64,000 nucleotides of DNA. It comes from a virus. The stretch lies in IMG/VR virus record IMGVR_UViG_3300006924_000007, positions 1-64,000 of that record; one strand, given 5' to 3'. The notes under the pieces were generated by a model, which worked only from the letters and a program-made list of their open reading frames with translations, was not told the origin of the DNA and did no database searches. Made by a program: the position numbers and the translations under genes. Of the stretch, positions 1 through 64,000 are shown piece by piece (the stretch's first letter is position 1; each line of letters begins with the position of its first letter).

Positions 1-229
1 AGACCTAGAACTTCATTCCAGTCATAGGATTGCAGGTCTAGATCTTCATAACACTCAATGTCTAGTGTAACACTCACAATGCGTTTCTGTGCGTACATGT
101 GTATCTCGTGTGATGTTTACGTATTATATCATGCGTAATGTTTGTATGCAAGTTCCTGATAGTCCATGCTATCGCGTGCATACTCATCATCTAGATCATA
201 TGTGTATTGTGTATCATGATGTATGTGCA

Positions 230-452
230 TCTCGTCGAGCATATACATCTCGTCGCGAGTATCATGACATGATGTCTCGTAGCCCCACATGTAGAATGTC
301 TCGTAGTCGTTCATGGTTCTCTTCGAGATATCTAGTGTATGATTATATCATGTAATCTCGTTCTATGTCAAGTGTAAGATCTCGACGAGATTTATAATCA
401 ATATATTTATACTATAAGATGTCTTTATGTAACATTTTATGTCTCGTCGAGA
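230..452. repeat. Cluster of CTCG/CGAG palindromic repeats
   Basis: Five related short palindromes occur: TCTCGTCGAG at 230-239, CTCGTCGCGAG at 249-259, TCTCTTCGAGA at 318-328, ATCTCGACGAGAT at 379-391 and TCTCGTCGAGA at 442-452. A separate perfect palindrome ATCATGACATGAT lies at 261-273. Copies are irregularly spaced and sit left of the DnaA-box cluster. They could be binding sites for a dimeric initiator or repressor. No protein in the window can be assigned to them. Confidence 0.6.
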
Positions 453-548
453 AAAATTCGCGTCCCGTGGGTTGACAAACCGCGCTCTCCATGATACGCT
501 CGCTAAACTTGCATAAGATCTGATGTTTAGAAGATATTATACTCATAG

Positions 549-609
549 TTTTCCACAGATAAACAACTAATATCAGGGTTTATCCACACAAATAATACAC
601 TTTTCCACA
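549..609 (+). promoter_or_regulatory. Three DnaA-box-like sites
   Basis: TTTTCCACA occurs at 549-557, TTATCCACA at 580-588 and TTTTCCACA at 601-609, all in the same orientation. Starts are 31 and 21 bp apart, close to three and two helical turns, so the sites face the same side of the DNA. TTATCCACA is the classical bacterial DnaA box and TTTTCCACA is, to my knowledge, the form preferred by cyanobacterial DnaA. An AT-rich stretch follows immediately. Confidence 0.6.
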
Positions 610-653
610 ACCTTGTTAAAAAAGAGTTTTATATTTATAATCATATTTAAAAC

Positions 654-917
654 CTATTTTTTAATGTATTCTGTATCAATGGATACACTTTTACTCTGAT
701 TCCAATCCCGAAGGGGTGAGGGACGCGAAGTGTCCCAATGTCTCACCACTCCTGCCACAATAAAGACATTCGTCAACAGATAAGTCAGTAATATACCCGT
801 TCTTAGAATACAAATAATATTATCATATCTCTCAGTCTTTTCATCATTAAAACTACCCAGAGTATACTTCCATACCTTAACTATCTCATTCACCAAGCAT
901 TCATTATCATTCACCAT
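654..917 (-). CDS. Small membrane protein, unknown
   Basis: This 87-residue protein has one strong hydrophobic segment in its second half (around the motif ILLTYLLTNVFIVAGVV), followed by a short charged tail, so it is probably a single-pass inner-membrane protein. The first half is hydrophilic. The ATG at 917 overlaps the stop of the upstream zinc-ribbon gene (ATGGTGA), indicating translational coupling; a longer reading starts at a GTG at 932. It is the last gene of the leftward late operon. Function unknown. Confidence 0.7.
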   Translation of the reverse strand: MVNDNECLVNEIVKVWKYTLGSFNDEKTERYDNIICILRTGILLTYLLTNVFIVAGVVRHWDTSRPSPLRDWNQSKSVSIDTEYIKK

Positions 918-1183
918 TTGTAGATAGGACACTCACTTACTTTGAACTTAACCTTATGTTCTAACCAACAACCACAGTGTTTACATCTATTATGTCTCAT
1001 ACTATAATACTCACACGTCTTACATATATCCAATCGTTCTTTTTTTAATTCATCATTTGCGAATACTTCTCCCTCCGTGACTCCTATATTGAGCACACTA
1101 TCCTTGACCACTTCGAATGTAAACTTGGCAAGATTCTTTCCTTGTTCCTTAATTGTAGGAAACTCTTCCTTATTATTATCCAT
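911..1183 (-). CDS. Small zinc-ribbon-like protein
   Basis: A 90-residue protein with a C-terminal cysteine cluster of the form C-x2-C-(x)n-C-x2-C-x-C, followed by H and a CP-x3-W ending, which is expected to bind zinc. A paralogue with the same C-terminal pattern is encoded at 1765-2100, and the two flank a 2OG-Fe(II) oxygenase gene. The ATG at 1183 overlaps the oxygenase stop codon, so the two are coupled; the in-frame TTG at 1216 lies inside the oxygenase gene and is less likely. The pairing suggests a role alongside the oxygenase, but no function is established. Confidence 0.75.
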   Translation of the reverse strand: MDNNKEEFPTIKEQGKNLAKFTFEVVKDSVLNIGVTEGEVFANDELKKERLDICKTCEYYSMRHNRCKHCGCWLEHKVKFKVSECPIYKW

Positions 1184-1778
1184 TGTAATTTGCCAGATAA
1201 AACCAACCTGTTGCAATATACTTTGTACCTTCTAATACTAACCCTCCTCTATGGCAATGTGTCATACCTGCGGGCCATATTAGTAACTTTCCCTTCTCAG
1301 GTTGTATCCTTTTCTTATAATATAGGAACTCTGTTTCTCCACCCTGATAATCATCATTCAAATAGATCATCCATACAAGGCATCGATTGGCATGTTCTAA
1401 TCCTGAGTTTTCATCGTGCCAGACATGATAACCACCACCGGCAGGAGTTTTCTGTATCTTCTGTGAGAGTGAATACATTGGTACAGTCTTTAGATGACCA
1501 AAGACATTTACATATTCATTAAAACATGATTGTAATGTCTCATTCAGTAATTGTGAATGATTATCCTTCATTGCAGGATTCATCTCTGCCAAATCTAATG
1601 CCCAATCAAATCGTCCGGCATTACTGTTCTCAAATTGATTATCTTCACAAAAGACTGCATCAATATCCTGATAATAATCAAAAGACTTAATAATACTATC
1701 ACAAAACTTGGAATCATATACATTAGAATACGTTCCTATAAAATCATTGTATTCACCTTTGAGTTCAATTGTTTCCAT
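1176..1778 (-). CDS. 2OG-Fe(II) oxygenase, prolyl-hydroxylase-like
   Basis: A 200-residue protein with the double-stranded beta-helix signature of 2-oxoglutarate/Fe(II) dioxygenases. A GGGYHVWHDEN stretch at about residues 115-124 supplies the first ligands (H121-x-E123, an HxE variant of HxD), H176 is the distal histidine, and K186 is placed to bind 2-oxoglutarate. The NDDYQGGETEF segment (about 141-151) is typical of prolyl-4-hydroxylase-like members. It overlaps the zinc-ribbon gene upstream by 14 bases and another zinc-ribbon gene downstream. Such enzymes hydroxylate protein side chains; the nearby glycine-rich adhesin is a possible substrate, by inference only. Confidence 0.85.
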   Translation of the reverse strand: METIELKGEYNDFIGTYSNVYDSKFCDSIIKSFDYYQDIDAVFCEDNQFENSNAGRFDWALDLAEMNPAMKDNHSQLLNETLQSCFNEYVNVFGHLKTVPMYSLSQKIQKTPAGGGYHVWHDENSGLEHANRCLVWMIYLNDDYQGGETEFLYYKKRIQPEKGKLLIWPAGMTHCHRGGLVLEGTKYIATGWFYLANYNG

Positions 1779-2100
1779 TCAAATACTCCTTCAGTTCTGG
1801 GTTCTTTTCAATAATCTTTGATTTTAAATAATCATAGTGTTCATCATACCACTGTTCACTATTTGATATCCACTTATCTAATGGACAATCACCAAATGGA
1901 TCCCTTATCTTATGTGGTAGATAACATCCACAATACTTACATCCTTCTTCGGGTTCATCAAAGTGTTCACATCCATCACAAATTGACCATCTCTCCTTTT
2001 GACAGTTCTTTGATGCACTCCATACCTTTCCATCTGATTCCTGTAAAAAGAATTCATCCAGAAAATGAAATACAATTGTTGATAGTTTCGCATCATCCAT
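1765..2100 (-). CDS. Zinc-ribbon-like protein
   Basis: A 111-residue protein whose centre reads C-x2-C-x(n)-C-x2-C-G-C-x-L-P-H and then a CPLDKW motif, the same zinc-ligand pattern as the protein at 911-1183 but with an extra C-terminal helix of about 35 residues. I chose the ATG at 2100 because the longer reading (to 2184) would run back into the adhesin gene and adds residues unlike the paralogue. The gene lies between the tip adhesin and the prolyl-hydroxylase-like oxygenase. Confidence 0.75.
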   Translation of the reverse strand: MDDAKLSTIVFHFLDEFFLQESDGKVWSASKNCQKERWSICDGCEHFDEPEEGCKYCGCYLPHKIRDPFGDCPLDKWISNSEQWYDEHYDYLKSKIIEKNPELKEYLNGNN

Positions 2101-2128
2101 TATATTATTATACCATACAATTGTTTCT

Positions 2129-3313
2129 TTATGTATTAAGAATTCCGCCCTTGATAGTATTAGCCGATGACCCTTGATTAACACTTGTTCTCTTCTTTAC
2201 AATTGCATATCCGGCACTACCTCCGGGTGATGGTGCAACTCCCCATGTTCCTCCCGTAATACCACTATTTCCAGAATTTCCGACACTGGTTGCACCTGAG
2301 TTCGCACATGAGTTAGTATTACCAGGATTACCCGCATTACCTGCACCAGGTCCACCTTGATTACTAAACCCTTGTCCGACTCCTCCATTACCTCCATTGC
2401 CCCCATTACCACCGGCAATGTTATTAGTTTGAGATGCATTACAAACAAATGACCAATTCGGACTACAGGCATAACCATTTCTTGCAACCGAATTCCATCC
2501 CTGTCCTCTTCTAAATGAACCACCACGACAACGTGTTCTTACACTATTTGGATTGGCAGAAGCAATACCATTCACACTAAAATTAGTATTTGCCTGACAG
2601 GCATTGATTCCTACTCCATCTCCAGGATAATTTCTTCCGCCACTACCGTAATTACCACTTACCTGAGTATTCGTGCTACATGAAATAGAAGAACCACTAT
2701 TTCCACTGTTTCCACCAGCTCCGCCGCCACCACCTGCCCATATTCTACCATTACTTCCTAATGTGATTGATACATTATCATAACTGGCAGTATTTTTAAT
2801 GTACAAGGCACTACCACCATTTCCTCCTCCGGCAGCACCACCCTCACCATAGATTGCACCACCATTCGGTACATCAATTGTTAGGTTATTATAATTTCCA
2901 TCATCAAACTTCAGTGCATACTTACTCACCTCATTCGCATATATTGTTCCTGTGACACTCATCTTCTTAGTCACATTCTTTGATAAATTAGAATTCCATT
3001 GTGATGAATTACTATCGGCAAATTCTAATTCTTCATCATTTCCACTTTGTGTGATATTATATTCTAAGATTGAATCTCTTAATTGTGATGTACTCCAATT
3101 AGATGATGTTGCAACATCTGCATTCTCTGTTGCATTTGGTACTCTAGGAGTGATATTAGCATCATCAGACCAGTCAACATCATCACCGGCATTTCTTAGG
3201 TAATCAGATGCACTTACATTTGTTCCTGCCAAATCACCAAAAGTATCCCGAATGGCACTGAACTTAATCTCTCCGGAAGTAAAGTATTTGGTTTGTGTTT
3301 TATTAATTGCCAT
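2129..3313 (-). CDS. Glycine-rich tail-tip adhesin-like protein
   Basis: This 394-residue protein starts with a domain common at the front of cyanophage fibre proteins (TSGEIKFSAIRDTFG at about 12-26) and changes at about residue 150 to long glycine-rich runs (GGGNGG, GGGGGAGGN, GGNGGNGGNGG) separated by short loops with paired cysteines. This resembles the stacked polyglycine-II architecture of gp38-type receptor-binding tips of T4-like phages such as S16 (known family; identity here is inference). It ends in a lysine-containing tail. The upstream element at 3335-3346 is AATAAATA-like, suggesting late expression. Genes for oxygenases and zinc-ribbon proteins flank it on both sides. Confidence 0.65.
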   Translation of the reverse strand: MAINKTQTKYFTSGEIKFSAIRDTFGDLAGTNVSASDYLRNAGDDVDWSDDANITPRVPNATENADVATSSNWSTSQLRDSILEYNITQSGNDEELEFADSNSSQWNSNLSKNVTKKMSVTGTIYANEVSKYALKFDDGNYNNLTIDVPNGGAIYGEGGAAGGGNGGSALYIKNTASYDNVSITLGSNGRIWAGGGGGAGGNSGNSGSSISCSTNTQVSGNYGSGGRNYPGDGVGINACQANTNFSVNGIASANPNSVRTRCRGGSFRRGQGWNSVARNGYACSPNWSFVCNASQTNNIAGGNGGNGGNGGVGQGFSNQGGPGAGNAGNPGNTNSCANSGATSVGNSGNSGITGGTWGVAPSPGGSAGYAIVKKRTSVNQGSSANTIKGGILNT

Positions 3314-3334
3314 TACAGAAACATTTTTTACCCA

Positions 3335-3346
3335 TATTTATTTATT
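3335..3346 (-). promoter_or_regulatory. Late promoter-like AATAAATA element
   Basis: On the minus strand AATAAATAAATA precedes the adhesin start by about 25 bases and abuts the TGA stop of the upstream oxygenase. It matches the T4-type late promoter (TATAAATA) except at the first base. Confidence 0.5.
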
Positions 3347-3825
3347 CACATATATTTAATTGCGACAGTAAATCGATGGTCATTTCTAAATGTTGTGGCA
3401 CGATGCCATAGATTCGCACTAAACACAACCATACGATTCGGTATTGGTAAGATACCATACAGTTCATCATTCATTAGAAATTGTGTCTCTCCTCCATCAT
3501 CTTTGTCCCATCCCATATTTGGATAATACAGGAATGTTACTCCATTATCACCATCGGTATGAAAATATGGACGCTCACATGGTACAAAACAATTCACATA
3601 CATTCGGTAGAGTTTCTTACCCTGCACTTGCTCTGATGAATCTTTTAACTTCTTTTTGATCAGTTTATATACAAACTCCGTCTCTGGTATATTATGAATC
3701 ATACCCGTCACAGGTAGATTTGCATCATCTCTCTCACCATATGAATACTCTGCACTCATACAATACTCATGAATAACCTGATGCTCCTCCTCAGAAAAGA
3801 ACTGATCAATATAATTAAGGTCCAT
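3346..3825 (-). CDS. 2OG-Fe(II) oxygenase
   Basis: A 159-residue protein with a clear H89-T-D91 metal motif, distal H141 and R151 for 2-oxoglutarate. The GGETQF strand at about 111-116 is typical of the fold. It is short for the family but contains the whole catalytic core. Its start overlaps the end of the preceding oxygenase gene by 11 bases, so two different oxygenases are translated as a coupled pair. Substrate unknown; protein or small-molecule hydroxylation are both possible. Confidence 0.85.
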   Translation of the reverse strand: MDLNYIDQFFSEEEHQVIHEYCMSAEYSYGERDDANLPVTGMIHNIPETEFVYKLIKKKLKDSSEQVQGKKLYRMYVNCFVPCERPYFHTDGDNGVTFLYYPNMGWDKDDGGETQFLMNDELYGILPIPNRMVVFSANLWHRATTFRNDHRFTVAIKYM

Positions 3826-4465
3826 ACAATTTGTCCTCTCCGTATTCTGTCAGGATAATATTAAATGCCACACTGATTCTTGGATTGTCCGGTGTTGGTT
3901 CTGATTTTGGTACATAGTGCTCTAAGTATGGAGGGAACATAATAATACTACCCTCTCTTAATTGTGGTTCATACTTCTCCTCATAGTTATTCGAGTCCAG
4001 TTCAATTGAATTGGTCTGCCTCAGTTCTCTAATTGGATCATTGAATACTACTGGTTGATGTACCTCAGGGTCAAACTTCAAGTAATGAATACATGAGAAA
4101 TGTGGACGTAGTGAAAACATATCAGGTTGCACATGTGTATGCACTTCCTGATACTCACCATCACTATAATAATTAAACCACATATCAAGCACATTCACCT
4201 TTGTGGGTTTATCAAAGAACTTAAGAATATATTTTTCATACAATCTCTGTGTCACCTGACTCTCGGTAAAGAGTTTGAAGTTAAAATTATCTGCATCATA
4301 TGATGTCAGTAGATTATCAGTCAACCATCCTTCGGGTACTTTTGAATCTCCCTTATCACGATAGTTTTCAATCGCATGAGACAATTCCCTCTTAATTAAC
4401 TCATTCTCCTTGATATGAGACTGAAAGATGTGTATTGGAAATAATACCTTTTTATATGGGTTCAC
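3815..4465 (-). CDS. 2OG-Fe(II) oxygenase (TIGR02466-like)
   Basis: A 216-residue protein resembling the phage-rich TIGR02466 type of putative 2OG-Fe(II) oxygenase: an N-terminal FPIHIFQSHI segment, an EVHTHVQPD metal-site stretch (H109/H111, about residues 108-115), a GSIIMFPPYLEHYV segment with distal H183, and R196 in NPRISVAF. The start is a GTG at 4465, seven bases after the previous stop, with a GAGG about 12 bases upstream. It is the most distant in sequence of the three oxygenases in this operon. Confidence 0.8.
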   Translation of the reverse strand: MNPYKKVLFPIHIFQSHIKENELIKRELSHAIENYRDKGDSKVPEGWLTDNLLTSYDADNFNFKLFTESQVTQRLYEKYILKFFDKPTKVNVLDMWFNYYSDGEYQEVHTHVQPDMFSLRPHFSCIHYLKFDPEVHQPVVFNDPIRELRQTNSIELDSNNYEEKYEPQLREGSIIMFPPYLEHYVPKSEPTPDNPRISVAFNIILTEYGEDKLYGP

Positions 4466-4469
4466 AAAT

Positions 4470-4766
4470 TTAATCTACCTCAACATTATCAAACCGATTG
4501 TATGTATCCATCTCATCTAAGGTTTTACCATACTTATTCTTCCTTGTGTAGACATATTTCAAGTCATTCCAATACTGTGGATGACAAACTAAAAGTGTAT
4601 GAATATATTTGTGCCTCTCAATCTTTGTATATTCACAATTTGGTTTTGGTTTGACACCAGTCTCAATCGTAATATACAGTTCATCTACAAAATATACCCA
4701 ACCTTTGTGAACTATATCATTTTTATCCCAAATAACATAGTCATCAACTTTTGGAGTATAGTGCAT
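4470..4766 (-). CDS. Conserved hypothetical, small beta-barrel-like
   Basis: A 98-residue protein starting MHYTPKVDDYVIW. Its alternating hydrophobic/charged pattern (DYVIW, GWVYFVDELYITIETG) suggests a small SH3/Tudor-like barrel, and a KYIHTLLVCHPQYW segment follows. I recognise it as typical of cyanomyovirus accessory genes but know no function. The ATG at 4766 overlaps the upstream gene by 23 bases; a TTG two codons further up is also possible. Confidence 0.65.
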   Translation of the reverse strand: MHYTPKVDDYVIWDKNDIVHKGWVYFVDELYITIETGVKPKPNCEYTKIERHKYIHTLLVCHPQYWNDLKYVYTRKNKYGKTLDEMDTYNRFDNVEVD

Positions 4767-5106
4767 ATTCAAGAGGGTTGAGGTTGAGTTGCATTGCGGT
4801 GTATGGAGTCGTAGAACTAATATCTACCTTATCTCCGTGCTTGGTGGAGTTAATAGGCGCATGATAGCATCTCTTCTTTGTACCATAGAATCCCCAGATT
4901 GATCGGGGAGGTGTATCAGTATAAGAGAACATGCCATGGTTGATAATCCAAATAGCAAGCATATTTTTTCTATGCTCTGTAACTTCATATGAGAAACCTT
5001 TTGGAGATTGATGTATGAAATCACGCGGGAGTTCAATCGTTGTCAATAACTGCTCTGAGTCTGTCTGGTGCGATTCCAATTCCGAGATAGTCTTGCAGTT
5101 TGGCAT
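4744..5106 (-). CDS. Conserved hypothetical protein
   Basis: A protein of up to 120 residues with a compact aromatic core (SPKGFSYEV, IWIINHGMFSYTD, RSIWGFYGTKK) and a TPYTAMQLNLNPLE ending. No family identified. The ATG at 5106 would overlap the upstream gene by 74 bases; an in-frame TTG at 5046 would overlap by only 14 and is a realistic alternative, which would remove the first 20 residues. Same operon as the oxygenase genes. Confidence 0.6.
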   Translation of the reverse strand: MPNCKTISELESHQTDSEQLLTTIELPRDFIHQSPKGFSYEVTEHRKNMLAIWIINHGMFSYTDTPPRSIWGFYGTKKRCYHAPINSTKHGDKVDISSTTPYTAMQLNLNPLEYALYSKS

Positions 5107-5209
5107 TACATTGTTCCTTGGTCAATTTGCGATTAGAATGATCGTCTTCAACAATATCCTCCCACCCGACTGTACTCAACTCTTGAATTTTGTAAAGTCT
5201 TTCTTCCAT
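5033..5209 (-). CDS. Small conserved cyanophage-type protein
   Basis: A 58-residue protein (MEERLYKIQELSTVGWEDI...) with a C-terminal KLTKEQCNAKLQDYL helix. The ATG at 5209 is preceded by a good AGGTG Shine-Dalgarno sequence and, further upstream, by a TATAAATT late-type element at 5244-5251, making it the first gene of the 654-5209 operon. Function unknown. Confidence 0.65.
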   Translation of the reverse strand: MEERLYKIQELSTVGWEDIVEDDHSNRKLTKEQCNAKLQDYLGIGIAPDRLRAVIDND

Positions 5210-5243
5210 GTGGTTCACCTTAAGTGTGTTACTATTTTACTTT

Positions 5244-5251
5244 AATTTATA
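5244..5251 (-). promoter_or_regulatory. Late promoter-like TATAAATT
   Basis: TATAAATT on the minus strand differs from the T4 late consensus TATAAATA at one base and lies about 35 bases upstream of the first gene of the leftward oxygenase/adhesin operon. It overlaps the end of a 12-codon micro-ORF. Confidence 0.5.
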
Positions 5252-5276
5252 CCACATGTCAATGGAGGAACTTCAA

Positions 5277-5372
5277 TCATAATCCACTCAGAAGAGAATA
5301 GGTTAATCGTGTTCCCCAATTCATAAACCACATGAAAGATGCTATGAAGATTAGTTTGTGTGTGGCAGTCAT
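5277..5372 (-). CDS. 31-residue membrane micropeptide
   Basis: Starting MTATHKLIF, this peptide has a hydrophobic helix (IFIASFMWFMNWG) long enough to insert in a membrane. Its ATG overlaps the preceding stop (ATGA), and its own stop overlaps another ATG that opens a 12-residue ORF (5242-5280, MIEVPPLTCGIN). The chain of coupled overlaps supports expression, but genes this small cannot be proven by eye. Confidence 0.45.
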   Translation of the reverse strand: MTATHKLIFIASFMWFMNWGTRLTYSLLSGL

Positions 5373-5527
5373 GCTGGTGTTACATTCCATTCATCTGTCG
5401 GAACCATTGTGTTGATGACGTGCTCAACATTTTCGATCCCATAGACCACAACCTGCTGAGTTGAAGTGTAACCATTTTTCTTCTCACGTTTCCATGAGAC
5501 AACCCATCGATCACATGATACTTTCAT
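5369..5527 (-). CDS. 52-residue hypothetical protein
   Basis: MKVSCDRWVVSW... is a small basic/aromatic protein predicted to be mostly beta strand (GYTSTQQVVVYGIENVEHV). The ATG overlaps the upstream stop (ATGA), which argues that it is translated. No family recognised. Confidence 0.6.
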   Translation of the reverse strand: MKVSCDRWVVSWKREKKNGYTSTQQVVVYGIENVEHVINTMVPTDEWNVTPA

Positions 5528-5724
5528 CCATTATTCTCCATAAATTCATCAAGAGTGTAACCTTCGTCAGTGCTAGTTTCTTCAATCAATTCTTCGATTG
5601 TAAGTTTTTCCATCTCCTTACGATATTCTTCCGATGTTAGATCTTCTGGGTCATAATCATCATGGCAGAGATAGTCCCACTCATAGACCAAGGCATCAAT
5701 TAATTGTTCTCTGGTATAATTCAT
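5524..5724 (-). CDS. Acidic hypothetical protein
   Basis: A 66-residue, strongly acidic, mainly helical protein (MNYTREQLIDALVYEWDYL...). The ATG at 5724 follows the stop of the upstream gene by two bases; a TTG two codons earlier overlaps that stop. The acid-rich composition could mimic DNA or bind a basic partner, but nothing shows this directly. Confidence 0.6.
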   Translation of the reverse strand: MNYTREQLIDALVYEWDYLCHDDYDPEDLTSEEYRKEMEKLTIEELIEETSTDEGYTLDEFMENNG

Positions 5725-5726
5725 AA

Positions 5727-6113
5727 TCAAGCACCCTGATAGTATGCGTTACGATAGAGATAACCACCTGCCCAATCACAGTTCTCCAACACAAACTCAC
5801 GTTCTTCGATGATTAGCAGATTGAAACGCACACCTTTTGCAGGTGCTTTGACTGATGCAGGTTTGTAAACTTCACCAGTCTTCTTATCAATGAAGGCATG
5901 AACTGATTCAGTCTGACCATCTACACATTGCATCACTTTGTGATACTTACGACCAGAAACTAATGCGTAAGAATAGTTACGACCATTTGGATGTGAACGT
6001 TGATAGTTTTGTTGTAGTGCATCACAAAGCATGAGAGCATACTTGGTGACATTCAACTGAATGGTGTTCTGAGCGTCTTTCTGAGCAACGTAGTCGGTGA
6101 AGGTGGCAGTCAT
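5727..6113 (-). CDS. Hypothetical protein downstream of cassette A1
   Basis: A 128-residue protein (MTATFTDYVAQKDAQ...) with a basic middle (RSHPNGRNYSYALVSGRKYHKVM) and a beta-rich second half. The ATG at 6113 directly follows the promoter cassette and a GGGAAACC leader. A 12-residue upstream extension (MPYNTFIQGKPP) is identical to one in front of the gene at 7112 only because both run into the duplicated promoter sequence, so I reject it. Function unknown. Confidence 0.65.
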   Translation of the reverse strand: MTATFTDYVAQKDAQNTIQLNVTKYALMLCDALQQNYQRSHPNGRNYSYALVSGRKYHKVMQCVDGQTESVHAFIDKKTGEVYKPASVKAPAKGVRFNLLIIEEREFVLENCDWAGGYLYRNAYYQGA

Positions 6114-6195
6114 GGGTGGTTTCCCTTGTATGAATGTATTATAGGGCATCCTGAAGGAGTTTCAACATGCCGTGTGACACTAGTTAAACTGGCAC
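6111..6195. repeat. 85-bp direct repeat, copy 1
   Basis: Matches 7292-7376 at 83 of 85 positions. It contains the start codon, leader, -10, -35, stem and TGTCACA box of promoter cassette A1, and the last codons of the Dam-like gene. Confidence 0.9.
6138..6194 (-). promoter_or_regulatory. Composite stem-loop early promoter A1
   Basis: On the minus strand: CAGTT, then a TGTCACA box (6173-6179), then a GGCAT/ATGCC weak stem around -35 TTGAAA (6160-6165), a 16-bp spacer and -10 TATAAT (6138-6143). The box lies 29 bp from the -10. It overlaps the stop codon of the Dam-like gene and drives the 6113 gene. Confidence 0.75.
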
Positions 6196-6690
6196 ATAAA
6201 GGGTTCCATATTTACCAAAAGTGTTCTTGAATCGGTCAAGATCAGTTCCAAGGTATATGATAGCAGACTGAAATGGTGCTGCACTTTTGGCAGCACCGAA
6301 TCTTAACCGTCTATTGACTCCTATCCATGGATATTTCTCAATAGATCTCCACCATTTGGTAGAAACGTCCAACTTAATGAGAAGAACCATTTCTTTCGCA
6401 TTTCCATTTTCGTATTGGGCAGCAGCATGGGGAATCCAGGTTTTACTGGCAGAATATGGATGATTCATAAAAACCTTACCAAACCATGGATGTTTTAAAC
6501 CATCCGTTTCTTCAGTATAAAGAACCTTAGCAGGAACGTTTGGATTGTTTACATCATTACAACATGGGTCAGTATCAATCTGCCCATCAAAGAATTTGAC
6601 AACATCACCCACAAATTCTACAGGAGTATTCCACGTATCTTTACGATTGCCTGTACTTGCTGTTAGAACTTGAAGTGTGTTTGATGTCAT
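6184..6690 (-). CDS. dam: Dam-like DNA N6-adenine methyltransferase
   Basis: A 168-residue protein matching the phage DNA N-6-adenine-methyltransferase family (PF05869 type): WNTPVEFV at about 20-27, a GQIDTDPC motif (37-43), YTEETDGL (58-65), and the catalytic motif at 76-79. That motif reads NHPY rather than the usual NPPY/DPPY, an unusual change in the catalytic loop. The start codon overlaps the stop of the upstream PD-(D/E)XK nuclease (ATGA), so the pair is translated together. It probably methylates adenine in the phage genome; whether the NHPY variant is active is unknown. Confidence 0.8.
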   Translation of the reverse strand: MTSNTLQVLTASTGNRKDTWNTPVEFVGDVVKFFDGQIDTDPCCNDVNNPNVPAKVLYTEETDGLKHPWFGKVFMNHPYSASKTWIPHAAAQYENGNAKEMVLLIKLDVSTKWWRSIEKYPWIGVNRRLRFGAAKSAAPFQSAIIYLGTDLDRFKNTFGKYGTLYVPV

Positions 6691-7109
6691 GAATAGAGAT
6701 ACTCTTGAACGAATTGATTGTGATTGATGATACGAACATCAGGATAGATAGACTTCATTTTAGCACAGAACTCTTCAGAAAGATAGTATTCTTTCCACTT
6801 CCATGCTTTGTCAGGTCCGGCAACAACAATCGTTGCAGACTTGTATTCATAATCATCAATCGCATGTTGCAATTTCATGAACTCAAAAGGAATTTTTTCC
6901 TCGGCAGTTCCCTGAACACGTTGATACTTAAGACTAATAAGTTCGGTTTCATCTAGAAGAATATCAAGTTTGTGTTTACCACCATTGCGCTTTTTACCAA
7001 TCCAAACTTGTGACTCTACCTTGTGGTCACTAAATTGCTCCAGAAGATTTTCAACCTCTGTCTCATAATTAGTGCCGGTCGTTGTGTCGCGGGATGCAGA
7101 AGTTGCCAT
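6687..7109 (-). CDS. PD-(D/E)XK-type nuclease
   Basis: A 140-residue protein with the core HKLDILL (D49) followed by ELISLKYQRVQGTAEEKIPFEF (K61). This resembles restriction-endonuclease-like proteins in which a KxD, then VSLKWQ-x-V-x-GTAEEKIPFE segment forms the active site. The acid normally two residues before the lysine is S here, as I recall for this subgroup. Acidic helix residues E16/E18/E20 may supply another metal ligand. It is coupled to the Dam-like gene by an ATGA overlap, a restriction-modification-like arrangement. The ATG at 7109 was chosen over a TTG two codons earlier. Confidence 0.65.
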   Translation of the reverse strand: MATSASRDTTTGTNYETEVENLLEQFSDHKVESQVWIGKKRNGGKHKLDILLDETELISLKYQRVQGTAEEKIPFEFMKLQHAIDDYEYKSATIVVAGPDKAWKWKEYYLSEEFCAKMKSIYPDVRIINHNQFVQEYLYS

Positions 7110-7111
7110 AA

Positions 7112-7294
7112 TCAATAAGAATAGGTAGAAAGATTGCGAGCAGGAACGTGATACCCATTATCAGGATTATTCACATCAAAAACCCATACCAACTCATCAT
7201 CGGATGCCCGATAAACATCCATAGCAAACAAGGGAACCAGTTTGACCATGAGAGTACCCCAGTAATATTCTGTATCAAAGTCAAAGGTGGTCAT
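7112..7294 (-). CDS. 60-residue hypothetical protein
   Basis: MTTFDFDTEYYWGTLMVKL... is a small, acidic, beta-rich protein. It is the first gene behind cassette A2 and lies two bases before the nuclease ATG, so it belongs to the same unit as the nuclease and Dam-like methyltransferase. It could be a control or inhibitor protein for that pair, but this rests on position only. Confidence 0.6.
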   Translation of the reverse strand: MTTFDFDTEYYWGTLMVKLVPLFAMDVYRASDDELVWVFDVNNPDNGYHVPARNLSTYSY

Positions 7295-7376
7295 GGGTGG
7301 TTTCCCTTGTATGAATGTATTATAGGGCATCCTGAAGGAGTTTCAACATGCCATGTGACACTAGTTAAACTGACAC
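7292..7376. repeat. 85-bp direct repeat, copy 2
   Basis: Partner of 6111-6195 (83/85 identical). Together the two copies bracket the three-gene unit 6184-7294 (small protein, nuclease, Dam-like methyltransferase). Confidence 0.9.
7319..7375 (-). promoter_or_regulatory. Composite stem-loop early promoter A2
   Basis: TGTCACA box at 7354-7360, -35 TTGAAA at 7341-7346, 16-bp spacer, -10 TATAAT at 7319-7324; box to -10 is 29 bp. It drives the nuclease/Dam unit and overlaps the 3' end of the 7365 gene, whose last codons are made of the box region. Confidence 0.75.
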
Positions 7377-7613
7377 CCTGGACTTGAAATAAAGACCAGC
7401 AATCTGCATCATATCAATCAATACCGATTGAATTTTTTCAAGTTCTTCTGGATCAATTTCAGAATCCCAAAAATCTACAATTTCAAACTCCTCAAAATTT
7501 ACACTACCATTTTTATACATTGGAGAGTAAAATAGTTCCCCCTCAGTACAAACAGCATAGACTCTGCCATGATTTTTAACCGTTACAAATACACCAGAAA
7601 ATTGTGGGTTCAT
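7365..7613 (-). CDS. Hypothetical protein
   Basis: An 82-residue protein (MNPQFSGVFVTVKNHGRVYAVC...) with an N-terminal beta hairpin pattern and an acidic C-terminal helix (DSEIDPEELEKIQSVLIDMMQIAGLYF). No family recognised. The ATG overlaps the stop of a 48-residue gene upstream (ATGA). Confidence 0.6.
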   Translation of the reverse strand: MNPQFSGVFVTVKNHGRVYAVCTEGELFYSPMYKNGSVNFEEFEIVDFWDSEIDPEELEKIQSVLIDMMQIAGLYFKSRVSV

Positions 7614-7756
7614 GATTCGGGAAGAGTTAGTTGTTCAAATCGAAGATGATCATCACAAGAGTCATCGTCTTGCAAATCAATCATCTCAGTATCAGTGAGG
7701 GAAGTGAGTTTACCGAAGAGAAAATCGATAAACTCATGGTCTTCTTTGGTGAACAT
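7610..7756 (-). CDS. 48-residue acidic protein
   Basis: MFTKEDHEFIDFLFGKLTSLTDTEM... is a small acidic helical protein with a DDDSCDDH stretch. It starts two bases after the previous stop and ends in an ATGA overlap with the next gene, so it is the middle of a three-gene coupled unit. Function unknown. Confidence 0.55.
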   Translation of the reverse strand: MFTKEDHEFIDFLFGKLTSLTDTEMIDLQDDDSCDDHLRFEQLTLPES

Positions 7757-7758
7757 AA

Positions 7759-8025
7759 TCAGCAACCCATTGGAGTGTACTCGGAACGATCCATTTTGTC
7801 GGTGTTGTAGTTAGTAACTGTTGCACCGTTGGCAATACGCTCTGCCCACTCATTCTTGGCAGTGAGCATAGTCACAGTGCTATAAGATTTTTGACCATTA
7901 GCACGGAAAGTGACACGTTTTTGGAAACGCTTAACAACAACCTTCGTTCCTGTGATAGGATCTGCCTCGGCAATGAATGCCTCAGGGAAGAAATCAACGA
8001 TACAGACGGAGTTGGTGAGTTGCAT
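7759..8025 (-). CDS. Hypothetical protein downstream of cassette C
   Basis: An 88-residue protein (MQLTNSVCIVDFFPEAF...) with a basic beta-rich centre (TKVVVKRFQKRVTFRANGQKSYSTVTML). It is the first gene behind the promoter embedded in the end of the methyltransferase gene. No family recognised. Confidence 0.6.
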   Translation of the reverse strand: MQLTNSVCIVDFFPEAFIAEADPITGTKVVVKRFQKRVTFRANGQKSYSTVTMLTAKNEWAERIANGATVTNYNTDKMDRSEYTPMGC

Positions 8026-8047
8026 GGGGTGGGTTGCTTATGTAGTT

Positions 8048-8099
8048 ATTATAGGGCATACAGAGCACTTTCCAATGGGTTCTGTGACACTTCTTCAAC
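8048..8099 (-). promoter_or_regulatory. Composite early promoter C, inside a CDS end
   Basis: TGTCACA box at 8083-8089, -35 TTGGAA at 8070-8075, 16-bp spacer, -10 TATAAT at 8048-8053; box to -10 is 29 bp. A weak CAGAAC/GCTCTG stem encloses the -35. The whole element is translated as the last residues of the methyltransferase, and its stop TAA is part of TATAAT. Confidence 0.7.
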
Positions 8100-9032
8100 T
8101 GGCACAAGAGTTTCTATTGATTTTTCAAATAATATCTTACCATCAGTGTTAAGATCAAATAAAATGTAATTTCTATTTGTCAGAATGGCACTTCTCCCCA
8201 CCGTGCCCGATCCGGCACAAGCATCAAGGACAATAGAACCTTCATTGCTAAACATTTTCAAAATTCTATTCAATAGTGCCACAGGTTTCTGCGTTGCATA
8301 ATCCAACTTCTCAACACCTTGAATTTGTTTGATATCATTCCACACGTCTTTTACTGGAATACCATCCATTTCATCAAGATATTTTTTTACTCTAGGAATA
8401 CCCGTATTGGGAGAATACTCCAGTCGATTATCATCGTGAAGCATTTGCATTCTCTCCTTTGATACATGCCACTGGAGATCATTACCATTCCATTCATATC
8501 TCAAATTGGGGCGAGACACAACATTTGGTTGACGATTAACGAGTGCAGATGTATTATATTTCTTCTTACGAACCTTACAGATTTTTGCTTTCTTTACAGT
8601 TTCTGTGTCATATTGTTTATGTTCTGCATTGTATATTGATTCCTTACCTTTCTGATATACAATAATTGTGTCGTGGTTTCTTTGTAATTGATACTTTGAT
8701 TTGTGATTACCACCAGACACCCATACAATTTCGTTCTTAAATTTTTTTTCTCCAAAGATGTCATCAAGAACAATGCGAACATGATGAGAGATCTTTGCCT
8801 CTACATGAATAACAATGTTGCCGACATCAGTCAAAATTCGATGACACTCTTCAAACATTGGACGCAACAACAATTCACGATAATCTGCACTGGAATTGAA
8901 TCTATCATCAAAATGATAAAAATCTCTTCCAGTGCAATAGGGTGGATCAATATAAATTAGATCCACAGTATTTGACTCAACTTCCTTCAGAAGTTCTCTG
9001 TTGTCACCTATTTTATACTCGTTGATTTTCAA
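8049..9032 (-). CDS. Beta-class DNA methyltransferase
   Basis: A 327-residue methyltransferase with catalytic DPPY at 29-32 near the N-terminus and the AdoMet-binding VLDACAGSGT at about 268-277 near the C-terminus. This motif order is that of beta-class N6-adenine/N4-cytosine enzymes; the region between is the target-recognition part. I place the start at the TTG at 9032 (about 20 bases overlap, GAGG upstream), because the longer reading runs deep into the endonuclease gene and adds atypical sequence. It sits directly behind a restriction-endonuclease-like gene, forming an R-M-like pair. The last 18 residues coincide with a promoter cassette. Confidence 0.85.
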   Translation of the reverse strand: MKINEYKIGDNRELLKEVESNTVDLIYIDPPYCTGRDFYHFDDRFNSSADYRELLLRPMFEECHRILTDVGNIVIHVEAKISHHVRIVLDDIFGEKKFKNEIVWVSGGNHKSKYQLQRNHDTIIVYQKGKESIYNAEHKQYDTETVKKAKICKVRKKKYNTSALVNRQPNVVSRPNLRYEWNGNDLQWHVSKERMQMLHDDNRLEYSPNTGIPRVKKYLDEMDGIPVKDVWNDIKQIQGVEKLDYATQKPVALLNRILKMFSNEGSIVLDACAGSGTVGRSAILTNRNYILFDLNTDGKILFEKSIETLVPVEEVSQNPLESALYAL

Positions 9033-9549
9033 GATTGGTGATGACCTCTTTTGCTCTTCCTTCGTATTTACGACGAAGAACTGCGGGGACTTGACCAACA
9101 CAGAAACCAGGCATTTTCTTATCCTCCAGTTCATAACTAGGGATTGCAAGATACTCCCACTCAGAAATATCTTCATGTCCCTTTGGAATGATAAACAAGA
9201 TTACATCGAAAGAATCGATTGCATATCTTACTTGACCATTCTTTGCACCGTTGGTTGCATTTTTACCAGTTGTGCGACGAGTCTGCTCCATGTGGAGAGT
9301 ATTACCTCCACGATATTTTACCTGGATACGAATTCCGCCGGGAGTAATACGATCATACTTCTCTTGTTGTCCTTCAGAATCGTCAGGTGATGGAGTGGTT
9401 GCAATATCACAAACATTACGCAACCATTGTGGTGCGATAATGCGTTCTGTGGGAAATGCAAGAAACTTACCAATTTCCCGTGTGTCTCCCTCTTTAATCA
9501 GTTCTTCAAAACCGAGAGCAACGATTTCGGAAAGTTGTGAAACTCCCAT
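9013..9549 (-). CDS. Restriction-endonuclease-like protein
   Basis: A 178-residue protein with D66 followed by IQVKYRGG (Q76-V-K78), a QxK version of the PD-(D/E)XK active site, and a TRRTTGKN...NGQVRYAIDSFDVILFI region (about 90-120) of the kind seen after the active site in type II restriction enzymes. The start has an AAGGAG Shine-Dalgarno and lies just behind cassette D. It overlaps the methyltransferase gene. It may cleave unmethylated host DNA or exclude rival phages, as known for chlorovirus nuclease-methylase pairs; activity here is inference, and the specificity is unknown. Confidence 0.65.
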   Translation of the reverse strand: MGVSQLSEIVALGFEELIKEGDTREIGKFLAFPTERIIAPQWLRNVCDIATTPSPDDSEGQQEKYDRITPGGIRIQVKYRGGNTLHMEQTRRTTGKNATNGAKNGQVRYAIDSFDVILFIIPKGHEDISEWEYLAIPSYELEDKKMPGFCVGQVPAVLRRKYEGRAKEVITNLENQRV

Positions 9550-9579
9550 CAGTGGTCTCCTTGTGTAATGTACTTAATC

Positions 9580-9626
9580 AGTATAGTATTAAAAAAGCAC
9601 CCTGTCAAGGGTGCTGTGCCAGTTAA
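9580..9626 (-). promoter_or_regulatory. Terminator-promoter D, -35 in the loop
   Basis: On the minus strand a GCACCC/GGGTGC hairpin (9614-9597) is followed by six T residues, a Rho-independent terminator for the metalloprotease gene. Its six-base loop is exactly TTGACA (9603-9608), which is the -35 of the next promoter: 17-bp spacer, -10 TATACT (9580-9585). A TGGCACA box (9615-9621) lies 29 bp from the -10. Confidence 0.85.
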
Positions 9627-9639
9627 TGAACTGAAAAGT

Positions 9640-9975
9640 TTAAGATTTAAATCTGTTGAACAGGATAGACTCTAACCCATATGCCTCCTCCTCTCTCTGA
9701 GTGTCATCAAACTGACCATTTTCATTCTGAACAACATGAACAAGTTCATGCAATAGTGTGGTAATGTAATCATTCTCATTCAAATCATTGTGAATCTGAA
9801 TGAATTGCTCATCACCATTGATTTCAGTAAAACCAAATGCATTGTCATCAGTGAGATCTGTATGAAATACTTCAACATCACTCTTTACACCATAGAGTGA
9901 TGTAAAGAACTCAAATATACTTTGAGCAAGATGTGAGTGTGATGATTGTCCAGAAGTGAAAAGCATTGATGTCAT
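9640..9975 (-). CDS. Zincin-like metalloprotease
   Basis: A 111-residue protein with HELVH at 76-80 followed by EEEAYGLE at about 95-102, giving two histidines and a downstream glutamate as zinc ligands in the manner of small IrrE/SprT-like zincins. It is shorter than most of these families and has no DNA-binding domain. It starts in an ATGA overlap with the upstream gene and ends just before terminator D. Host-protein cleavage is possible; the target is unknown. Confidence 0.7.
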   Translation of the reverse strand: MTSMLFTSGQSSHSHLAQSIFEFFTSLYGVKSDVEVFHTDLTDDNAFGFTEINGDEQFIQIHNDLNENDYITTLLHELVHVVQNENGQFDDTQREEEAYGLESILFNRFKS

Positions 9976-10379
9976 ACTGCAAGTGCTCCTTCTGGAATTT
10001 CAGTAAGTTCAGGAAGTTTATCATTGAACTCATTCATGTCATAGCATACCCACTCACCACTACGGAAGATGTAAGAATACTCTTCACCTTCTTTCAAATA
10101 CTCACATACGTTGTTGTCAAGACGGGGAGGGCAACTCTCACCACGAGCAGAATAATACTCAGGAGAATACTCACCCTCAGGAAGTTTATCACCCCAGATA
10201 GAATCAGTCCAGCAAGATGACATGTCACCACCATCAATCAGTTCTGCTACTTTCTCCTTTGTATTGTAGTGCGTCTTGAGAATCCGACCCAACCAAGTAG
10301 GATAACCATCCCAGTGATGATAAACAGAAAGAATAGAATCATCTGAGAGTTGAATGCCAATGCGTGAGCGAGTTGCCAT
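9972..10379 (-). CDS. Conserved cyanophage hypothetical
   Basis: A 135-residue protein starting MATRSRIGIQLSDDSILSVYHHWDGYP, a pattern I recognise from many cyanomyoviruses. The YHHWDGYPTWLG and CWTDSIWGDKLPEGEY stretches are the most distinctive. No reaction is known. It is the first gene behind cassette E and is coupled to the metalloprotease gene. Confidence 0.7.
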   Translation of the reverse strand: MATRSRIGIQLSDDSILSVYHHWDGYPTWLGRILKTHYNTKEKVAELIDGGDMSSCWTDSIWGDKLPEGEYSPEYYSARGESCPPRLDNNVCEYLKEGEEYSYIFRSGEWVCYDMNEFNDKLPELTEIPEGALAV

Positions 10380-10479
10380 GCTAGAAAGAGAAGGTGGATG
10401 AGAGGCGGCAGAAGTTTGTCTCTGCTCTTATGTGTGTTGCCTCTGGGTGTGTTGTGTCAGGTCTCCCCTCCACTCATCT

Positions 10480-10526
10480 AATATACACGAAAAAGGGGGG
10501 TATGAAACCCCCCTTGTGCCACTTAT
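10480..10526 (-). promoter_or_regulatory. Terminator-promoter E
   Basis: A GGGGGG/CCCCCC hairpin (10495-10513 on the plus strand) with loop TTTCATA and a T run on the minus strand terminates cp12 transcription. The loop holds a -35-like TTTCAT (10502-10507); 16-bp spacer; -10 TATATT (10480-10485). The TGGCACA box is at 10515-10521, 29 bp from the -10. Confidence 0.8.
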
Positions 10527-10539
10527 TCAAGTGTCCCAA

Positions 10540-10767
10540 TCAGTCTTCATAAACTAAACATTCAGGTTCTGATGGGTTGGCATCACAATATAGTTCAAGT
10601 GCAGTTGGATCATGATGATCACCTGCTTCAATTTCTTTCTGATGATGTTCTACATAATCTTCCAATTCATGTAGTTCACCTTCAATGTGACGACGTTGAT
10701 TAGGAGAAGTTAGAGGGTTGTCAAGGATCTGTTTATCTACCTCAATATGCTGCTCGATTGTGTCCAT
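10540..10767 (-). CDS. cp12: CP12-like Calvin-cycle inhibitor
   Basis: A 75-residue protein whose last 20 residues match the C-terminal CP12 motif: an ALELYCDANP stretch, then EPEC and VYED, with C61 and C70 eight residues apart as in CP12. In cyanobacteria CP12 bridges GAPDH and phosphoribulokinase and shuts down carbon fixation; cyanophages carry it to redirect NADPH to nucleotide synthesis (established knowledge). The N-terminal cysteine pair of plant CP12 is absent and replaced by a helix (SPNQRRHIEGELHELEDY) with an acidic/histidine linker. A strong hairpin lies just upstream (10808-10854). Confidence 0.8.
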   Translation of the reverse strand: MDTIEQHIEVDKQILDNPLTSPNQRRHIEGELHELEDYVEHHQKEIEAGDHHDPTALELYCDANPSEPECLVYED

Positions 10768-10807
10768 GCGAAGTTTTGTAATTTGTTTTACTTATTTATT
10801 TTGATTA

Positions 10808-10854
10808 ATGGTTCAAAGTGCTACATTTGCACTATTCTTGAGTCTTTGAACCAT
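10808..10854 (-). other. Long hairpin upstream of cp12
   Basis: ATGGTTCAAAG at 10808-10818 and CTTTGAACCAT at 10844-10854 form an 11-bp perfect stem, extended by an inner GTGC/GCAC pairing. It covers the end of the 54-residue gene and is not followed by a T run, so it is not a normal terminator. It could protect or regulate the cp12 message. Confidence 0.6.
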
Positions 10855-10977
10855 AGAATCTGCGAGTGCTTCCATCCTTTCGGGATGAATTGAACGGATT
10901 CCTGCCTCTTTTAAGGCAATTTCCATACTTTTCTCCTCTATTTCTGTCAATTTCTTGCCATTTTGGGGAAGAGTCAT
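10813..10977 (-). CDS. 54-residue hypothetical protein
   Basis: MTLPQNGKKLTEIEEKSMEIALKE... is a small helical protein ending ...RLKNSANVAL. There is no strong Shine-Dalgarno, but the reading frame is clean and its 3' end forms the cp12 upstream hairpin. Function unknown. Confidence 0.5.
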   Translation of the reverse strand: MTLPQNGKKLTEIEEKSMEIALKEAGIRSIHPERMEALADSMVQRLKNSANVAL

Positions 10978-11071
10978 AGGTGTCTTGCTTTTACTGAGAT
11001 ATTTTAGCGTTTCCGCACAAAATTAGTTAGTAATTTAAGGTTTTCTTTGTAATTGCTTTACAAATATTGTG

Positions 11072-11446
11072 CTAAGTTCCTGGTGTCCATTCGTATCCAC
11101 CTTCTTTACTAATTCTATCCATCTCTTGTTTTAAAGAAGAATTGAATTTTAAATGATTCTCATCATACCAAAAATTTTCCCATTGTTTCATGGACTCCTC
11201 AGATCCATCTTTTCCTGAAAAAGCAATAGTTTCTTTCTTTGATGTGAGTGCTGATTCACCTTTTAAGAGCTCTAAAAGTTTCTTACTATGTTTATAGCAT
11301 GTTTCATGATAGTCTCTTCTCTCTCTGACAGTTCTTACAATTGTTTCATATACTTGTTGTGGAGTGTGTGGAGACTCTAATGATTCTTTCACCCAATCGG
11401 ATAACATATTCAGTGAGTAATCTTCATGCTCATCAAATGGTTTCAT
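11072..11446 (-). CDS. Hypothetical helical protein
   Basis: A 124-residue, charged, mostly helical protein (MKPFDEHEDYSLNMLSDWVKESLES...). No family recognised. Its ATG overlaps the upstream 53-residue gene by 14 bases. The 95 bases to the next gene hold nothing recognisable. Confidence 0.6.
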   Translation of the reverse strand: MKPFDEHEDYSLNMLSDWVKESLESPHTPQQVYETIVRTVRERRDYHETCYKHSKKLLELLKGESALTSKKETIAFSGKDGSEESMKQWENFWYDENHLKFNSSLKQEMDRISKEGGYEWTPGT

Positions 11447-11594
11447 CTAGATTATCTTTGACTAGGGTCTCTATCATAGTGCTAATTTCTTTACTTGTCA
11501 AGTTATTTAAAAAATTCCACTTAGGATCATTCTTATCCCATTCTATAGTAAATGTACCATCGTTATTCTGGTTTACTTTCAGACTGTCTTCCAT
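11433..11594 (-). CDS. 53-residue conserved hypothetical
   Basis: MEDSLKVNQNNDGTFTIEWDKNDPKWNFL... has the NDGTFTIEWDKNDPKW core I recall from many cyanomyovirus small proteins, followed by a helix (LTSKEISTMIETLVKDNL). Likely a small two-element fold. Function unknown. Confidence 0.65.
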   Translation of the reverse strand: MEDSLKVNQNNDGTFTIEWDKNDPKWNFLNNLTSKEISTMIETLVKDNLDETI

Positions 11595-11715
11595 TTTTCT
11601 TTAATTGCTTTCTAATCATTTTAGCATACGTAACCTCTTCTTGGGAATACCAGTTGGGATGTTTTTTGGATCTTTTGATAATTTTTTTGGTTGCCTTTTT
11701 GTCGGATAAATCCAC
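11563..11715 (-). CDS. 50-residue basic protein, GTG start
   Basis: Starting at GTG 11715, MDLSDKKATKKIIKRSKKHPNWYSQEEVTYAK... is a strongly basic helical protein; the KRSKKHPNWYS-x2-EV-x-YAK core is typical of cyanomyoviruses. It may bind nucleic acid, judging only from charge. It overlaps the next gene by 32 bases. Confidence 0.65.
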   Translation of the reverse strand: MDLSDKKATKKIIKRSKKHPNWYSQEEVTYAKMIRKQLKKNGRQSESKPE

Positions 11716-11760
11716 TTTAAGTCTTATTTGGATGTTTTAAGTATTTAACAACTTTGCATT

Positions 11761-11782
11761 AAAAAACCCCCTTGCGAGGGTT
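11761..11782 (-). terminator. Rho-independent terminator
   Basis: On the minus strand AACCC-TCGCAA-GGG(GG)TT followed by a T run ends transcription coming from the 11863-12936 genes. Confidence 0.7.
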
Positions 11783-11862
11783 AATCGTATTAAATTCTCT
11801 GAATAATCAAGGCGGATGCAGATAAACTAACATTTTTTACCTCTAACTGACTGTGTGCAAAC

Positions 11863-12024
11863 TTAAGTTAGAACCTCCCGACAGATTCTTTTACAGACTG
11901 ACTGATTATTGTCACATTCTACCAGACATTCATAATACTCGTTGATCAAATTATCAGAAATTTCAGACTTGTTTTCCTCCAGTTTAAAACCTGCTAATTG
12001 ATTAAACGATATTAAATTGTGCAT
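11863..12024 (-). CDS. 53-residue cysteine-containing protein
   Basis: MHNLISFNQLAGFKLEENKSEI... ends in a cysteine-rich helix (YYECLVECDNN...VCKRICREVL) with four cysteines at spacings that could form two disulfides or bind metal. An excellent GGAGG Shine-Dalgarno precedes ATG 12024, and a GATAAATA late-type element lies 80 bases upstream. Confidence 0.65.
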   Translation of the reverse strand: MHNLISFNQLAGFKLEENKSEISDNLINEYYECLVECDNNQSVCKRICREVLT

Positions 12025-12104
12025 GATGAACCTCCATGTATTAGATAAGCAAAAGACATAATATAAAGATTTTCAGATCATTGTTCCTCCGAAGTTCTCC
12101 CTAA

Positions 12105-12112
12105 TATTTATC
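12105..12112 (-). promoter_or_regulatory. Late promoter-like GATAAATA
   Basis: GATAAATA on the minus strand upstream of the 53-residue cysteine-containing gene, in a 146-bp spacer that otherwise holds only its ribosome-binding site. Confidence 0.5.
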
Positions 12113-12170
12113 ACGAATTGCTGACATTTGCAAGTTTCTGAAATAAAAATTTATGCCTAGGATGATGTGC

Positions 12171-12338
12171 TTATCTTGATATAGTCTTGAGAACTTCTTG
12201 TTGTTTGAGGTAAAGTTTCATATAACATTTACATATATCTCTCAGTTCATCAGGAGTTAAACCATCAAGATCACGAGACATCTTTTCATAGGTAAATTGC
12301 CTACTTGTAGTTTCTAAAGTAATTTTTTCTGGATCCAT
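12171..12338 (-). CDS. 55-residue protein, possible NblA-like
   Basis: MDPEKITLETTSRQFTYEKMSRDL... is two helices joined by DGLTPDEL and ending YMKLYLKQQEVLKTI. Size and layout (short N-term, ExM-R, then a LY-x-x-x-EVLK helix) recall NblA, the small adaptor that triggers phycobilisome breakdown, but the similarity is too weak to assert. It is otherwise a conserved cyanophage hypothetical. Confidence 0.55.
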   Translation of the reverse strand: MDPEKITLETTSRQFTYEKMSRDLDGLTPDELRDICKCYMKLYLKQQEVLKTISR

Positions 12339-12371
12339 AACTTTAACTATAGTTCTTTATTAGTTATATTA

Positions 12372-12566
12372 TTACCATCTTTTTGTTTTGAGATAATCTA
12401 AAACATCATTGCGAACATCCATCAGTTCATGATAACATTTTTGATTACGAGCACAATCGCGGAGAGATGCATCAGGTTTAATCACGGATTCAATAAAGAT
12501 ATCAAGTCCACGATTCCACTTTTCCTGTTTGCTTTCGCAATCTTCAATGCTGTTTTGATCCTTCAT
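12372..12566 (-). CDS. 64-residue hypothetical protein
   Basis: MKDQNSIEDCESKQEKWNRGLDIF... is a helical protein with three cysteines. Its ATG overlaps the upstream stop (ATGA), so it is coupled to the 12563 gene. No family recognised. Confidence 0.55.
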   Translation of the reverse strand: MKDQNSIEDCESKQEKWNRGLDIFIESVIKPDASLRDCARNQKCYHELMDVRNDVLDYLKTKRW

Positions 12567-12796
12567 CGTTTTTTCTTCAGATTTTTTTCTATGTATGAAA
12601 CAGCAGATGGATAATTTTTTGAAGTGTGAACGATCGATCCGTTGTTGATAATCACAAACTTTTTAGATTTTGCGAGTGGAACAGCTGCCCACATACCATC
12701 CTTGGTTACATAACCACTTGGATATCCAACTTTGTTTTCTAAAATGTCTTTGTTAGGACAAGTGTAGAACTTTCGGTAGTCTTTTGATTCACTCAT
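12563..12796 (-). CDS. 77-residue hypothetical protein
   Basis: MSESKDYRKFYTCPNKDIL... has a beta-rich middle (GMWAAVPLAKSKKFVIINNGSIVHTS) and a basic C-terminal helix ending KKKR. It starts in a TAATG overlap with the upstream gene. Function unknown. Confidence 0.55.
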   Translation of the reverse strand: MSESKDYRKFYTCPNKDILENKVGYPSGYVTKDGMWAAVPLAKSKKFVIINNGSIVHTSKNYPSAVSYIEKNLKKKR

Positions 12797-12936
12797 TAGA
12801 AGACGGCAGTAACACTTACAACTGTTGCCGTAGGATTACGTGCAAGTGCAGTTTTTCTTGCTTCTTCATAGTTTCGTGCGATGACAATCTCATCAAAGAC
12901 GGTGCCAGAAACATAGAGTTGAACTTTGCACTTCAT
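12796..12936 (-). CDS. 46-residue conserved cyanophage protein
   Basis: MKCKVQLYVSGTVFDEIVIARNYEEARK... is a beta-beta-alpha-beta miniprotein that I recognise from many cyanomyoviruses. It sits directly behind promoter cassette F with a GGGAACC leader, and its stop shares a base with the next start (TAATG). Function unknown. Confidence 0.7.
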   Translation of the reverse strand: MKCKVQLYVSGTVFDEIVIARNYEEARKTALARNPTATVVSVTAVF

Positions 12937-12961
12937 GGGAGGTTCCCTTGATTACCTTTGT

Positions 12962-13002
12962 ATTATAGCAGAGTGGAGCAGCATTCTACTCCTGATGTGA
13001 CA
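12962..13002 (-). promoter_or_regulatory. Composite stem-loop early promoter F
   Basis: TGTCACA box at 12996-13002, a 7-bp stem with one mismatch (12975-12981 with 12986-12992), -10 TATAAT at 12962-12967; box to -10 is 28 bp. The -35 is poor, so the box or an activator may substitute. It begins right at the helicase stop codon. Confidence 0.65.
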
Positions 13003-13005
13003 GTT

Positions 13006-14181
13006 CTACTTCCGGACCACCGAGATGGCAGGTTCACCCTGCTCAAATACAGTGTCAACCACTGCCTGTACGCTCTTGGCAGTGCTGATTCCCACCTTAT
13101 CAAAGACTGGCACGCAGACCAGTCCAAAGGTCTTCTCAGCACCACCCAGACGGATCACACGACCGATAGACTGACTGATTCCAATGTAGTTCATGTTTCG
13201 CATGAATAGAACTGCCTCCAGTCCCTTGACATTGATGCCCTCGGACAGGATAGAGTGGTGCATGACAACAAAACGAGTGCTATCCTGACCCCAGGTATTC
13301 AAAGTCTTGAAGAATTCCTCACGGGAAACTTTCTTACCATTGATGATTGCACCGGTCTTAGATGTAATATACATCCAGTTGTATCCACGCTCATGTAGTT
13401 GCTGACAAAAGTCAGATTGACTTACCATACGCAGAATCTGCTTGGTAGAACGTGCTGCAATTAGAATCTTATTGAGTGAGTTTGCATCAATAGTATCAAG
13501 CAGATTCTTCTCATCAGATTGCTTGAAATCTCCCTGAGGCAGTTGCTGAACCACAACTTTGGGAGGAAGGATATAACCTTCTTTGACAAGTTGAGGTGCA
13601 GGAATGTTGCAGATGACCTGACCATAAACCTCAGGATCATTCATTCCTGGTTTGAATACAGACAACGAGTGCTTAGGAGTCGCAGTGAAGAAATAGCAAC
13701 GATCAGCATCGCTACTGAAGAACTCAGTTGCAGGAAAGAAGTTACGTTGAACTGAGTTATGTGCCTCATCAAAGTAAATTGTATTCACTTCAATGTCTGC
13801 CTCTACAAGACGATGTAGGGAGTGATATGTGGTGAAGATGATGACATTCTCACCAGCAGTTCTTGCAGTGTTGTTGAACAGGTGAATTGTATCTGCTTTG
13901 GTGGTGCTGAAATACTCAACATCACCACTATGAACCTGCATTACATGAGTGTGAGTAGTATTAATCACCTCAAGAAACTCTTTGCAGAGTTGTTCTGCTA
14001 GAAGAATGCGGGGTGCTACAACAACAATAGTAGAACCATTATCAATATACTTTTGATTCTCAATAATATCATGTATCATACACATGGTCTTGCCACCACC
14101 CGTAGGGATGATGACCTGACCCCTGTCATATGCCAGCATTGCATTCAGTGCTTTCTTCTGGTGTGGGCGAAGGGTGACCAA
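13006..14181 (-). CDS. SF2 DEAH-type helicase
   Basis: A 391-residue superfamily 2 helicase: Walker A PTGGGKT at 26-32, DEAH at 138-141, TATP (motif III) at 166-169, and QSIGRVIR (motif VI) at 337-344. It has the overall form of restriction-type/UvsW-like helicases but is shorter than T4 UvsW, lacking its small N-terminal domain. It probably remodels DNA forks or hybrids in phage replication or repair. The start is a TTG at 14181 with an AGGA about eight bases upstream, behind cassette G. Confidence 0.8.
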   Translation of the reverse strand: MVTLRPHQKKALNAMLAYDRGQVIIPTGGGKTMCMIHDIIENQKYIDNGSTIVVVAPRILLAEQLCKEFLEVINTTHTHVMQVHSGDVEYFSTTKADTIHLFNNTARTAGENVIIFTTYHSLHRLVEADIEVNTIYFDEAHNSVQRNFFPATEFFSSDADRCYFFTATPKHSLSVFKPGMNDPEVYGQVICNIPAPQLVKEGYILPPKVVVQQLPQGDFKQSDEKNLLDTIDANSLNKILIAARSTKQILRMVSQSDFCQQLHERGYNWMYITSKTGAIINGKKVSREEFFKTLNTWGQDSTRFVVMHHSILSEGINVKGLEAVLFMRNMNYIGISQSIGRVIRLGGAEKTFGLVCVPVFDKVGISTAKSVQAVVDTVFEQGEPAISVVRK

Positions 14182-14206
14182 GTGCTGTCCTGTTTGGTAT
14201 GAATAT

Positions 14207-14247
14207 ATTATAGCAGAAAACCACCCCGATTAGGAGGTGGTGTGACA
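14207..14247 (-). promoter_or_regulatory. Composite stem-loop early promoter G
   Basis: TGTCACA box at 14241-14247, hairpin CCACC/GGTGG (14221-14225 with 14236-14240) followed by TTTT on the minus strand, -10 TATAAT at 14207-14212; box to -10 is 28 bp. It drives the helicase and could also stop read-through from the fibre genes. Confidence 0.7.
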
Positions 14248-14337
14248 GTTTTACAACCGGTTTCTATAGTGTCTTAAAGCTTCCTCTTCAACCCGGACAA
14301 AGGTAGTCTATAGGGTTTTCATGATTCTGTCAAGTTA

Positions 14338-16713
14338 TTATGTTGAACTTGTTACTGCCTCCCATGCAGAACCATTCCAGAAGTTAAGTTTGTTTGTGGT
14401 TGTGTTATACATGATTGCACCTTTAGGAAGGTTGCCATAACCACTCATTAAGTTTCTCTTGGTGCTATTGAATGTGGGGATTGCAAGTGAATCATATCCA
14501 GATTGATTCTGTGTCAATGTTGCAACACCACAGAATACTGTGCCACCTGTGCTAACATTAAGTCTTCTGGATTCATTGTTATAAACGACTGAACCACCAG
14601 GAATTCCAGATTCACCAAGAAGTTTCTTGGCAGTTGCTGTTCCAAATCCAGATTGAACTGGATTTACGTTTTGATTACCACCAGCATTTGAGGTGTGAAG
14701 ATTGGCAACGATGTCTAATTCTTCATTATTAAGTGAAGGCATGATGACAAAACTGCTCATCGTGGTACTTGCCATACCAACATCAAGAACAGATCTTGCA
14801 AAGTAAGTATTGATTCCAATTCTAGTTAAATATTTTTTATCTCCTGCATCAGTTGGAACTAGTCCTTGATTAGTTGCTCCATATCCTGCCGCAACAATAG
14901 GAGCAGTGGGAACAAATAATCCACTTCCGCCAAACATGACGAAACTATTTTGCGTTTGGAAACTTCCATTTGCAAAATCAGGAACAGTTTGTCCTAATGC
15001 AGATGGAATTATTCTTGGATCAGATATAAATGAACCATCAGTACTGGTGGCAATTCCAAGTTGTGTTGCAGAAATAATTTTTCCAAAGGCATAAGAATCT
15101 CCAAAAATTGCAGACTCAAAAGCACCTGCGGGTGGGAATCCATCAACACTATCTGTGCCAATCCCTAACTTCCCACCAACAAAAGTATTTCCTAAGAATG
15201 TTCCTATGCCATTTCCAACTTGAAAATTGCGACTAACAAGAAGATCATTGAAGGTCGAAATACCACTGGTTACACTAATAACAGCACTACTAGAAATTGG
15301 TAGAGCACTACCATCACCCAGAGTAAGTTGATTAGCACCTTGTCCTACGGTAAGAATACCAGCAACTTGTCCGTAACCACTTATAAATGTATTTCCTCCG
15401 ACTTCCAGTTCTCGTGTTAATGTAATACCATGACGATTAACACCTACTTTACCATCATATGTGGTTTCAAATTTAGTATTATCGTCATATCTAACCTTGA
15501 AACTTTCTGTTGTTCCGGCACCAGATCCAGAATGGAGATTGATATTAACTCCACCAAAATCATAGTTGGAGAGACTTAGTGTTCCTGAGTTGAAACTTAA
15601 AACACCACTACTATTACCTGTTCCAACAGATTGTCCGACACTAATTCTAGAAGTATTACTGGATGTAATAACATCTATTGCTGTATTTGTTGTCTTTCTG
15701 ATTTCAATATCAGAGGCAGGAGTATCAGAACCAATACCGAGTTTATTATCAACAACCAGTGCGGTTACAGTTGCGGATGAACCAACAATATTTCCTACTG
15801 TAATAGCAGGTGTACCATCAAGTCCGAATGAAGTTGATGCAAATCCTGCTGTCTGTGCAACACCACTCAAATATCCTGTGACATTACCAGTCACATTACC
15901 CGTAACATCACCTGTAACATCACCAGTTACATCTCCAGTGAGATTACCATCAAAACTTGTTGAAGTAGTGACACCAGTAACATTTAATCCACCAGCAGTA
16001 ATTTGTGCATCATCGGTGAATGTTGCAATACCAGATACTACAATACCTGTAGAGTTTGTATCAAACTTCGCGGCATTAACTTCTCCAGTTAAATTTCCGG
16101 TAAAACTTGTAGCAGTTACGGCACCACCAACATTTAAATCATTCTTTATCTCGGCACTGGAGAAGAATGTGGAGAATCCGGATGCAAGTATGCTTGAACC
16201 AGTTATAATGCCAGTTGCTCTGAATGAACCAGCAGTTACAATACCTGTGAAGTTACCTTGTCCTGTTGAATCAATACCAACACCATAAGTTGCCGATGTT
16301 GGATCATCACCAATTTGTAATAATGATACGGGATTAGTGGTGCCTACCCCAACATTAGCTATTGTGGAGATTCCTGCGTCGGTGATGGACCATCCGGTTC
16401 TTGCAACAGCAACAACACCGGATAGTAAACTACCATCACCAATAAATTGCTGTGCCGTTACAACACCGGTTGCATTAAGACTAGTTGCATCTAATACAGT
16501 TAATGTCGATACGCCCGATATGAATACGTCCTCAGTGACAAATAAGTCCGTTGTCGATACAACACCACTGACCTTTGCAGTTCCTCTTACATCAAGAAAC
16601 TCGCCCGGAATCGATGTGCCGATTCCGACCAGACCATTTGCATCTACTATGAAGTTGTCATTATCAACTTGGACACCATTACGAAAATTAAAGGACTTCT
16701 TATAATTTGCCAT
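14338..16713 (-). CDS. Tail fibre protein
   Basis: A 791-residue fibre: an N-terminal segment (MANYKKSFNFRNGVQVDNDNF) then many short beta repeats of the types GIGT-x2-P, GVVTA and FTGIVTAGSF, with a run of GDVTGDVTGDVTGNVTGNVTG at about 250-275. Such repeats form trimeric triple-beta-helix shafts. The C-terminus has a short globular end (NFWNGSAWEAV) found on phage fibres. It follows the 1851-residue fibre gene and has its own late-type promoter fused to that gene's stop. Expected to be part of the virion, contacting the host surface. Confidence 0.75.
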   Translation of the reverse strand: MANYKKSFNFRNGVQVDNDNFIVDANGLVGIGTSIPGEFLDVRGTAKVSGVVSTTDLFVTEDVFISGVSTLTVLDATSLNATGVVTAQQFIGDGSLLSGVVAVARTGWSITDAGISTIANVGVGTTNPVSLLQIGDDPTSATYGVGIDSTGQGNFTGIVTAGSFRATGIITGSSILASGFSTFFSSAEIKNDLNVGGAVTATSFTGNLTGEVNAAKFDTNSTGIVVSGIATFTDDAQITAGGLNVTGVTTSTSFDGNLTGDVTGDVTGDVTGNVTGNVTGYLSGVAQTAGFASTSFGLDGTPAITVGNIVGSSATVTALVVDNKLGIGSDTPASDIEIRKTTNTAIDVITSSNTSRISVGQSVGTGNSSGVLSFNSGTLSLSNYDFGGVNINLHSGSGAGTTESFKVRYDDNTKFETTYDGKVGVNRHGITLTRELEVGGNTFISGYGQVAGILTVGQGANQLTLGDGSALPISSSAVISVTSGISTFNDLLVSRNFQVGNGIGTFLGNTFVGGKLGIGTDSVDGFPPAGAFESAIFGDSYAFGKIISATQLGIATSTDGSFISDPRIIPSALGQTVPDFANGSFQTQNSFVMFGGSGLFVPTAPIVAAGYGATNQGLVPTDAGDKKYLTRIGINTYFARSVLDVGMASTTMSSFVIMPSLNNEELDIVANLHTSNAGGNQNVNPVQSGFGTATAKKLLGESGIPGGSVVYNNESRRLNVSTGGTVFCGVATLTQNQSGYDSLAIPTFNSTKRNLMSGYGNLPKGAIMYNTTTNKLNFWNGSAWEAVTSST

Positions 16714-16745
16714 CTACTTTAGAATACTTTAGGATCTCCATCTAG

Positions 16746-19700
16746 TTATTTATCTGATAATTTTTGCTCTAGAATTTCAACCTTAGATGATAGTTCCTTA
16801 ACTGCTTCAATAAGTAGTGCAGTGAGTTTGTCGTATTTGACTGCCATGTAACCAGTTTCTCTCATAACTGTGAGTCCAGGAAGTCCAAGAGCAGCAATTT
16901 CTTGTGCGATGACACCCGTATCTTCACCTTCATGAACACCACCTTCAATCCAGGTAAATGTATTACCACTAATTGAGAGCACCTTGGCAAGAGGTTGTTC
17001 AATTGGTGTGATGTTCTCCTTCAATCTTTCATCAGAAGAGAAGAATGCAGTAATATCATCGGTGACCTGAAGTTCTCCAGTAATTTTGACACCATCACTA
17101 ATAGTTTCAAGTTTCTTGGCATTATTGTGGTAAAGTTCTACTGCACCATTGCCAATAACTTTAATGCCGTCTTCACCGCCTTGAGGTTGAATGAATACAT
17201 CATCCGCACCTCTTAAGTAAAGATCATTATTGTTTTGAGAGTCAATGTATAAATCTCCAACACCATTCGCCTCGATTAACGAGTTAGTCCCATCATGATA
17301 AAGTTGCAAATCATGATTTGTTCCAAGTCTTAATCTATCATCATCAAGTAGATTTACATTGGCTCGGAATGTGGAAATACCGGTTACATTTAACTCACCA
17401 TCAACACTCAAATCAGCATTAACAGCAATCCTATTAGTGGCAGCATCAATTTTTAAATCGCCCGTGCTCGTATCAAGTGTATTATCATCGGTAATTGCAA
17501 TCTGAATATTGCCGAAAGTAGCACCTGCACCAGTGATATTATTATCAAAACTTGTATTGCCATCAACATTTAAGTCTCCGCCAACATTTAAGTTTTTACT
17601 AATACCAGCACCACCATCAACGATAAGTGCTCCGGTAGTTTTAGTTGTTGATTGTGTTGTGTTTGCAATCTTGACTGGACCTTTTGCCGTTAAATTATCT
17701 TTAAAGGTGACTTCTCCATTAAGAGTAACTGGACCATCAAATTGTGAAAGAATCTGTCCCGAATCTCCACCCTCAACTACAAGATTATTTTTGACGATAA
17801 CTTCATCAAAAACTACACTGAGACTAGATGGATCTTCACCAGTAACTGTTGAAACTGGGATGTCATAAGTTTTTTCTTCGCCTGTTGAAGATGATGTTCT
17901 TCTATTTCCAATGTAAAAATCACCCTTGTTATTCATACCCGTATAAACAACAATACCACCCCTTCTTTCCTGCGCCTGAGAGAGGAATTCTTCGGTCTCT
18001 GAGAGTGTTCTGTCCTGAACTTGTGGAAGACCCGTTGAGTAGTTGCCTGGACCATATCCAAGATATTCAAATGTATGACCGGATGCACGAATGATAGATG
18101 GTCTGCGGAATTCAACTGCAATTGGATCTACTTTATTCAGTAAAGAACCAGAATCATGAGTAGAGATTCCTGTGCCTAATGCTCCTCGTGCCACAGTTAT
18201 TTCATTGCTACTAGTACCAGTGATGGTGTCAGTTACAACTCTCATAATCTCTTCATCAACCTGAAGATATGAACCGAGAGGGAATCTCTTAGTGGTTGCA
18301 ATACCAGAATAAGGTGAAGATACTTGTAACTTAGTATCGCCATTGAATCCACCGAGTGTTAGAGACTCGGTGTCAAATAGAGAGACGCCACGAGCATCAA
18401 TGTTCTCTTCAGTCGGATCGGATATGCCATCATTTGATGACATGCCATGCTTGAGAACATACTGTGCCGATAGACTTGAATTGGTGGTGGCAGTAAATGT
18501 ATTGACACCAACTCTAGATTTAACCAGATAATCTCCAAGATTATTATTGCCACTATCAAGAACTCTGAACCTGCTTCCTGCAACTAATCCGTGAGGAGTG
18601 GAGCAGTTAAATTGTTGAACTCCTGTGGTAGAGTTATATGAATTGGATGAAACTTTTCCTGTTGGAGCAACAATATAAACATATTGCCCAGGAATACTTT
18701 CAGGGTCTCCTGCTGTTTTTGCAATAGAAACTTTATCTTTGGCTGGAATACCAGAAGTTCTATAAAGACCAAATGCAGTTGTTCCGATACCAGTAACCTG
18801 AACAACGGCACCATCAGTTGTAGAAAGACCACTAGCAGATAATCCTCTTTGAGCAACGGTGATTGTTGCATCAGCAGATCCACCAATTACTAAGGTGTCA
18901 AAGAATAATGTGGCACCAGATTGATAACCAGAACCGGGTGATTGAATATCCATGCTGACAACAGCACCACCAGATACACCGACGATGGCAGTGGCACCAT
19001 TCCAACTAGATAGTTCAACCTCATTAAAGAGTTTTACGTTATAGTGTGTTCCATTTGTATGACCAGAACCACCAGTAATCGCACCTTCATGAGTCACAAT
19101 TCCCGATAAACCATGATTTCTAGTGAATGTTAGTGTGGCAATACCTGCAACAACACTCAAATCTGATTCGGCAGATACTTCTAGATGCTTTCTGAACTTC
19201 TTATTGAACGAGTCAGTAGATTCTTTTGTGATACTTTTCTTGAGATCATTAGTTTGGACTTCTCCAAGTGGTTCTCTCAGTGCAAACGACTTAGCAGATT
19301 GTGGATTATCATTGACATTATCTCTATCTAACTGAGGGTAGAGGTCAACAACATTTTGATTATATTCATAATTTGTAAATTCTGTAGGAACACTAAGGTT
19401 TGCATTTAGTGCATACAGATGATAGATTCCATCCTGAACATCTTGAATATAGTCAGTAATGATTTCATTTCTATAAACGAAAAGTTTATTCTGTAAATCA
19501 TTTACCTCATATCTTGGTAGAGATGTTGTTCTATTGGTTAAATCATTCGTCAATGCAGGTCCAAGAGATGCACCTGTTTCATAGGTGAACTCCATATCAT
19601 TAGGAATTGATACGACGGTAAATGTTCCGTTGTATCCACTATTAGCAGTGCCAACAGTATTGGATGTATCTTGTATATTCTTGGTAATGATTACATCACC

Positions 19701-22301
19701 AACAGATACGTTATGTGGTAATTCAGATCTAACAGTTACTGTTCCGCCAGAGAATGTGCAACTACCAATGAATCTTGAATTTTTGTTGAAATCGTAATCA
19801 TCTATTGTAATGGACGAGAGAGATGCATCGGCATCAGTTCTTAATCCAGTTGTGCTAGATTCTTGAAGAATGAATCCACTTTCTGGATTCTTTCCATTAG
19901 AAACTTCTTTTGGAATTACAACTCTAAGTTTGTAAATCTTTTCATCAAGACTTCTAGTATCTGATGTTCTCTTTAAGAATGAAACTTCCGTTCTTGTATC
20001 TAAACCATTGTTAGTTTGAACACCAACTTGAGTCAGAGCATTGTAAATGTCACTGCCTGCATTGGTGTTAATATACCACTGCTTAACCCCTACGGTAGAG
20101 TCATACTGAACTGGATGACCAATATCTCCTGCATCTTTATCAGATACTCTACTCAAAATTACAAGGTTTGTTCCACCATAAACGGTAATTGGAGTTCCGT
20201 TAATAGATGCTGCAAATGAAGATGCAACCTTAATTTTATTATTATCTCCACTATCAATTACATAGTAAGTTCTTTCTGGAGTAAGGTTTTCTGGTAAGTC
20301 GGCATCATCACTCTTGATGATAATTTTCTCGCCAGTTGATAAATTATGAGCACCAATGGTAAACTCATTTGATGTTGGACCTGATACTACTCTATATTCT
20401 TTAACACTACTTGTTTCCTCATCACTCATCAAAATGTTTGCTTCACTTATACCATAACCTGTGACGGCACTGAAGTCTACACTTAATACATCTCCTACTT
20501 TTGCACCAACTCTAAAACCTTGAGTGAGAATTGATGGTTTGATGTCTGCTTCTGTGAAACCAAAGAGATATAGTCTTTTGTTATTTGCAACAGAAGTTGT
20601 GACACCAACGTCAATTGTTTGCCAGTCAATATTTTCTTCTAAACTCGTAATTGCTCTAGGAGCAATGATATTAGTGACGAATCCTTTATTGTCTTTTGCA
20701 AATGCATCTTTCTTAAATCCTGCGGATATAAGAGCTAGTTGTCCAAAGTTTGAGTTTGAGTTGGTAATAGATGCATCACCACCAGTATCGGCAAAGAAGT
20801 GCTGGTTAAATCCGATAGCAAAGACAGAAACAATCTGGAGGATTGCATCATTTACCATTGAAATATGTGCGGTCTCCCAGTCTTTTCTATAGACGGCACC
20901 TGAATCTAAATGATAAACAGTGCTGGCATTAGTGGATGATGATTGCGTAGATAATGCGGATCCAGTTACTTTACCAACACCAATACCTTCATATGTTCTA
21001 TTTGACTTGTTATACTTTACAAAGGCACGATCATCTTTTTGAAGACTGACTCCAGTGAATTGAGCCACAACCATTGAACGGAAACCGGATGCCTTAGAAC
21101 CATCGGCTTTCATTCCGTTCATGCCAAAAACAGAACGCAGAGAGATATTAAAGATGTATGGTGATGCACCAGTTACAGTATCAGTTTCAATCGTTACAGT
21201 GGCACTTGATGTATTACCAGGTGTCTCTAGATTCTTTCTAAAATCTGGAAGTAAATATGTGAATACTTTTGGATTATCTGTAGAAACACTCTGAACTTTC
21301 GTTGAAATATTATAATCGTCGGGAACAACTCCTTTAATTTTTATTGGAGTTCCTGCTTGCAATTCATGATCGGTTGCCGTGGTTACAGTAACTACACTCG
21401 TAGGAGTTCCACCCGAACCAGATACAATGGCACTAATCTCTAGTGGGTCAGATGCAAAAGCACCAACAATTTCCCATTCCGGTCTTTGCTTCTCAAATCC
21501 TTGTGGGTTGGCAGGATATTTTTGGTCAATAATTCTACCCGATGCCTGATTATATGCATTACCAAGTTTTGCATAATACATGTCAAGGTCAGTGAGATCA
21601 TAACCACTGACATTATTAACACCATCGGCATACTCAAAACAAGTAAGTTTGTGGTGTGAGAATGTTGGTTTAGACCTATTATCTACTGAGAAATCAACGG
21701 GGTCGGTATATACTACACCTGCATCATCTCCATCAAAGAAGGAGAACTGCCAAAAATAACATGTGCCAGTAATTCTAAAGATTGCCGAATCAGCAACTGC
21801 TAAATCTGTAGGATTGGGAACATATTTTGGACGAACTTTGGTCTTTCTTAAGTCAAGACCAACAACGGATGTTCCTCTGGGGATAATAATACCACCATTG
21901 ACACTATTGAACTTATAAAGAATATTATCTTCTTGGTTAATATCAAAATTAGAATCAAGTTGTAAATTTAAAGTATCCGATGCCGCAGTTTCTCCACCAC
22001 CAGGAGAAATTACTTTTGCAGTTCCGCCATCATTTTTTACTGCAAATCCAGGTCTATTATCAACTTCATGAATTCCGGGCATGAGAAGAATAGTGGTCTT
22101 CTCTACCAAATCATTACTATTTCCTTGCACATAAGAAAATCTTGCCGACTCTAAGAGTGCTCTCTGAAGAGTTTTGAATGGTTGAGCAAGGGAATTGCCC
22201 TGGTTATTAATACTATCAGTTGCATCCAAATCCGATGGACTTACATATAAGATTCGACCTTCAGTATTCTTGATAAAATTATCTAGTTTATTCAGAGGCA
22301 T
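16746..22301 (-). CDS. Giant tail fibre with S74 chaperone domain
   Basis: An 1851-residue structural protein. The N-terminal part (GRILYVSPSDLDATD...QPFKTLQRALLESARFSYVQG, about 15-60) looks like a pectate-lyase/beta-helix fibre module; the middle is long beta-repeat sequence; the last 97 residues (SSDERLKENI at about 1755, GVIAQEI, VKYDKLTALLIEAVKEL) are an intramolecular chaperone of the peptidase S74 type that trimerises the fibre and then cuts itself off. It is by far the largest gene in the window and is read from a CTAAATA element at 22336-22342. Confidence 0.85.
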   Translation of the reverse strand: MPLNKLDNFIKNTEGRILYVSPSDLDATDSINNQGNSLAQPFKTLQRALLESARFSYVQGNSNDLVEKTTILLMPGIHEVDNRPGFAVKNDGGTAKVISPGGGETAASDTLNLQLDSNFDINQEDNILYKFNSVNGGIIIPRGTSVVGLDLRKTKVRPKYVPNPTDLAVADSAIFRITGTCYFWQFSFFDGDDAGVVYTDPVDFSVDNRSKPTFSHHKLTCFEYADGVNNVSGYDLTDLDMYYAKLGNAYNQASGRIIDQKYPANPQGFEKQRPEWEIVGAFASDPLEISAIVSGSGGTPTSVVTVTTATDHELQAGTPIKIKGVVPDDYNISTKVQSVSTDNPKVFTYLLPDFRKNLETPGNTSSATVTIETDTVTGASPYIFNISLRSVFGMNGMKADGSKASGFRSMVVAQFTGVSLQKDDRAFVKYNKSNRTYEGIGVGKVTGSALSTQSSSTNASTVYHLDSGAVYRKDWETAHISMVNDAILQIVSVFAIGFNQHFFADTGGDASITNSNSNFGQLALISAGFKKDAFAKDNKGFVTNIIAPRAITSLEENIDWQTIDVGVTTSVANNKRLYLFGFTEADIKPSILTQGFRVGAKVGDVLSVDFSAVTGYGISEANILMSDEETSSVKEYRVVSGPTSNEFTIGAHNLSTGEKIIIKSDDADLPENLTPERTYYVIDSGDNNKIKVASSFAASINGTPITVYGGTNLVILSRVSDKDAGDIGHPVQYDSTVGVKQWYINTNAGSDIYNALTQVGVQTNNGLDTRTEVSFLKRTSDTRSLDEKIYKLRVVIPKEVSNGKNPESGFILQESSTTGLRTDADASLSSITIDDYDFNKNSRFIGSCTFSGGTVTVRSELPHNVSVGDVIITKNIQDTSNTVGTANSGYNGTFTVVSIPNDMEFTYETGASLGPALTNDLTNRTTSLPRYEVNDLQNKLFVYRNEIITDYIQDVQDGIYHLYALNANLSVPTEFTNYEYNQNVVDLYPQLDRDNVNDNPQSAKSFALREPLGEVQTNDLKKSITKESTDSFNKKFRKHLEVSAESDLSVVAGIATLTFTRNHGLSGIVTHEGAITGGSGHTNGTHYNVKLFNEVELSSWNGATAIVGVSGGAVVSMDIQSPGSGYQSGATLFFDTLVIGGSADATITVAQRGLSASGLSTTDGAVVQVTGIGTTAFGLYRTSGIPAKDKVSIAKTAGDPESIPGQYVYIVAPTGKVSSNSYNSTTGVQQFNCSTPHGLVAGSRFRVLDSGNNNLGDYLVKSRVGVNTFTATTNSSLSAQYVLKHGMSSNDGISDPTEENIDARGVSLFDTESLTLGGFNGDTKLQVSSPYSGIATTKRFPLGSYLQVDEEIMRVVTDTITGTSSNEITVARGALGTGISTHDSGSLLNKVDPIAVEFRRPSIIRASGHTFEYLGYGPGNYSTGLPQVQDRTLSETEEFLSQAQERRGGIVVYTGMNNKGDFYIGNRRTSSSTGEEKTYDIPVSTVTGEDPSSLSVVFDEVIVKNNLVVEGGDSGQILSQFDGPVTLNGEVTFKDNLTAKGPVKIANTTQSTTKTTGALIVDGGAGISKNLNVGGDLNVDGNTSFDNNITGAGATFGNIQIAITDDNTLDTSTGDLKIDAATNRIAVNADLSVDGELNVTGISTFRANVNLLDDDRLRLGTNHDLQLYHDGTNSLIEANGVGDLYIDSQNNNDLYLRGADDVFIQPQGGEDGIKVIGNGAVELYHNNAKKLETISDGVKITGELQVTDDITAFFSSDERLKENITPIEQPLAKVLSISGNTFTWIEGGVHEGEDTGVIAQEIAALGLPGLTVMRETGYMAVKYDKLTALLIEAVKELSSKVEILEQKLSDK
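16747..16754 (-). promoter_or_regulatory. Late promoter fused to a stop codon
   Basis: GATAAATA on the minus strand overlaps the last codons and TAA stop of the 1851-residue fibre gene and precedes the 791-residue fibre gene by about 34 bases. Confidence 0.6.
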
Positions 22302-22335
22302 GGGATTATTTTACTGCTGAAATATTTCTATATTC

Positions 22336-22342
22336 TATTTAG
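22336..22342 (-). promoter_or_regulatory. Late promoter fused to a stop codon
   Basis: CTAAATA on the minus strand contains the TAA stop of the 72-residue gene and lies about 35 bases before the giant fibre gene. Confidence 0.55.
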
Positions 22343-22557
22343 TTACCTTTATTAATTGATTTTTTTCTTTTACGCACTAAAGGTTTAGCATACAACACCA
22401 TTTCTGAATCAATATGTTTTTCAATAATTTTTAGAACGTTCATAAACTCGTTTATGGTCTCGCATTCTACTAGTCTTGTGTCGCCTTCATTACCGAGCAC
22501 AATGACAGTTCTTTTGCAAACATCAATTAAAATGTTGCTAACATTTTCAGTTCCCAT
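22339..22557 (-). CDS. 72-residue conserved hypothetical
   Basis: MGTENVSNILIDVCKRTVIVLGNEGDTR... is a small alpha/beta protein with a basic tail (VRKRKKSINKGN). It lies between virion structural genes in the late operon, so it may be a minor virion or assembly protein. No family recognised. Confidence 0.6.
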   Translation of the reverse strand: MGTENVSNILIDVCKRTVIVLGNEGDTRLVECETINEFMNVLKIIEKHIDSEMVLYAKPLVRKRKKSINKGN

Positions 22558-22579
22558 ATGAATACATCCATATCTGGCA

Positions 22580-23503
22580 TTATATAGCTGTTGATAGTCC
22601 AGTTATTGCAGCTATTGTATCTGATTCGGAAGTTGCTCTTGCTTCAACCTCAAGTTTAGTATTTTTACATCCCCAATTTTGTAGTTCTTTTTCAGATTTT
22701 TTATTCTTGACAGTATTAAGATCGTCTCTAAGTGCTCCTATTCCATTTCTAAGTACATTAATATCGGTATACAAGGAATCGATTTCAGTTTTTATTTGAG
22801 CACATGTTTTCGAACCACTAATGGGTATTCCGGTTCCAGATAAATCAAGTCTGCCACTTGTTGAAATAACTGGTCCACTTCCATCCGTTTTGAGTCCGGT
22901 CACAGATCCGGCACTATTTTTATAAATGAAAGGTTCTGCAACATTCTCGTATCCAAATCCTGCATATTGTGATGTTGATTCATTCAATGCTATTGTAGTG
23001 TCAGGTTCAAATGGATTTTGTGCTCCATAATCAACATCAGGACCTGCCATTTTGGTGTATATTTTGATAGTTTCTGTATCTTCATTTATTTCAAATAGTG
23101 TAAGACCAATACCTGCCGACGAATTGCAAAAATTGAGTGGACTATCTACTGTTCCGGTTGAAATTCCTGCTGTGAGTGATAGAGTAACTATTTCCCTTTT
23201 CTTAGCATCAATCTGAGTTAAAATACCAATAATTTTATTATCTACATCTGCACAAAATTCTTGCAATACTTTTGCTTCCTCTTCAATTTCTGCCTCTCTT
23301 ACACCAATCACTCCACCATCTTTTAATCCACTATCAACAATTTCTTTATTTTGACTCCAAGTTCCATCAGAGTTTTCTGTGACAGTTATTTTTTCTATTT
23401 TCTCGGGAGCAGTATATTCTGATTGATTTTCATATACACCTTTTAATTGATCCTGGTCCCTGTTTACGACTTCAAGAGCCCTGTTTGTTAAATTTTCATT
23501 CAT
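22580..23503 (-). CDS. Virion structural protein, unknown
   Basis: A 307-residue protein with a helical N-terminal half and a C-terminal coiled coil (about 245-290, IDSLYTDINVLRNGIGALRDDLNTVKNKKSEKELQN) around a beta-rich centre. The start overlaps the previous gene (ATGA). Position between hub/spike and fibre genes suggests a baseplate or fibre-attachment part. Confidence 0.6.
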   Translation of the reverse strand: MNENLTNRALEVVNRDQDQLKGVYENQSEYTAPEKIEKITVTENSDGTWSQNKEIVDSGLKDGGVIGVREAEIEEEAKVLQEFCADVDNKIIGILTQIDAKKREIVTLSLTAGISTGTVDSPLNFCNSSAGIGLTLFEINEDTETIKIYTKMAGPDVDYGAQNPFEPDTTIALNESTSQYAGFGYENVAEPFIYKNSAGSVTGLKTDGSGPVISTSGRLDLSGTGIPISGSKTCAQIKTEIDSLYTDINVLRNGIGALRDDLNTVKNKKSEKELQNWGCKNTKLEVEARATSESDTIAAITGLSTAI

Positions 23504-24300
23504 GATTCTAATTCAGTAATTCTAGTTTTCAATTCTTCAATTTGTTCTTGTTGCTCTTTGACTGCTCCAATTAATACGGCAGTAAGTTTCTCGTAGTTGA
23601 CACTTTTCCATTTTTCGTCATAAATTTTTTCTTCTCTTACAACTTCAGGAATGATGTCTTCAATCTCTTGTGCTATTAATCCAATCTGTCTTCCCTCTTT
23701 ATGATTTTTGACAAATGACGAGGGAAGAATATCCTTTCTCCATTCATAATATACTGGGTTTAATTGTAGCACCTTTGTCAAGGATGTAGAATTGGGAATG
23801 GATTCAATTTTCTTTTTTAATCTTGAATCGGAGTGAGTATGGAGTGTATTAAGAGTGAGTCCATTATATGCCCAGTGTCCTAATAAATCTCCTGCCAGAG
23901 CTATATGTGTTTCTTTCGGTGCCACAGAAGTATCTGCCGGAGCTACAGTTACTTCTTTTCCGGTTACTTTATTAAAGAATGCACTATATCTTGCCGCGAT
24001 TGCACCTAGTGATATATCAGAACCAACCTTTACATCTACACCGAGTATATTTCTCACCCCTACTTCAGCACCAAGACCCAAAAAGTTCCATGATAATGGA
24101 GTGGGAATAGGACCAACAGAAGGTGCAGTAACTAATGATGCACTATAAGGAATTGCACTAGATCCCTGTCCAAAGTGTCCCTTATATGCCGATAGAACAC
24201 CTCCACCGGGTTCGGTAAGCATTTTTGGAAACGCAAGACCACCACCGGTAAACGAATTAAAAACATCTATATGGTTTGCTTCCAAATAATCAAATGCCAT
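23500..24300 (-). CDS. Tail protein with S74 chaperone domain
   Basis: A 266-residue protein whose last 110 residues (SDSRLKKKIESIPN from about 157, IGLIAQEIEDIIPEV, KLTAVLIGAVKEQ) match the peptidase S74 self-cleaving trimerisation domain. The remaining 156 residues would be the mature part, unusually short for an S74 substrate, so it is likely a small trimeric spike or fibre tip. It is a second, independent S74 protein next to the giant fibre. Confidence 0.75.
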   Translation of the reverse strand: MAFDYLEANHIDVFNSFTGGGLAFPKMLTEPGGGVLSAYKGHFGQGSSAIPYSASLVTAPSVGPIPTPLSWNFLGLGAEVGVRNILGVDVKVGSDISLGAIAARYSAFFNKVTGKEVTVAPADTSVAPKETHIALAGDLLGHWAYNGLTLNTLHTHSDSRLKKKIESIPNSTSLTKVLQLNPVYYEWRKDILPSSFVKNHKEGRQIGLIAQEIEDIIPEVVREEKIYDEKWKSVNYEKLTAVLIGAVKEQQEQIEELKTRITELES

Positions 24301-24309
24301 TTCTACTCC

Positions 24310-24900
24310 TTATCCACAAGTTTTTCTAACAGTATCTATAAAACCACCAATAATATCTCCAGTTAATAATTTTGCAACTACATTAAGAGGAGATGACTTT
24401 ACCACATCAGCACAGAATAAATTTAAAAAACCCTGAGCATTCAAAGTAATGGAATCAGATGACAACATGCATATTTTAGAACCACTTATGGTTATTTGCT
24501 CTCCGGCAGTCATTGTTATGTGATCATTTGCCTTTAATAAAAATGACCCATCATTACCATCACCTATACATTCTGCGTATATGTTTTTTGCCTTAAATTT
24601 TATATTTCCATTTTCGGCAATGATACAGATGTCACCATTTTTCGCAGTAATAATTTTTGCAATTGCTTCTTTTGATGCCTCTTGTTGGTCACCCTGAACT
24701 AGATTAGTCCCGCAAACTTCTTCAGATTTTCCTGGATTAATCTCTGCTTTATTTCCATTTTTGTTGCATAAAATAGTATGCCCTCCATCTAAGGACAGAA
24801 GCATTGCAGTATTATCATCCTTCTCCTTTGGTGCTATGGGACCGAAGGATAATATTCCATGAGGATTATCTGTAACTATAGTTTCTGGGATAAATGTCAT
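24310..24900 (-). CDS. Spike beta-helix protein (gp5 C-terminal-like)
   Basis: A 196-residue protein whose middle consists of short repeats (KNGDICIIAENGNIKFKAKNIYAE, DGSFLLKANDHITMTAGEQITISGSKI) like the triple-stranded beta-helix needle that forms the C-terminal domain of T4 gp5. It lies three genes after a gp5 OB-fold-like protein, suggesting that the central spike is encoded as separate polypeptides here. Confidence 0.6.
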   Translation of the reverse strand: MTFIPETIVTDNPHGILSFGPIAPKEKDDNTAMLLSLDGGHTILCNKNGNKAEINPGKSEEVCGTNLVQGDQQEASKEAIAKIITAKNGDICIIAENGNIKFKAKNIYAECIGDGNDGSFLLKANDHITMTAGEQITISGSKICMLSSDSITLNAQGFLNLFCADVVKSSPLNVVAKLLTGDIIGGFIDTVRKTCG

Positions 24901-24912
24901 AATGTTTTATAT

Positions 24913-27789
24913 TTAATATCCACCACCACCATATCCACCTCCTCCGGAGGGTGGTGGTGAAGGTGAAGGACTTGGAGTAGGTGAAGGACTTGGAGTAGGT
25001 GTGGGAGTAGATCTTGGTGCTGGTGTGGGTCTTGGTCTCGGTGTCGATGCAGGAGTTTGAGAAGTTGCTGGTGTAGGAGTTGAAGGTTGAGTAGATCTCC
25101 TTCTTTTATTTAAACTTTCTTCAGCAGTATCATAAATTGTTTCATGATATCCTGAAATGTGGAAGGCACCAACCATTTTTACACCTTTAGATGGGTGAAC
25201 ATGGAATGGTCCAGAGTATGGTTGACCATTAACATATCCAATGACGGGAGGTGTATTACCAACACAATCAATTACACGAACAACATTTCTTTGGGCAAGA
25301 ACGGCAATACTTTCATCGCTGGCAATTGTTCTATCAATAGGAATAATTGTTTGTGGTGGCAGTTCTTCTTCAGTATCGTCAGTAATTTTGATGAAGGAGA
25401 ATTTTGGTTTAATTTTAGCACCTTCTCCTGTTGGACTATCTATTGTAATAGTTGGAATATCGGTGAGACCACAAACTTTTCCTATCATGGTTATACTTAT
25501 AATTTGACCTGCCTCTGTCATTCTCACAGATGCCTCTAAATTGGGAAGATCTGGTGTGATTATAATTTCATCTAATTGAGAATATCCAAGTCCTGTTGAA
25601 ATAATATCAAATCCTTCTAAGCAAACAATATAATCATTAACTCCTCTATTCGGATCTATAATCACGCCTCCACCACCGGGATCACCAGGAGTTCCATCAC
25701 CACCATCACCACCGGGAGTGTCACCACCACCACCAGGAGTTCCGCCACCACCAGGTGCTGTTGGATCTATCAGATTACCAAATTCATCACGACCAGTTGG
25801 TCTATTTGGATATCCATTTCCATGATTGACCATTATAATGTCAGTAATCTGACCGTATGTGGATGATTGAGAATTATAATCAATCTCTGCATATCCGGAA
25901 GCATAATTACCATTATCACACGGATCAATAATACTTACAAATGGAGGTCTTGTGTATCCAGAACCTCCATTTTCTATGTTGACACCATAAATTTGTCCAA
26001 GATCATTAATAACTGCCTTTCCAACGGCACCAATACCACCGCCACCAAAAATTTCAACACTAGGAGGACCACATTTAAATGGATTTGTATCACATGGGAA
26101 TGGTGCATTAGGTGCATCTGCCAAATCTCCTAATGTACCACCAAAAATTGATAATCCATTAACAGAATCTTCCAATCCTCCCTCTAAAATTGCACTTTCT
26201 GCATTATCTAAGAAATTATCAAACTCATTTCCAAAAGGTTTTGATGGAGCATTTGCCCATGGTCCTAATGGTGTTGCCTTAATTTCTGGACAATTTGGTT
26301 TTTGGCAAAGATATGCTTCAAATCCGAGAATGAAATCAATTGCTTCAAATATTGATCCTGCAATTTTGCCAATACCACCTAAAAGGTCATTGATACTGTC
26401 TAGAACTGGTCCCAATGCTTCATCTACCATTGCAACAACGTTGTTAATTAATCCATTTGTAAATTGTTGCACTGCACAGAGGGGAACATTTACAATTTTA
26501 CCAACAAGTTCAAATAAGAAGTCGGCAACAAGTTGTCCAAGATTATCAACTATATCTTTAAACTTACATAAAATATTATCAATGATTTGTCCGATTATCG
26601 TATTCTTAAATTGTTTGGCAAGAGTCGGAAATAGATTATCAATCAGTAATTGAATTCCTTTTCTGATTTTGTCTAACAACCAATTACGAAGATTCTGCAT
26701 CAAACCTTTCATGATGCTACCAATTACAGATGCAGTATTTCTGATTAAATTGGTAATTCTATATACGGAATTGAAGGCACTATTGATATATGTGTCTCCA
26801 AATTTTCTAATTTGTTTTAATGTATTGAAAAATTTTAATAATGTGGTATTGATTTTAGCTAGATCACTTGTTCCGCATGGATCTGGTAATGAAACTTCCT
26901 CTCTCAATAATGCAACTGCATCTCCGTATGCCTTTGTCTTTCTGAATGTTGTGCAGTCAGGAGCTCCTGGAAGACTCCATGATTTGCCTATAGTTTCTCT
27001 TGCCAAACAATTAGCAGCATCATTATCGGATGCAAGTTCTTTTAAGTTTTCATCTAATTCTGCTAATTTATTAAGTTCATTATTATATTCTGCTTTTAGT
27101 TCATCACTCCACTGATCATAAGCAGTTCCTTCATTATCTTTTATTAATTTATTGACAACATCTACTTGATCATTAATTGCATTTGCACTCCTAAGTGCTT
27201 CTTGACTCAACTCTTTGGGATTGGATACTTTTACTTTTTCTTTTGGTATAACTGCCTGTTGATCTGCTGTTGGTGATGATGATGTTGGTGATGATGATGA
27301 TGTTGAAGGAACTGATCCAGCATAAATGCTGTCTCCCGTAACTCCAAAATTGTTTATATTATCAGTGAATGTATGTCCTCTATATGTAATCGCATCAGGT
27401 CTACCTTGACCACCTAAAGAATCAAATCCGTTGGATAATACTAAACCTCTTGCGTTTGTTGCACTAACACCATCTGATTGAACACTCCTCTGAAGTTCTG
27501 CCGGATTTTTTGCAAGTTGAAATGCTTTTTCTGCGTTACTTAATTGTGTTGTACTAAAACTTTGATCAATAGAATTTCTGCTGTCTCCTACTGGTTGATA
27601 TTGATTTGGTGCGTATATAATATCCCTAATATTAGTGCTTCTAGTATTAAAATTAGCACCTGCTCTTATTGCCTCTCTTCTGTTTAAGACACTTCTAATG
27701 ACGAGTGCCATTCCCACAACACCCTCACTTCTTGCTTCTGCAAGAGCAAGTCTTTTTAAAAGTTCCTTATCCTGCGCGGAAATTGACAT
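24913..27789 (-). CDS. Hub protein with SleB/CwlJ-type hydrolase
   Basis: A 958-residue protein. Residues 1-130 (LALAEARSEGVVGMALVIRSVLNR) match the SleB/CwlJ cell-wall hydrolase fold, expected to cut peptidoglycan during entry. A long helical section follows (about 190-520, with GLMQNLRNWLLDKIRKG and hydrophobic amphipathic helices), then glycine-rich beta repeats with GGSGYTRPP and GNGYPNRP, and a final 60 residues of T/S/P repeats ending GGGGYGGGGY. A strong AAGGAGG Shine-Dalgarno and a GATAAATA promoter precede it. It appears to replace the lysozyme part of T4 gp5; the proline-rich tail is unusual for a baseplate protein. Confidence 0.7.
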   Translation of the reverse strand: MSISAQDKELLKRLALAEARSEGVVGMALVIRSVLNRREAIRAGANFNTRSTNIRDIIYAPNQYQPVGDSRNSIDQSFSTTQLSNAEKAFQLAKNPAELQRSVQSDGVSATNARGLVLSNGFDSLGGQGRPDAITYRGHTFTDNINNFGVTGDSIYAGSVPSTSSSSPTSSSPTADQQAVIPKEKVKVSNPKELSQEALRSANAINDQVDVVNKLIKDNEGTAYDQWSDELKAEYNNELNKLAELDENLKELASDNDAANCLARETIGKSWSLPGAPDCTTFRKTKAYGDAVALLREEVSLPDPCGTSDLAKINTTLLKFFNTLKQIRKFGDTYINSAFNSVYRITNLIRNTASVIGSIMKGLMQNLRNWLLDKIRKGIQLLIDNLFPTLAKQFKNTIIGQIIDNILCKFKDIVDNLGQLVADFLFELVGKIVNVPLCAVQQFTNGLINNVVAMVDEALGPVLDSINDLLGGIGKIAGSIFEAIDFILGFEAYLCQKPNCPEIKATPLGPWANAPSKPFGNEFDNFLDNAESAILEGGLEDSVNGLSIFGGTLGDLADAPNAPFPCDTNPFKCGPPSVEIFGGGGIGAVGKAVINDLGQIYGVNIENGGSGYTRPPFVSIIDPCDNGNYASGYAEIDYNSQSSTYGQITDIIMVNHGNGYPNRPTGRDEFGNLIDPTAPGGGGTPGGGGDTPGGDGGDGTPGDPGGGGVIIDPNRGVNDYIVCLEGFDIISTGLGYSQLDEIIITPDLPNLEASVRMTEAGQIISITMIGKVCGLTDIPTITIDSPTGEGAKIKPKFSFIKITDDTEEELPPQTIIPIDRTIASDESIAVLAQRNVVRVIDCVGNTPPVIGYVNGQPYSGPFHVHPSKGVKMVGAFHISGYHETIYDTAEESLNKRRRSTQPSTPTPATSQTPASTPRPRPTPAPRSTPTPTPSPSPTPSPSPSPPPSGGGGYGGGGY

Positions 27790-27814
27790 CTATAATTTTA
27801 CCTCCTTATGCTCG

Positions 27815-27822
27815 TATTTATC
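27815..27822 (-). promoter_or_regulatory. Late promoter-like GATAAATA
   Basis: GATAAATA on the minus strand about 30 bases upstream of the strong ribosome-binding site of the hub/hydrolase gene. Confidence 0.6.
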
Positions 27823-27839
27823 ATCTTTAATAGTAATGT

Positions 27840-28622
27840 TTATCTTGCTAAAGAACCATCTGGATTAGTAGCAAATCCTCGGTTTTCATTTGCTCTTACA
27901 CGTCTGTAATATTCTTCTTCTCCTATTTTGTTAATAATTCTTTCTCTTTGGGCTGCGGAATCTGCTTGTCTCTGTGCATCTGTTCTGGTGTCAGTAGATC
28001 TTCCCTCACTCAAATTAATTACCTCTCCAGTTGGTTCTGGAATGTTTTCTATTGCTTCTGCTTCTCGTGCTGCTTGTGCTTCTGCTGCTTCTTCTGTTGG
28101 CACGAACCCTGGCAATTCTTCTCCTGGTGCCGGAGGTGATGATAGACCCTGTTTTGCTTTTTCAAAGTCTTCCTCATCCGGAACAGCAGGTTTTTTTGGT
28201 GGTGGCGCACCACCCATTTGATGTCCTTGTGCAACTTGACCAGAAAATCTCGAAACATCTCTGAATTGTGTCGTGCCATTTTCCGATGCTTTTATCTTTG
28301 CCCCCGATACTTCATTTCTTCCTAATACCTGCATGATGACTGGAAGTTGCTCATCTTCATCAAGATAAAATCCTATGACCCATTCACCGCCCGATAGTCC
28401 GGTTGATGTTCCATTACGATTTCCAGCAGAAGTTGATTGAGATACAATAGCCCATGGCAAATCCTTATCAAGAATTTCAGGTCCTTTAGAATGTTTTCCT
28501 GGTATTCTAACTTTTACTCTATTATTATGTGCATCACTCCATGTTCCATTTTGAAGATATTCAGTCCAATTAGGTGGGACTTGTCCTAAGAAAAATCCGT
28601 CTGGTAATGTTGCGCTTTTCAT
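27840..28622 (-). CDS. gp5: gp5-like baseplate OB-fold protein
   Basis: A 260-residue protein. Residues 1-115 (LPDGFFLGQVPPNWTEY, NRVKVRIPGKHSKG, LPWAIVSQSTSAG, VIGFYLDEDEQLPVIMQVLG) are the OB-fold domain that T4 gp5 uses to sit on the gp27 ring. The lysozyme and needle domains of T4 gp5 are missing; instead there is an alanine/glutamate-rich, probably disordered tail. The ATG overlaps the gp27-like stop (ATGA). Confidence 0.75.
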   Translation of the reverse strand: MKSATLPDGFFLGQVPPNWTEYLQNGTWSDAHNNRVKVRIPGKHSKGPEILDKDLPWAIVSQSTSAGNRNGTSTGLSGGEWVIGFYLDEDEQLPVIMQVLGRNEVSGAKIKASENGTTQFRDVSRFSGQVAQGHQMGGAPPPKKPAVPDEEDFEKAKQGLSSPPAPGEELPGFVPTEEAAEAQAAREAEAIENIPEPTGEVINLSEGRSTDTRTDAQRQADSAAQRERIINKIGEEEYYRRVRANENRGFATNPDGSLAR

Positions 28623-29923
28623 GATTTATTTTTCTCCGTATATAGACCGTAACTGTCACGAGCCAGTGTTAATGACGTAATAGACCTTGTTGGTTCATAA
28701 TGATGGCATAAATCAACTATTAAGTATTTACCACTTTGAACTGGGTCCATATATCCCTGTTCTTTTTTGGATTGCGTAATAATTTCAAAGTAGCAGTCAA
28801 TTGTATCACCTGCCCTTAAATTTGGATTGCAGGGAACTTGAATGTCAACTAACTGGCTGAATAATATATTATATCTCATTGCTGCCTGTGCCTGATAATC
28901 TTTAGGATCATTATTATCACCACCTTTAATAGTTGGTTCAAGTGTGCCGATATCTAGAATATTATAATTTGTTTTAGTATATGCATTCACATCAGGTGCT
29001 TCTGCGGATTTACCTAACGATTTTACTAATTTGCCATCAGTAAATTTATATTCAATTTCGGTCTCTTCAAAAGTTTGTGGATTAAAATAAATGTTTCTGG
29101 AAAAGAAAACTCCCGCATTTAAAGCATTCAAAATATTTTGATTTTTTCTCATATGAGATGCTAATATTTTAAAATCATTTTGATCAGTATTCATACTTCC
29201 TAATAATACTTCTGATTTAAAATATCTCGCAGATATTGGTTGGGAAATTAAACTGTCAATTGATTTAAATTGAAATCCATCTTTTGTTTCAAAGAAAAAG
29301 AATCCGGCACTATCTTTTTCGGTAGTAGATTTTGATGCCAGATTGCAACATATTTCAAAAACAGATTTACTATTTCCGGCAAAACTATATGGGTTTGCAG
29401 TATTCTGTATATTTTCTTCCTTTACTTTTATTGATTCACTTTTTCCGGTCAAAAATTGTTTGATAAGCAACTTGACAGAATCACCAATATTACCCTGGTA
29501 TTTTTTCATTGCGGTGGATTCTGAATTGAGTTTTGCTCCCTCAGAAAAAAGACTCAATAAAATTGCTTCTCTTTGAGAATTTTGATCCGGACTTGTGCTG
29601 CCATTTACAAATAAAGGTCTGTTAACAAAATCAAGTTCGCCAAGAGATGATTCAATCCTAAATTTTAATTTTTCATTTCCCGTGAGGGGAAGTGCATTAT
29701 AAATTGATCCAACTCTTTCCTGCTTATCATATTTTTTATTATATCGTGCAGAATATCCCGTATCCATAATTACCATGTTTGCAGTTATATTTGGAGACAT
29801 TATACTTTCATAGTAATTAAATTCTAAAGTTTTTCCTTCTAATTGCACCTTGATTTCCTCACCATCTCTATCTTTGGTAAGAGTTATTTCGCTGTATTTT
29901 GATGCTGCGGATGCTTTTGCCAT
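28619..29923 (-). CDS. gp27: Baseplate hub protein, gp27-like
   Basis: A 434-residue protein resembling the T4 gp27 hub (391 residues): an N-terminal strand-rich domain (YSEITLTKDRDGEEIKVQLEGKTLEFNYYESI), a helical middle, and a C-terminal barrel (NPNLRAGDTIDCYFEI, GKYLIVDLCHHYEPTRSITSLTLARDSYGL). The last stretch is highly typical of hub/gpD-like proteins. It would form the trimeric ring holding the spike and hydrolase. Confidence 0.75.
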   Translation of the reverse strand: MAKASAASKYSEITLTKDRDGEEIKVQLEGKTLEFNYYESIMSPNITANMVIMDTGYSARYNKKYDKQERVGSIYNALPLTGNEKLKFRIESSLGELDFVNRPLFVNGSTSPDQNSQREAILLSLFSEGAKLNSESTAMKKYQGNIGDSVKLLIKQFLTGKSESIKVKEENIQNTANPYSFAGNSKSVFEICCNLASKSTTEKDSAGFFFFETKDGFQFKSIDSLISQPISARYFKSEVLLGSMNTDQNDFKILASHMRKNQNILNALNAGVFFSRNIYFNPQTFEETEIEYKFTDGKLVKSLGKSAEAPDVNAYTKTNYNILDIGTLEPTIKGGDNNDPKDYQAQAAMRYNILFSQLVDIQVPCNPNLRAGDTIDCYFEIITQSKKEQGYMDPVQSGKYLIVDLCHHYEPTRSITSLTLARDSYGLYTEKNKS

Positions 29924-29932
29924 TTTATTATA

Positions 29933-31582
29933 TTATGCAGTAGTATATACGATGGGTTGTACTACAACAAGTAGTCCTTCTTCATCATCAGAAGATTGAC
30001 TGATGACATTTGCCGATATAGTTTGGTTTCCGATGGGTGATATTTGAGCATCATTATGATCTGCTCTCGAAACTGTTTGTGCTTTTTTGAATCTTCTATA
30101 ATGTTGTCTAATCATATCACGAAGTTCTGGTCCACCACTACCCTTTGCTGCTCCTTTTCTTAAACCATATAAATCCCATCGAGCAACATTGCCACCCCAT
30201 TCTGAAGGACCATAATTATCAGGTTTCCCATCTCCATCATCATCATTGTGAGCTGCAAGACCTCTGGGATCTAAACCAGAACCTGCCTCTGCATGAGTCC
30301 AAACATTTTTATTGATGTCAGATTCACTCCATCCCCATGCGATTGCTAGTCTTGCAGCTTCTGCGGTCATGGCATTTAGTTGTGCCTGAGTAGGAGGATG
30401 ACTACCCATACGATTTAAATCGGTTGCGCCACCTGCCGCAGCAATACTCAATCCAACGGCATTAGTATTCTTTCCTTCAGTATGTCCGACACGAGTATCA
30501 TATGAAGAATTGGGCTTGCGGGTTCCGTCACCTGCAAAAACTGTATGATAACTACCATTACTATCATAGTCACCAGCAGTCCAATGTAGATATATTAAAG
30601 TGCTTTTACTTCCATTACTTCCAGCATTAAATCCTGTTATGTTCATGGGAACAGGTGTTGTTTGTCCTGATGTTGTTGGTAAAACAAAAGTTTGTCTTTT
30701 TGGATCGGAACTACCCCCATTGGGACCATGATCATCTCTGCTTGCAGCAGCTGCAGCAGCAGAAGCAGCAGCATTCTCCTCCGTATAACCTTGTGGCATA
30801 TCCGGTGGCATTACATATGCTTTTCTGTCACCTTTATCATATCTTCTTCTTTGATCTGGACTGAAATCTGATCTTACAAAATTTCCTTCCGCAGTCGTTA
30901 TACCCTCTTGACCTGCTTCATTTATTGTAAGTGTTGCACCACCAGTTTGTAATTTTAATTTAGCACCAAATTTTGATGTTAAATTATCTATTAAAGGTTT
31001 TAAAGCGTCAACAAGACCTCCAAGAGGTCCTAACTTAGTTCGTATTCCCTCCAATAGATTATCTTTTGCTGTTTCTATGTCTTGACGAAACTTAATTTGT
31101 TTTTCTTCTAACTCTGGACTTACTTTTCCATCAGGACCACTCACTGCATTTATTAAAATTTGAATAGTATCAACGACTGGTGTTATAAATTTCCCAACTG
31201 CAGTAAAAATATTTTCTAATTTTTTCTTTATTGCCGGAAGTGCATTTGCCAAGATTCCTGTGAGGACAATCAATCCAAAATCCATCATCTTATCAAAAAG
31301 ACTTCCACCCGGTTTTGCTAGAGCACCTTTTACAGATGATGCCATCTTTTTAAGGGATGATGTCCCTGCTGTTAGTTTTTTCTCTTCTTCTTTCTTTTTC
31401 TTTACACTTAATTTTTTCTTTTCTTGATCATCTTCCTTTTTGTCAGTTTTCTTCGTATTCTGATTTTTCTTTATGAGAATACTCTTAATGTTAGTGACAT
31501 TAAGTTTTAACTGTTTTAATTGTGCTTGTTCTGATTGCTGAGGTTCTTTTTTTACCTCTTGGGATTGTTCTTTTACTTCCAT
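29933..31582 (-). CDS. Tape-measure-like protein with amidase domain
   Basis: A 549-residue protein: charged coiled-coil N-terminus (1-80, KKDEEKK runs), a hydrophobic helix (about 95-115), another helical segment, an alanine run at 271-281, then a T7-lysozyme/PGRP-like N-acetylmuramoyl-L-alanine amidase domain at about 328-470 with LHWTAGDY (H333) and THAEAG (H430) zinc-site motifs. Such hydrolases at the end of the tail open the host cell wall for DNA entry. It follows a second tape-measure-like protein by five bases. Confidence 0.75.
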   Translation of the reverse strand: MEVKEQSQEVKKEPQQSEQAQLKQLKLNVTNIKSILIKKNQNTKKTDKKEDDQEKKKLSVKKKKEEEKKLTAGTSSLKKMASSVKGALAKPGGSLFDKMMDFGLIVLTGILANALPAIKKKLENIFTAVGKFITPVVDTIQILINAVSGPDGKVSPELEEKQIKFRQDIETAKDNLLEGIRTKLGPLGGLVDALKPLIDNLTSKFGAKLKLQTGGATLTINEAGQEGITTAEGNFVRSDFSPDQRRRYDKGDRKAYVMPPDMPQGYTEENAAASAAAAAASRDDHGPNGGSSDPKRQTFVLPTTSGQTTPVPMNITGFNAGSNGSKSTLIYLHWTAGDYDSNGSYHTVFAGDGTRKPNSSYDTRVGHTEGKNTNAVGLSIAAAGGATDLNRMGSHPPTQAQLNAMTAEAARLAIAWGWSESDINKNVWTHAEAGSGLDPRGLAAHNDDDGDGKPDNYGPSEWGGNVARWDLYGLRKGAAKGSGGPELRDMIRQHYRRFKKAQTVSRADHNDAQISPIGNQTISANVISQSSDDEEGLLVVVQPIVYTTA

Positions 31583-31586
31583 ATTC

Positions 31587-33386
31587 TTATACCATTATTC
31601 CATAAATCCCAGAAGTCGCGACCCTGGATCCATCCATCGGATTAGTACTTGAAATTGTTGGTTCTTTTGTTGCTTCACCTATTGATAATGGCATCTGAGT
31701 CTGTGCCTTTGCTCCCTCTATTATTTCTGGTGGTAATGTAATCGTTCTTATTTTGCCCCTTTTTCCTGAGGAAAGAACTTGATATATTTTTTCGGTTCTC
31801 GTATTATCAATAATAGATCCATCAATTCTAGGCATAAAAAGTTCTGGTCCAGATTCTCCGACCAAATAAGGTTTGCCTGATGTTACAGGACCACCCATTC
31901 TTCTTGTACCAGCAAGTCGTTCGAAGAGTGGTGCTAATTCAACATTATATTTTTCATCTAATGCTTTAACTTTAGCTTTTTTGTTGTCATCAGCGTTGAC
32001 CATTCTAAAATATCCAGTGGGATCCCACAATCCTTTGGGTGCAACTTTATCTAACTCTTTAAAATACCTATTTTTAATTGCATCTTTATCTTGCATGGCT
32101 TTTTGAAAAGCATCCACTGCCTCTATGGTTGCATTATATTTTTCTTCCCCAAGGTATGCTTTCACTTGAGATGGTAATGCCATACCCATTTTTCGTGCAT
32201 ATTCATCAGGATCTTCACCTTTTGCTATTGCGTCCCTTTCGGTCGTAACACTACCCATAAGAGTTTTATTACCAAAAATATCTTCAAATTTTACTGATTT
32301 TCCATCATCACCCATAACTACACCTGATTGAGTAGTTTTATTAGATCTTAAGTATTTTTGTCTAGCTGCTTCATCAAATGCTGCAAATTGTCCTCCACCA
32401 CTTATAGACTTACCAAGAGCATCCGCAAGCATTGCTATTCCACCTGCTGATGTAATAATACCAAGTAATGTTAAAAGTGCAGGAGCACCGAGTAAACCAA
32501 ATAGAAAACTTCCTATTGTAAATAATATGGATCCAACACTAATTATTGAACTGACGATACCTATAATAGGACCCATTAAAAATAATCCGGCAGCCACACC
32601 TGCTATCCATTTCCAATTATTCTTGATGAATGAAAATGCATCTTCCATCTTCTTTCGGTTTTCTTCATCACTCAACCATTTAAATGCTGCATTGACTGCA
32701 ATACCTGCACCAACAGTTAAAACAAATTCTTTTATCTGATCAAAAATACCCTTAAAAGGAGAAAGAACTTTTTTCGTAGTATTTGCTAGTGCAGCACCAA
32801 TTCTCTTTCTACCTTTTTCTAGTGCGCTTTCTTCTGCTTTTAATTTTTCACGAGAACGTTCTTTTTTTTCTTTCTGCTCATCGCCTTTTTGTTCTGCAAC
32901 TTGCATTGCAAAATCACTTGCAAGTTGCTTTTGAATCTCTACAAGAATTTTATTAGTTTCTACTAATGTTTTGTTAAAATTATTTTTATTATCTTTATTA
33001 CTGCCTGGTAATTTTTCTCCGATTTTACTTTTTTGATTTTGAAGTGTATTTTTAATGCTTGTTATTTTTTTGGCATTTTTAGTAGTTTTTTTTACATTAC
33101 TTATTATTTTTTCAGTATTTTCAGTAGTTTTTTTTACGTTACTTATTATTTTTTCAGTATTTATTTTAATTTTTTTTGCATTTGAACCAATTACTTCCTG
33201 ATGTTCGGGAAGAATTTTTTCAATTGTATTTACTTTGATACGAGTGGTTCTTACAATACGAGCAAGTTTACCAATTTTACTTTCTTTTCCTAGAGCAGGA
33301 CCCTCTTTTCCGAACACTGCCGATGAGACATTCGTGACATTTATTTTTGTTAGTTTCGGTGTTTGCTGCTCTAAGTTAGATTCCAC
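31587..33386 (-). CDS. Tape-measure-like protein
   Basis: A 599-residue protein with a repetitive lysine-rich N-terminal coiled coil (about 75-115, repeated ENTEKIISNVKKT units), a charged helix, a hydrophobic block at about 225-335 (GAGIAVNAAFKWL, GIVSSIISVGSILFTIGSFLFGLLGAPALL) and the GGPVTSGKPYLVGESGPELFMP motif commonly seen near the end of tape-measure proteins. It would set tail length and later leave with the DNA. The start is a GTG at 33386 overlapping the gp51-like stop by 11 bases. Confidence 0.75.
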   Translation of the reverse strand: MESNLEQQTPKLTKINVTNVSSAVFGKEGPALGKESKIGKLARIVRTTRIKVNTIEKILPEHQEVIGSNAKKIKINTEKIISNVKKTTENTEKIISNVKKTTKNAKKITSIKNTLQNQKSKIGEKLPGSNKDNKNNFNKTLVETNKILVEIQKQLASDFAMQVAEQKGDEQKEKKERSREKLKAEESALEKGRKRIGAALANTTKKVLSPFKGIFDQIKEFVLTVGAGIAVNAAFKWLSDEENRKKMEDAFSFIKNNWKWIAGVAAGLFLMGPIIGIVSSIISVGSILFTIGSFLFGLLGAPALLTLLGIITSAGGIAMLADALGKSISGGGQFAAFDEAARQKYLRSNKTTQSGVVMGDDGKSVKFEDIFGNKTLMGSVTTERDAIAKGEDPDEYARKMGMALPSQVKAYLGEEKYNATIEAVDAFQKAMQDKDAIKNRYFKELDKVAPKGLWDPTGYFRMVNADDNKKAKVKALDEKYNVELAPLFERLAGTRRMGGPVTSGKPYLVGESGPELFMPRIDGSIIDNTRTEKIYQVLSSGKRGKIRTITLPPEIIEGAKAQTQMPLSIGEATKEPTISSTNPMDGSRVATSGIYGIMV

Positions 33387-33558
33387 TATTTTGCTGCTGC
33401 GATTTTAGGTTTTCTTCTTCAATGTGTTGCTGAAGTAATGTTAGATAAATATCCTTCTCCCAAGGAATCATATTTTCAATCTCAGTTAAAGAGTATTTAT
33501 GATGCTGAATCAATGCAAAATTAATCTTAAAGTATGACTCAAGATTCGTGTGAGCCAT
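33376..33558 (-). CDS. gp51: gp51-like tail assembly chaperone part
   Basis: A 60-residue ORF (MAHTNLESYFKINFALIQHH...) starting two bases after the gp26-like stop, in the -1 frame. The SLTEIENMIPWEKDIYLTLL helix is typical of the second part of tail-assembly chaperones. The frame is open upstream through three codons to a TTTTTTC slippery site in gp26, so this part may be made mainly as a gp26-gp51 fusion of about 303 residues. The order gp26, gp51, then tape measure parallels the G/GT-tape measure order of other tailed phages. Confidence 0.75.
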   Translation of the reverse strand: MAHTNLESYFKINFALIQHHKYSLTEIENMIPWEKDIYLTLLQQHIEEENLKSQQQNSGI

Positions 33559-33560
33559 AC

Positions 33561-34286
33561 CTAACTGAAAAAAGCTGCTAACCCTTCAAGAAGCACTTCG
33601 GATTCAACACCAGTTTCTGGATTTTTCACTGCAATCTCATGTGATAGTTTAGGCATTGTAGTAAAGAACTTTTCAATTTGTTTGAACTGTTTGGTGTTCA
33701 TTTGTTCTATAAACTCACTGAGTTCTTTTTGAGTGCAATCAGATGCTTCCCAACTTTCTTCTTGGTTATAGACCATTTCAATACAAGAAGAAATCATTGA
33801 AAGTGATTGTCCGATGTCTCCGGTGTTTGTTTGATTTACTTCAAAATTGTTTTCAATAAACTGATCCAGTGATGGATACTTAAGTTTCATTGAAATATCA
33901 TCATCAAGTTTGACGATGTTCTTATGTCCTCTGGTCTTTTTAACTTTGATGTCATCAATATTGATAGACACCTCAACTTGAGTTTCACCATCATCGGGGC
34001 ATGTTATATTCACTTCTATAGTCTCGCCAACAGACTTTGCACGAATATTAAGGAATAGATATTCAATATCAAAAGTTGCCAAAGATTCTACTTTAATATC
34101 TTTTGCAAGAATACAATCAGTAATAATTTGAATGATTGCACTGGTAATCTGATTCATGTCCTCAGATTCCATTGCCATAATAAGAATTTTTTCTTCTCTT
34201 ACAAGGAAAGGTCTATATTTAATCTTCTTTCCGGTAGAAGGCAACACCAACTCATAAGTCGGTGTATTAATCTTGGGTAAAGGCAT
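33561..34286 (-). CDS. gp26: Baseplate hub/tail chaperone, gp26-like
   Basis: A 241-residue protein of the T4 gp26-like baseplate family (PF12322 type): MPLPKINTPTYELVLPSTGKKIKYRPFLVREEKILIMA start, a CPDDGETQVEVSINIDDI segment and an ALWEASDC-like helical C-terminus. T4 gp26 is 208 residues. The gene ends GCT TTT TTC AGT TAG, placing a -1 slippery heptamer in the right frame two codons before the stop. It is preceded by a CTAAATA late-type element. Confidence 0.8.
   Translation of the reverse strand: MPLPKINTPTYELVLPSTGKKIKYRPFLVREEKILIMAMESEDMNQITSAIIQIITDCILAKDIKVESLATFDIEYLFLNIRAKSVGETIEVNITCPDDGETQVEVSINIDDIKVKKTRGHKNIVKLDDDISMKLKYPSLDQFIENNFEVNQTNTGDIGQSLSMISSCIEMVYNQEESWEASDCTQKELSEFIEQMNTKQFKQIEKFFTTMPKLSHEIAVKNPETGVESEVLLEGLAAFFS
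33567..33573 (-). other. -1 ribosomal frameshift site TTTTTTC
   Basis: The zero frame reads GC(T)-TTT-TTC, i.e. T TTT TTC, a canonical -1 slippery heptamer, two codons before the gp26 stop. A -1 shift continues CAG-TTA-GGT-ATG directly into the gp51 ORF. Confidence 0.7.
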
Positions 34287-34314
34287 GGTAATTGTGATAA
34301 CACTTCAGTAATTT

Positions 34315-34321
34315 TATTTAG
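34315..34321 (-). promoter_or_regulatory. Late promoter-like CTAAATA
   Basis: CTAAATA on the minus strand about 30 bases before gp26, in a 50-base gap after gp54. Confidence 0.5.
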
Positions 34322-34336
34322 CGGGGTTATTTAAAG

Positions 34337-35311
34337 TCACCATCCTTCTAGTACTCGTTTAACACCATCTGCAGTGAGTGGTAAGTTTTCATCAGTAATT
34401 TTACCATCCTTAATGGCTTTCAAAACAGCTGCCTGGTTATCATTGAGAGCTAACATTCTAGTTACTCGCGCCCCAGGTGACAGTTGAACATTCGATGGCA
34501 CTTCAAAAGAAAGTCCCGAACGCTCCCCTGTGTTTCCTGTTGAATCGTTAAGTAAACTATTTCTATTATCCTCAAAGGATTCATCGGCAGCTGTTGATCC
34601 AGTTGACGGGAGAGAGGTAGTGGTGGCAGTTGTATCATTTGCCACACGAGCAATATCATTAAATCCACTTGAGTTTGATTTTTTGATAGATCCTTTGGGA
34701 TTCACAATGTATCGGTCATATGTAAATTGAACAGAAACTTTTAGTAAATCTGCCGCACCATAAGATACGGGAATTGCTGTGACTAATTTTGGAAATGCAT
34801 TGACAAACTGATAGTCTATTTGAGAGTTAAAATCTCTTTCAAACTTTGAGATGAACATCGTCTGAACTTTATAGTTGTCAGGATAGTTCATTCTTCTATA
34901 ATAATTATCATCTAATTCTGATATTTCTGCTTCTGATCCCCCGGCAATATAATCCATCCATGATTCAAATATTTTTAAATTGACATAATTCGTATCAACA
35001 TAGAATGTAAAGTCAATATCAGTATATAAACGAGTATGAGCAAACTCCTGAGGAATACCCATGAAATTATCTCGAACTTCTCCTGTGGCAAGAGAACTCG
35101 TTGGCAATGATGCCTCAGAACAAAGAAGACCAGTTTTTCTAGATAAAAAATTTCTTACATCTTCTCGGAAACCAATTCTTTTCTGAATATAACTCATCAG
35201 AGTGGAATTCAATGTGGAAAAACTTACCATATAGTAATTTGTTTGAGAGAGGTCACCGACCAATTCTCTCATATCTTTCATCGCAAATTTTTTAACTGTC
35301 CTATTTGCCAC
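34337..35311 (-). CDS. gp54: Baseplate tail-tube initiator gp54
   Basis: A 324-residue protein, the length of T4 gp54 (320), with the conserved front DLSQTNYYMVSFSTLN, RKTGLLCSEASLPTSSLATGEVRDNFMGIPQEFAHTRLYTD and the KIFESWMDYIAGG tube-fold segment. gp54 joins gp48 to start the tail tube on the baseplate. The start is a GTG at 35311, transcribed divergently from gp4. Confidence 0.85.
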   Translation of the reverse strand: MANRTVKKFAMKDMRELVGDLSQTNYYMVSFSTLNSTLMSYIQKRIGFREDVRNFLSRKTGLLCSEASLPTSSLATGEVRDNFMGIPQEFAHTRLYTDIDFTFYVDTNYVNLKIFESWMDYIAGGSEAEISELDDNYYRRMNYPDNYKVQTMFISKFERDFNSQIDYQFVNAFPKLVTAIPVSYGAADLLKVSVQFTYDRYIVNPKGSIKKSNSSGFNDIARVANDTTATTTSLPSTGSTAADESFEDNRNSLLNDSTGNTGERSGLSFEVPSNVQLSPGARVTRMLALNDNQAAVLKAIKDGKITDENLPLTADGVKRVLEGW

Positions 35312-35312
35312 T

Positions 35313-35352
35313 CTAAATACCTTTCAGGAGTATTACATTATTAAGTATTTAG
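35313..35352. promoter_or_regulatory. Divergent late promoters
   Basis: CTAAATAC at 35313-35320 (plus strand, towards gp4) and the same 8-mer on the minus strand at 35352-35345 (towards gp54) form an inverted repeat 24 bases apart, in a 41-base space between the two start codons. Each promoter overlaps the leader of the other gene. Confidence 0.65.
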
Positions 35353-35790
35353 ATGTCTTATAAGGGAAAATATCGTCCATCAAATCCAGAGAAATATAGA
35401 GGTGATTATACTAATATTGTTTATAGGTCTTTGTGGGAATTAAAGTTTATGAAATATTGTGATTCCAATGAAAATATATTAGAATGGGGAAGTGAAGAGA
35501 TTGTGTTGCCATATGTTTCGCCCATTGATAATAGATATCACAGATATTTTCCTGACTTTTATATCAAGGTTAAAGAAAGAGGTGGTAAAATTAAAAAATA
35601 TGTGATTGAAATCAAACCTAAAAAACAGTGCGTTGAACCCAAAGTTCAGAAAAGAAAGACTAAGGGATATGTCTATGAAGTTTGTGAGTATGCCAAGAAT
35701 CAGGCAAAGTGGAAAGCAGCAAAAGAATTCTGTGAAGATAGACAATGGGAGTTCAAAGTTCTAACAGAGGATGAGTTAGGTATTAGATGA
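35353..35790 (+). CDS. gp4: Head completion protein gp4-like
   Basis: A 145-residue protein resembling T4 gp4 (gp50/65) head-completion proteins: YRSLWELKFMKYCDSNENILEWGSEEIVLPY, YHRYFPDFYIKVKERGGKIKKYVIEIKPKKQ. The DFYIKV...VIEIKPK core is a PD-(D/E)XK-like nuclease pattern (D..E-x-K), consistent with a packaging-end nuclease fold. It is followed by an ATGA overlap with the next gene. Confidence 0.8.
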   Translation: MSYKGKYRPSNPEKYRGDYTNIVYRSLWELKFMKYCDSNENILEWGSEEIVLPYVSPIDNRYHRYFPDFYIKVKERGGKIKKYVIEIKPKKQCVEPKVQKRKTKGYVYEVCEYAKNQAKWKAAKEFCEDRQWEFKVLTEDELGIR

Positions 35791-36134
35791 ATCGCATAGA
35801 AAAGATTAAAGATAAGATTATCGGAATGACTGATCCAGAAGACCAAATGATGGAAATCATGGGTGCTCTGAATGGAACAGTGACTCCTGTTCCTGATCCA
35901 GGTGGTTACTATACTTTTGTTTATAATGCAAAGACACTCAACATTGAATATGATCAACATCCACTTATTGCCTGCACCGGAGTTTATCAGTGGGGATTCG
36001 TAGGTATTAACATGCACTGGAGACAATCTAGAGCATATACATGGGCAGAACTTGCAGGACAACTTTATATTGTTGATATTGATGAGTTTGATGATTTGAA
36101 AAATATTAATTATGCGAAATTCGTGACTAAATAA
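35787..36134 (+). CDS. Conserved hypothetical between gp4 and gp48
   Basis: A 115-residue protein (MNRIEKIKDKIIGMTDPEDQMMEIM...) with a PDPGGYYTFVYNAKTLNIEYDQHPLI core and YQWGFVGINMHWRQSRAYTW near the end. It is coupled to gp4 (ATGA), and its last codons and stop form the CTAAATAA late promoter of gp48. A structural or head/neck role is likely from position; no function known. Confidence 0.65.
   Translation: MNRIEKIKDKIIGMTDPEDQMMEIMGALNGTVTPVPDPGGYYTFVYNAKTLNIEYDQHPLIACTGVYQWGFVGINMHWRQSRAYTWAELAGQLYIVDIDEFDDLKNINYAKFVTK
36127..36133 (+). promoter_or_regulatory. Late promoter fused to a stop codon
   Basis: CTAAATA on the plus strand covers the ACT-AAA-TAA end of the 115-residue gene and lies about 30 bases before gp48. 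Confidence 0.55.
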
Positions 36135-36159
36135 ATATGGAAACGAAAATAGTCATGTA

Positions 36160-37203
36160 ATGGCAGCCGTAAACTTTAATCGTAGTGGTAAAGGTCGCAA
36201 TAAACAAGTTCTGAGATATCCACTGAAGATGTTTACGGCTGGGACCGATTACCTTCAGATTGATATGATGACCTATGCTCCTGTGGGGAAGAAAGATCAA
36301 GATAAAGATCGATCAATATATGTTAGAAACCCGGACCAAGGATTTAGAAGAAATACTAATAAAGAACCCTTAGGAACTATATTATTACCAATACCAGGAG
36401 GTATTCAGGATAGGAATTCTGTTAATTATGCAGATGATTCTATGAATAGTCTGGTGGGTGCCGGATCTGGTATTTTAGAAAGTTTGATGACTGATGGTGG
36501 ATCATTAATTAGTAGTGCTCTTAGTAATATGGGTAATAATGCCGGAGAAATTAGTGCAGCAAAAGCAACTTTACTTAAAAATCTTAAGGCAGGATTTGCC
36601 GGTGCGCCAATAGATGCGGAACAAGCAATAGATATAGTTACCAAATCATTAACCGGACGAGCACTTAGTATCTTTGGTGGTAATGTTACATTACAAGGTT
36701 TACTGGCAAGATCTAATGGGCAGGTCTTCAATCCTAATATGGAATTGCTATTCAGTGGACCATCACTGAGAAATTTTGGTTTTGCATTTAAGATGACCCC
36801 AAGAAGTGCAGATGAAGGAGAAGAGATAAAACAGATAATTAGATTTTTTAAGAGAGGTATGGCTGCTAAAGCAGGAAATACTGGATTATTCTTAAAAACA
36901 CCTAATGTTTTTGAATTGAGATATCGGCAAGGAAATGAAGAACATAAGTTCTTACATAGATTTAAGCAATGCTTCTTGACAGATGTTTCGGTAAATTACA
37001 CGGGTGAGGGTGTATATGCAACTTATGATAATGGAACACCAGTCTCGATGGTAATGAATTTATCATTCAAAGAACTCGCACCAATTTATGATATTGATTA
37101 TGATAGTGATATGCAACAGAATTCTGATCCAAACTTCATCGGACCACCTGGTCCAGATACAATGATACAAAAGAACACAGGATTCGGAGGAGTAGGATAC
37201 TAA
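36160..37203 (+). CDS. gp48: Baseplate tail-tube cap gp48
   Basis: A 347-residue protein with the conserved gp48 opening (VLRYPLKMFTAGTDYLQIDMMTYAPVG), the PNMELLFSGPSLRNFGFAFKMTPRSADEGEEI tube-fold core and a C-terminal NLSFKELAPIYDIDYD. T4 gp48 (364 residues) caps the hub and nucleates the tail tube with gp54. A glycine/serine-rich stretch at about 95-150 is longer than in T4. It is followed after one base by gp53. Confidence 0.85.
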   Translation: MAAVNFNRSGKGRNKQVLRYPLKMFTAGTDYLQIDMMTYAPVGKKDQDKDRSIYVRNPDQGFRRNTNKEPLGTILLPIPGGIQDRNSVNYADDSMNSLVGAGSGILESLMTDGGSLISSALSNMGNNAGEISAAKATLLKNLKAGFAGAPIDAEQAIDIVTKSLTGRALSIFGGNVTLQGLLARSNGQVFNPNMELLFSGPSLRNFGFAFKMTPRSADEGEEIKQIIRFFKRGMAAKAGNTGLFLKTPNVFELRYRQGNEEHKFLHRFKQCFLTDVSVNYTGEGVYATYDNGTPVSMVMNLSFKELAPIYDIDYDSDMQQNSDPNFIGPPGPDTMIQKNTGFGGVGY

Positions 37204-37204
37204 A

Positions 37205-37852
37205 ATGGGATACTTCAGAGAACTACCAGAATTAGACTATCAGTCATTTCTATCTGATAGTAATTCATCTTCAAACTATCTAAGAGTCAAGAATCTCTTC
37301 AGGAGATGCAAACTTCGTGATGACTTACAAAATGTCTTTACTCTCTTCAATAAGTATGAGATTGTAGAAGGTGCAAGACCTGATACTGTGGCAGAAGAAT
37401 TATATGGTGATGCAGAACTTGATTGGGTTGTTCTGATGACTGCAGGTATTATTAATGTTAGAAATGAATGGCCACTCTCAGATAGACAGATTTATAATTA
37501 TTCATTAGAGATTTATGGTGCTCAATTAAATGATATGCATCACTATGAAACTAGAGAAGTAAAAGATGCTAATGGTAGATTAATTTTGCCCAAAGGTAAG
37601 GTTGTTGATTCTACTTTTAGAATTCCGGATCCTGACTCTTATACTGCAACAATATCTCCAATCAATGGAATCTCTAACTATGAATATGAAGTTAGAAAGA
37701 ATGATGCCAAGAGGTCAATTTTTCTTCTAAAAGAATCATATCTGCAACAATTCCTTAATGATATGCGTCAAGAAATGATTTACTCTAGATCATCTGAATA
37801 TGTGAATGAGAATCTAGTAAGAACAGAAAATACTAGAGTCACCTCACCATAA
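37205..37852 (+). CDS. gp53: Baseplate wedge gp53
   Basis: A 215-residue protein matching T4 gp53 (196 residues): YFRELPELDYQ start, VKNLFRRCKLRDDLQNVFTLFNKYEIVEGARPDTVAEELYGDAELDWVVLMTAGIINVRNEWPL core. The last is the signature of the gp53 wedge family with its LysM-like fold. It ends the plus-strand baseplate operon at a bidirectional terminator. Confidence 0.85.
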   Translation: MGYFRELPELDYQSFLSDSNSSSNYLRVKNLFRRCKLRDDLQNVFTLFNKYEIVEGARPDTVAEELYGDAELDWVVLMTAGIINVRNEWPLSDRQIYNYSLEIYGAQLNDMHHYETREVKDANGRLILPKGKVVDSTFRIPDPDSYTATISPINGISNYEYEVRKNDAKRSIFLLKESYLQQFLNDMRQEMIYSRSSEYVNENLVRTENTRVTSP

Positions 37853-37875
37853 AAAAAGAGGTCCGAAGACCTCTT
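37851..37875. terminator. Bidirectional terminator with TTCG loop
   Basis: AAGAGGTC/GACCTCTT stem (37856-37863 with 37868-37875) with a CGAA loop on the plus strand, TTCG on the minus strand, followed by a T7 run on the minus strand. It lies between convergent gp53 and gp32 and is strongest for gp32. Confidence 0.85.
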
Positions 37876-37879
37876 GTAA

Positions 37880-38785
37880 TTATTCTGCTAGTTTAGCAAA
37901 GTAAGATAGTGTATCATCATCTTCTTCAACTGAGGCAGTCGGTTTTAGACTGTTAAGTTCATCCTGAAGATTTTCTGGAAGTGAAGAAGGTACAGGACCG
38001 CGACCTTCACTTTCATTCTCAAGTTCTTCATCTGTGGAATGACGAACTGAGTTGCCTAGAACATATCCAAGACGCTTCTTCAAGTCTTCATAAGATTTGA
38101 ATTGATCAGCACCAACGAATTCTGCAAGAGAATATTCTTTCTTCCAGATTCCTTCCATTGCGTCATCGTCGTCTAGAAGAGCATCCTGACGGGCAAACTC
38201 AGAAGAGTCATAATTACGATAACCGGCAACGTTCTTTGCCTTCAACTTGAAGTTGGCACCCTGCCAGAAGTCAAATGGATCGATTGCTTCCTCGTCCTCA
38301 AACTCAGGTTGCATTGCAGCAGTGAGTTTGTCAAAGATCTTCTTGCCGAATTTGTAGAGCATGACTCTACCTTCATTATCAGGATTAGCAGGATCTTTGA
38401 CGACATAGATGTTTGCAACATAAGTCAGTTTGCGCTTCTGCTTACGTGCGGTTTCTTTACCTGCATCTGTGCCATTATTCCACAGAGAAGTATTGTACTC
38501 TGATACAGGATCTTTCTGACCCAGAGTCGTCAGAGAGTTCTCAATATACCATCCACCAGGACCTTGGAAGGCATGGGAGTATAGTTTTACGAATGGAAGG
38601 TCTTCACCTTCAGGAGCAGGCAGGAAACGAATGACGGCATAACCATTGCCGCCTTTATCACACTCTAGTTTCCATAGGCGTTCATCACCTGAACTACCTG
38701 CATTATTCATTTTTTCGACTTCTTTGACCAGTTTGGCAGTCAAAGAACCCAGTTTGGATTGCTTTTTAAGGTCTGCGAAAGACAT
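37880..38785 (-). CDS. gp32: Single-stranded DNA-binding protein gp32
   Basis: A 301-residue SSB of the T4 gp32 family: the GNGYAVIRFLPAP and LTYVANIYVVKDPANPDNEGRVMLYKFGKKIFDKL strands of the OB fold, an ANFKLKAKNVAGYRNYDSSEF segment, and an acidic C-terminal tail (VEEDDDTLSYFAKLAE). The zinc-site cysteines of T4 gp32 (C77, C87, C90) have no counterpart: around H71 the sequence is HAFQGPGGWYIENSLTTLGQ, and the protein has one cysteine (C42), far from the site. It coats single-stranded DNA and recruits the replisome. It has its own sigma70 promoter and a repeat-bearing leader. Confidence 0.9.
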   Translation of the reverse strand: MSFADLKKQSKLGSLTAKLVKEVEKMNNAGSSGDERLWKLECDKGGNGYAVIRFLPAPEGEDLPFVKLYSHAFQGPGGWYIENSLTTLGQKDPVSEYNTSLWNNGTDAGKETARKQKRKLTYVANIYVVKDPANPDNEGRVMLYKFGKKIFDKLTAAMQPEFEDEEAIDPFDFWQGANFKLKAKNVAGYRNYDSSEFARQDALLDDDDAMEGIWKKEYSLAEFVGADQFKSYEDLKKRLGYVLGNSVRHSTDEELENESEGRGPVPSSLPENLQDELNSLKPTASVEEDDDTLSYFAKLAE

Positions 38786-38797
38786 TTAGATTACCTC

Positions 38798-38829
38798 GGA
38801 TTAATTTGGATTGATTGGATTTACTTGGA
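38798..38829 (-). promoter_or_regulatory. gp32 leader repeats
   Basis: Four ATCC(A/G)A-type units (GGAT on the plus strand at 38798, 38808, 38817, 38827) at 9-10 base spacing lie between the promoter and the gp32 start, in an A/T/C-rich unstructured leader. T4 gp32 represses its own translation by binding an unstructured leader; these repeats are a candidate operator. Confidence 0.5.
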
Positions 38830-38830
38830 T

Positions 38831-38859
38831 ATTATAGCAAAAATTTTGCAGTCAGTCAA
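38831..38859 (-). promoter_or_regulatory. gp32 sigma70-type promoter
   Basis: -35 TTGACT (38854-38859), 17-bp spacer, -10 TATAAT (38831-38836). The -35 overlaps the stop codon of the DUF1825-like gene, giving gp32 its own start in addition to read-through from the operon. Confidence 0.8.
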
Positions 38860-39178
38860 TCTTCAATCTCAGATTTTTAATTGTCTGAGTCATGGTTTCA
38901 AAAAATGTATTGACATTGGTATTGGGCGGGAATCCCATCAAGACAAGTGACTTTTGCAATTCTTCTTTCATTTTAATCGCTTGTGGATCATCAGAAAGAG
39001 ACACTCTTGTGTACATCAGTTGTTGTTTTTCCAACAATGTTGTCATTTTTTCAATGTGTTCGTTTTTTTGTTGCGTAGTTAGAGTCGGAAAAGATGATAA
39101 TTCTTCAAATATTTCACTTTGTAATTCATTAATAATTTCTAATTCTTCCTGAACAATTTCAGAGTTAAAAAAACTCAT
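38852..39178 (-). CDS. DUF1825-family protein
   Basis: A 108-residue helical protein starting MSFFNSEIVQEELEIINELQSEI with later KNEHIEKMTTLLEKQQLMYTRVSLSDDPQAIKMKEELQKSLVLMGF. This lines up with DUF1825 (PF08855), a small family found almost only in cyanobacteria (FFDSEIVQ, IEQMEALMDRYRIFMKRFELSED, LGQFG). A host-derived regulator or structural factor kept beside gp32 is likely; molecular function unknown. Confidence 0.7.
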   Translation of the reverse strand: MSFFNSEIVQEELEIINELQSEIFEELSSFPTLTTQQKNEHIEKMTTLLEKQQLMYTRVSLSDDPQAIKMKEELQKSLVLMGFPPNTNVNTFFETMTQTIKNLRLKID

Positions 39179-39179
39179 G

Positions 39180-39377
39180 TTACTCTTCCCCTTCTTCTAC
39201 GTTTTCTTCTTGTTCTTCACTTTGTTCTTCTTGAACTTTACTATTTTCAATTTGCATTAAGACATCAATAGCACCCATTAATTTTAAACGGGTATTAGAT
39301 AAGATAGTCAATTCTTCATTTGTTTGAACAAGTTGTTCCTGCAAACGAGCAAGAACTTCATCATTTTTAAGAGCCAT
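39180..39377 (-). CDS. Small coiled-coil protein
   Basis: A 65-residue protein (MALKNDEVLARLQEQLVQTNEELTILSNTRLKLMGA...) that is one long helix with a glutamate-rich tail (EEQSEEQEENVEEGEE). The ATG at 39377 overlaps the gp59 stop by 11 bases. It lies between gp59 and gp32, so an assembly or regulatory role is possible. Confidence 0.6.
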   Translation of the reverse strand: MALKNDEVLARLQEQLVQTNEELTILSNTRLKLMGAIDVLMQIENSKVQEEQSEEQEENVEEGEE

Positions 39378-39975
39378 TACCAAGAATCTCCTTTATTATT
39401 TTTTTATGGTTGAACACGTTAATATTTAGAAAGGGAGTATATTTTTTTATTTTTAAATTGACGGATTCCCACACCGGATCATTTAATTTCTTATCGAAAT
39501 TTTTTGAAAAATGGAAGATGATTTCGTAGATTGTTAAAGTTTCTAGAGAGATGTTCCCTCCTAGAAATTTTTTTAGGATTTTGGGATGTCCCTTGGAGCA
39601 ATCGAATAGACTCTCCAAGTCGTTCTCCGAGAGTAATTCGTTGCTTTGTTCTTTGAATAAGTAAGTCAAACTCTGCTGACGTTTCATCCAATCGGCGTAC
39701 TTTCTTTCGCCAGAATTGATAATTTCTCCAATCCATAGGTTTTGTGGGTTGTCGGTGGAAACAAAATTAGATACAAGGAAATTAACGATTTCTTTATTAG
39801 AATACTTACGGGAAGTTTTTTCAAACCAATACTTATCCTTCCTTTTATTAAATGATGCCATTGAAGCACGGGTTTTGGCACCATACTTAAAGAAATCATA
39901 TTTTGGATTTGTAAAATGATTCTTTAATGAAAGATAATGCTGGTATGTTTCAAACGGAGTCACTTTCAACATCAT
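39367..39975 (-). CDS. gp59: Helicase loader gp59
   Basis: A 202-residue protein matching T4 gp59 (217 residues) in layout: an all-helical basic N-terminal domain (VTPFETYQHYLSLKNHFTNPKYDFFKYGAK) and a WMKRQQSLTYLFKEQ segment. gp59 loads the gp41 helicase onto forks and branched DNA and binds gp32. It lies between gp33 and gp32 as in T4, here with small genes inserted on each side. A second ATG lies one codon in. Confidence 0.8.
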   Translation of the reverse strand: MMLKVTPFETYQHYLSLKNHFTNPKYDFFKYGAKTRASMASFNKRKDKYWFEKTSRKYSNKEIVNFLVSNFVSTDNPQNLWIGEIINSGERKYADWMKRQQSLTYLFKEQSNELLSENDLESLFDCSKGHPKILKKFLGGNISLETLTIYEIIFHFSKNFDKKLNDPVWESVNLKIKKYTPFLNINVFNHKKIIKEILGNGS

Positions 39976-40147
39976 CTACTCTTTCAAATTCTTCAATCAT
40001 ATTAACAGGAACACTGTGCTTATTGGCAATTAGATACCAGTGTGTTCCTTCACCGGGACCAATATATTTGATCTCGGTTTTGGGAATATTATGTTCCCTT
40101 ATTGCTGCCTGCATCTTAAGATGTAGGAGTTCATCATGAGAAATCAT
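39950..40147 (-). CDS. 65-residue hypothetical protein
   Basis: MISHDELLHLKMQAAIREHNIPKTEIKYIGPGEGTHWYLI... is a small alpha/beta protein with an acidic C-terminus. It overlaps gp33 (ATGA) upstream and gp59 by 26 bases downstream. No family recognised. Confidence 0.55.
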   Translation of the reverse strand: MISHDELLHLKMQAAIREHNIPKTEIKYIGPGEGTHWYLIANKHSVPVNMIEEFERVDDVESDSV

Positions 40148-40404
40148 ATCGGAAGTTTTGCTCTTGAAGTTTTCTTCATGAAATTAAGACTAATAGCATC
40201 ATACTTTAATCTTTCTTTCAGTGGTTTTGAAATTAATTTTGTTACTGAGTCTACCTCAATATTATTAATTTCGCAATAGTAGCAAATGGCATCAATGTAA
40301 TTCATACCTTCCTTTGCTACTATGGTTTCTATCTCCATAGAAAACTTAGATGGTGTCAGAAATTTGCTTTCTAACGCTTTCTCTAGTTCTTTATTCGGTT
40401 CCAT
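40144..40404 (-). CDS. gp33: Late transcription coactivator gp33
   Basis: An 86-residue protein with the MEIETIVAKEGMNYIDAICYYCEINNIEVDSVTKLI core and a SKPLKERLKYDAISLNFMKKTS-x-AKLPI end that match gp33 late-transcription coactivators of T4-like phages (T4 gp33 has KMVEEFGMSYLEATTAFLEENSI). gp33 links RNA polymerase beta-flap to the sliding clamp. The ATG at 40404 (GGA seven bases upstream) overlaps the exonuclease stop by 14 bases; the longer reading from 40509 runs inside the exonuclease gene and is rejected. Confidence 0.8.
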   Translation of the reverse strand: MEPNKELEKALESKFLTPSKFSMEIETIVAKEGMNYIDAICYYCEINNIEVDSVTKLISKPLKERLKYDAISLNFMKKTSRAKLPI

Positions 40405-41071
40405 AGAGTTCCAATTTATCTGTAACAAACTTTCTAATGTATTCGGTAAGAAGTTTGATGTACTTTGATTTGTCTCGTTCTTCGTAGACGACGCATTCTC
40501 CATTTTCACAAGCCATAATGATTACAAATTTTTTGACTGGAATACCAGTCATTTCATACAGCATACATGCATATGCCGCACATTGGACAAAATAGTTTTC
40601 GATCCAATTTCTTGGTTTCGGTTTCTTAGAAGTCTTGAAGTCAATTATTGCTAACTCACCATCATATTCTGCAATACAATCGACGGTTCCTGCAATTCCC
40701 AACTGCTTACTATATAGGGAAGTTTCTAGAGCATGAATATTGTCAATGTTTCTTAAAGTTCCTTTAGAAATCTTAAATAGAAACTCAGAAATAGGACGAA
40801 CTTTAGGGAGATCTTCGTTCTTGAGATGATACTCTACAAGTGTATGCATATCCGTGCCACGACCAGTTGCAGCCTTTGTGACTCGATTTGCCTCTTCATC
40901 ACCAACTTTCTTACGCCACTTAACAAAGATTTCTTTATTAAAATGACTAGTCACCGAAGTGATAGAAACTAGTTTTAAAAGTTCTTTTTCATCAGGAACA
41001 GAATAATATCTGACTCCATCAATGGTCTCCCTCTCAAGTTGAGGGAGATTCAAATCAACATGATTAAACAT
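40391..41071 (-). CDS. PD-(D/E)XK exonuclease
   Basis: A 226-residue RecB/Cas4-like nuclease: GIAGTVDCIAEYDGELAIIDFKTSKKPKPRNWIENYFVQCAAYACMLYE contains the conserved G-x-D, IIDFKTS (D-x-K) and Q-x3-Y motif III. It resembles the MGME1/Cas4-type exonucleases common in cyanomyoviruses. No iron-sulfur cysteine cluster is apparent. It starts in a TAATG overlap with phoH and lies directly upstream of gp33 in the replication operon, suggesting a role in DNA end processing or host DNA degradation. Confidence 0.8.
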   Translation of the reverse strand: MFNHVDLNLPQLERETIDGVRYYSVPDEKELLKLVSITSVTSHFNKEIFVKWRKKVGDEEANRVTKAATGRGTDMHTLVEYHLKNEDLPKVRPISEFLFKISKGTLRNIDNIHALETSLYSKQLGIAGTVDCIAEYDGELAIIDFKTSKKPKPRNWIENYFVQCAAYACMLYEMTGIPVKKFVIIMACENGECVVYEERDKSKYIKLLTEYIRKFVTDKLELYGTE

Positions 41072-41826
41072 TACAAACCTGCTTCTATTTTTGCGACGAT
41101 GTATTCTCGAACTAAACCTGAACGAACAATGTCTTCTATTTGAAACTCAATAACATCAAAAGAAGGCATCTTTCTCAAAATACTCATAAAATCCATAATA
41201 CCATTACGATCATTGGTTTTTGTCAAATCTGATTGTCTGGCATCACCACAGAAACAAATTTTACTGTTTTCACCAATACGAGTAATTATACTATCAAGTT
41301 CATGAAAATTCAAGTTTTGGAATTCATCGACGATAATGATTGCATTATCGAGAGTTGTTCCTCTTAAGAAAGAAGTGCTCCAAAATTTGATGGTCTCTTG
41401 TGCTTTGAGATTGCCATACAGCATTTCAAAATCCACATCAGATGTCATCTGGAACATATACTTCACCATAGATTTGTATGGAATCTGATAAAGAGAAGAC
41501 TTGTCCTCATGATCTCCCGGCAGAAATCCAATCTCGCGAGTGGCAATCAGAGATCTGACGATATACACATTTTCATATGGAGTATTCTCGTCCAGAACAT
41601 CTTTCAATGCATTGAAAAGAGTAATAAAAGTCTTACCTGTACCGGCACATCCATATGCGACTAAATGTTTGTCATCATTATATGAATCAAACAACCTTTG
41701 TTGATTATCAGTAAGAGGTTTAATATCAACCAAATAATTGGCACTCAAAGGTTTCTTCTTTTTCATTCTCATTGAAGTCATACCTACTCCAATAGATTCT
41801 TCTGAAGTCTTTTTTCTTCTAGGCAT
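41071..41826 (-). CDS. phoH: PhoH-like ATPase
   Basis: A 251-residue protein with Walker A GCAGTGKT at 59-66, VYIVRSLIATREIGFLPGDHEDK (the typical R-x4-R-x-GFLPG PhoH segment, about 88-109), Walker B IIIVDEFQN (about 163-171) and an SKICFCGDARQSD sensor motif. PhoH genes are widespread in marine phages; the reaction is not established, although some family members act on RNA. A basic N-terminal leader (PRRKKTSEE, MRMKKKK) precedes the core. Confidence 0.9.
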   Translation of the reverse strand: MPRRKKTSEESIGVGMTSMRMKKKKPLSANYLVDIKPLTDNQQRLFDSYNDDKHLVAYGCAGTGKTFITLFNALKDVLDENTPYENVYIVRSLIATREIGFLPGDHEDKSSLYQIPYKSMVKYMFQMTSDVDFEMLYGNLKAQETIKFWSTSFLRGTTLDNAIIIVDEFQNLNFHELDSIITRIGENSKICFCGDARQSDLTKTNDRNGIMDFMSILRKMPSFDVIEFQIEDIVRSGLVREYIVAKIEAGL

Positions 41827-41827
41827 A

Positions 41828-42076
41828 CTAAATCTTCTTTACTCTTGATCCGGGTGCTTTGGATGCTTTTGCAAGGACATCATTCCATCCGGGGTTTTTA
41901 GCAACTAATTTATCTTTCCATTCACCAACTTCTCCTGCACCAGGACATGTTGATGGGTCAGACCAATCTCTTTTCCAATCAGGATTATCATCACACCATT
42001 GAGGCCAATCATGGACACTGAGAATTACTTCTTTCTGTTCACCTGATTCTTTGTTAACTACAGGATATGTTGCCAT
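41828..42076 (-). CDS. Small conserved T4-like hypothetical
   Basis: An 82-residue protein (MATYPVVNKESGEQKEVILSVHDWPQWCDDNPDWKRDW...) with a GEVGEWKDKLVAKNPGWNDVLAKASKAPGS-x-VKKI end that I recognise from many T4-like cyanophages, where it is sometimes linked to the FmdB zinc-ribbon family; the zinc cysteines are not present here. The ATG at 42076 was chosen because the longer frame overlaps thyX. Confidence 0.7.
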   Translation of the reverse strand: MATYPVVNKESGEQKEVILSVHDWPQWCDDNPDWKRDWSDPSTCPGAGEVGEWKDKLVAKNPGWNDVLAKASKAPGSRVKKI

Positions 42077-42101
42077 TGTTAAAAATTCAATATAAAAATA
42101 T

Positions 42102-42737
42102 TTAGACCCATTCAAGGGATTCAGAAACAGCAGGAAACTGTTCAATAAAGATTTCTCTACATGCTTCTGCGATGTCCATATGCTCCTTCTGAGTGCCGTG
42201 TGCGGACCTCAGAGTGATATAATGGATCCACGACCTACATGAGCCGGTCATGTAGATTCTGGTAGGCGTACATAATGGAAGCACCATACGAGCACATTCT
42301 TTTGCAACTCCAGATGCAAGCATTTGTTGATAGAGTGCCATAGATGAATCAAACAGAGTTTGCATCTGAAGTTCTAGTTTCTGGACTATAAAAGGATCTA
42401 AGTCATCAATAGAGTTTTGACGATTCTTATCATCTTGACGACGTAGTTCTGGCAAAGCAATTTTCTTTGATAGCATTGAAGAATCAGCATATCGTTGTGA
42501 AAATTCTTGATATGTGAAACTACGATGCCTTAAAATCTGAGCTGCAATGGCACGAGTAGTCTCAATTTCCAGAGTCATTGTTGATTGCTCAAACACGGAC
42601 CAATGATTGTGTTTGATACAGTATTTTAGGAGACCAGAATACTTTTCATTATTCTGATTTGATGGATTAGAGACCCTAGCAATATATGCCATGGTCTGTT
42701 CTGCATCAGGGGTGACACTTATAAGTTTAACAGTCAT
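42102..42737 (-). CDS. thyX: Flavin-dependent thymidylate synthase
   Basis: A 211-residue ThyX: the signature motif at 70-82 reads RHRSFTYQEFSQR (family RHR-x7-S-x-R), with FEQSTMTLEIETTRAIAAQ before it and RIYMTGSCRSWIHYI later. It methylates dUMP to dTMP with methylene-tetrahydrofolate, NADPH and FAD, supplying dTTP for phage DNA. Its start overlaps the stop of a 53-residue gene (ATGA) in the early/middle replication operon. Confidence 0.92.
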   Translation of the reverse strand: MTVKLISVTPDAEQTMAYIARVSNPSNQNNEKYSGLLKYCIKHNHWSVFEQSTMTLEIETTRAIAAQILRHRSFTYQEFSQRYADSSMLSKKIALPELRRQDDKNRQNSIDDLDPFIVQKLELQMQTLFDSSMALYQQMLASGVAKECARMVLPLCTPTRIYMTGSCRSWIHYITLRSAHGTQKEHMDIAEACREIFIEQFPAVSESLEWV

Positions 42738-42895
42738 TTTTCACCAAATCCTTTAGGTTTTGTTCTTGGAGTTCTTTTTACTGATAGTTCCAGTTGATTA
42801 AGTTGTTCTTGCATGTATTTAAGCTCATCACTACTATACAAATAATTTTGAGAAATTGCACTCTTAAGATTTTTAATCAATTGTTTAGTTCTCAT
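42734..42895 (-). CDS. 53-residue hypothetical protein
   Basis: MRTKQLIKNLKSAISQNYLYSSDELKYMQEQL... is a basic, helical small protein with a RTPRTKPKGFG tail. ATGA overlaps on both sides join it to the 58-residue gene and thyX, which is good evidence of translation. Confidence 0.65.
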   Translation of the reverse strand: MRTKQLIKNLKSAISQNYLYSSDELKYMQEQLNQLELSVKRTPRTKPKGFGEK

Positions 42896-43068
42896 CTATC
42901 ATCGTCCTCAAAAATTTCATCATAGTCTGTAATATAATTAGAAACTGGGTCATCAAAGTTTTCCTGTTTGGAAACATATGATTCCCTGTCAGAATATACT
43001 TCGGATTTTAGAGCATCGATTAACAATTCTAAATTCCGGACAATTAGTTTTAATTTATCCTTTTCCAT
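42892..43068 (-). CDS. 58-residue hypothetical protein
   Basis: MEKDKLKLIVRNLELLIDALKSEVYSD... is a helix followed by an acidic tail (DYDEIFEDDDR). The ATG at 43068 lies about 20 bases after the -10 of the terminator-promoter at 43091-43126, making this the first gene of the thyX-phoH-gp33-gp59-gp32 operon. A longer reading would run into that promoter and is rejected. Confidence 0.6.
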   Translation of the reverse strand: MEKDKLKLIVRNLELLIDALKSEVYSDRESYVSKQENFDDPVSNYITDYDEIFEDDDR

Positions 43069-43090
43069 AAAATTGTATATGGTTATAGGT

Positions 43091-43126
43091 ATTTTACATA
43101 AAAAAGGGGGGTTAGTCAACCCCCCC
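43091..43126 (-). terminator. Terminator overlapping a promoter
   Basis: GGGGGGTT/AACCCCCC hairpin (43106-43125) with a T run on the minus strand terminates the 43149-43525 transcript. Its loop and closing bases carry -35 TTGACT (43114-43119), 17 bp before -10 TAAAAT (43091-43096), the promoter for the replication operon. It lacks the TGTCACA box of the other cassettes. Confidence 0.75.
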
Positions 43127-43148
43127 TAACAATTTTAACGTAAGTGAC

Positions 43149-43316
43149 TCACTTGTTGTAGATACGACCACGATAACAGAATGTACCGTGCGTTTCTTTT
43201 GATTCTACACAACGAGTATCATACTCGACACCACGATATGAGGTGTGAGTGATTTGTGCGTCGTGCAGTGCAGATACTTTGTTGATCTGCTTGCGAATCA
43301 TGTTTAGTGTGTTCAT
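43149..43316 (-). CDS. DUF4278-like 55-residue protein
   Basis: MNTLNMIRKQINKVSALHDAQITHTSYRGVEYDTRCVESKETHGTFCYRGRIYNK is described here by its key parts: a short helix, then YRGVEYD, an E-containing turn and YRGRIY. The paired YRG-x-x-Y motifs match DUF4278, a small family largely of cyanobacteria. TAGGAGTAAC gives a good Shine-Dalgarno before ATG 43316. Function unknown. Confidence 0.65.
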   Translation of the reverse strand: MNTLNMIRKQINKVSALHDAQITHTSYRGVEYDTRCVESKETHGTFCYRGRIYNK

Positions 43317-43357
43317 GTTGTTACTCCTAAAGTAGTTGGATTTTTAGGTCCGTTCCT

Positions 43358-43525
43358 TTAGTCGTTTGCGTCCCAATACCACTCACATTCTGGTGCTGAG
43401 TCCTTGAGGGTCTCAACTAACTCAACCTTAAGATGATTACTAAGGTTAACATTGTTCTCAATCTTCAGCATGATAGCATCAGTTTGAGTGCATGAGAGTG
43501 TTGTATAGAATAATAGTTCTAGCAT
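43358..43525 (-). CDS. 55-residue hypothetical protein
   Basis: MLELLFYTTLSCTQTDAIMLKIENNVNLS... is a helical protein with a PECEWYWDAND end, known to me from cyanomyoviruses. The ATG at 43525 was chosen over a start at 43606, because the region between contains a promoter, a hairpin and a repeated leader. First gene of a short early unit with the DUF4278-like gene. Confidence 0.6.
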   Translation of the reverse strand: MLELLFYTTLSCTQTDAIMLKIENNVNLSNHLKVELVETLKDSAPECEWYWDAND

Positions 43526-43592
43526 GGGATGAACGGCTCCGTTCCGCGACTTACTTGCGTCCCACCCTAGAGTGGGATGAACGTTAGGTCTT

Positions 43593-43621
43593 ATTATAGA
43601 CCTCATACCTTATTTAGTCAA
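43593..43621 (-). promoter_or_regulatory. Dual early/late-type promoter
   Basis: -35 TTGACT (43616-43621), 17-bp spacer, -10 TATAAT (43593-43598). The overlapping sequence GACTAAATAAG also fits the late CTAAATA element. The leader that follows has a CCCAC/GTGGG hairpin and two copies of CGTTCATCCCA. Confidence 0.65.
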
Positions 43622-43645
43622 GTGTCTTGGTATTAAGACAAATAG

Positions 43646-43984
43646 TTATTTTTTCTTCTTTGGTTTGGGTGGTTCATATCCCCAACTCTTTGGATTGACT
43701 CCACCGTATCCAAAATCAATCTTCTGAATGGCACCTTTGCCATACTTATCATAGTACATATCAAAAAGTCTGGAGTCCTTTCCACAACGAGTAAGATCTA
43801 TACACGTTACTCCATCAACAACATACCAAATTAATTTAGCATCGGTAGGAAAACTCTTGTCTTTTGCTTTTTCAATAGTAGTTTTTTCTAAAAGAATCTG
43901 ACATCCATAATCAGATTCTTTAATTGAAATCATTTCCTTTCCTGCCTCTGGCGTTGTTTGTTTTTCTTCTACTGCAGATGTCAT
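43646..43984 (-). CDS. Hypothetical protein
   Basis: A 112-residue protein (MTSAVEEKQTTPEAGKEMISIKESDYGCQILLEKTTIEKAK...) with a beta-rich middle (AKLIWYVVDGVTCIDLTRCGKDSR) and a lysine/proline tail. The ATG at 43984 overlaps the DUF6433-like stop (ATGA). No function known. Confidence 0.6.
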   Translation of the reverse strand: MTSAVEEKQTTPEAGKEMISIKESDYGCQILLEKTTIEKAKDKSFPTDAKLIWYVVDGVTCIDLTRCGKDSRLFDMYYDKYGKGAIQKIDFGYGGVNPKSWGYEPPKPKKKK

Positions 43985-44592
43985 GTGCGATCTCCCCAAA
44001 TAATATCAGAATATGCTGCAGAAACAACATCTCTTGAAATTTTATACTTAGTTTCTAATTGTTTATCTTTAACAAGAGTTAGAATTTCTGCTTCAAGTGG
44101 ATGTAGTCCTTGTAGAATATTGATAAACATTGTTTCACGACGAATTGCATTAATTCCGCTATTTCCACCCTTAACAAAGTGATAGAAGTGTTTTGATTCT
44201 CTACGAATAGTTGTATGTCCTTGCTGATCACTAATACCTAAGGAGAAATTTCCAGATTCATACATTGTACGAATGTCATGATCAATTTTAGTTGACAAAG
44301 TTCCCGAATAAGTATTTTGCTGATCGTATCCAACATAAGGAACAGGTCCATCAGGAAGAACAGAGACGATAGATTCATCAAAGTTCCAGACAAAGAGTCT
44401 TCTCAGTGAAGGATCATTATACTTTTTCAATACTTCAATCTTCTTTGCCTTTGTTCTTGAACGAGATACCAAGTCAAAAACTTCAAATGTTAGTGGATTT
44501 CTTGGAAGATTATCCACTACAAATGAAGTTGTCTTCTTTTTAGTGGTTGTCTTTGCCTTAGTCGTTGTTGTCATCTTCTTCGCTGTCGTCAT
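43981..44592 (-). CDS. Conserved T4-like protein (DUF6433-like)
   Basis: A 203-residue protein with a basic threonine/lysine-rich front and the core LTFEVFDLVSRSRTKAKKIEVLKKYNDPSLRRLFVWNFDESIVSVLPDGPVPYV, which I recognise as the marine T4-like family DUF6433. A lysine-rich helical C-terminus follows. Possibly nucleic-acid-associated, judging from charge; function unknown. The start could also be the ATG at 44574. Confidence 0.65.
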   Translation of the reverse strand: MTTAKKMTTTTKAKTTTKKKTTSFVVDNLPRNPLTFEVFDLVSRSRTKAKKIEVLKKYNDPSLRRLFVWNFDESIVSVLPDGPVPYVGYDQQNTYSGTLSTKIDHDIRTMYESGNFSLGISDQQGHTTIRRESKHFYHFVKGGNSGINAIRRETMFINILQGLHPLEAEILTLVKDKQLETKYKISRDVVSAAYSDIIWGDRT

Positions 44593-44785
44593 GATAGTTT
44601 TCAAAATTAAATGCTATGACCTCATCTGGAATCAGGTTGCCCTGTTCATCAAACATTTCGGGGTGAGGTCTGGGTACTTCCCGATAGTTCATCATATATT
44701 CTCTAGCAGTCCAACCAACCACAAGTCCTAGTATTAGAAACAAAACGGTCAGAAATGAACCAAAGACTAAACTTACTGCTAACAT
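44558..44785 (-). CDS. Small membrane protein
   Basis: A 75-residue protein starting MLAVSLVFGSFLTVLFLILGLVVGWTAREYMM, a transmembrane helix, then HPEMFDEQGNLIPDEVIAFNFENY and an acidic tail. ATG 44785 has GAGGT at the right distance. The frame stays open to a GTG at 44935 and the upstream residues (NRGIEFILNRRRKSLNKQ) look coding-like, so a longer cytoplasmic front is possible. A CTAAATA element lies nearby. Confidence 0.65.
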   Translation of the reverse strand: MLAVSLVFGSFLTVLFLILGLVVGWTAREYMMNYREVPRPHPEMFDEQGNLIPDEVIAFNFENYHDDSEEDDNND

Positions 44786-44891
44786 GTATCTTACCTCAGA
44801 ACTAATTTGTTTGTTTAGACTTTTTCTTCTCCTGTTTAGTATAAACTCAATACCACGATTAACTTGATGAGTGTCTTTATTTAGTGGAGAA

Positions 44892-45128
44892 TCAGATGAC
44901 TTTGTTTTCCCGGAGGAATTTAATGGTGTCAACACAACCTCCTAATTTTTTATCATCACATAAGACCTGTGGAAAAGTAGAATCTTCTTCAAACTTATCA
45001 AAAAATGATTCCCGATCAAAATCTTCTCCTAAAGTATAGACCACAAACTCACTTTTTGTCAATTCTAAAACTTTTTTAATTTTCTCGCAGTATGGACAGT
45101 TGTTTTTAGAATATATCGTGAAATTCAT
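44892..45128 (-). CDS. grx: Glutaredoxin
   Basis: A 78-residue glutaredoxin with the CPYC active site at 11-14, TFPQVLCDDKKLGGCVDTIKFL at the glutathione-binding side (cis-Pro P53). It would reduce ribonucleotide reductase or other thiols, supplying deoxynucleotides as T4 NrdC does. It is transcribed from a very strong promoter through a leader peptide and a terminator-like hairpin. Confidence 0.9.
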   Translation of the reverse strand: MNFTIYSKNNCPYCEKIKKVLELTKSEFVVYTLGEDFDRESFFDKFEEDSTFPQVLCDDKKLGGCVDTIKFLRENKVI

Positions 45129-45163
45129 ACTTATATAAGGGATTACAAATTAATTTATAAGAT

Positions 45164-45191
45164 AAAAAAAGGGAAGAAATTCTTTCCCCCC
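45164..45191 (-). terminator. Intrinsic terminator/attenuator before grx
   Basis: GGG-A-AAG/CTT-CCC stem with an AATTT loop and seven T residues on the minus strand, located between a strong promoter and the glutaredoxin gene. It would cut transcripts to about 100 nt unless read through. Confidence 0.65.
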
Positions 45192-45199
45192 TTAGTATA

Positions 45200-45265
45200 T
45201 CACCAATTTACCTTTCCCACCACAGAAAGGGTCTTCAGTCCCAAAGTTACAAGGATGCTGAACAC
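45200..45265 (-). CDS. 21-residue leader peptide
   Basis: GTG start, sequence MFSILVTLGLKTLSVV then GKVNW. The GTG sits at the expected transcription start of the 45272-45300 promoter, so the message would be almost leaderless. The peptide ends just before the attenuator-like hairpin. I do not know its role. Confidence 0.45.
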   Translation of the reverse strand: MFSILVTLGLKTLSVVGKVNW

Positions 45266-45271
45266 TTTGAT

Positions 45272-45300
45272 ATTATAAAGTAATTTTGATTTCGTGTCAA
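45272..45300 (-). promoter_or_regulatory. Perfect sigma70 promoter
   Basis: -35 TTGACA (45295-45300), 17-bp spacer, -10 TATAAT (45272-45277): both hexamers match consensus exactly, the strongest early promoter in the window. Confidence 0.85.
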
Positions 45301-45358
45301 GCACGATTGACGTGCATGGTTAAATATGATAGAGTTGAACACATCTAGAAGATTAAAA

Positions 45359-46060
45359 ATGTCAATAAGTTTTGATGATCTGACGGGCAAAAAACCTCAG
45401 CAGCAACCACAACAACAACAATCACAAGACGAATTGCTTTCGTTATTTCCAACACCAGTTCTCATCGCACAATATCCTGTTCCCTACGAGAAAGAGTTAG
45501 AATATATTCGTAACTTGCCCTGTCGTAGAGAAAACAAGGGTGGAGATGCAGGTAATAAGATACACTATAACCGACAGTCAGAAGATACTTTTGTATTAGA
45601 TAAACCTGAACTCTCTAACATCAGGGAGTTCATTAAGTCTAAGATTTTTAAGTTTGCTCGTGAAGTCATGAGTTCTAAAGATGAGGTGGTGATTACTCAA
45701 TCATGGATTAATAAGTCTGGTAAGGGTGAATCGCACCACGAACATGTTCATCCTAATAGTATGATTAGTGGTGTCTGGTATCCTGTCATCAATGAACAAC
45801 TACCACCAATTCAGTTTCGTAGTAGATCACAAAGAGATATTAGTCTGTCTAACGATAAGTATAACAACTTTAATAGCGCAACATTCTTACTACCCATGAA
45901 GATGGGAGAGTTGATTATCTTCCCAAGTAATCTCACTCATAGTGTTCCTGCTAATCAATCAGAGACTGAACGTATTAGTTTGTCCTTTAATACTTGGGTC
46001 AAGGGTAGTCTTGGTGACATCAATTCACTGACCTATCTTCCACTTGATCGCTGCGTATGA
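45359..46060 (+). CDS. 2OG-Fe(II) oxygenase (TIGR02466-like)
   Basis: A 233-residue protein with a glutamine-rich front (QQQPQQQQSQ, about 14-23), an LFPTPVLIAQYPV start of the fold, the metal-site stretch SHHEHVHPNSMISGVWY (H127/H129, with H131), GELIIFPSNLTHSV (H194) and ERISLSFN (R205). It resembles the TIGR02466 group. The ATG at 45359 is preferred to an in-frame ATG at 45326. First gene of a three-gene coupled operon, behind a TTAAATA late-type element at 45320-45326. Confidence 0.85.
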   Translation: MSISFDDLTGKKPQQQPQQQQSQDELLSLFPTPVLIAQYPVPYEKELEYIRNLPCRRENKGGDAGNKIHYNRQSEDTFVLDKPELSNIREFIKSKIFKFAREVMSSKDEVVITQSWINKSGKGESHHEHVHPNSMISGVWYPVINEQLPPIQFRSRSQRDISLSNDKYNNFNSATFLLPMKMGELIIFPSNLTHSVPANQSETERISLSFNTWVKGSLGDINSLTYLPLDRCV

Positions 46061-46989
46061 GTTCCGCACTAGCACGTCCACTCCCAGAGTTTCATGGGTT
46101 TGGATATAGAATCGCACAGATAGAAAATAATACTCATTGCAACTATAAGTGTTGGTTCTGTCCTAATGCTTATGATAAACCTGCACCAAAAGAGTGTATG
46201 ACCATAGAGCAGTTTCGTAAGATCCTTACAGAAATTCGTTCTGTCTATACACCATGGGAACTGAATGATGTCTCATTTGCCACATATAATGAACCCAATC
46301 TTGATGATGGGTTTAAGGATAAGTTGCAATTGATGACTGATATGGGATTTAATTATGAACATATCTCTAATGGTAGTATGGTTACAACTGAATTGACTGA
46401 TTGGTTGATTGAGAATCCACAACGAATTAAACAGTTTCGTCTCAATATTCCAACACTGGATGAGAAGAAGTGGAAGGATATTACAGGTGCATCTACTGCT
46501 GTAATGTATCGGATGTATTATCAGTTGATGTATCTGTTTGAGAACTCACAGAGACTTAACTTTCCCATCACAGTGATTGTGAATGGTGATGGTAGTGCAA
46601 GTCATAAAGAAGAGTTCATGAAGGTATATCAGAAGTTCCAAAGATGTCCTCCTGGTATTAACTTTAGTATGACCGGATTGATTGATAGGGCTGGAACACT
46701 TGAGGGTGCAGAGTGTGAAACACAAAAACTACCCACAGGTGCAATTGACTGGGGTGATCAACCAACACGATGTAATGCAGGATACTTTGATAATCTATAT
46801 TTTGGTATCAAAGGTAATGTATTCTATTGCTGCCATGATTACCACCAAGAGTATAGTTGTGGTAATATAAATGATACACCGCTGAAAGAACTTCTAAGTT
46901 CTGAGGCATATGAAACTCAAAAACTGAGGTTTCAACAAGATTTCTGTCGTAAATGTGAACAAGCAAGACCACTGGAGGTAGTAAAATGA
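46057..46989 (+). CDS. Radical SAM protein with SPASM-like C-terminus
   Basis: A 310-residue radical SAM enzyme: C28-x3-C32-x2-C35 (CNYKCWFC) binds the [4Fe-4S] cluster that cleaves S-adenosylmethionine. The C-terminal NAGYFDNLYFGIKGNVFYCCHDYHQEYSCGNI...FCRKCEQ cluster is SPASM-like and would bind a second iron-sulfur centre. SPASM enzymes modify peptides or proteins (established). It is coupled by ATGA overlaps to a 2OG oxygenase on each side and lies beside the adhesin array, so modification of a structural protein is a reasonable guess. Confidence 0.85.
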   Translation: MSSALARPLPEFHGFGYRIAQIENNTHCNYKCWFCPNAYDKPAPKECMTIEQFRKILTEIRSVYTPWELNDVSFATYNEPNLDDGFKDKLQLMTDMGFNYEHISNGSMVTTELTDWLIENPQRIKQFRLNIPTLDEKKWKDITGASTAVMYRMYYQLMYLFENSQRLNFPITVIVNGDGSASHKEEFMKVYQKFQRCPPGINFSMTGLIDRAGTLEGAECETQKLPTGAIDWGDQPTRCNAGYFDNLYFGIKGNVFYCCHDYHQEYSCGNINDTPLKELLSSEAYETQKLRFQQDFCRKCEQARPLEVVK

Positions 46990-47594
46990 CTGTAACACCA
47001 CAAATGATCGCAATGAATAAGTATGATACTCAACTGCGTGACTTGATTCACGTTGAGAAGGGTATTATTCCTGCTAATCTGTGTGATTATCTCGTAGAAG
47101 AGATTGAAAAGAATGAATGGCGTCCTCATACTTGGTATAATAATGTTGCCAACTCATTCGGTTCTGAAGAGACAATGGAACTGGATGTGCAGAACATTAC
47201 TGGTGAGCATCAACAACTACTCACACCTTTTATGATTCAGGCAGGGTCAGCATATAATGCAATCTATTCATTTAACTGCGAAAGAACTCAGCAGATTATG
47301 AATAAGTTCAGTTCAATTCGTTTTAATCGTTATGCACCAGGACAGATTATGCGTCAGCACCATGACCATATCCATTCACTGTTTGATGGTAATGAGAAAG
47401 GTATTCCTGTCCTTTCATTCATTCTTAACCTGAATGATGACTATGAAGGTGCAGAACTATTCTTCTGGGATGATTATGTTGTGCCCCTGGGTAAGGGTGA
47501 TATTATTATGTTCCCGTCTCTCTTCTTATTCCCTCATGGTGTGAAGGAAGCAACTAAAGGTAAGCGTTATTCTGCTGTATCTTGGGCTTGGTAA
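46986..47594 (+). CDS. 2OG-Fe(II) oxygenase, prolyl-hydroxylase-like
   Basis: A 202-residue protein with RQHHDHIH (H125-x-D127), FPHGV (H184) and GKRYSAVSWAW (R194), the full 2OG-Fe(II) set, in a prolyl-4-hydroxylase-like layout (LSFILNLNDDYEGAELFF). It ends with TAA directly abutting the TAA of the first adhesin gene on the other strand; no terminator lies between the two convergent operons. Confidence 0.85.
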   Translation: MTVTPQMIAMNKYDTQLRDLIHVEKGIIPANLCDYLVEEIEKNEWRPHTWYNNVANSFGSEETMELDVQNITGEHQQLLTPFMIQAGSAYNAIYSFNCERTQQIMNKFSSIRFNRYAPGQIMRQHHDHIHSLFDGNEKGIPVLSFILNLNDDYEGAELFFWDDYVVPLGKGDIIMFPSLFLFPHGVKEATKGKRYSAVSWAW

Positions 47595-48707
47595 TTACAA
47601 TCCACCGTGACCGTTAGATGCAGATCCAGCACCACTCCTTGATTGTGTCAAATTACCAAAATCTATTGCATTTCCAGTGCTCATAATCTGAACATAATCA
47701 ATTGTATCTGTTCTACTCGGTGTTGGACGATTACCACCAGCCCAGACTCCACGAGTTGGTGATGATGTAGCCTTCATTTCACCACCTCCAACAGTTAAAT
47801 CACCAAAATCAACTGCATCTCCTAATGTTGCAATAGTAATATACTCAATAGTATTAACATTAGGACCTGCACCCCCGAAAAGTCCCCTAACAGAATTTGA
47901 ACAAGCTCCACCACCAGATGCAAACACATCGCCAAATTCTGATGCATTACCTAATGTAGATATCATTATAAATTCAAGAGTTGCTCCACCAAATACTGCC
48001 CTTGTTGAAGACTGACAAGCAGATTTCCCGCCAACATTTGAAGCATTACCAAAGTCTTGTGCATTTCCTGTTGACTGAATAGTTATATAATCAATAGTAT
48101 CAACATTAGTAGTAGTATAACCAGCAATAAAAAGACCTCTGGTTGAATTTGAAGCACCGCCAGCAGACATTCTTGCTTGTGATAAATTACCAAAATCTGC
48201 TGCATTTCCAGTTGATGCAATAGTAACAAAATCAATTGTATCTAATACTGTTGGAGTTCTTCCACCTCCGAAACACGCTCTGGTTCTGTCAGAAACTCCT
48301 GCTTGTAAGTGAACACCACTGCTTTGTGCATCACCAAAATTAATTGCATCTCCTGTTGACTGAATAGTTATATAATCAATTGTATTCGTATTTGGAGTTT
48401 CTCCACCAGAGAAGAGTCCACGAGTTCCACCAGTCTGTAACTCTGGTGACCAACTATCAACTTCCATCCATATTCCGTTGGGAGTTGTTCCAAATCCAAC
48501 GGGCCCGAGTATATAAACTTCTAATTTCTTGGAGTCAGTATTAAATCTGATTGATCCTGCGGGTGCTTGATTGTATGATGGTAATTCTTGTCCAGAAACA
48601 TCACCAAAGGCACTTCCACCTCCTACTGTGGTATAACTTCCGCTACCACCACCTGAACCACCGGAGCTGCCACCGCCTCCGCCTCCGCCGCCGCCACCAT
48701 ATCCCAT
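47595..48707 (-). CDS. Kelch-like adhesin paralogue K1
   Basis: A 370-residue member of the array: N-terminus MGYGGGG followed by a long glycine/serine stretch, an IRFNTDSKKLEVY module, then six repeats of about 46 residues of the type TRG-x-FGGG-x-NTIDYITIASTGNA-x-DFG-x-L, and the common end NGHGGL. The fourth repeat is shortened (ATLEFIMISTLGN). The six-fold, double-glycine pattern implies a beta-propeller. Its start shares bases with K2's stop. It probably forms part of a tail fibre. Confidence 0.75.
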   Translation of the reverse strand: MGYGGGGGGGGGGSSGGSGGGSGSYTTVGGGSAFGDVSGQELPSYNQAPAGSIRFNTDSKKLEVYILGPVGFGTTPNGIWMEVDSWSPELQTGGTRGLFSGGETPNTNTIDYITIQSTGDAINFGDAQSSGVHLQAGVSDRTRACFGGGRTPTVLDTIDFVTIASTGNAADFGNLSQARMSAGGASNSTRGLFIAGYTTTNVDTIDYITIQSTGNAQDFGNASNVGGKSACQSSTRAVFGGATLEFIMISTLGNASEFGDVFASGGGACSNSVRGLFGGAGPNVNTIEYITIATLGDAVDFGDLTVGGGEMKATSSPTRGVWAGGNRPTPSRTDTIDYVQIMSTGNAIDFGNLTQSRSGAGSASNGHGGL

Positions 48708-49729
48708 TAGCCTAGACCTCCATGTGAATCAGAACAAGCAGCAGTTTGGTTTCTTGCAAGATCTAAGTCACCAAAATCCTGTGCATCTCCAAGAGTGTTT
48801 ATAGTTACATAAGAAATAGAATCGCCATCAGATGTCATATCACCAAAAATTGCTCTGGTTGGTGATGAACATGCTGATCCTAAAGTACATCCACTAATAC
48901 AATCACCAAAATCTATTGCATCACCAAGACTTGCGATCGTTATATGATCAATGATATTAGTATTAGATGGATTTGCTCCACCAAAAAATAATCCCCTCGT
49001 AGAATTGGATGCGGAAGCACCTTCTTTTCTCGCGTCTGTCAAATCCCCAAAGTCCTTTGTATTACCTTCAGTTGATATTGTTATATACTCTATTGTATTA
49101 ACTGCAGGGTATGGAGATGCATATGGAGAATTTGATAAAGCAATAATACCTCTAGTTGTTGATGCATTCGACATGCCATAAGCAAAGGTTGCTGATGCAT
49201 CTCCAAAAGTAGTTGCATTACCAAGACTGTTTATAGTTATAAACTCCATCTCACGAAAAGCTGTAACAGTGGGAGCAATATTCCCTCCCACACAAATACC
49301 TCTGGTGTTATCAGAAAGACAAGCAGTTCCTCTTTTTTGTCTGGTTAAATCACCAAAGTCAAAAGTATTTCCAAGTTGAGATATTGTAAGATATTGTATG
49401 GTGTTAATGTTAGTTGGAAATGTCTCTCCACCCATGAAGATGCCACGAGTGGATGATGCACAACCACCAAATTCTGCAGTGGTTGTTGTTAAATTGCCAA
49501 AGTCGAGACCATTTCCTAAAGTAGAGATGGTAAATTTATCCATTCTCTCTTTGAGTCCTGGTGATGTTCTACCACCGACAAAGATACCAGTTCCTCTACC
49601 ACCACGATAAGCAGTATCACCTCTTGGTAGTGCCATTGCACCAGTAGAGTTCATCTCAACGGTGCCAGAAATTACAGGACCATTAGTTCCACTCAAACTT
49701 TGTATATTGTTTACCTTAATGTCTGACAT
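48707..49729 (-). CDS. Kelch-like adhesin paralogue K2
   Basis: A 340-residue paralogue starting MSDIKVNNIQSLSGTNGPVISG, a short neck of the MP-x-GDTAYRGGRG type, then six propeller repeats (the fourth diverged: TRGIIALSNSPYASPYP) and an SDSHGGLG end. Transcribed from a late promoter that contains the stop codon of K3. Same predicted fold as K1 but with a different neck. Confidence 0.75.
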   Translation of the reverse strand: MSDIKVNNIQSLSGTNGPVISGTVEMNSTGAMALPRGDTAYRGGRGTGIFVGGRTSPGLKERMDKFTISTLGNGLDFGNLTTTTAEFGGCASSTRGIFMGGETFPTNINTIQYLTISQLGNTFDFGDLTRQKRGTACLSDNTRGICVGGNIAPTVTAFREMEFITINSLGNATTFGDASATFAYGMSNASTTRGIIALSNSPYASPYPAVNTIEYITISTEGNTKDFGDLTDARKEGASASNSTRGLFFGGANPSNTNIIDHITIASLGDAIDFGDCISGCTLGSACSSPTRAIFGDMTSDGDSISYVTINTLGDAQDFGDLDLARNQTAACSDSHGGLG

Positions 49730-49749
49730 CGGTTAATATCTCATACGAT

Positions 49750-49757
49750 TATTTATC
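49750..49757 (-). promoter_or_regulatory. Late promoter fused to K3 stop
   Basis: GATAAATA overlaps the GGA-TAA end of K3 and drives K2. Confidence 0.6.
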
Positions 49758-50886
49758 CAAGACCACCATGTGAATCAGAACAACCATTTTTTAATCTTCT
49801 TCTTGCGGCAGTTAAATTTCCAAAGTCGGTTGCATCACCAAGAGTTGCGATAGTCACATAATCAATGACATCACTTAATGATGGTGATTCTCCCCCTGCC
49901 CAACAACAACGAGAGGGTGAAGAAAACGCACCTACTTGTCCTCTTCCTACAGTCAAATCGCCAAAATCTAGTGAATCTCCAAGAGATGCGATTGTGATGT
50001 AATCTATTGCTGCATTAAAGGGAACTCCCGGATAATCTCCACCACCAAATACACCTCTTACAGAATTCGATGCACCGTTAGCATCAGTTGCCCCATTTAT
50101 ACCAGCATCTCCAAAATCTTGTGCATTTCCCATCGTGGAAATGGTCACGTATTGCATGGTATTGTTATATGTTCCAGGTGATGGAGCATAATAGTTTATC
50201 CAAATACCTCTGGTTGAACTTGCTGCATTGGAGAAATTATTACAAGCAGTGACCAGATCACCAAAGAAGAATGCATTCCCTAATGTAGAAATTGTAATTT
50301 GATCAATGGTGCTTCTATAATTGGACTGGTCGTAACCTCCTCCGGCCAATCCTCTAGTGTCATTTGATACTGTACCGACTCCGTGCTCTGCTGAACTTAA
50401 ATCTCCAAAATCAAATGCATTTCCAGTTGCAGAAATTGTTACATAATCAATTGTATTTTGAGAAGTATCACCTGGAGCATTTCCTCCACACCAAACTCCA
50501 CGCACAGAAGAAGCAAGACCAGAAACATAATCGTTTGCTCTAGTTAAATCGCCAAAATCGGTTGCATCTCCTGTTGTTGCAATTGTTACGTAATCAATAG
50601 TATTAAATTGTGAAGGACCAAATCCTCCACCCCACATTCCACGACCTCTACTACCTCTCTCTGCCGTAGTTCCACTTGGAGGAATGAAGTGTGCCGTGGA
50701 ATTTACTTCTACAATACCATCAACATCTGTTCCTCTCTTTCCATCTCTGCTTGTTATATTATCTACTTTTAGGTTTGCGGTTCTATCATCACTTACACGG
50801 CGATATCCAGACCCACCAGAAGCACCTGATCCTCCTCCTGATCCACCGCCACCGCCGCCGCCGCCACCGCCGCCACCGTATCCCAT
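49753..50886 (-). CDS. Kelch-like adhesin paralogue K3
   Basis: A 377-residue paralogue with a long polyglycine/serine front, an NLKVDNITSRDGKRGTD neck and six repeats, ending SDSHGGLG. The glycine-rich front is unique to K1 and K3 in the array and resembles the glycine-tyrosine tail of the hub protein at 24913. Confidence 0.75.
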   Translation of the reverse strand: MGYGGGGGGGGGGGGSGGGSGASGGSGYRRVSDDRTANLKVDNITSRDGKRGTDVDGIVEVNSTAHFIPPSGTTAERGSRGRGMWGGGFGPSQFNTIDYVTIATTGDATDFGDLTRANDYVSGLASSVRGVWCGGNAPGDTSQNTIDYVTISATGNAFDFGDLSSAEHGVGTVSNDTRGLAGGGYDQSNYRSTIDQITISTLGNAFFFGDLVTACNNFSNAASSTRGIWINYYAPSPGTYNNTMQYVTISTMGNAQDFGDAGINGATDANGASNSVRGVFGGGDYPGVPFNAAIDYITIASLGDSLDFGDLTVGRGQVGAFSSPSRCCWAGGESPSLSDVIDYVTIATLGDATDFGNLTAARRRLKNGCSDSHGGLG

Positions 50887-50914
50887 TAGTTACTCCGACT
50901 ATAGTATCTCACAG

Positions 50915-50922
50915 TATTTATC
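50915..50922 (-). promoter_or_regulatory. Late promoter fused to K4 stop
   Basis: GATAAATA overlaps the GGA-TAA end of K4 and drives K3. Confidence 0.6.
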
Positions 50923-51988
50923 CCAATCCACCGTGACCATTAGAAATGCCCATAGAAAGTCTTCTTGCACTGGTCAAATTACCAAAGTCAACTGCATCAC
51001 CTAAACTCATAATCTGTACATAAGCAATTGTATCAACATTTGGTGTTCCTCCGCCAGCAAAAATTGAACGAGTCGATGATGCTGCTGATGTTGAATATGC
51101 TGCATCATAGGTTAAATCACCAAAATCTATTGCATTTCCAAGGGTGGCAATTGTTCCATAACTTAAAGATCCAACAGGAGATCCACCATCTCCATGAATA
51201 CCTCTTACAGAATTGGAAGATGAACCTCTATTTGAAGTGGTAGATTGTGCATCTCCAAAGTCCGCAGAATTTCCTAATGTGGATATTGTAATATATTGAA
51301 TTGTATTAATGCTGCTAATACTGGGAGTTGTACCTGTGTTTCCACATAGGTGAATACCTCTTGTTGATGAAGCCCATCCACCACCTGTATGATTTCCTGC
51401 ACCAGTATATAAATCACCAAAATCAACAGCATCTCCTGTTGATGCAATGGTTATGTAGTCGATTACATTTGATCCTTTATAATTGGGAGATTGAGGTGCA
51501 AGACCACCCATAAGAACACCACGAGTGGAATTTGCACAACTGCCCATACTTCTTCTGGCAGTGGTCATATCACCAAATGTGGTGTCATTACCTGTTGATG
51601 ATATGGTGATGTACTTCAGGTTCGTTGAATAATGAGGTAAATTTCCTCCGAATACACCTCTTGTTCTTGATGCCAGAGCAAATCCCTCATAATCGGATGT
51701 TGCAGTTCCAAAAGAAATTGCATCGCCAGTGGAACTCATATTAACATAATCAATACCAGTTTGATCTCTTCCACATACAATTACACCACGAGTTCCACCA
51801 GTCTGAATATCTGGTGAATCAGTTGTGAGTTGAACCCATTCTCCTGCTGCCATGGTTCCAATGCCAGCATAAGAACTTGTGCTTCCACCTTCCATTCCAA
51901 TACGGAAATACTCTAGTTTCATAGAGTCCGTGTTGAATCTGATTGCTCCTGGAGTTATATTACCTGGTGCGTTTTCTCCGTGTGCCAT
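50918..51988 (-). CDS. Kelch-like adhesin paralogue K4
   Basis: A 356-residue paralogue that starts directly with a GAIRFNTDSMKLEYF module (no MSE-type neck), then six repeats, ending SNGHGGLG. Its start overlaps K5's stop by one base, so K5 and K4 are translationally coupled: a long-neck and a short-neck member as a pair. Confidence 0.75.
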   Translation of the reverse strand: MAHGENAPGNITPGAIRFNTDSMKLEYFRIGMEGGSTSSYAGIGTMAAGEWVQLTTDSPDIQTGGTRGVIVCGRDQTGIDYVNMSSTGDAISFGTATSDYEGFALASRTRGVFGGNLPHYSTNLKYITISSTGNDTTFGDMTTARRSMGSCANSTRGVLMGGLAPQSPNYKGSNVIDYITIASTGDAVDFGDLYTGAGNHTGGGWASSTRGIHLCGNTGTTPSISSINTIQYITISTLGNSADFGDAQSTTSNRGSSSNSVRGIHGDGGSPVGSLSYGTIATLGNAIDFGDLTYDAAYSTSAASSTRSIFAGGGTPNVDTIAYVQIMSLGDAVDFGNLTSARRLSMGISNGHGGLG

Positions 51989-52992
51989 TATCCTAGACCT
52001 CCGTGTGAATCAGAACATGCACCAACTTCTCTTCCTGCTTCAATTAAATCTCCAAAGTCAACTGCATTACCAATAGATGCAATGGCGACATAATCAATTA
52101 CATCACTATCACTTGGAGTATCACCACCACCCCAGACACCACGAGTACTAGAGGAACAAGCACCAGGATAATATCTTGCTAATGTCAAATCACCAAAGTC
52201 TTGTGCATTTCCTTTTGATGCAATAGTGACATAATCCATTGTATTAACTCTGGCTGGGGCCGAGACTCCACCAGCAAAAACACCACGAGTTGATGAAGAA
52301 CAAGCAGAAACTCCATATCTTACTTGAGTTAAATCTCCAAAGTCTGCTGCATTTCCTAATGATGCTATGGTGATAAAATCTATTGTGTTTTGATTAGTTG
52401 CTCCAGGATCTTGACCACCACCAAAGACACCACGAGTACTAGAGGAACAAGCACCAAGATTACTTCTTATTTGAGTTAAGTCACCAAAGTATGCAGCATT
52501 TCCTTTTGATGCAATGGTAATATAATCTATTATTTTTACTTTAGCTGTTGCATCCTCACCACCACCAAAGACCCCACGAGTACTAGAGGAACAAGCAGGA
52601 AATTCTTTTCTTACTCCAGTCAAATCACCAAAATCAAATGCATTACCTGTTGATGATATAGTTACAAATTCTATTATGTTTAATCTACTTGGAACAGCAC
52701 CACCACCAAAGACACCACGAGTACTAGAGGAACAAGCACTCGGAGCTTTCCTTGCTGCAGATAAATTGCCAAAATCAGTTGCATTTCCTAGTGTAGAAAT
52801 TGTTATATACTCAATTCTATCAGTAGATGGATCTCCCCCACCAAAAACACCACGACCTCTACCACCACGATAAGCAGTATCACCAGAAGGCATCACAATA
52901 CCAGAAGTTCCAGTGAAGGTAGTGATACCTGCAATATCTGGTCCTCTGGATGCATCTTGACTTTTGATTTGATCTATTCTAAATTCTGACAT
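51988..52992 (-). CDS. Kelch-like adhesin paralogue K5
   Basis: A 334-residue paralogue with an MSEFRIDQIKSQDASRGPDIAG neck and six highly regular repeats of TRGVFGGG type. Four repeats share a long identical DNA block around CACGAGTACTAGAGGAACAA (near 52138, 52431, 52575, 52716), showing recent intragenic copying. It is one of the most uniform members of the array. Confidence 0.78.
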   Translation of the reverse strand: MSEFRIDQIKSQDASRGPDIAGITTFTGTSGIVMPSGDTAYRGGRGRGVFGGGDPSTDRIEYITISTLGNATDFGNLSAARKAPSACSSSTRGVFGGGAVPSRLNIIEFVTISSTGNAFDFGDLTGVRKEFPACSSSTRGVFGGGEDATAKVKIIDYITIASKGNAAYFGDLTQIRSNLGACSSSTRGVFGGGQDPGATNQNTIDFITIASLGNAADFGDLTQVRYGVSACSSSTRGVFAGGVSAPARVNTMDYVTIASKGNAQDFGDLTLARYYPGACSSSTRGVWGGGDTPSDSDVIDYVAIASIGNAVDFGDLIEAGREVGACSDSHGGLG

Positions 52993-54047
52993 TATAAACC
53001 TCCGTGACCATTAGAGCATCCCATTTCTTGTAAAAGAGTTGGGTTTATCAGGTCACCAAAATCAATTGCATTGCCGGTTGTCATAATTTGAACATAATCT
53101 ATTATATTAGTTTGTGTTGGTGCCCAAGATCCTGCCCAACATCCACGAGTTGGTGATGATACTGCACCAATCTCATGTCTTGCTGTAGTTAAGTCACCAA
53201 AATCAGTTCCATTACCAAGAGTACTCATCGTCACATATTCAATGGCATTTGTACTTGATCCGGCATTACCACCACCATTCAAACCTCTCACTGCATTTGA
53301 ACATCCGGCAGCATAATATTTTGCAACATTTAAATTACCAAAATCTGCAGTATTTCCAAGAGTTGATATGGTAACAAATTGAATATAGTCTTTGATATCA
53401 CTTATATATCCTCCCATTGCAAATCCACGAGTGGGTGAATTAAATGATGATTGAGATCTCACTGCCTCAGTAAGATCGCCAAAATCTTTTCCAGCACCTG
53501 TTGCTGCAATAGTGACATATTCTATACTTGCAGTTAAAGGTGATGGTCCAGTAAAACCACCAGCTATAAGACCCCTAGTTGAATTACTCATACCAACAGG
53601 ATAATACCTACCAGTGGGTATATCACCAAAATCTGTTGTATTGCCACCACTTGCTATGGCACAAGTATCAATAGAAGCAAGTGTAGATGGAGTAAGTCCT
53701 CCTGCCCACATTGCTCTTGTTCTACTAGAGAATCCAGCATTACCATATACTGCTCCACTTCCAGATAAAGTTCCAAAATCTACTGCATTACCAGTAGTGT
53801 TAATCTGTATATATTGAATGTCATCATATCTTGGATGAGGCGATGTTCCAAAACCACCTGCATACAATCCACGAGTTCCACCAGTCTGAACCTCTGGTGA
53901 TGTTGCTTCTATTTCTTCCCACTGACCAGCAGCAAGTGTGCCGATTCCTGCCATTGAAGCAGTTCCTTCATAGTTTGCACTACCACGAAAGATCTCCAGC
54001 TTCATGGAGTCGGTATTAAATCTAAATGCTCCTGGTTTAATCGTCAT
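52992..54047 (-). CDS. Kelch-like adhesin paralogue K6
   Basis: A 351-residue paralogue that begins MTIKPGAFRFNTDSMKLEIF, then six repeats, ending NGHGGL. It has its own late promoter (54070-54076) and overlaps K5 by one base, so K6-K5-K4 form one coupled unit. Confidence 0.75.
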   Translation of the reverse strand: MTIKPGAFRFNTDSMKLEIFRGSANYEGTASMAGIGTLAAGQWEEIEATSPEVQTGGTRGLYAGGFGTSPHPRYDDIQYIQINTTGNAVDFGTLSGSGAVYGNAGFSSRTRAMWAGGLTPSTLASIDTCAIASGGNTTDFGDIPTGRYYPVGMSNSTRGLIAGGFTGPSPLTASIEYVTIAATGAGKDFGDLTEAVRSQSSFNSPTRGFAMGGYISDIKDYIQFVTISTLGNTADFGNLNVAKYYAAGCSNAVRGLNGGGNAGSSTNAIEYVTMSTLGNGTDFGDLTTARHEIGAVSSPTRGCWAGSWAPTQTNIIDYVQIMTTGNAIDFGDLINPTLLQEMGCSNGHGGL

Positions 54048-54069
54048 CAGATATTACTCTCCATAGTTA

Positions 54070-54076
54070 TATTTAG
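54070..54076 (-). promoter_or_regulatory. Late promoter fused to K7 stop
   Basis: CTAAATA contains the TAA stop of K7 and lies upstream of K6. Confidence 0.55.
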
Positions 54077-55206
54077 AGACCTCCGTGACCGTTGGAACAA
54101 CCACCTTCTCCGCTCCATCTTGCAACTGTCAAATTGCCAAAATCTACTGCATTACCGGTTGTTTGTATTGTTACAAAATCAATAGTATCATCGTTTGGTG
54201 CTGCACCACCAGCCCATAAACCTCTTATAGGTGAAGAGGTTGAGTTTCCGTGTTGCATGGTTCTTGTTAAATCACCAAAGTCTTGTGCATTTCCTAATGT
54301 TGCAATGGTAATAAATTGTATTGTACTAACTTTTGATGGTGTTAATCCTCCTCCATGTACTCCTCTTGTCGCATTACCACATCCAATCGCATCAAATTGA
54401 TTCTGCACCAAATCTCCAAAGTCTTGTGCATTTCCGGTAGTAGATGTGGTTACATATTGAATTGTAGAATCCTCTGCTGGTGTAGAACCTCCGGCAAATA
54501 TGGCACGAACTGGTGATTGGCATGTTCCAACATTATTAGTTGCTGCAATTAGATCTCCAAAATCAACTGCATTACCTGTTGATTGAATTGTAACATAATC
54601 AATTGTATTTACTTTAGTTGGACTTGCAACTCCACCACCAAATAGTGCTCTCGTTGAATTAGCAGCGGATCCAGCACCTCTTCTACCTACACTCAAATTT
54701 CCAAAATCTTGTGCATTTCCTGTTGACGAAATTGTTACATAATCTATTACATCATTTGTTGGATTTTGTCCTCCCCATAAACCTCTAGTTCTATCCGCAT
54801 TAGCTGCAGCAGCATATCTTGCTACTGTTAGATTTCCAAAGTCCTGTGCGTTTCCAAGAGTAGAGATAGTAACATAATCAATTACATCTTGATTTGCTGG
54901 TGCAGCATATCCACCACCAAACAATCCACGAGCTCCTGTTCCACCGGAAGAGTTTGTATTATTTTGATCTCCAAGTTCGTTGTTATTAGTAATCACATCA
55001 ACCCAAAGTTCACCTGTGTAATACTCAAGGTGACCACTATCAGTATTAAACCTTATCATCCCTTCTCCGGGACTTGAAGGTCTCTGTGCTGTTGAACCTG
55101 ATGGTGGAACAAAATAGTTTGGTGATGAGAATGTAGAGATGCCAGATACTACTGGTGCTCCATCTTCGTTCTCGTTAAAAAGATTGCTTACATTAAGTCT
55201 TGACAT
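54073..55206 (-). CDS. Kelch-like adhesin paralogue K7
   Basis: A 377-residue paralogue with the full neck: MSRLNVSNLFNENEDGAPVVSG, a FVPPSGSTAQRPSSPGEGMIRFNTDSGHLEYYTGELW module, an NNTNSSGGTG linker and six repeats. K7, K8 and K9 have identical lengths and the same domain order, so they are the most recently related trio. Confidence 0.75.
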   Translation of the reverse strand: MSRLNVSNLFNENEDGAPVVSGISTFSSPNYFVPPSGSTAQRPSSPGEGMIRFNTDSGHLEYYTGELWVDVITNNNELGDQNNTNSSGGTGARGLFGGGYAAPANQDVIDYVTISTLGNAQDFGNLTVARYAAAANADRTRGLWGGQNPTNDVIDYVTISSTGNAQDFGNLSVGRRGAGSAANSTRALFGGGVASPTKVNTIDYVTIQSTGNAVDFGDLIAATNNVGTCQSPVRAIFAGGSTPAEDSTIQYVTTSTTGNAQDFGDLVQNQFDAIGCGNATRGVHGGGLTPSKVSTIQFITIATLGNAQDFGDLTRTMQHGNSTSSPIRGLWAGGAAPNDDTIDFVTIQTTGNAVDFGNLTVARWSGEGGCSNGHGGL

Positions 55207-55208
55207 GA

Positions 55209-56342
55209 TTATAAACCTCCATGACCATTAGATATTGCACCATAACCATATGATCTTGCTTGAGTTAAATCTCCAAAATCTGTTGCATTTCCAGTGGTGG
55301 CAAATTCAATATAATCAATCGTATTACGTTTACCACCTGGTTTCTGACCACCAGCAAATACTCCTCTTGTAGGACTTGCAGCAGCAGAAGTTCCAGTTCT
55401 TGCTTCAGTTAAATCACCAAAGTCTTGTGCATTTCCTGTGGTTGCAATTGTCATAAAATCAATCGCATTATTAGTGCCACTTCTCCCTGCATAAACTCCC
55501 CTTGTTGCATTTGAGGATGCTCCTGCACAGTTTCCTTCAGCCGTCAAATCTCCAAAGTCCTGTGTATTTCCTGTTGTTGAAAGAGTTACATATTGAATAA
55601 CATTGGTGGCGTCACCTGTTCCACCCATTGCTAATCCACGAATAGATGATGCAAAGTTTGATGTTCCCTGAATTGCTACTATCAAATTACCAAAATCAAC
55701 AGCATCTCCGTCTGATGCAATTTCTACATAATCAACAGTATCTTGTGAAGATGGATTTACTCCTCCACTAAAAATACCCCTTGTTTGATTAGAACATGCA
55801 CCTATATTATGCCTAGCTACAGTTAAGTCTCCCCCAGTATCAACTGCATTTCCAGTTGATGCAATTGTAATCTTCTCTATAGCATCTCTTTGTCCTGGTG
55901 TATATCCACCAGCAATAAGTCCTCTAGTTCTTGATGCACACTGACCAGAACTTCTATATACTGAAGTTTGATTACCAAAATCTTGTGCATTTCCTAAAGT
56001 TGAAATGGAAATATAATCTATTGTATCAACTATAGTTGGTGTATATCCACCTGCAAATACCGCACGAACTCCTGTTCCACCAGCAGAGTTTGATACATTA
56101 TTATTACCAAGATTAGGAGACTCACCAAGTATCGTTGCCCAGTGGTCGTTTCTCCATACTTCAAGTCTTCCAATATCAGTATTAAACCTCAACATCCCTG
56201 GTGGAGGACTACTGGGTCTTTCTGCTGTTGATCCTGATGGTGGAACGAAATAATATGGTGATGTAAATGTTGTAAGTCCTACAATATTTGGACCGCTACT
56301 ACCAAATTCATCACTAAAACCTGAAGCCTTAAATTCTGACAT
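55209..56342 (-). CDS. Kelch-like adhesin paralogue K8
   Basis: A 377-residue sister of K7 (MSEFKASGFSDEFGSSGPNIVG...), differing mainly in the repeat loops that face outward in a propeller. Ends NGHGGL. It lies two bases from K7 without a separate promoter. Confidence 0.75.
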   Translation of the reverse strand: MSEFKASGFSDEFGSSGPNIVGLTTFTSPYYFVPPSGSTAERPSSPPPGMLRFNTDIGRLEVWRNDHWATILGESPNLGNNNVSNSAGGTGVRAVFAGGYTPTIVDTIDYISISTLGNAQDFGNQTSVYRSSGQCASRTRGLIAGGYTPGQRDAIEKITIASTGNAVDTGGDLTVARHNIGACSNQTRGIFSGGVNPSSQDTVDYVEIASDGDAVDFGNLIVAIQGTSNFASSIRGLAMGGTGDATNVIQYVTLSTTGNTQDFGDLTAEGNCAGASSNATRGVYAGRSGTNNAIDFMTIATTGNAQDFGDLTEARTGTSAAASPTRGVFAGGQKPGGKRNTIDYIEFATTGNATDFGDLTQARSYGYGAISNGHGGL

Positions 56343-56344
56343 AA

Positions 56345-57478
56345 TTATAACCCTCCGTGACCGTTAGAGCAAGACATCATACCTCTGTTAGTTCTTGTCA
56401 AATCACCAAAATCTGATGCATTTCCTGTGGTTGGAATAGTTATAAAATCAATAGTATTAACAACAGTTGGAGTTCCACCACCACCAAAACAAGCACGGGT
56501 TGGTGAAGAAACTCCAGCTCTACTGAAACTAGCAGTCTGTAAATCACCAAAATCTTGTGCATTTCCTGTTGTTGATATAGTAATAAAGTCTATAATATTA
56601 GTGGTCGGTTCTCCTCCGGCAAAAATACCTCTTGTGGCATTTGATCCCGATCCAGCAGTTCCTCTGGCAAGTGTTAAATCTCCAAAGTCTACTGCATTTC
56701 CTAGAGTTGTTAGTGTTATATACGATATATTATTAATTTTTGAACCAGTATTACCGCCAGCAGCAATTCCACGAATCGGTGACCCACAAATTCCCTCTGT
56801 TTGTGCATCTGCAGTATAACTTAAATCACCATAATCAACTGAATTTCCTTCTGATGCAATACTGATATATTGAATTACATTTGATTTCGATGGAGCTCCT
56901 CCTCCAAAAAAGACACCTCTTGTAGAAGATGATGCTCCACCAACACCTTGTCCCATTCCTGTAGCCAAATCACCAAAATCTGAAAAATTTCCAGTGGATG
57001 CAAAAGTACCAAAATCTATTGTATTAACTATTGAACCAGTCTCACCTCCAGCAGCTACGGCACGAGTTGATGATGCTGCGGATCCCCCTGTCCATCTTGC
57101 TTGAGATAGATTGCCAAAGTCTTGTGCATTACCGAGTGTTGATATACTTATGTAGTCTATGGTATCTGAAACGGATGGACCTCCACCCATGAATAATCCA
57201 CGATGTCCTGTTCCACCGGTAGAGTTTGTATTATTTTGATCTCCAAGTTCTTCACTACTTGCCTCAAACTCTAACCATACTAATCCATTCCAATACTCTA
57301 AGTGTGCAGAGTCAGTATTAAAACGAATAGACCCAGGAGGGCAATCAGAGGGTCTCTGTGCCGTGGTTCCAGTTGGGGGTATAAAATATTGCTGACCAGA
57401 AAATGTCGTGATACCAGATAATACAGGGCCACCAGTATTTGATTCGTTTCCTAAAGTGTTGACCCTTATCTCAGACAT
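56345..57478 (-). CDS. Kelch-like adhesin paralogue K9
   Basis: A 377-residue sister of K7/K8 (MSEIRVNTLGNESNTGGPVLSG...), followed after two bases by K8. It is the first of the K9-K8-K7 unit and lies directly downstream of the sulfotransferase gene. Confidence 0.75.
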   Translation of the reverse strand: MSEIRVNTLGNESNTGGPVLSGITTFSGQQYFIPPTGTTAQRPSDCPPGSIRFNTDSAHLEYWNGLVWLEFEASSEELGDQNNTNSTGGTGHRGLFMGGGPSVSDTIDYISISTLGNAQDFGNLSQARWTGGSAASSTRAVAAGGETGSIVNTIDFGTFASTGNFSDFGDLATGMGQGVGGASSSTRGVFFGGGAPSKSNVIQYISIASEGNSVDYGDLSYTADAQTEGICGSPIRGIAAGGNTGSKINNISYITLTTLGNAVDFGDLTLARGTAGSGSNATRGIFAGGEPTTNIIDFITISTTGNAQDFGDLQTASFSRAGVSSPTRACFGGGGTPTVVNTIDFITIPTTGNASDFGDLTRTNRGMMSCSNGHGGL

Positions 57479-57481
57479 GTA

Positions 57482-58273
57482 TTATCTGTTCCAGAAATCC
57501 ATATTGATATACTTATTTATCACAGATGAACTGAGCACTTCTGAGTAATGTTTTGAAGTCTTTTTAATACTTGGTCTGACTTCGTGCATTGTCTCAAGAC
57601 CATATACTTCCTTATCTTTTTCTCTGTCTTTTGCAACGATATTATCAAAATTATACTCATATGGTTTTAACTTCAAAAACCAGTGGATGCCTTGTAGTGC
57701 CTTTTCTGGGTCATTTACCAAATCATCATATTGCACAAAATGAATGTGTTTTGTCTGATTTTGACGAAATGCGGTTGCAAGTGCATTCATACTTTCCCAT
57801 ACAATTCCACCAGGATTCATCATAAACTCACACCGACTATCATCAGTGATAAACAATCCTTGCTTGAGCATTGCCTTATCAATAAAATTGAATCCTCCAT
57901 CCTTATGAAACAATGTAATGAAAGATGCCAATATATCTAGTGGATTACGAACAGTGCAAATAATCCTAGGATCATCTGTTACGTACTTTTTTAACATGTC
58001 AATGTGTGCTGGCCATGCACGACATTTGTCAATAATAATAGGTTCGTCTCTATTACAATAATAAGTGATAATCCCATCACGTACCATTTTACGAAATATA
58101 TCCGGTTTGGGAAATGCCTGTGCCTGCTCCCCTTTAAGTATATCGTCCGTATAATACATAACCTCAAATACAGGAGATAGTGTTCCCGCATGTATTTGAG
58201 GATTTTGGTTTAATATTGCCGTCAGAAGCGTAGATCCCGAACGTGGGAGTCCGCAATCAAAATGAAATTTCAT
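57482..58273 (-). CDS. Sulfotransferase
   Basis: A 263-residue PAPS-dependent sulfotransferase: the 5'-phosphosulfate loop GLPRSGSTLL at 8-17, the 3'-phosphate-binding RNPLDILASF (about 113-122) and a later PEKALQGIHWFL. It would transfer sulfate from PAPS to a hydroxyl on sugar or tyrosine. It is co-transcribed with the K9-K7 adhesins, making them candidate substrates (inference). Confidence 0.85.
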   Translation of the reverse strand: MKFHFDCGLPRSGSTLLTAILNQNPQIHAGTLSPVFEVMYYTDDILKGEQAQAFPKPDIFRKMVRDGIITYYCNRDEPIIIDKCRAWPAHIDMLKKYVTDDPRIICTVRNPLDILASFITLFHKDGGFNFIDKAMLKQGLFITDDSRCEFMMNPGGIVWESMNALATAFRQNQTKHIHFVQYDDLVNDPEKALQGIHWFLKLKPYEYNFDNIVAKDREKDKEVYGLETMHEVRPSIKKTSKHYSEVLSSSVINKYINMDFWNR

Positions 58274-58297
58274 AATTTTTGAAAAACCCTACAGGTC

Positions 58298-58331
58298 AAA
58301 AAATTGCCGGGATTTTTTTACGGCAATTTTT
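58298..58331. terminator. Bidirectional terminator
   Basis: An 11-bp AAAAATTGCCG/CGGCAATTTTT stem (58299-58309 with 58321-58331) with T runs in both directions, downstream of the 58354 gene and before the sulfotransferase. Confidence 0.75.
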
Positions 58332-58353
58332 GGAAATAAAAGTTGAATTTGGT

Positions 58354-58932
58354 TTAGGAGTTGACTGCCTCGTAAATATCCCAGAGTCTTGTTGCCTCTG
58401 CTGCATAATCGTATGCAGTCTCAAAGGTTGTAGTATCAGTTGTCGTTATAGTATCGGTTCTAGATTCTGCACCATCAGTTGTCACAATAGTTCTTGATGT
58501 TGATGTGGCAGTCTTGACCTCTACAACATTTCCGGTTCCAGAGAACGTAACCTTATCGGTCGTGGTTGTAGAAAGTCCTACTCCCGTGAACCATGCATCA
58601 TCAGTGCCAGTAGTAATTGAAGTCTGAACACCAGTGACTGTATCAGTCAGAACTTTATAGTCATTCGTAGTTCCAACAGTTGTAATATAAGTTTGAAGGT
58701 CTGCCTTACTTGCAATAGAACCAACATAACCATCAGGAGTTCCGTCAGAATCTACATCACCACATCCCATACCCAAATAAATGGTGTCTTGTGGAGCACC
58801 AAAACGAGGAAGTTTGCCTGCCTTATTTGCACTTACGCTGTGTTGACCTTTGAATGCTCTGGAGTCCGTGCATAACCACTCAGGTTGCTTACCATGAATG
58901 GTTAATGTATATTTAATGAGAGGATATGCCAT
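58354..58932 (-). CDS. Hypothetical structural protein with Ca-binding loop
   Basis: A 192-residue protein with an N-terminal beta domain (MAYPLIKYTLTIHGKQPEWLC), a DVDSDGTPDGY loop of the D-x-D-x-DG calcium-binding type (about 60-70), and a threonine-rich C-terminal half (ITTTDTTTF). Its position in the adhesin array suggests a virion or fibre-associated role. Confidence 0.55.
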   Translation of the reverse strand: MAYPLIKYTLTIHGKQPEWLCTDSRAFKGQHSVSANKAGKLPRFGAPQDTIYLGMGCGDVDSDGTPDGYVGSIASKADLQTYITTVGTTNDYKVLTDTVTGVQTSITTGTDDAWFTGVGLSTTTTDKVTFSGTGNVVEVKTATSTSRTIVTTDGAESRTDTITTTDTTTFETAYDYAAEATRLWDIYEAVNS

Positions 58933-58937
58933 TGTTG

Positions 58938-59660
58938 TTAATTGTTCCTAGAGTATTTACCATTGAAGAGATGTGAACCAAAGTGTCCGGTCTCCACCCA
59001 AGGAGCACACCAGACTTTGCCACCAATCTGCCTATAAGAATGACAGAAGAAATAATCTTCCGATAACAAATGATTTGTATCTTTATTTATCTCAACACGG
59101 AAGTAGTCTTTGATTTCTACTCCGTCTGGTAATGATCTCCCACCATTAGTATATATCGGAGTTTGTGGTTCTAGTGCCTGCAAACAATCACGACGGATCA
59201 TCATGAATGCATTGCCACCATGTTCAATCTCAAATGGAGTTTCTTCATTCTCCATCTCAATACCAGGAAGTGTATTGATATTAAAGACTCCACCAGTGCG
59301 TCCAATATCATCATCACCGGCAAGTGCTGCCTGACGAATCTCTTCCCAGTTATATCCTTTCAGTGCAACAGGTCCAATGATTAGTTCCTTATCTGCCTGA
59401 ATCATCTTTACAATATCCTCAACACGGAATTTAATATCCGCATCAATGAATAGAAGATGAGTTGCATCAGGTAGATTCATAAAGTGGTGAGCAATAGTAT
59501 TACGCCCACGCTGAATCAATGACTCATTACCAAGAAAGATGGTAGTGAGTTTGACACCAGATTTATTGCAAGACTCAGAGAGTTTAAGTAATGAATCTGT
59601 ATATTCACTTGTACACATACCCCCGTACATGGGGGTTCCAATCACAAGATGCAAATCCAT
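58938..59660 (-). CDS. GT-A glycosyltransferase
   Basis: A 240-residue GT-A fold enzyme: N-terminal MDLHLVIGTPMYGG, ESLIQRGRNTIAHHFMN, the metal-binding HLLFIDADIKF (DxD, about 72-76) and NAFMMIRRDCLQAL acceptor region. It would transfer a sugar from a nucleotide-sugar donor, perhaps to a phage surface protein. It lies beside the adhesin genes and one base from the 59662 gene. Confidence 0.8.
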   Translation of the reverse strand: MDLHLVIGTPMYGGMCTSEYTDSLLKLSESCNKSGVKLTTIFLGNESLIQRGRNTIAHHFMNLPDATHLLFIDADIKFRVEDIVKMIQADKELIIGPVALKGYNWEEIRQAALAGDDDIGRTGGVFNINTLPGIEMENEETPFEIEHGGNAFMMIRRDCLQALEPQTPIYTNGGRSLPDGVEIKDYFRVEINKDTNHLLSEDYFFCHSYRQIGGKVWCAPWVETGHFGSHLFNGKYSRNN

Positions 59661-59661
59661 A

Positions 59662-60591
59662 TCACTCTTCTACAGATGCTTTCAGTTTAGCATACTCTTC
59701 ATCTACTTTAGATTCTGGAAGAACAGCATAGTTTGGTATTGCAAGAGACTTCTCATCAAGAATCTTAAATCCACGACTTTCTGCAAAGCGTTCTGAACAA
59801 TTCTCAAACTTATCTGCACACTTTTCAAGCCACTCAACAGTCATCTCATGTGAAGGTGCCTGACCATTTGCAATCAGTTCGTTCTCCATCTTCAGATAGT
59901 TGAAGACTTCTGCTTGTGCATGTGAAACATTGACACCAATATCAAACAGATAGATAGAGTTTCCTTCATCAATCACACCACCACGAGGACGGGCAGAGTT
60001 CAATGCTTGCTTCAGGCAGGTCATTACATGATAACGCTTCTCTTCACGCTCATAATCTTCTTCTGTAATATGGTCTTTGCCAATGTGATCTAGAACAGAA
60101 CGATACTGAGTCATCAGGAAGGACATCTTACGGATGGCACCCTTCATTGAGTTCTCAATGTTCATGTTGTTATTCATGAGTTCGATCATCTCAATCTCAA
60201 GTTCTTCACGATCTAAATCATCCTTTTCAGCATCAATCTCACGTTGCTTCTTACGGATTTTAATGTCATTCTTACGGCGATTGATTTGTGCCTCTGCAAG
60301 GGCACTCTTTGTTCTTTCAATCGCGGCAAGAGTATGCTTGATGCTACGGATAGGTGTCAGGTCAGTGATGTCCAAAGTCACAGTCATCATCTGTGAGTGT
60401 GACTTGTAGAAGTTGTCACAAGCAAGTTTAGTTGCAGGTAATGTTTCCTCAATATGAGTCAACATTCCTGTGTATTCTTGCGGCAGAGGACCAGTTGCAA
60501 GTTGTGCAAGGTCACTCTTGAGCGTTGTGACAGAAATCTCTGAACCAGGTGTAATATCTACCGAAGTAATAGCAGAACTTTCTTCATTCAT
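59662..60591 (-). CDS. Conserved coiled-coil protein, unknown
   Basis: A 309-residue helical protein with a long charged coiled coil (about 95-150, INRRKNDIKIRKKQREIDAEKDDLDREELEIEM) and a conserved SARPRGGVIDEGNSIYLFDIGVNVSHAQAEVF segment. I know it as a cyanophage-conserved gene but not its function. An AATAAATA late-type element (60623-60630) precedes it. Confidence 0.6.
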   Translation of the reverse strand: MNEESSAITSVDITPGSEISVTTLKSDLAQLATGPLPQEYTGMLTHIEETLPATKLACDNFYKSHSQMMTVTLDITDLTPIRSIKHTLAAIERTKSALAEAQINRRKNDIKIRKKQREIDAEKDDLDREELEIEMIELMNNNMNIENSMKGAIRKMSFLMTQYRSVLDHIGKDHITEEDYEREEKRYHVMTCLKQALNSARPRGGVIDEGNSIYLFDIGVNVSHAQAEVFNYLKMENELIANGQAPSHEMTVEWLEKCADKFENCSERFAESRGFKILDEKSLAIPNYAVLPESKVDEEYAKLKASVEE

Positions 60592-60622
60592 ATCAGTTCA
60601 ATCTATAGTGTAATAACTACCA

Positions 60623-60630
60623 TATTTATT
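60623..60630 (-). promoter_or_regulatory. Late promoter-like AATAAATA
   Basis: AATAAATA on the minus strand about 30 bases before the 59662 coiled-coil gene. Confidence 0.5.
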
Positions 60631-60650
60631 ATACTATAAGAAGTCGGTTT

Positions 60651-61688
60651 TTACAACCCTCCGTGAGCGTTGGAGCAAGCAGCAATATTGTTTCTTGCAA
60701 CTGTTAAATCACCAAAGTCAACAGCATCTCCTTGTGTTGAAATAGTTACATAATCAATGATATTAGAATATCCAGGATCACTTCCTCCACCATTAACGCC
60801 TCTTGTTGGTGATGAGCATCCAGCACTGGTATCCTTAACCGTAGTTAAATCACCAAAGTTTGTTGAATTTCCTGTGGTTGCAATTGTAATATATTCTATC
60901 GTATTTACAGCGGCTGGTTGACTTCCACCAAAGAATAATCCCCTAGTTGAATTGGAAGCACCAGTTCCCATTGCGGCTCTATTTGCAGACAAATCTCCAA
61001 AATTTTGTGCAGATCCAAGTGTCGGTATTGTTATAAATTGAATTAAACTTTGAATTCCTGGATTTTGACCACCGGCAAAAACACCACGAACAGGAGATGC
61101 TACAGAACTGTGGTATTTTGATGCACCAATTAGATTGCCAAAGTCTTTTGATCCTCCTTTTGATGCAATCGTAATATAATTAATTGTATCAATACCACCA
61201 GTCAAAGGTGAATTACCATCTCCACCAGCAATTATACCCCTTGTTTGATTGGAAACTGTTCCTGCTCTTGCTGTTGGGTCTATTAGATCACCAAAATCTA
61301 TTGCATCTCCTGTTGAAGCAATGGTGATATAGTCAATAGTATCAAGTCTTGGTGGAGTATATCCACCCATAAAAACTGCACGAGTGTTTGATGCTAAACC
61401 ACTCAACATACCACGACCACCAGTTAAATTACCAAAGTCAGTCGCATTTCCAGTAGATGAAATATTTGCATAATCAATTATATCCAGGTATCCACCAGCA
61501 CCAGGATTAAGTCCTCCCGCCCATACACCACGGGCACCAGGTTGAGTATCAACACTTCTACCAAGGTTTGGTGTGCTTAACTGAAACTCTGCCCACTGTG
61601 AGCCATCCCAGAGTTCTGGTTTATTACTATCAGTATTAAATCGTATTGCGCCTCTTGGGATTTCACCTGATGGGGGAAGATTACTCAT
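60651..61688 (-). CDS. Kelch-like adhesin paralogue K10
   Basis: A 345-residue paralogue with a short front (SNLPPSGEIPRGAIRFNTDSNKPELWDGSQWAEF), six repeats and the NAHGGL end. It lies on the other side of the glycosyltransferase/sulfotransferase block from K9 and has its own late promoter. Confidence 0.75.
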   Translation of the reverse strand: MSNLPPSGEIPRGAIRFNTDSNKPELWDGSQWAEFQLSTPNLGRSVDTQPGARGVWAGGLNPGAGGYLDIIDYANISSTGNATDFGNLTGGRGMLSGLASNTRAVFMGGYTPPRLDTIDYITIASTGDAIDFGDLIDPTARAGTVSNQTRGIIAGGDGNSPLTGGIDTINYITIASKGGSKDFGNLIGASKYHSSVASPVRGVFAGGQNPGIQSLIQFITIPTLGSAQNFGDLSANRAAMGTGASNSTRGLFFGGSQPAAVNTIEYITIATTGNSTNFGDLTTVKDTSAGCSSPTRGVNGGGSDPGYSNIIDYVTISTQGDAVDFGDLTVARNNIAACSNAHGGL

Positions 61689-61707
61689 ATTTTTATACCT
61701 CTATCGA

Positions 61708-61715
61708 TATTTATC
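61708..61715 (-). promoter_or_regulatory. Late promoter fused to K11 stop
   Basis: GATAAATA overlaps the GGA-TAA end of K11 and drives K10. Confidence 0.6.
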
Positions 61716-63462
61716 CAAGACCACCATGAGCATTTGATAATCCAAATAAACCATTCTCATCGTAAACCAGATCACCAAAATCAATTGAATTTCCGGTGGT
61801 TGGGATTGCAATATATTGAATTACATTACCAGCAGAGGATGGTTGACTTCCACCAGCAAATATTCCACGAGTTGATGATGAGGCAGTGTTTCCTCTTTGG
61901 TTATGTTTGTATAAATCACCAAAATCCTGCCCATTTCCAGATGTTGATATTGTGACAAATTCAATTGTCTGTGTATTACTAGGGGTGATTCCCCCACCAA
62001 ATACGGCTCTTGTCGAATTTGAACACCCTGACAATCTAAATCTAGATTCGCTTAAATCACCAAAGTCTTTTGCATTTCCAGTTGTTGCAATGGTTACATA
62101 TACTATGCTGTTTTCAGCACCACCCGAATTTGAACCAGCGATTACCCCTCTGACAGGACTTGCTCCTCTTGCCGATGCATATAAACCTTGTATTAGATCG
62201 CCATAATCTGTGGCATCACCAGTGGTTGCAATTGTTACATAATCAATAACATTGAATGTGCTTGGAAAATATCCTCCAGCAAACACTGCACGAGTTGAAT
62301 TAGAAATACCAGCAGCTTGCTGCCTTGCTTGGGTTAAATCACCAAAATTTGTTGCATCTCCTGTTGATGTAATGGTAATATAATCTATTGTATTTGTCGC
62401 TGCGCTGGTAGATGGTGCTATGTTTCCTCCAGCAATTATACCCCTTGTTCTTGATGCACAACCATTACCATCTAAAGCACCAGACTGTCGAGTCAAATCA
62501 CCAAAATCTGTGCCATTCCCAAGGGTTGCAATAGTAATATACTCAATGGTATTAACATGAGGATCGCCACCACCAAAAACACCACGGGCACTACCATCAC
62601 TAACAGCATTGGTAGCAAAATTCGGAAATCTTTCTTCTGTCGTTCCCTTTGGTAGTGTTAACCAGTTCTGTGAGACAAATCCTGCTCCACCTTGGAATGT
62701 TGGACCAGCAGTAGGATCAACATTTCTTGTCAGTCCTGGATTGAATGTTGTAATACCAATGGGACTATCAGTTGCTGTGGGTGTTGGAGAACTTGTGCGA
62801 TCACCATGTGCTACAATGACCTTTCCTGTTTTTTCTGCAAAAATATTCTCTCCATCATACAACCCAAGGAAAACAGTTTCTGGGTGAACTTCTAGTTCTC
62901 TGGTTGGAACTGTAAAGTTTTCTGTATAAACTGCATGTCCCTTACAAATACGAATGTTGGACATATATCCTTGGAATTCATATGTGGCTGGCGCGGGTGT
63001 ATAGTCTCCAATTCCTAAAGGAGTTAGATCATTATATATTGTTCCCGATACAGTATTGGTGTATTTCTCTATACCATTTATAAAATATCTAAAAGTATTA
63101 CTACTTCTAGTAAGAGCAAAATGACTCCATTCATTTTGAAATATACTGTCTGTTCCAGTTGCATTGGCAGTAGAAATCATATCATAACTACCACCATTGC
63201 TACTCACATATAATGACAAAGAATTTGAACTCATAAAGTATGTCTGTAGCGAATATCCAGGAGTAACAAGTGTTGCATATGAACCCTGAGGTATTCCAGT
63301 TGGATAAATAAATCCTTCTATTGTAAAGTCTCCACTACCAAAACTAAAGTCATCACTATCAGCAATACTCAAATGATCCTGAACCCCATCAAAAAATACT
63401 GACCCTGTGTTCTCGGTGGATACTCCAACTGCTGCAATCTTATTGACTCTTAAATTTGCCAT
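61711..63462 (-). CDS. Adhesin K11: LamG domain plus propeller
   Basis: A 583-residue protein combining an N-terminal LamG/concanavalin-like jelly roll (about 20-195: SIADSDDFSFGSGDFTIEGFIYPTG, FQNEWSHFALTRSSNTFRYFINGIEKY) with the six-repeat propeller at the C-terminus (ending NAHGGLG). LamG domains usually bind sugars, so this member probably recognises a glycan on the host. It is the only array member with an added binding domain. Confidence 0.8.
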   Translation of the reverse strand: MANLRVNKIAAVGVSTENTGSVFFDGVQDHLSIADSDDFSFGSGDFTIEGFIYPTGIPQGSYATLVTPGYSLQTYFMSSNSLSLYVSSNGGSYDMISTANATGTDSIFQNEWSHFALTRSSNTFRYFINGIEKYTNTVSGTIYNDLTPLGIGDYTPAPATYEFQGYMSNIRICKGHAVYTENFTVPTRELEVHPETVFLGLYDGENIFAEKTGKVIVAHGDRTSSPTPTATDSPIGITTFNPGLTRNVDPTAGPTFQGGAGFVSQNWLTLPKGTTEERFPNFATNAVSDGSARGVFGGGDPHVNTIEYITIATLGNGTDFGDLTRQSGALDGNGCASRTRGIIAGGNIAPSTSAATNTIDYITITSTGDATNFGDLTQARQQAAGISNSTRAVFAGGYFPSTFNVIDYVTIATTGDATDYGDLIQGLYASARGASPVRGVIAGSNSGGAENSIVYVTIATTGNAKDFGDLSESRFRLSGCSNSTRAVFGGGITPSNTQTIEFVTISTSGNGQDFGDLYKHNQRGNTASSSTRGIFAGGSQPSSAGNVIQYIAIPTTGNSIDFGDLVYDENGLFGLSNAHGGLG

Positions 63463-63465
63463 GAC

Positions 63466-64000
63466 TTATAATCCTCCGTGACCGTTAGAGCAGTTTCCTC
63501 TCATCATTAGACTTCTAGCAACAGTTAGATTTCCAAAATCAACAGAATTTCCTGTGGTCATAATCTGCACATATTCAATTGTATCAGTTGTAGATGGAAA
63601 TCCTCCACCACCATAACATGCACGAGTTGATGATGATGGAGATCCTCCAGAATAATGATTTGTTGCAACTGTTAGATCACCAAAATCTAATGCATTACCT
63701 AAAGTTGCAATAGTAAGATAATTTATATCTTCCGCGCCTCTTCTAAAATATAATGCCCTTACTGCATTAGATGATGCACCACCACTGTGATCTACAATTG
63801 TTAAATCACCAAAGTCTGCTGAGTTTCCAAGAGTTGAAATAGTGACAAAAGTAATTGTATTTGTATCACCTGGTGCTGTCCCTCCCATGACTAGACCACG
63901 AGTAGGACTTGCTGCTCCAGCTGGGGAACTAGTTGCTGCCGTCAAATTTCCAAAATCAATAGTATTTCCATTCGTATCTATTGTAGTATATTGAATAATA
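63466..64000 (-). CDS. Kelch-like adhesin K12, truncated by window edge
   Basis: At least three propeller repeats and the NGHGGL end are visible; the frame stays open to the window edge with another repeat (IDFGNLTAA), so the start lies outside the window. It lies three bases upstream of the K11 start and is probably coupled to it. Confidence 0.75.
   Translation of the reverse strand, partial: IIQYTTIDTNGNTIDFGNLTAATSSPAGAASPTRGLVMGGTAPGDTNTITFVTISTLGNSADFGDLTIVDHSGGASSNAVRALYFRRGAEDINYLTIATLGNALDFGDLTVATNHYSGGSPSSSTRACYGGGGFPSTTDTIEYVQIMTTGNSVDFGNLTVARSLMMRGNCSNGHGGL

What the first reader, a model, noticed from the sequence alone, without database searches (positions are those of the whole stretch)
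6184..9549. Two DNA methyltransferase-nuclease modules in an early region
A Dam-like methyltransferase coupled to a PD-(D/E)XK nuclease (6184-7109) and a beta-class methyltransferase overlapping a restriction-endonuclease-like gene (8049-9549) sit next to each other, each behind its own cassette. Two restriction-modification-like pairs in one phage is unusual. By analogy with chloroviruses, the phage may mark its own DNA and digest host or rival DNA.
Basis: partly seen in the sequence, partly recalled or inferred. Interest (0 to 1): 0.8.

Follow-up and report, generated by a model that had tools for sequence, protein, structure and literature searches.

The report
Swappable restriction-modification pairs in a cyanophage
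This ocean virus of cyanobacteria carries two neighbouring gene pairs, each coding for a DNA-cutting enzyme and a DNA-marking enzyme, in sets that related viruses swap, lose and rebuild; they could let the virus destroy unmarked host or rival DNA while sparing its own, but no activity has been tested.

Summary
The window is part of a T4-like cyanomyovirus contig. Module 1 (7109-6184, minus strand) is a PD-(D/E)XK nuclease (nuc1) overlapping a PF05869 Dam-like adenine methyltransferase. Module 2 (9549-8049) is a nuclease with an invariant D..QxK motif (nuc2) overlapping a beta-class methyltransferase. Comparison with about 130 related loci shows exchangeable restriction-modification (R-M) type modules. 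An otherwise 99.8% identical contig lacks module 1 exactly, leaving one copy of the 87-bp promoter repeat that flanks it. A 207.6-kb relative lacks module 2 and carries a MutH-like nuclease plus a ParB-like gene in place of nuc1. S-SKS1 holds an unrelated nuclease+methyltransferase pair in the module-2 slot. Two unrelated Dam families and two unrelated nuclease families (nuc1, MutH-like) occur in all four combinations. In 64 isolate records bearing a D12 Dam, 39 have nuc1 and 25 the MutH-like gene, with no overlap among the records listed. Because MutH and classical Dam act on GATC, nuc1 is predicted to cut unmethylated GATC. Only 4 of 200 genomes of the host family have a classical Dam. The likeliest role is self/non-self discrimination: attack on host or rival DNA. 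Enzyme activity, specificity and role are untested.

The parts
9013..9549 (-). nuc2: 178-aa candidate restriction endonuclease (D66-x9-Q76-x-K78), module 2
   Evidence: No profile hit; motif invariant in the aligned relatives including a 36% one; adjacent to mt2 in all 24 mt2 loci. AF2 model poor, pLDDT 50.
8049..9032 (-). mt2: beta-class N6/N4 DNA methyltransferase (DPPY...DACAGSG), module 2; TTG start overlaps nuc2 by 20 nt
   Evidence: PF01555 8.9e-40; resembles EcoP15I Mod, RsrI, MboIIA, CcrM; start inferred from relatives
9580..9615 (-). terminator stem-loop overlapping promoter TTGACA-17-TATACT in front of nuc2 (PeSL-like composite)
8048..8075 (-). promoter TTGGAA-16-TATAAT inside the 3' end of mt2, for the phrog_500 gene downstream
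7290..7376 (-). 87-bp promoter repeat, copy 1 (TTGAAA-16-TATAAT)
7112..7294 (-). phrog_12800 small protein (real start MTTFDF...), first gene of module 1
   Evidence: also upstream of the nuclease in L021, L024, L053, L063, L066
6687..7109 (-). nuc1: 140-aa PD-(D/E)XK nuclease (D49...S59-L-K61; E16 in the first helix)
   Evidence: PF20472 1.7e-7, phrog_6124; invariant residues in an alignment of 17 sequences; AF2 pLDDT 85, Foldseek BstEII/BspD6I
6184..6690 (-). dam1: 168-aa PF05869 Dam-like adenine methyltransferase (motif IV NHPY); ATGA overlap with nuc1
6109..6195 (-). 87-bp promoter repeat, copy 2, in front of the DUF7717 gene
6109..7289 (.). 1181-bp unit (phrog_12800-nuc1-dam1 plus one repeat copy) exactly absent from L006
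   Evidence: L006 1-2689 and 2603-3498 match at 99.8%, sharing one repeat copy
8036..9653 (.). module-2 interval absent from the relative L064; replaced by an unrelated nuclease+methyltransferase pair in S-SKS1

Best explanation
Two early-type, type-II-like restriction-modification modules of a lytic T4-like cyanophage, each a small restriction-type endonuclease gene overlapping its DNA methyltransferase gene. Shown by comparison: nuclease and methyltransferase are gained, lost and swapped as units at promoter-marked sites in the phage genome. Inferred: module 1 acts at GATC (dam1 methylates the adenine, nuc1 cuts unmethylated GATC); module 2 acts at another, unknown site. Inferred: progeny DNA leaves methylated, so on the next infection the early nucleases cut DNA lacking the mark (host chromosome, most of whose relatives lack Dam, or a rival phage) and spare the infecting genome. 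This would replace the hydroxymethylcytosine-based self/non-self rule that lets T4 endonucleases II and IV destroy host DNA and that cyanomyoviruses lack.
For: Pairing: nuc2+mt2 adjacent in all 24 mt2 loci with varied flanks, down to a 37%/50% identical pair. nuc1 or a MutH-like nuclease adjacent to a Dam in most loci. Dam genes 95% identical (window, L053) have unrelated partners, nuc1 and a MutH-like protein. All four combinations of {PF05869, D12 Dam} x {nuc1, MutH-like} occur. 64 D12-Dam isolate records: 39 nuc1, 25 MutH-like, no overlap. The MutH-like profile matches solved MutH at 1.8e-7. Clean empty and swapped alleles. Early-type promoters at the module borders. Dam over cut-off in 4/200 host-family genomes, PF05869 in 5/200. 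The window keeps 199 GATC sites, so it would need protection. Cyanomyoviruses lack denA/ndd/denB (PMC2984593), yet host DNA degrades within hours (PMC7852597).
Against: No activity, methylation or timing data. nuc1 has SxK instead of (D/E)xK, and its fold match is weak (E 1.9e-3, TM 0.50). nuc2 has no detected family and a poor model. dam1 has NHPY in motif IV. GATC specificity is inferred from partners. Five near-clonal nuc1 loci have no adjacent methyltransferase, and S-CAM7 has its Dam 32 kb from its MutH-like gene. Other, non-Dam GATC methylation in hosts is not excluded: D12-class proteins are in 26/200 host-family genomes.
Confidence: 0.66

Rival explanations
1. R-M modules whose main use is exclusion of co-infecting phages: the first phage's nucleases cut unmethylated rival genomes, host DNA being a side target.
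For: Rapid turnover and swapping of modules between otherwise similar phages fits an arms race; a viral GATC R-M system is proposed to exclude rivals in marseilleviruses (PMC7253447).
Against: Same anatomy as the host-degradation model; the host is expected to lack the Dam mark too, so sparing the host needs an extra reason.
Confidence: 0.35
2. Independent methyltransferases that protect phage DNA from host restriction; the neighbouring nucleases are recombination, repair or homing enzymes kept nearby by chance or for mobility.
For: Phages often carry orphan methyltransferases; cyanophage Dam has so far been listed only as a methylation gene (PMC10452541); nuc1 occurs without an adjacent methyltransferase in a few near-clonal loci.
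Against: 24/24 coupling of nuc2+mt2, and the exclusive choice of nuc1 or MutH-like beside Dam; a MutH fold beside Dam points to a shared site.
Confidence: 0.15
3. A phage methyl-directed mismatch-repair or replication-mark system (Dam + MutH-like nicking) in which nuc1 replaces MutH.
For: Partner profile hits MutH; one record is annotated MutH.
Against: No MutS or MutL gene was noticed beside the modules (not searched for systematically); nuc1 is not MutH-like; module 2 and the S-SKS1 pair have the same layout with non-Dam methyltransferases.
Confidence: 0.07
4. Selfish R-M cassettes kept by addiction, with no benefit to the phage.
For: Frequent gain and loss at promoter repeats.
Against: Clean loss in L006 with intact flanks shows that loss is tolerated; post-segregational killing has little meaning in a lytic phage.
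Confidence: 0.08

Closest known systems
Chlorovirus R-M systems (CviAI, CviAII, CviJI; PMC7019647)
   Same: Virus-encoded adjacent methyltransferase and restriction endonuclease; host DNA degradation attributed to the nuclease; some act at GATC
   Different: Eukaryotic virus; nuclease packaged in the virion. Here a T4-like phage of bacteria, different nuclease families, early-type promoters, interchangeable partners; packaging unknown
Marseillevirus mel_015/mel_016 GATC R-M (PMC7253447)
   Same: GATC methyltransferase with adjacent REase in a lytic virus; gained as a unit
   Different: mel_015 is CviAI-like; host DNA is not degraded there; no swapping of unrelated nucleases reported
MutH / Sau3AI / MvaI-BcnI nucleases
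   Same: The partner that replaces nuc1 in relatives matches MutH and weakly MvaI_BcnI
   Different: nuc1 itself shows no MutH match; no MutL/MutS context seen
PeSL mobile regulatory cassettes of T4-type phages (Arbiol 2010; Comeau 2014, known through PMC4503421)
   Same: Early promoters at borders of exchanged modules; terminator-promoter composite before nuc2
   Different: The two 87-bp repeats show no terminator hairpin in the scan
T4 denA/denB host-DNA degradation
   Same: Proposed purpose
   Different: T4 spares its DNA by modified cytosine; here by site methylation; cyanomyoviruses lack denA/ndd/denB (PMC2984593)

Membership tests
Type II restriction-modification system (modules 1 and 2) | Endonuclease and methyltransferase genes adjacent and co-inherited | tested here: met
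Type II restriction-modification system (modules 1 and 2) | Nuclease with an intact catalytic centre | tested here: inconclusive
   nuc1: PD-(D/E)XK profile and fold, invariant D49 and K61 but SxK. nuc2: invariant D66/QxK only, no confident fold
Type II restriction-modification system (modules 1 and 2) | Methyltransferase with SAM-binding and catalytic motifs | tested here: met
   mt2 DPPY + DACAGSG, PF01555; dam1 PF05869 with DP and NHP invariant
Type II restriction-modification system (modules 1 and 2) | Both enzymes recognise the same site and methylation blocks cleavage | not testable with these tools
   Indirect only: exchange of Dam and MutH partners
GATC-specific Dam methyltransferase (dam1) | Family membership PF05869 / phage N6A methyltransferase | tested here: met
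   PF05869 4e-16; TIGR01712 1.7e-14 but below its cut-off
GATC-specific Dam methyltransferase (dam1) | Methylates GATC | not testable with these tools
   No methylome data
MutH family (the alternative partner, not in the window) | Sequence homology and NKGxxGQLxE...DGExK motifs | tested here: met
   hmmsearch 2aoq 1.8e-7, 1azo 2.4e-4
MutH family (applied to nuc1) | Sequence or fold match to MutH | tested here: not met
   No MutH
PeSL mobile regulatory cassette | Early promoter combined with stem-loop terminator at module borders | tested here: inconclusive
   Met before nuc2 (9615-9580); promoter only in the 87-bp repeats

The most novel reading that the evidence does not exclude
T4-like cyanophages have replaced T4's modified-base rule with a pool of exchangeable R-M modules (nuclease +/- ParB-like protein + methyltransferase), several per genome, that carry out early host-DNA degradation and rival exclusion; nuc1 and nuc2 would be new restriction-endonuclease families and the ParB-like gene a new third component.
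Probability: 0.3. Interest if true: 0.85.

Novelty: new variant of a known kind. Interest (0 to 1): 0.68.

Why it matters
How cyanomyoviruses break down host DNA without T4's denA/ndd/denB is stated as open in the literature (PMC2984593), although the breakdown is fast (PMC7852597). These modules are a concrete, testable candidate. They would also show a virus swapping unrelated nucleases against a constant methylation mark, and would offer two uncharacterised nuclease families, one with a predicted site.

Tried and rejected
nuc2 by Pfam, PHROGs, NCBIfam, PADLOC, PDB sequence and profile, tblastn of 50,697 phages, and an 85,000-genome scan: nothing beyond close metagenomic relatives. nuc2 AF2 model pLDDT 50: not used for a fold search. 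GATC avoidance as evidence: O/E 0.64 in the window against 0.68 in S-SKS1, where no D12 Dam was found (dam1 not tested there), and other palindromes are more depleted; uninformative. MPYNTFIQGKPP as a shared leader peptide: rejected, it is the promoter repeat. 'Glutaredoxin', 'Cas4' and 'spectrin' matches to nuc1/nuc2: weak, ignored. The NPLxxAL tail of mt2 as only an embedded promoter: not sufficient, the motif recurs with synonymous codons and without an obvious promoter. ParB-like gene in the window's contig: one of its families searched, not found.
Full report
The window is bases 1-64000 of a 72,257-base IMG/VR virus record. DNA similarity places it among T4-like cyanomyoviruses, with Synechococcus phage S-SKS1 best (80.9% over 27% of the region). 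Everything in the finding lies on the minus strand.

Genes. Module 1, in transcription order: an 87-bp promoter repeat (7376-7290); a small phrog_12800 protein (7294-7112); nuc1 (7109-6687); dam1 (6690-6184), overlapping nuc1 by ATGA; and a second copy of the repeat (6195-6109) in front of a DUF7717 gene. Module 2: a terminator overlapping a promoter (9615-9580); nuc2 (9549-9013); mt2 (about 9032-8049), starting inside the end of nuc2; and a promoter in the 3' end of mt2. nuc1 matches PDDEXK_11, dam1 matches PF05869 Dam, mt2 matches N6_N4_Mtase, and nuc2 matches nothing.

Nuclease character. The nuc1 model (pLDDT 85) has the helix-strand-strand-strand-helix-strand order of the PD-(D/E)XK fold. 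Its closest solved structures include BstEII and the BspD6I small subunit, but no match reaches E 0.001 (best 1.9e-3, TM 0.50). D49 in the second strand and K61 in S-L-K of the third are invariant in an alignment of 17 sequences. The acidic residue of (D/E)xK is a serine here. nuc2 keeps D66 and Q76-x-K78 in all aligned relatives, including a 309-residue protein of 36% identity that sits beside a methyltransferase 50% identical to mt2. Its model is unreliable (pLDDT 50).

Coupling and exchange of module 2. All 24 mt2 loci found in viral contigs have nuc2 adjacent, in many different flanks. In S-SKS1 the same slot, between a metallopeptidase gene and the phrog_500 gene, holds a different nuclease (PD-x13-ExK invariant in 42 sequences) overlapping a different beta-class methyltransferase. 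In the 207.6-kb relative L064 the slot is empty, with only a short promoter stretch between the two flanking genes, and mt2 is not found elsewhere in that genome.

Exchange of module 1. L006 matches the window at 99.8% on both sides but lacks the 1181-bp unit that comprises the three genes and one copy of the repeat. This is what recombination between the two 87-bp copies predicts, in either direction. L064 has the same flanks and dam1, but a MutH-like nuclease and a ParB-like gene where the window has nuc1.

Partner logic. Scanning for dam1 showed a constant methyltransferase behind changing partners. After removal of duplicates the common arrangements were: nuc1-Dam(PF05869) 11; MutH-like-Dam(PF05869) 10; nuc1-ParB-Dam 3; MutH-like-ParB-Dam 3; nuc1-Dam-ParB 2; MutH-like-Dam-ParB 1; nuc1-Dam(D12) 3; Dam(D12) with MutH-like 3 and with nuc1-ParB 1 in isolates. 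The MutH-like profile matches solved MutH at 1.8e-7 over almost its full length. Among isolate phages, 64 records carry the D12 Dam; 39 carry nuc1 and 25 the MutH-like gene, without overlap. All 60 Dam records listed fall into one or the other group; of the four unlisted, S-CAM7 was checked, and its Dam lies 32 kb from its MutH-like gene. Many of these records are near-clonal; by phage name there are about four nuc1 and nine MutH-like lineages. Since MutH and classical Dam act at GATC (established knowledge), the simplest reading is that all these partners share GATC and that nuc1 is an isospecific substitute for the MutH-like enzyme. This is inference.

Third gene. ParB/DGQH-like genes lie between or beside the pair in a sizeable minority of loci. 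They were met in all three module types, including S-SKS1-type modules (nuclease-ParB-methyltransferase in 6 dereplicated loci; other 366-500-aa genes in further loci). The window's modules lack one as far as tested (one family searched).

Function. The borders carry early-type promoters. Of 200 genomes of the host family reached through Synechococcus RCC307, 4 have a classical Dam over cut-off and 5 a PF05869 protein; D12-class proteins of any kind are in 26. Most hosts are therefore expected to have unmethylated GATC. The window itself keeps 199 GATC sites, so the phage would need the methyltransferase. Cyanomyoviruses lack denA/ndd/denB, and an undescribed degradation route has been suggested (PMC2984593); host DNA is nevertheless lost within hours (PMC7852597). 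I therefore put self/non-self discrimination by methylation first, with host DNA as the likelier target and rival phages as the close alternative. The giant-virus precedents point both ways: chlorovirus nucleases are held to degrade host DNA (PMC7019647), whereas the marseillevirus GATC system does not and is proposed to exclude rivals (PMC7253447).

Shown versus inferred. Shown: gene content, conserved motifs, coupling, empty and swapped alleles, exclusive partner choice among the isolate records listed, rarity of Dam in the host family. Inferred: catalysis, GATC specificity, methylation of virions, early timing, biological role. A review that lists cyanophage methylases does not mention restriction partners (PMC10452541), and my literature searches found no report of these modules; only open-licence papers were searched.

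Noticed in passing
window 8049-8110 and 4744-5106; L001 4782-5705; L097, L112, L021, L064: A C-terminal tail [NT]PLxxAL(Y/S) ends beta-class methyltransferases (mt2, S-SKS1 type) and also a ~100-aa early protein family; terminal rate 2.4% against 0.03% internally, dominated by these two families, with varying Leu codons. Possibly a docking motif; partner unknown.
   Followed up: partly
L112, L119, L133, L145, L147, L152; L054, L059, L064, L066, L068; L002 4513-5421: ParB/DGQH-like genes (phrog_2615, phrog_2558, phrog_5778) recur between or beside nuclease and methyltransferase; an uncharacterised third component.
   Followed up: partly
window 7330, 6149; S-SKS1 SWZG_00193 (starts MPYNNHIQNKH): The promoter repeat is open in frame with the gene and is translated by ORF callers as a false N-terminus; at least one deposited S-SKS1 gene seems to start inside it.
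   Followed up: partly
dam1, window 6184-6690; alignment A5: Motif IV of the dam1 clade is NHP(Y/F) in all 19 aligned sequences, where the usual pattern is (D/N/S)PP(Y/F); effect unknown.
   Followed up: partly
window 47600-63900: Dozens of copies of a roughly 140-nt degenerate repeat (57 copies of the first family), probably a very long repetitive structural or adhesin-type protein.
   Followed up: no
window 1176-1778, 3346-3825: Two ORFs that look like 2OG-Fe(II) oxygenases near the start of the window; by eye only.
   Followed up: no
L033, L035, L036, L037, L039: Near-clonal loci with nuc1 but no adjacent methyltransferase; either elsewhere in the genome or a different use of nuc1.
   Followed up: no
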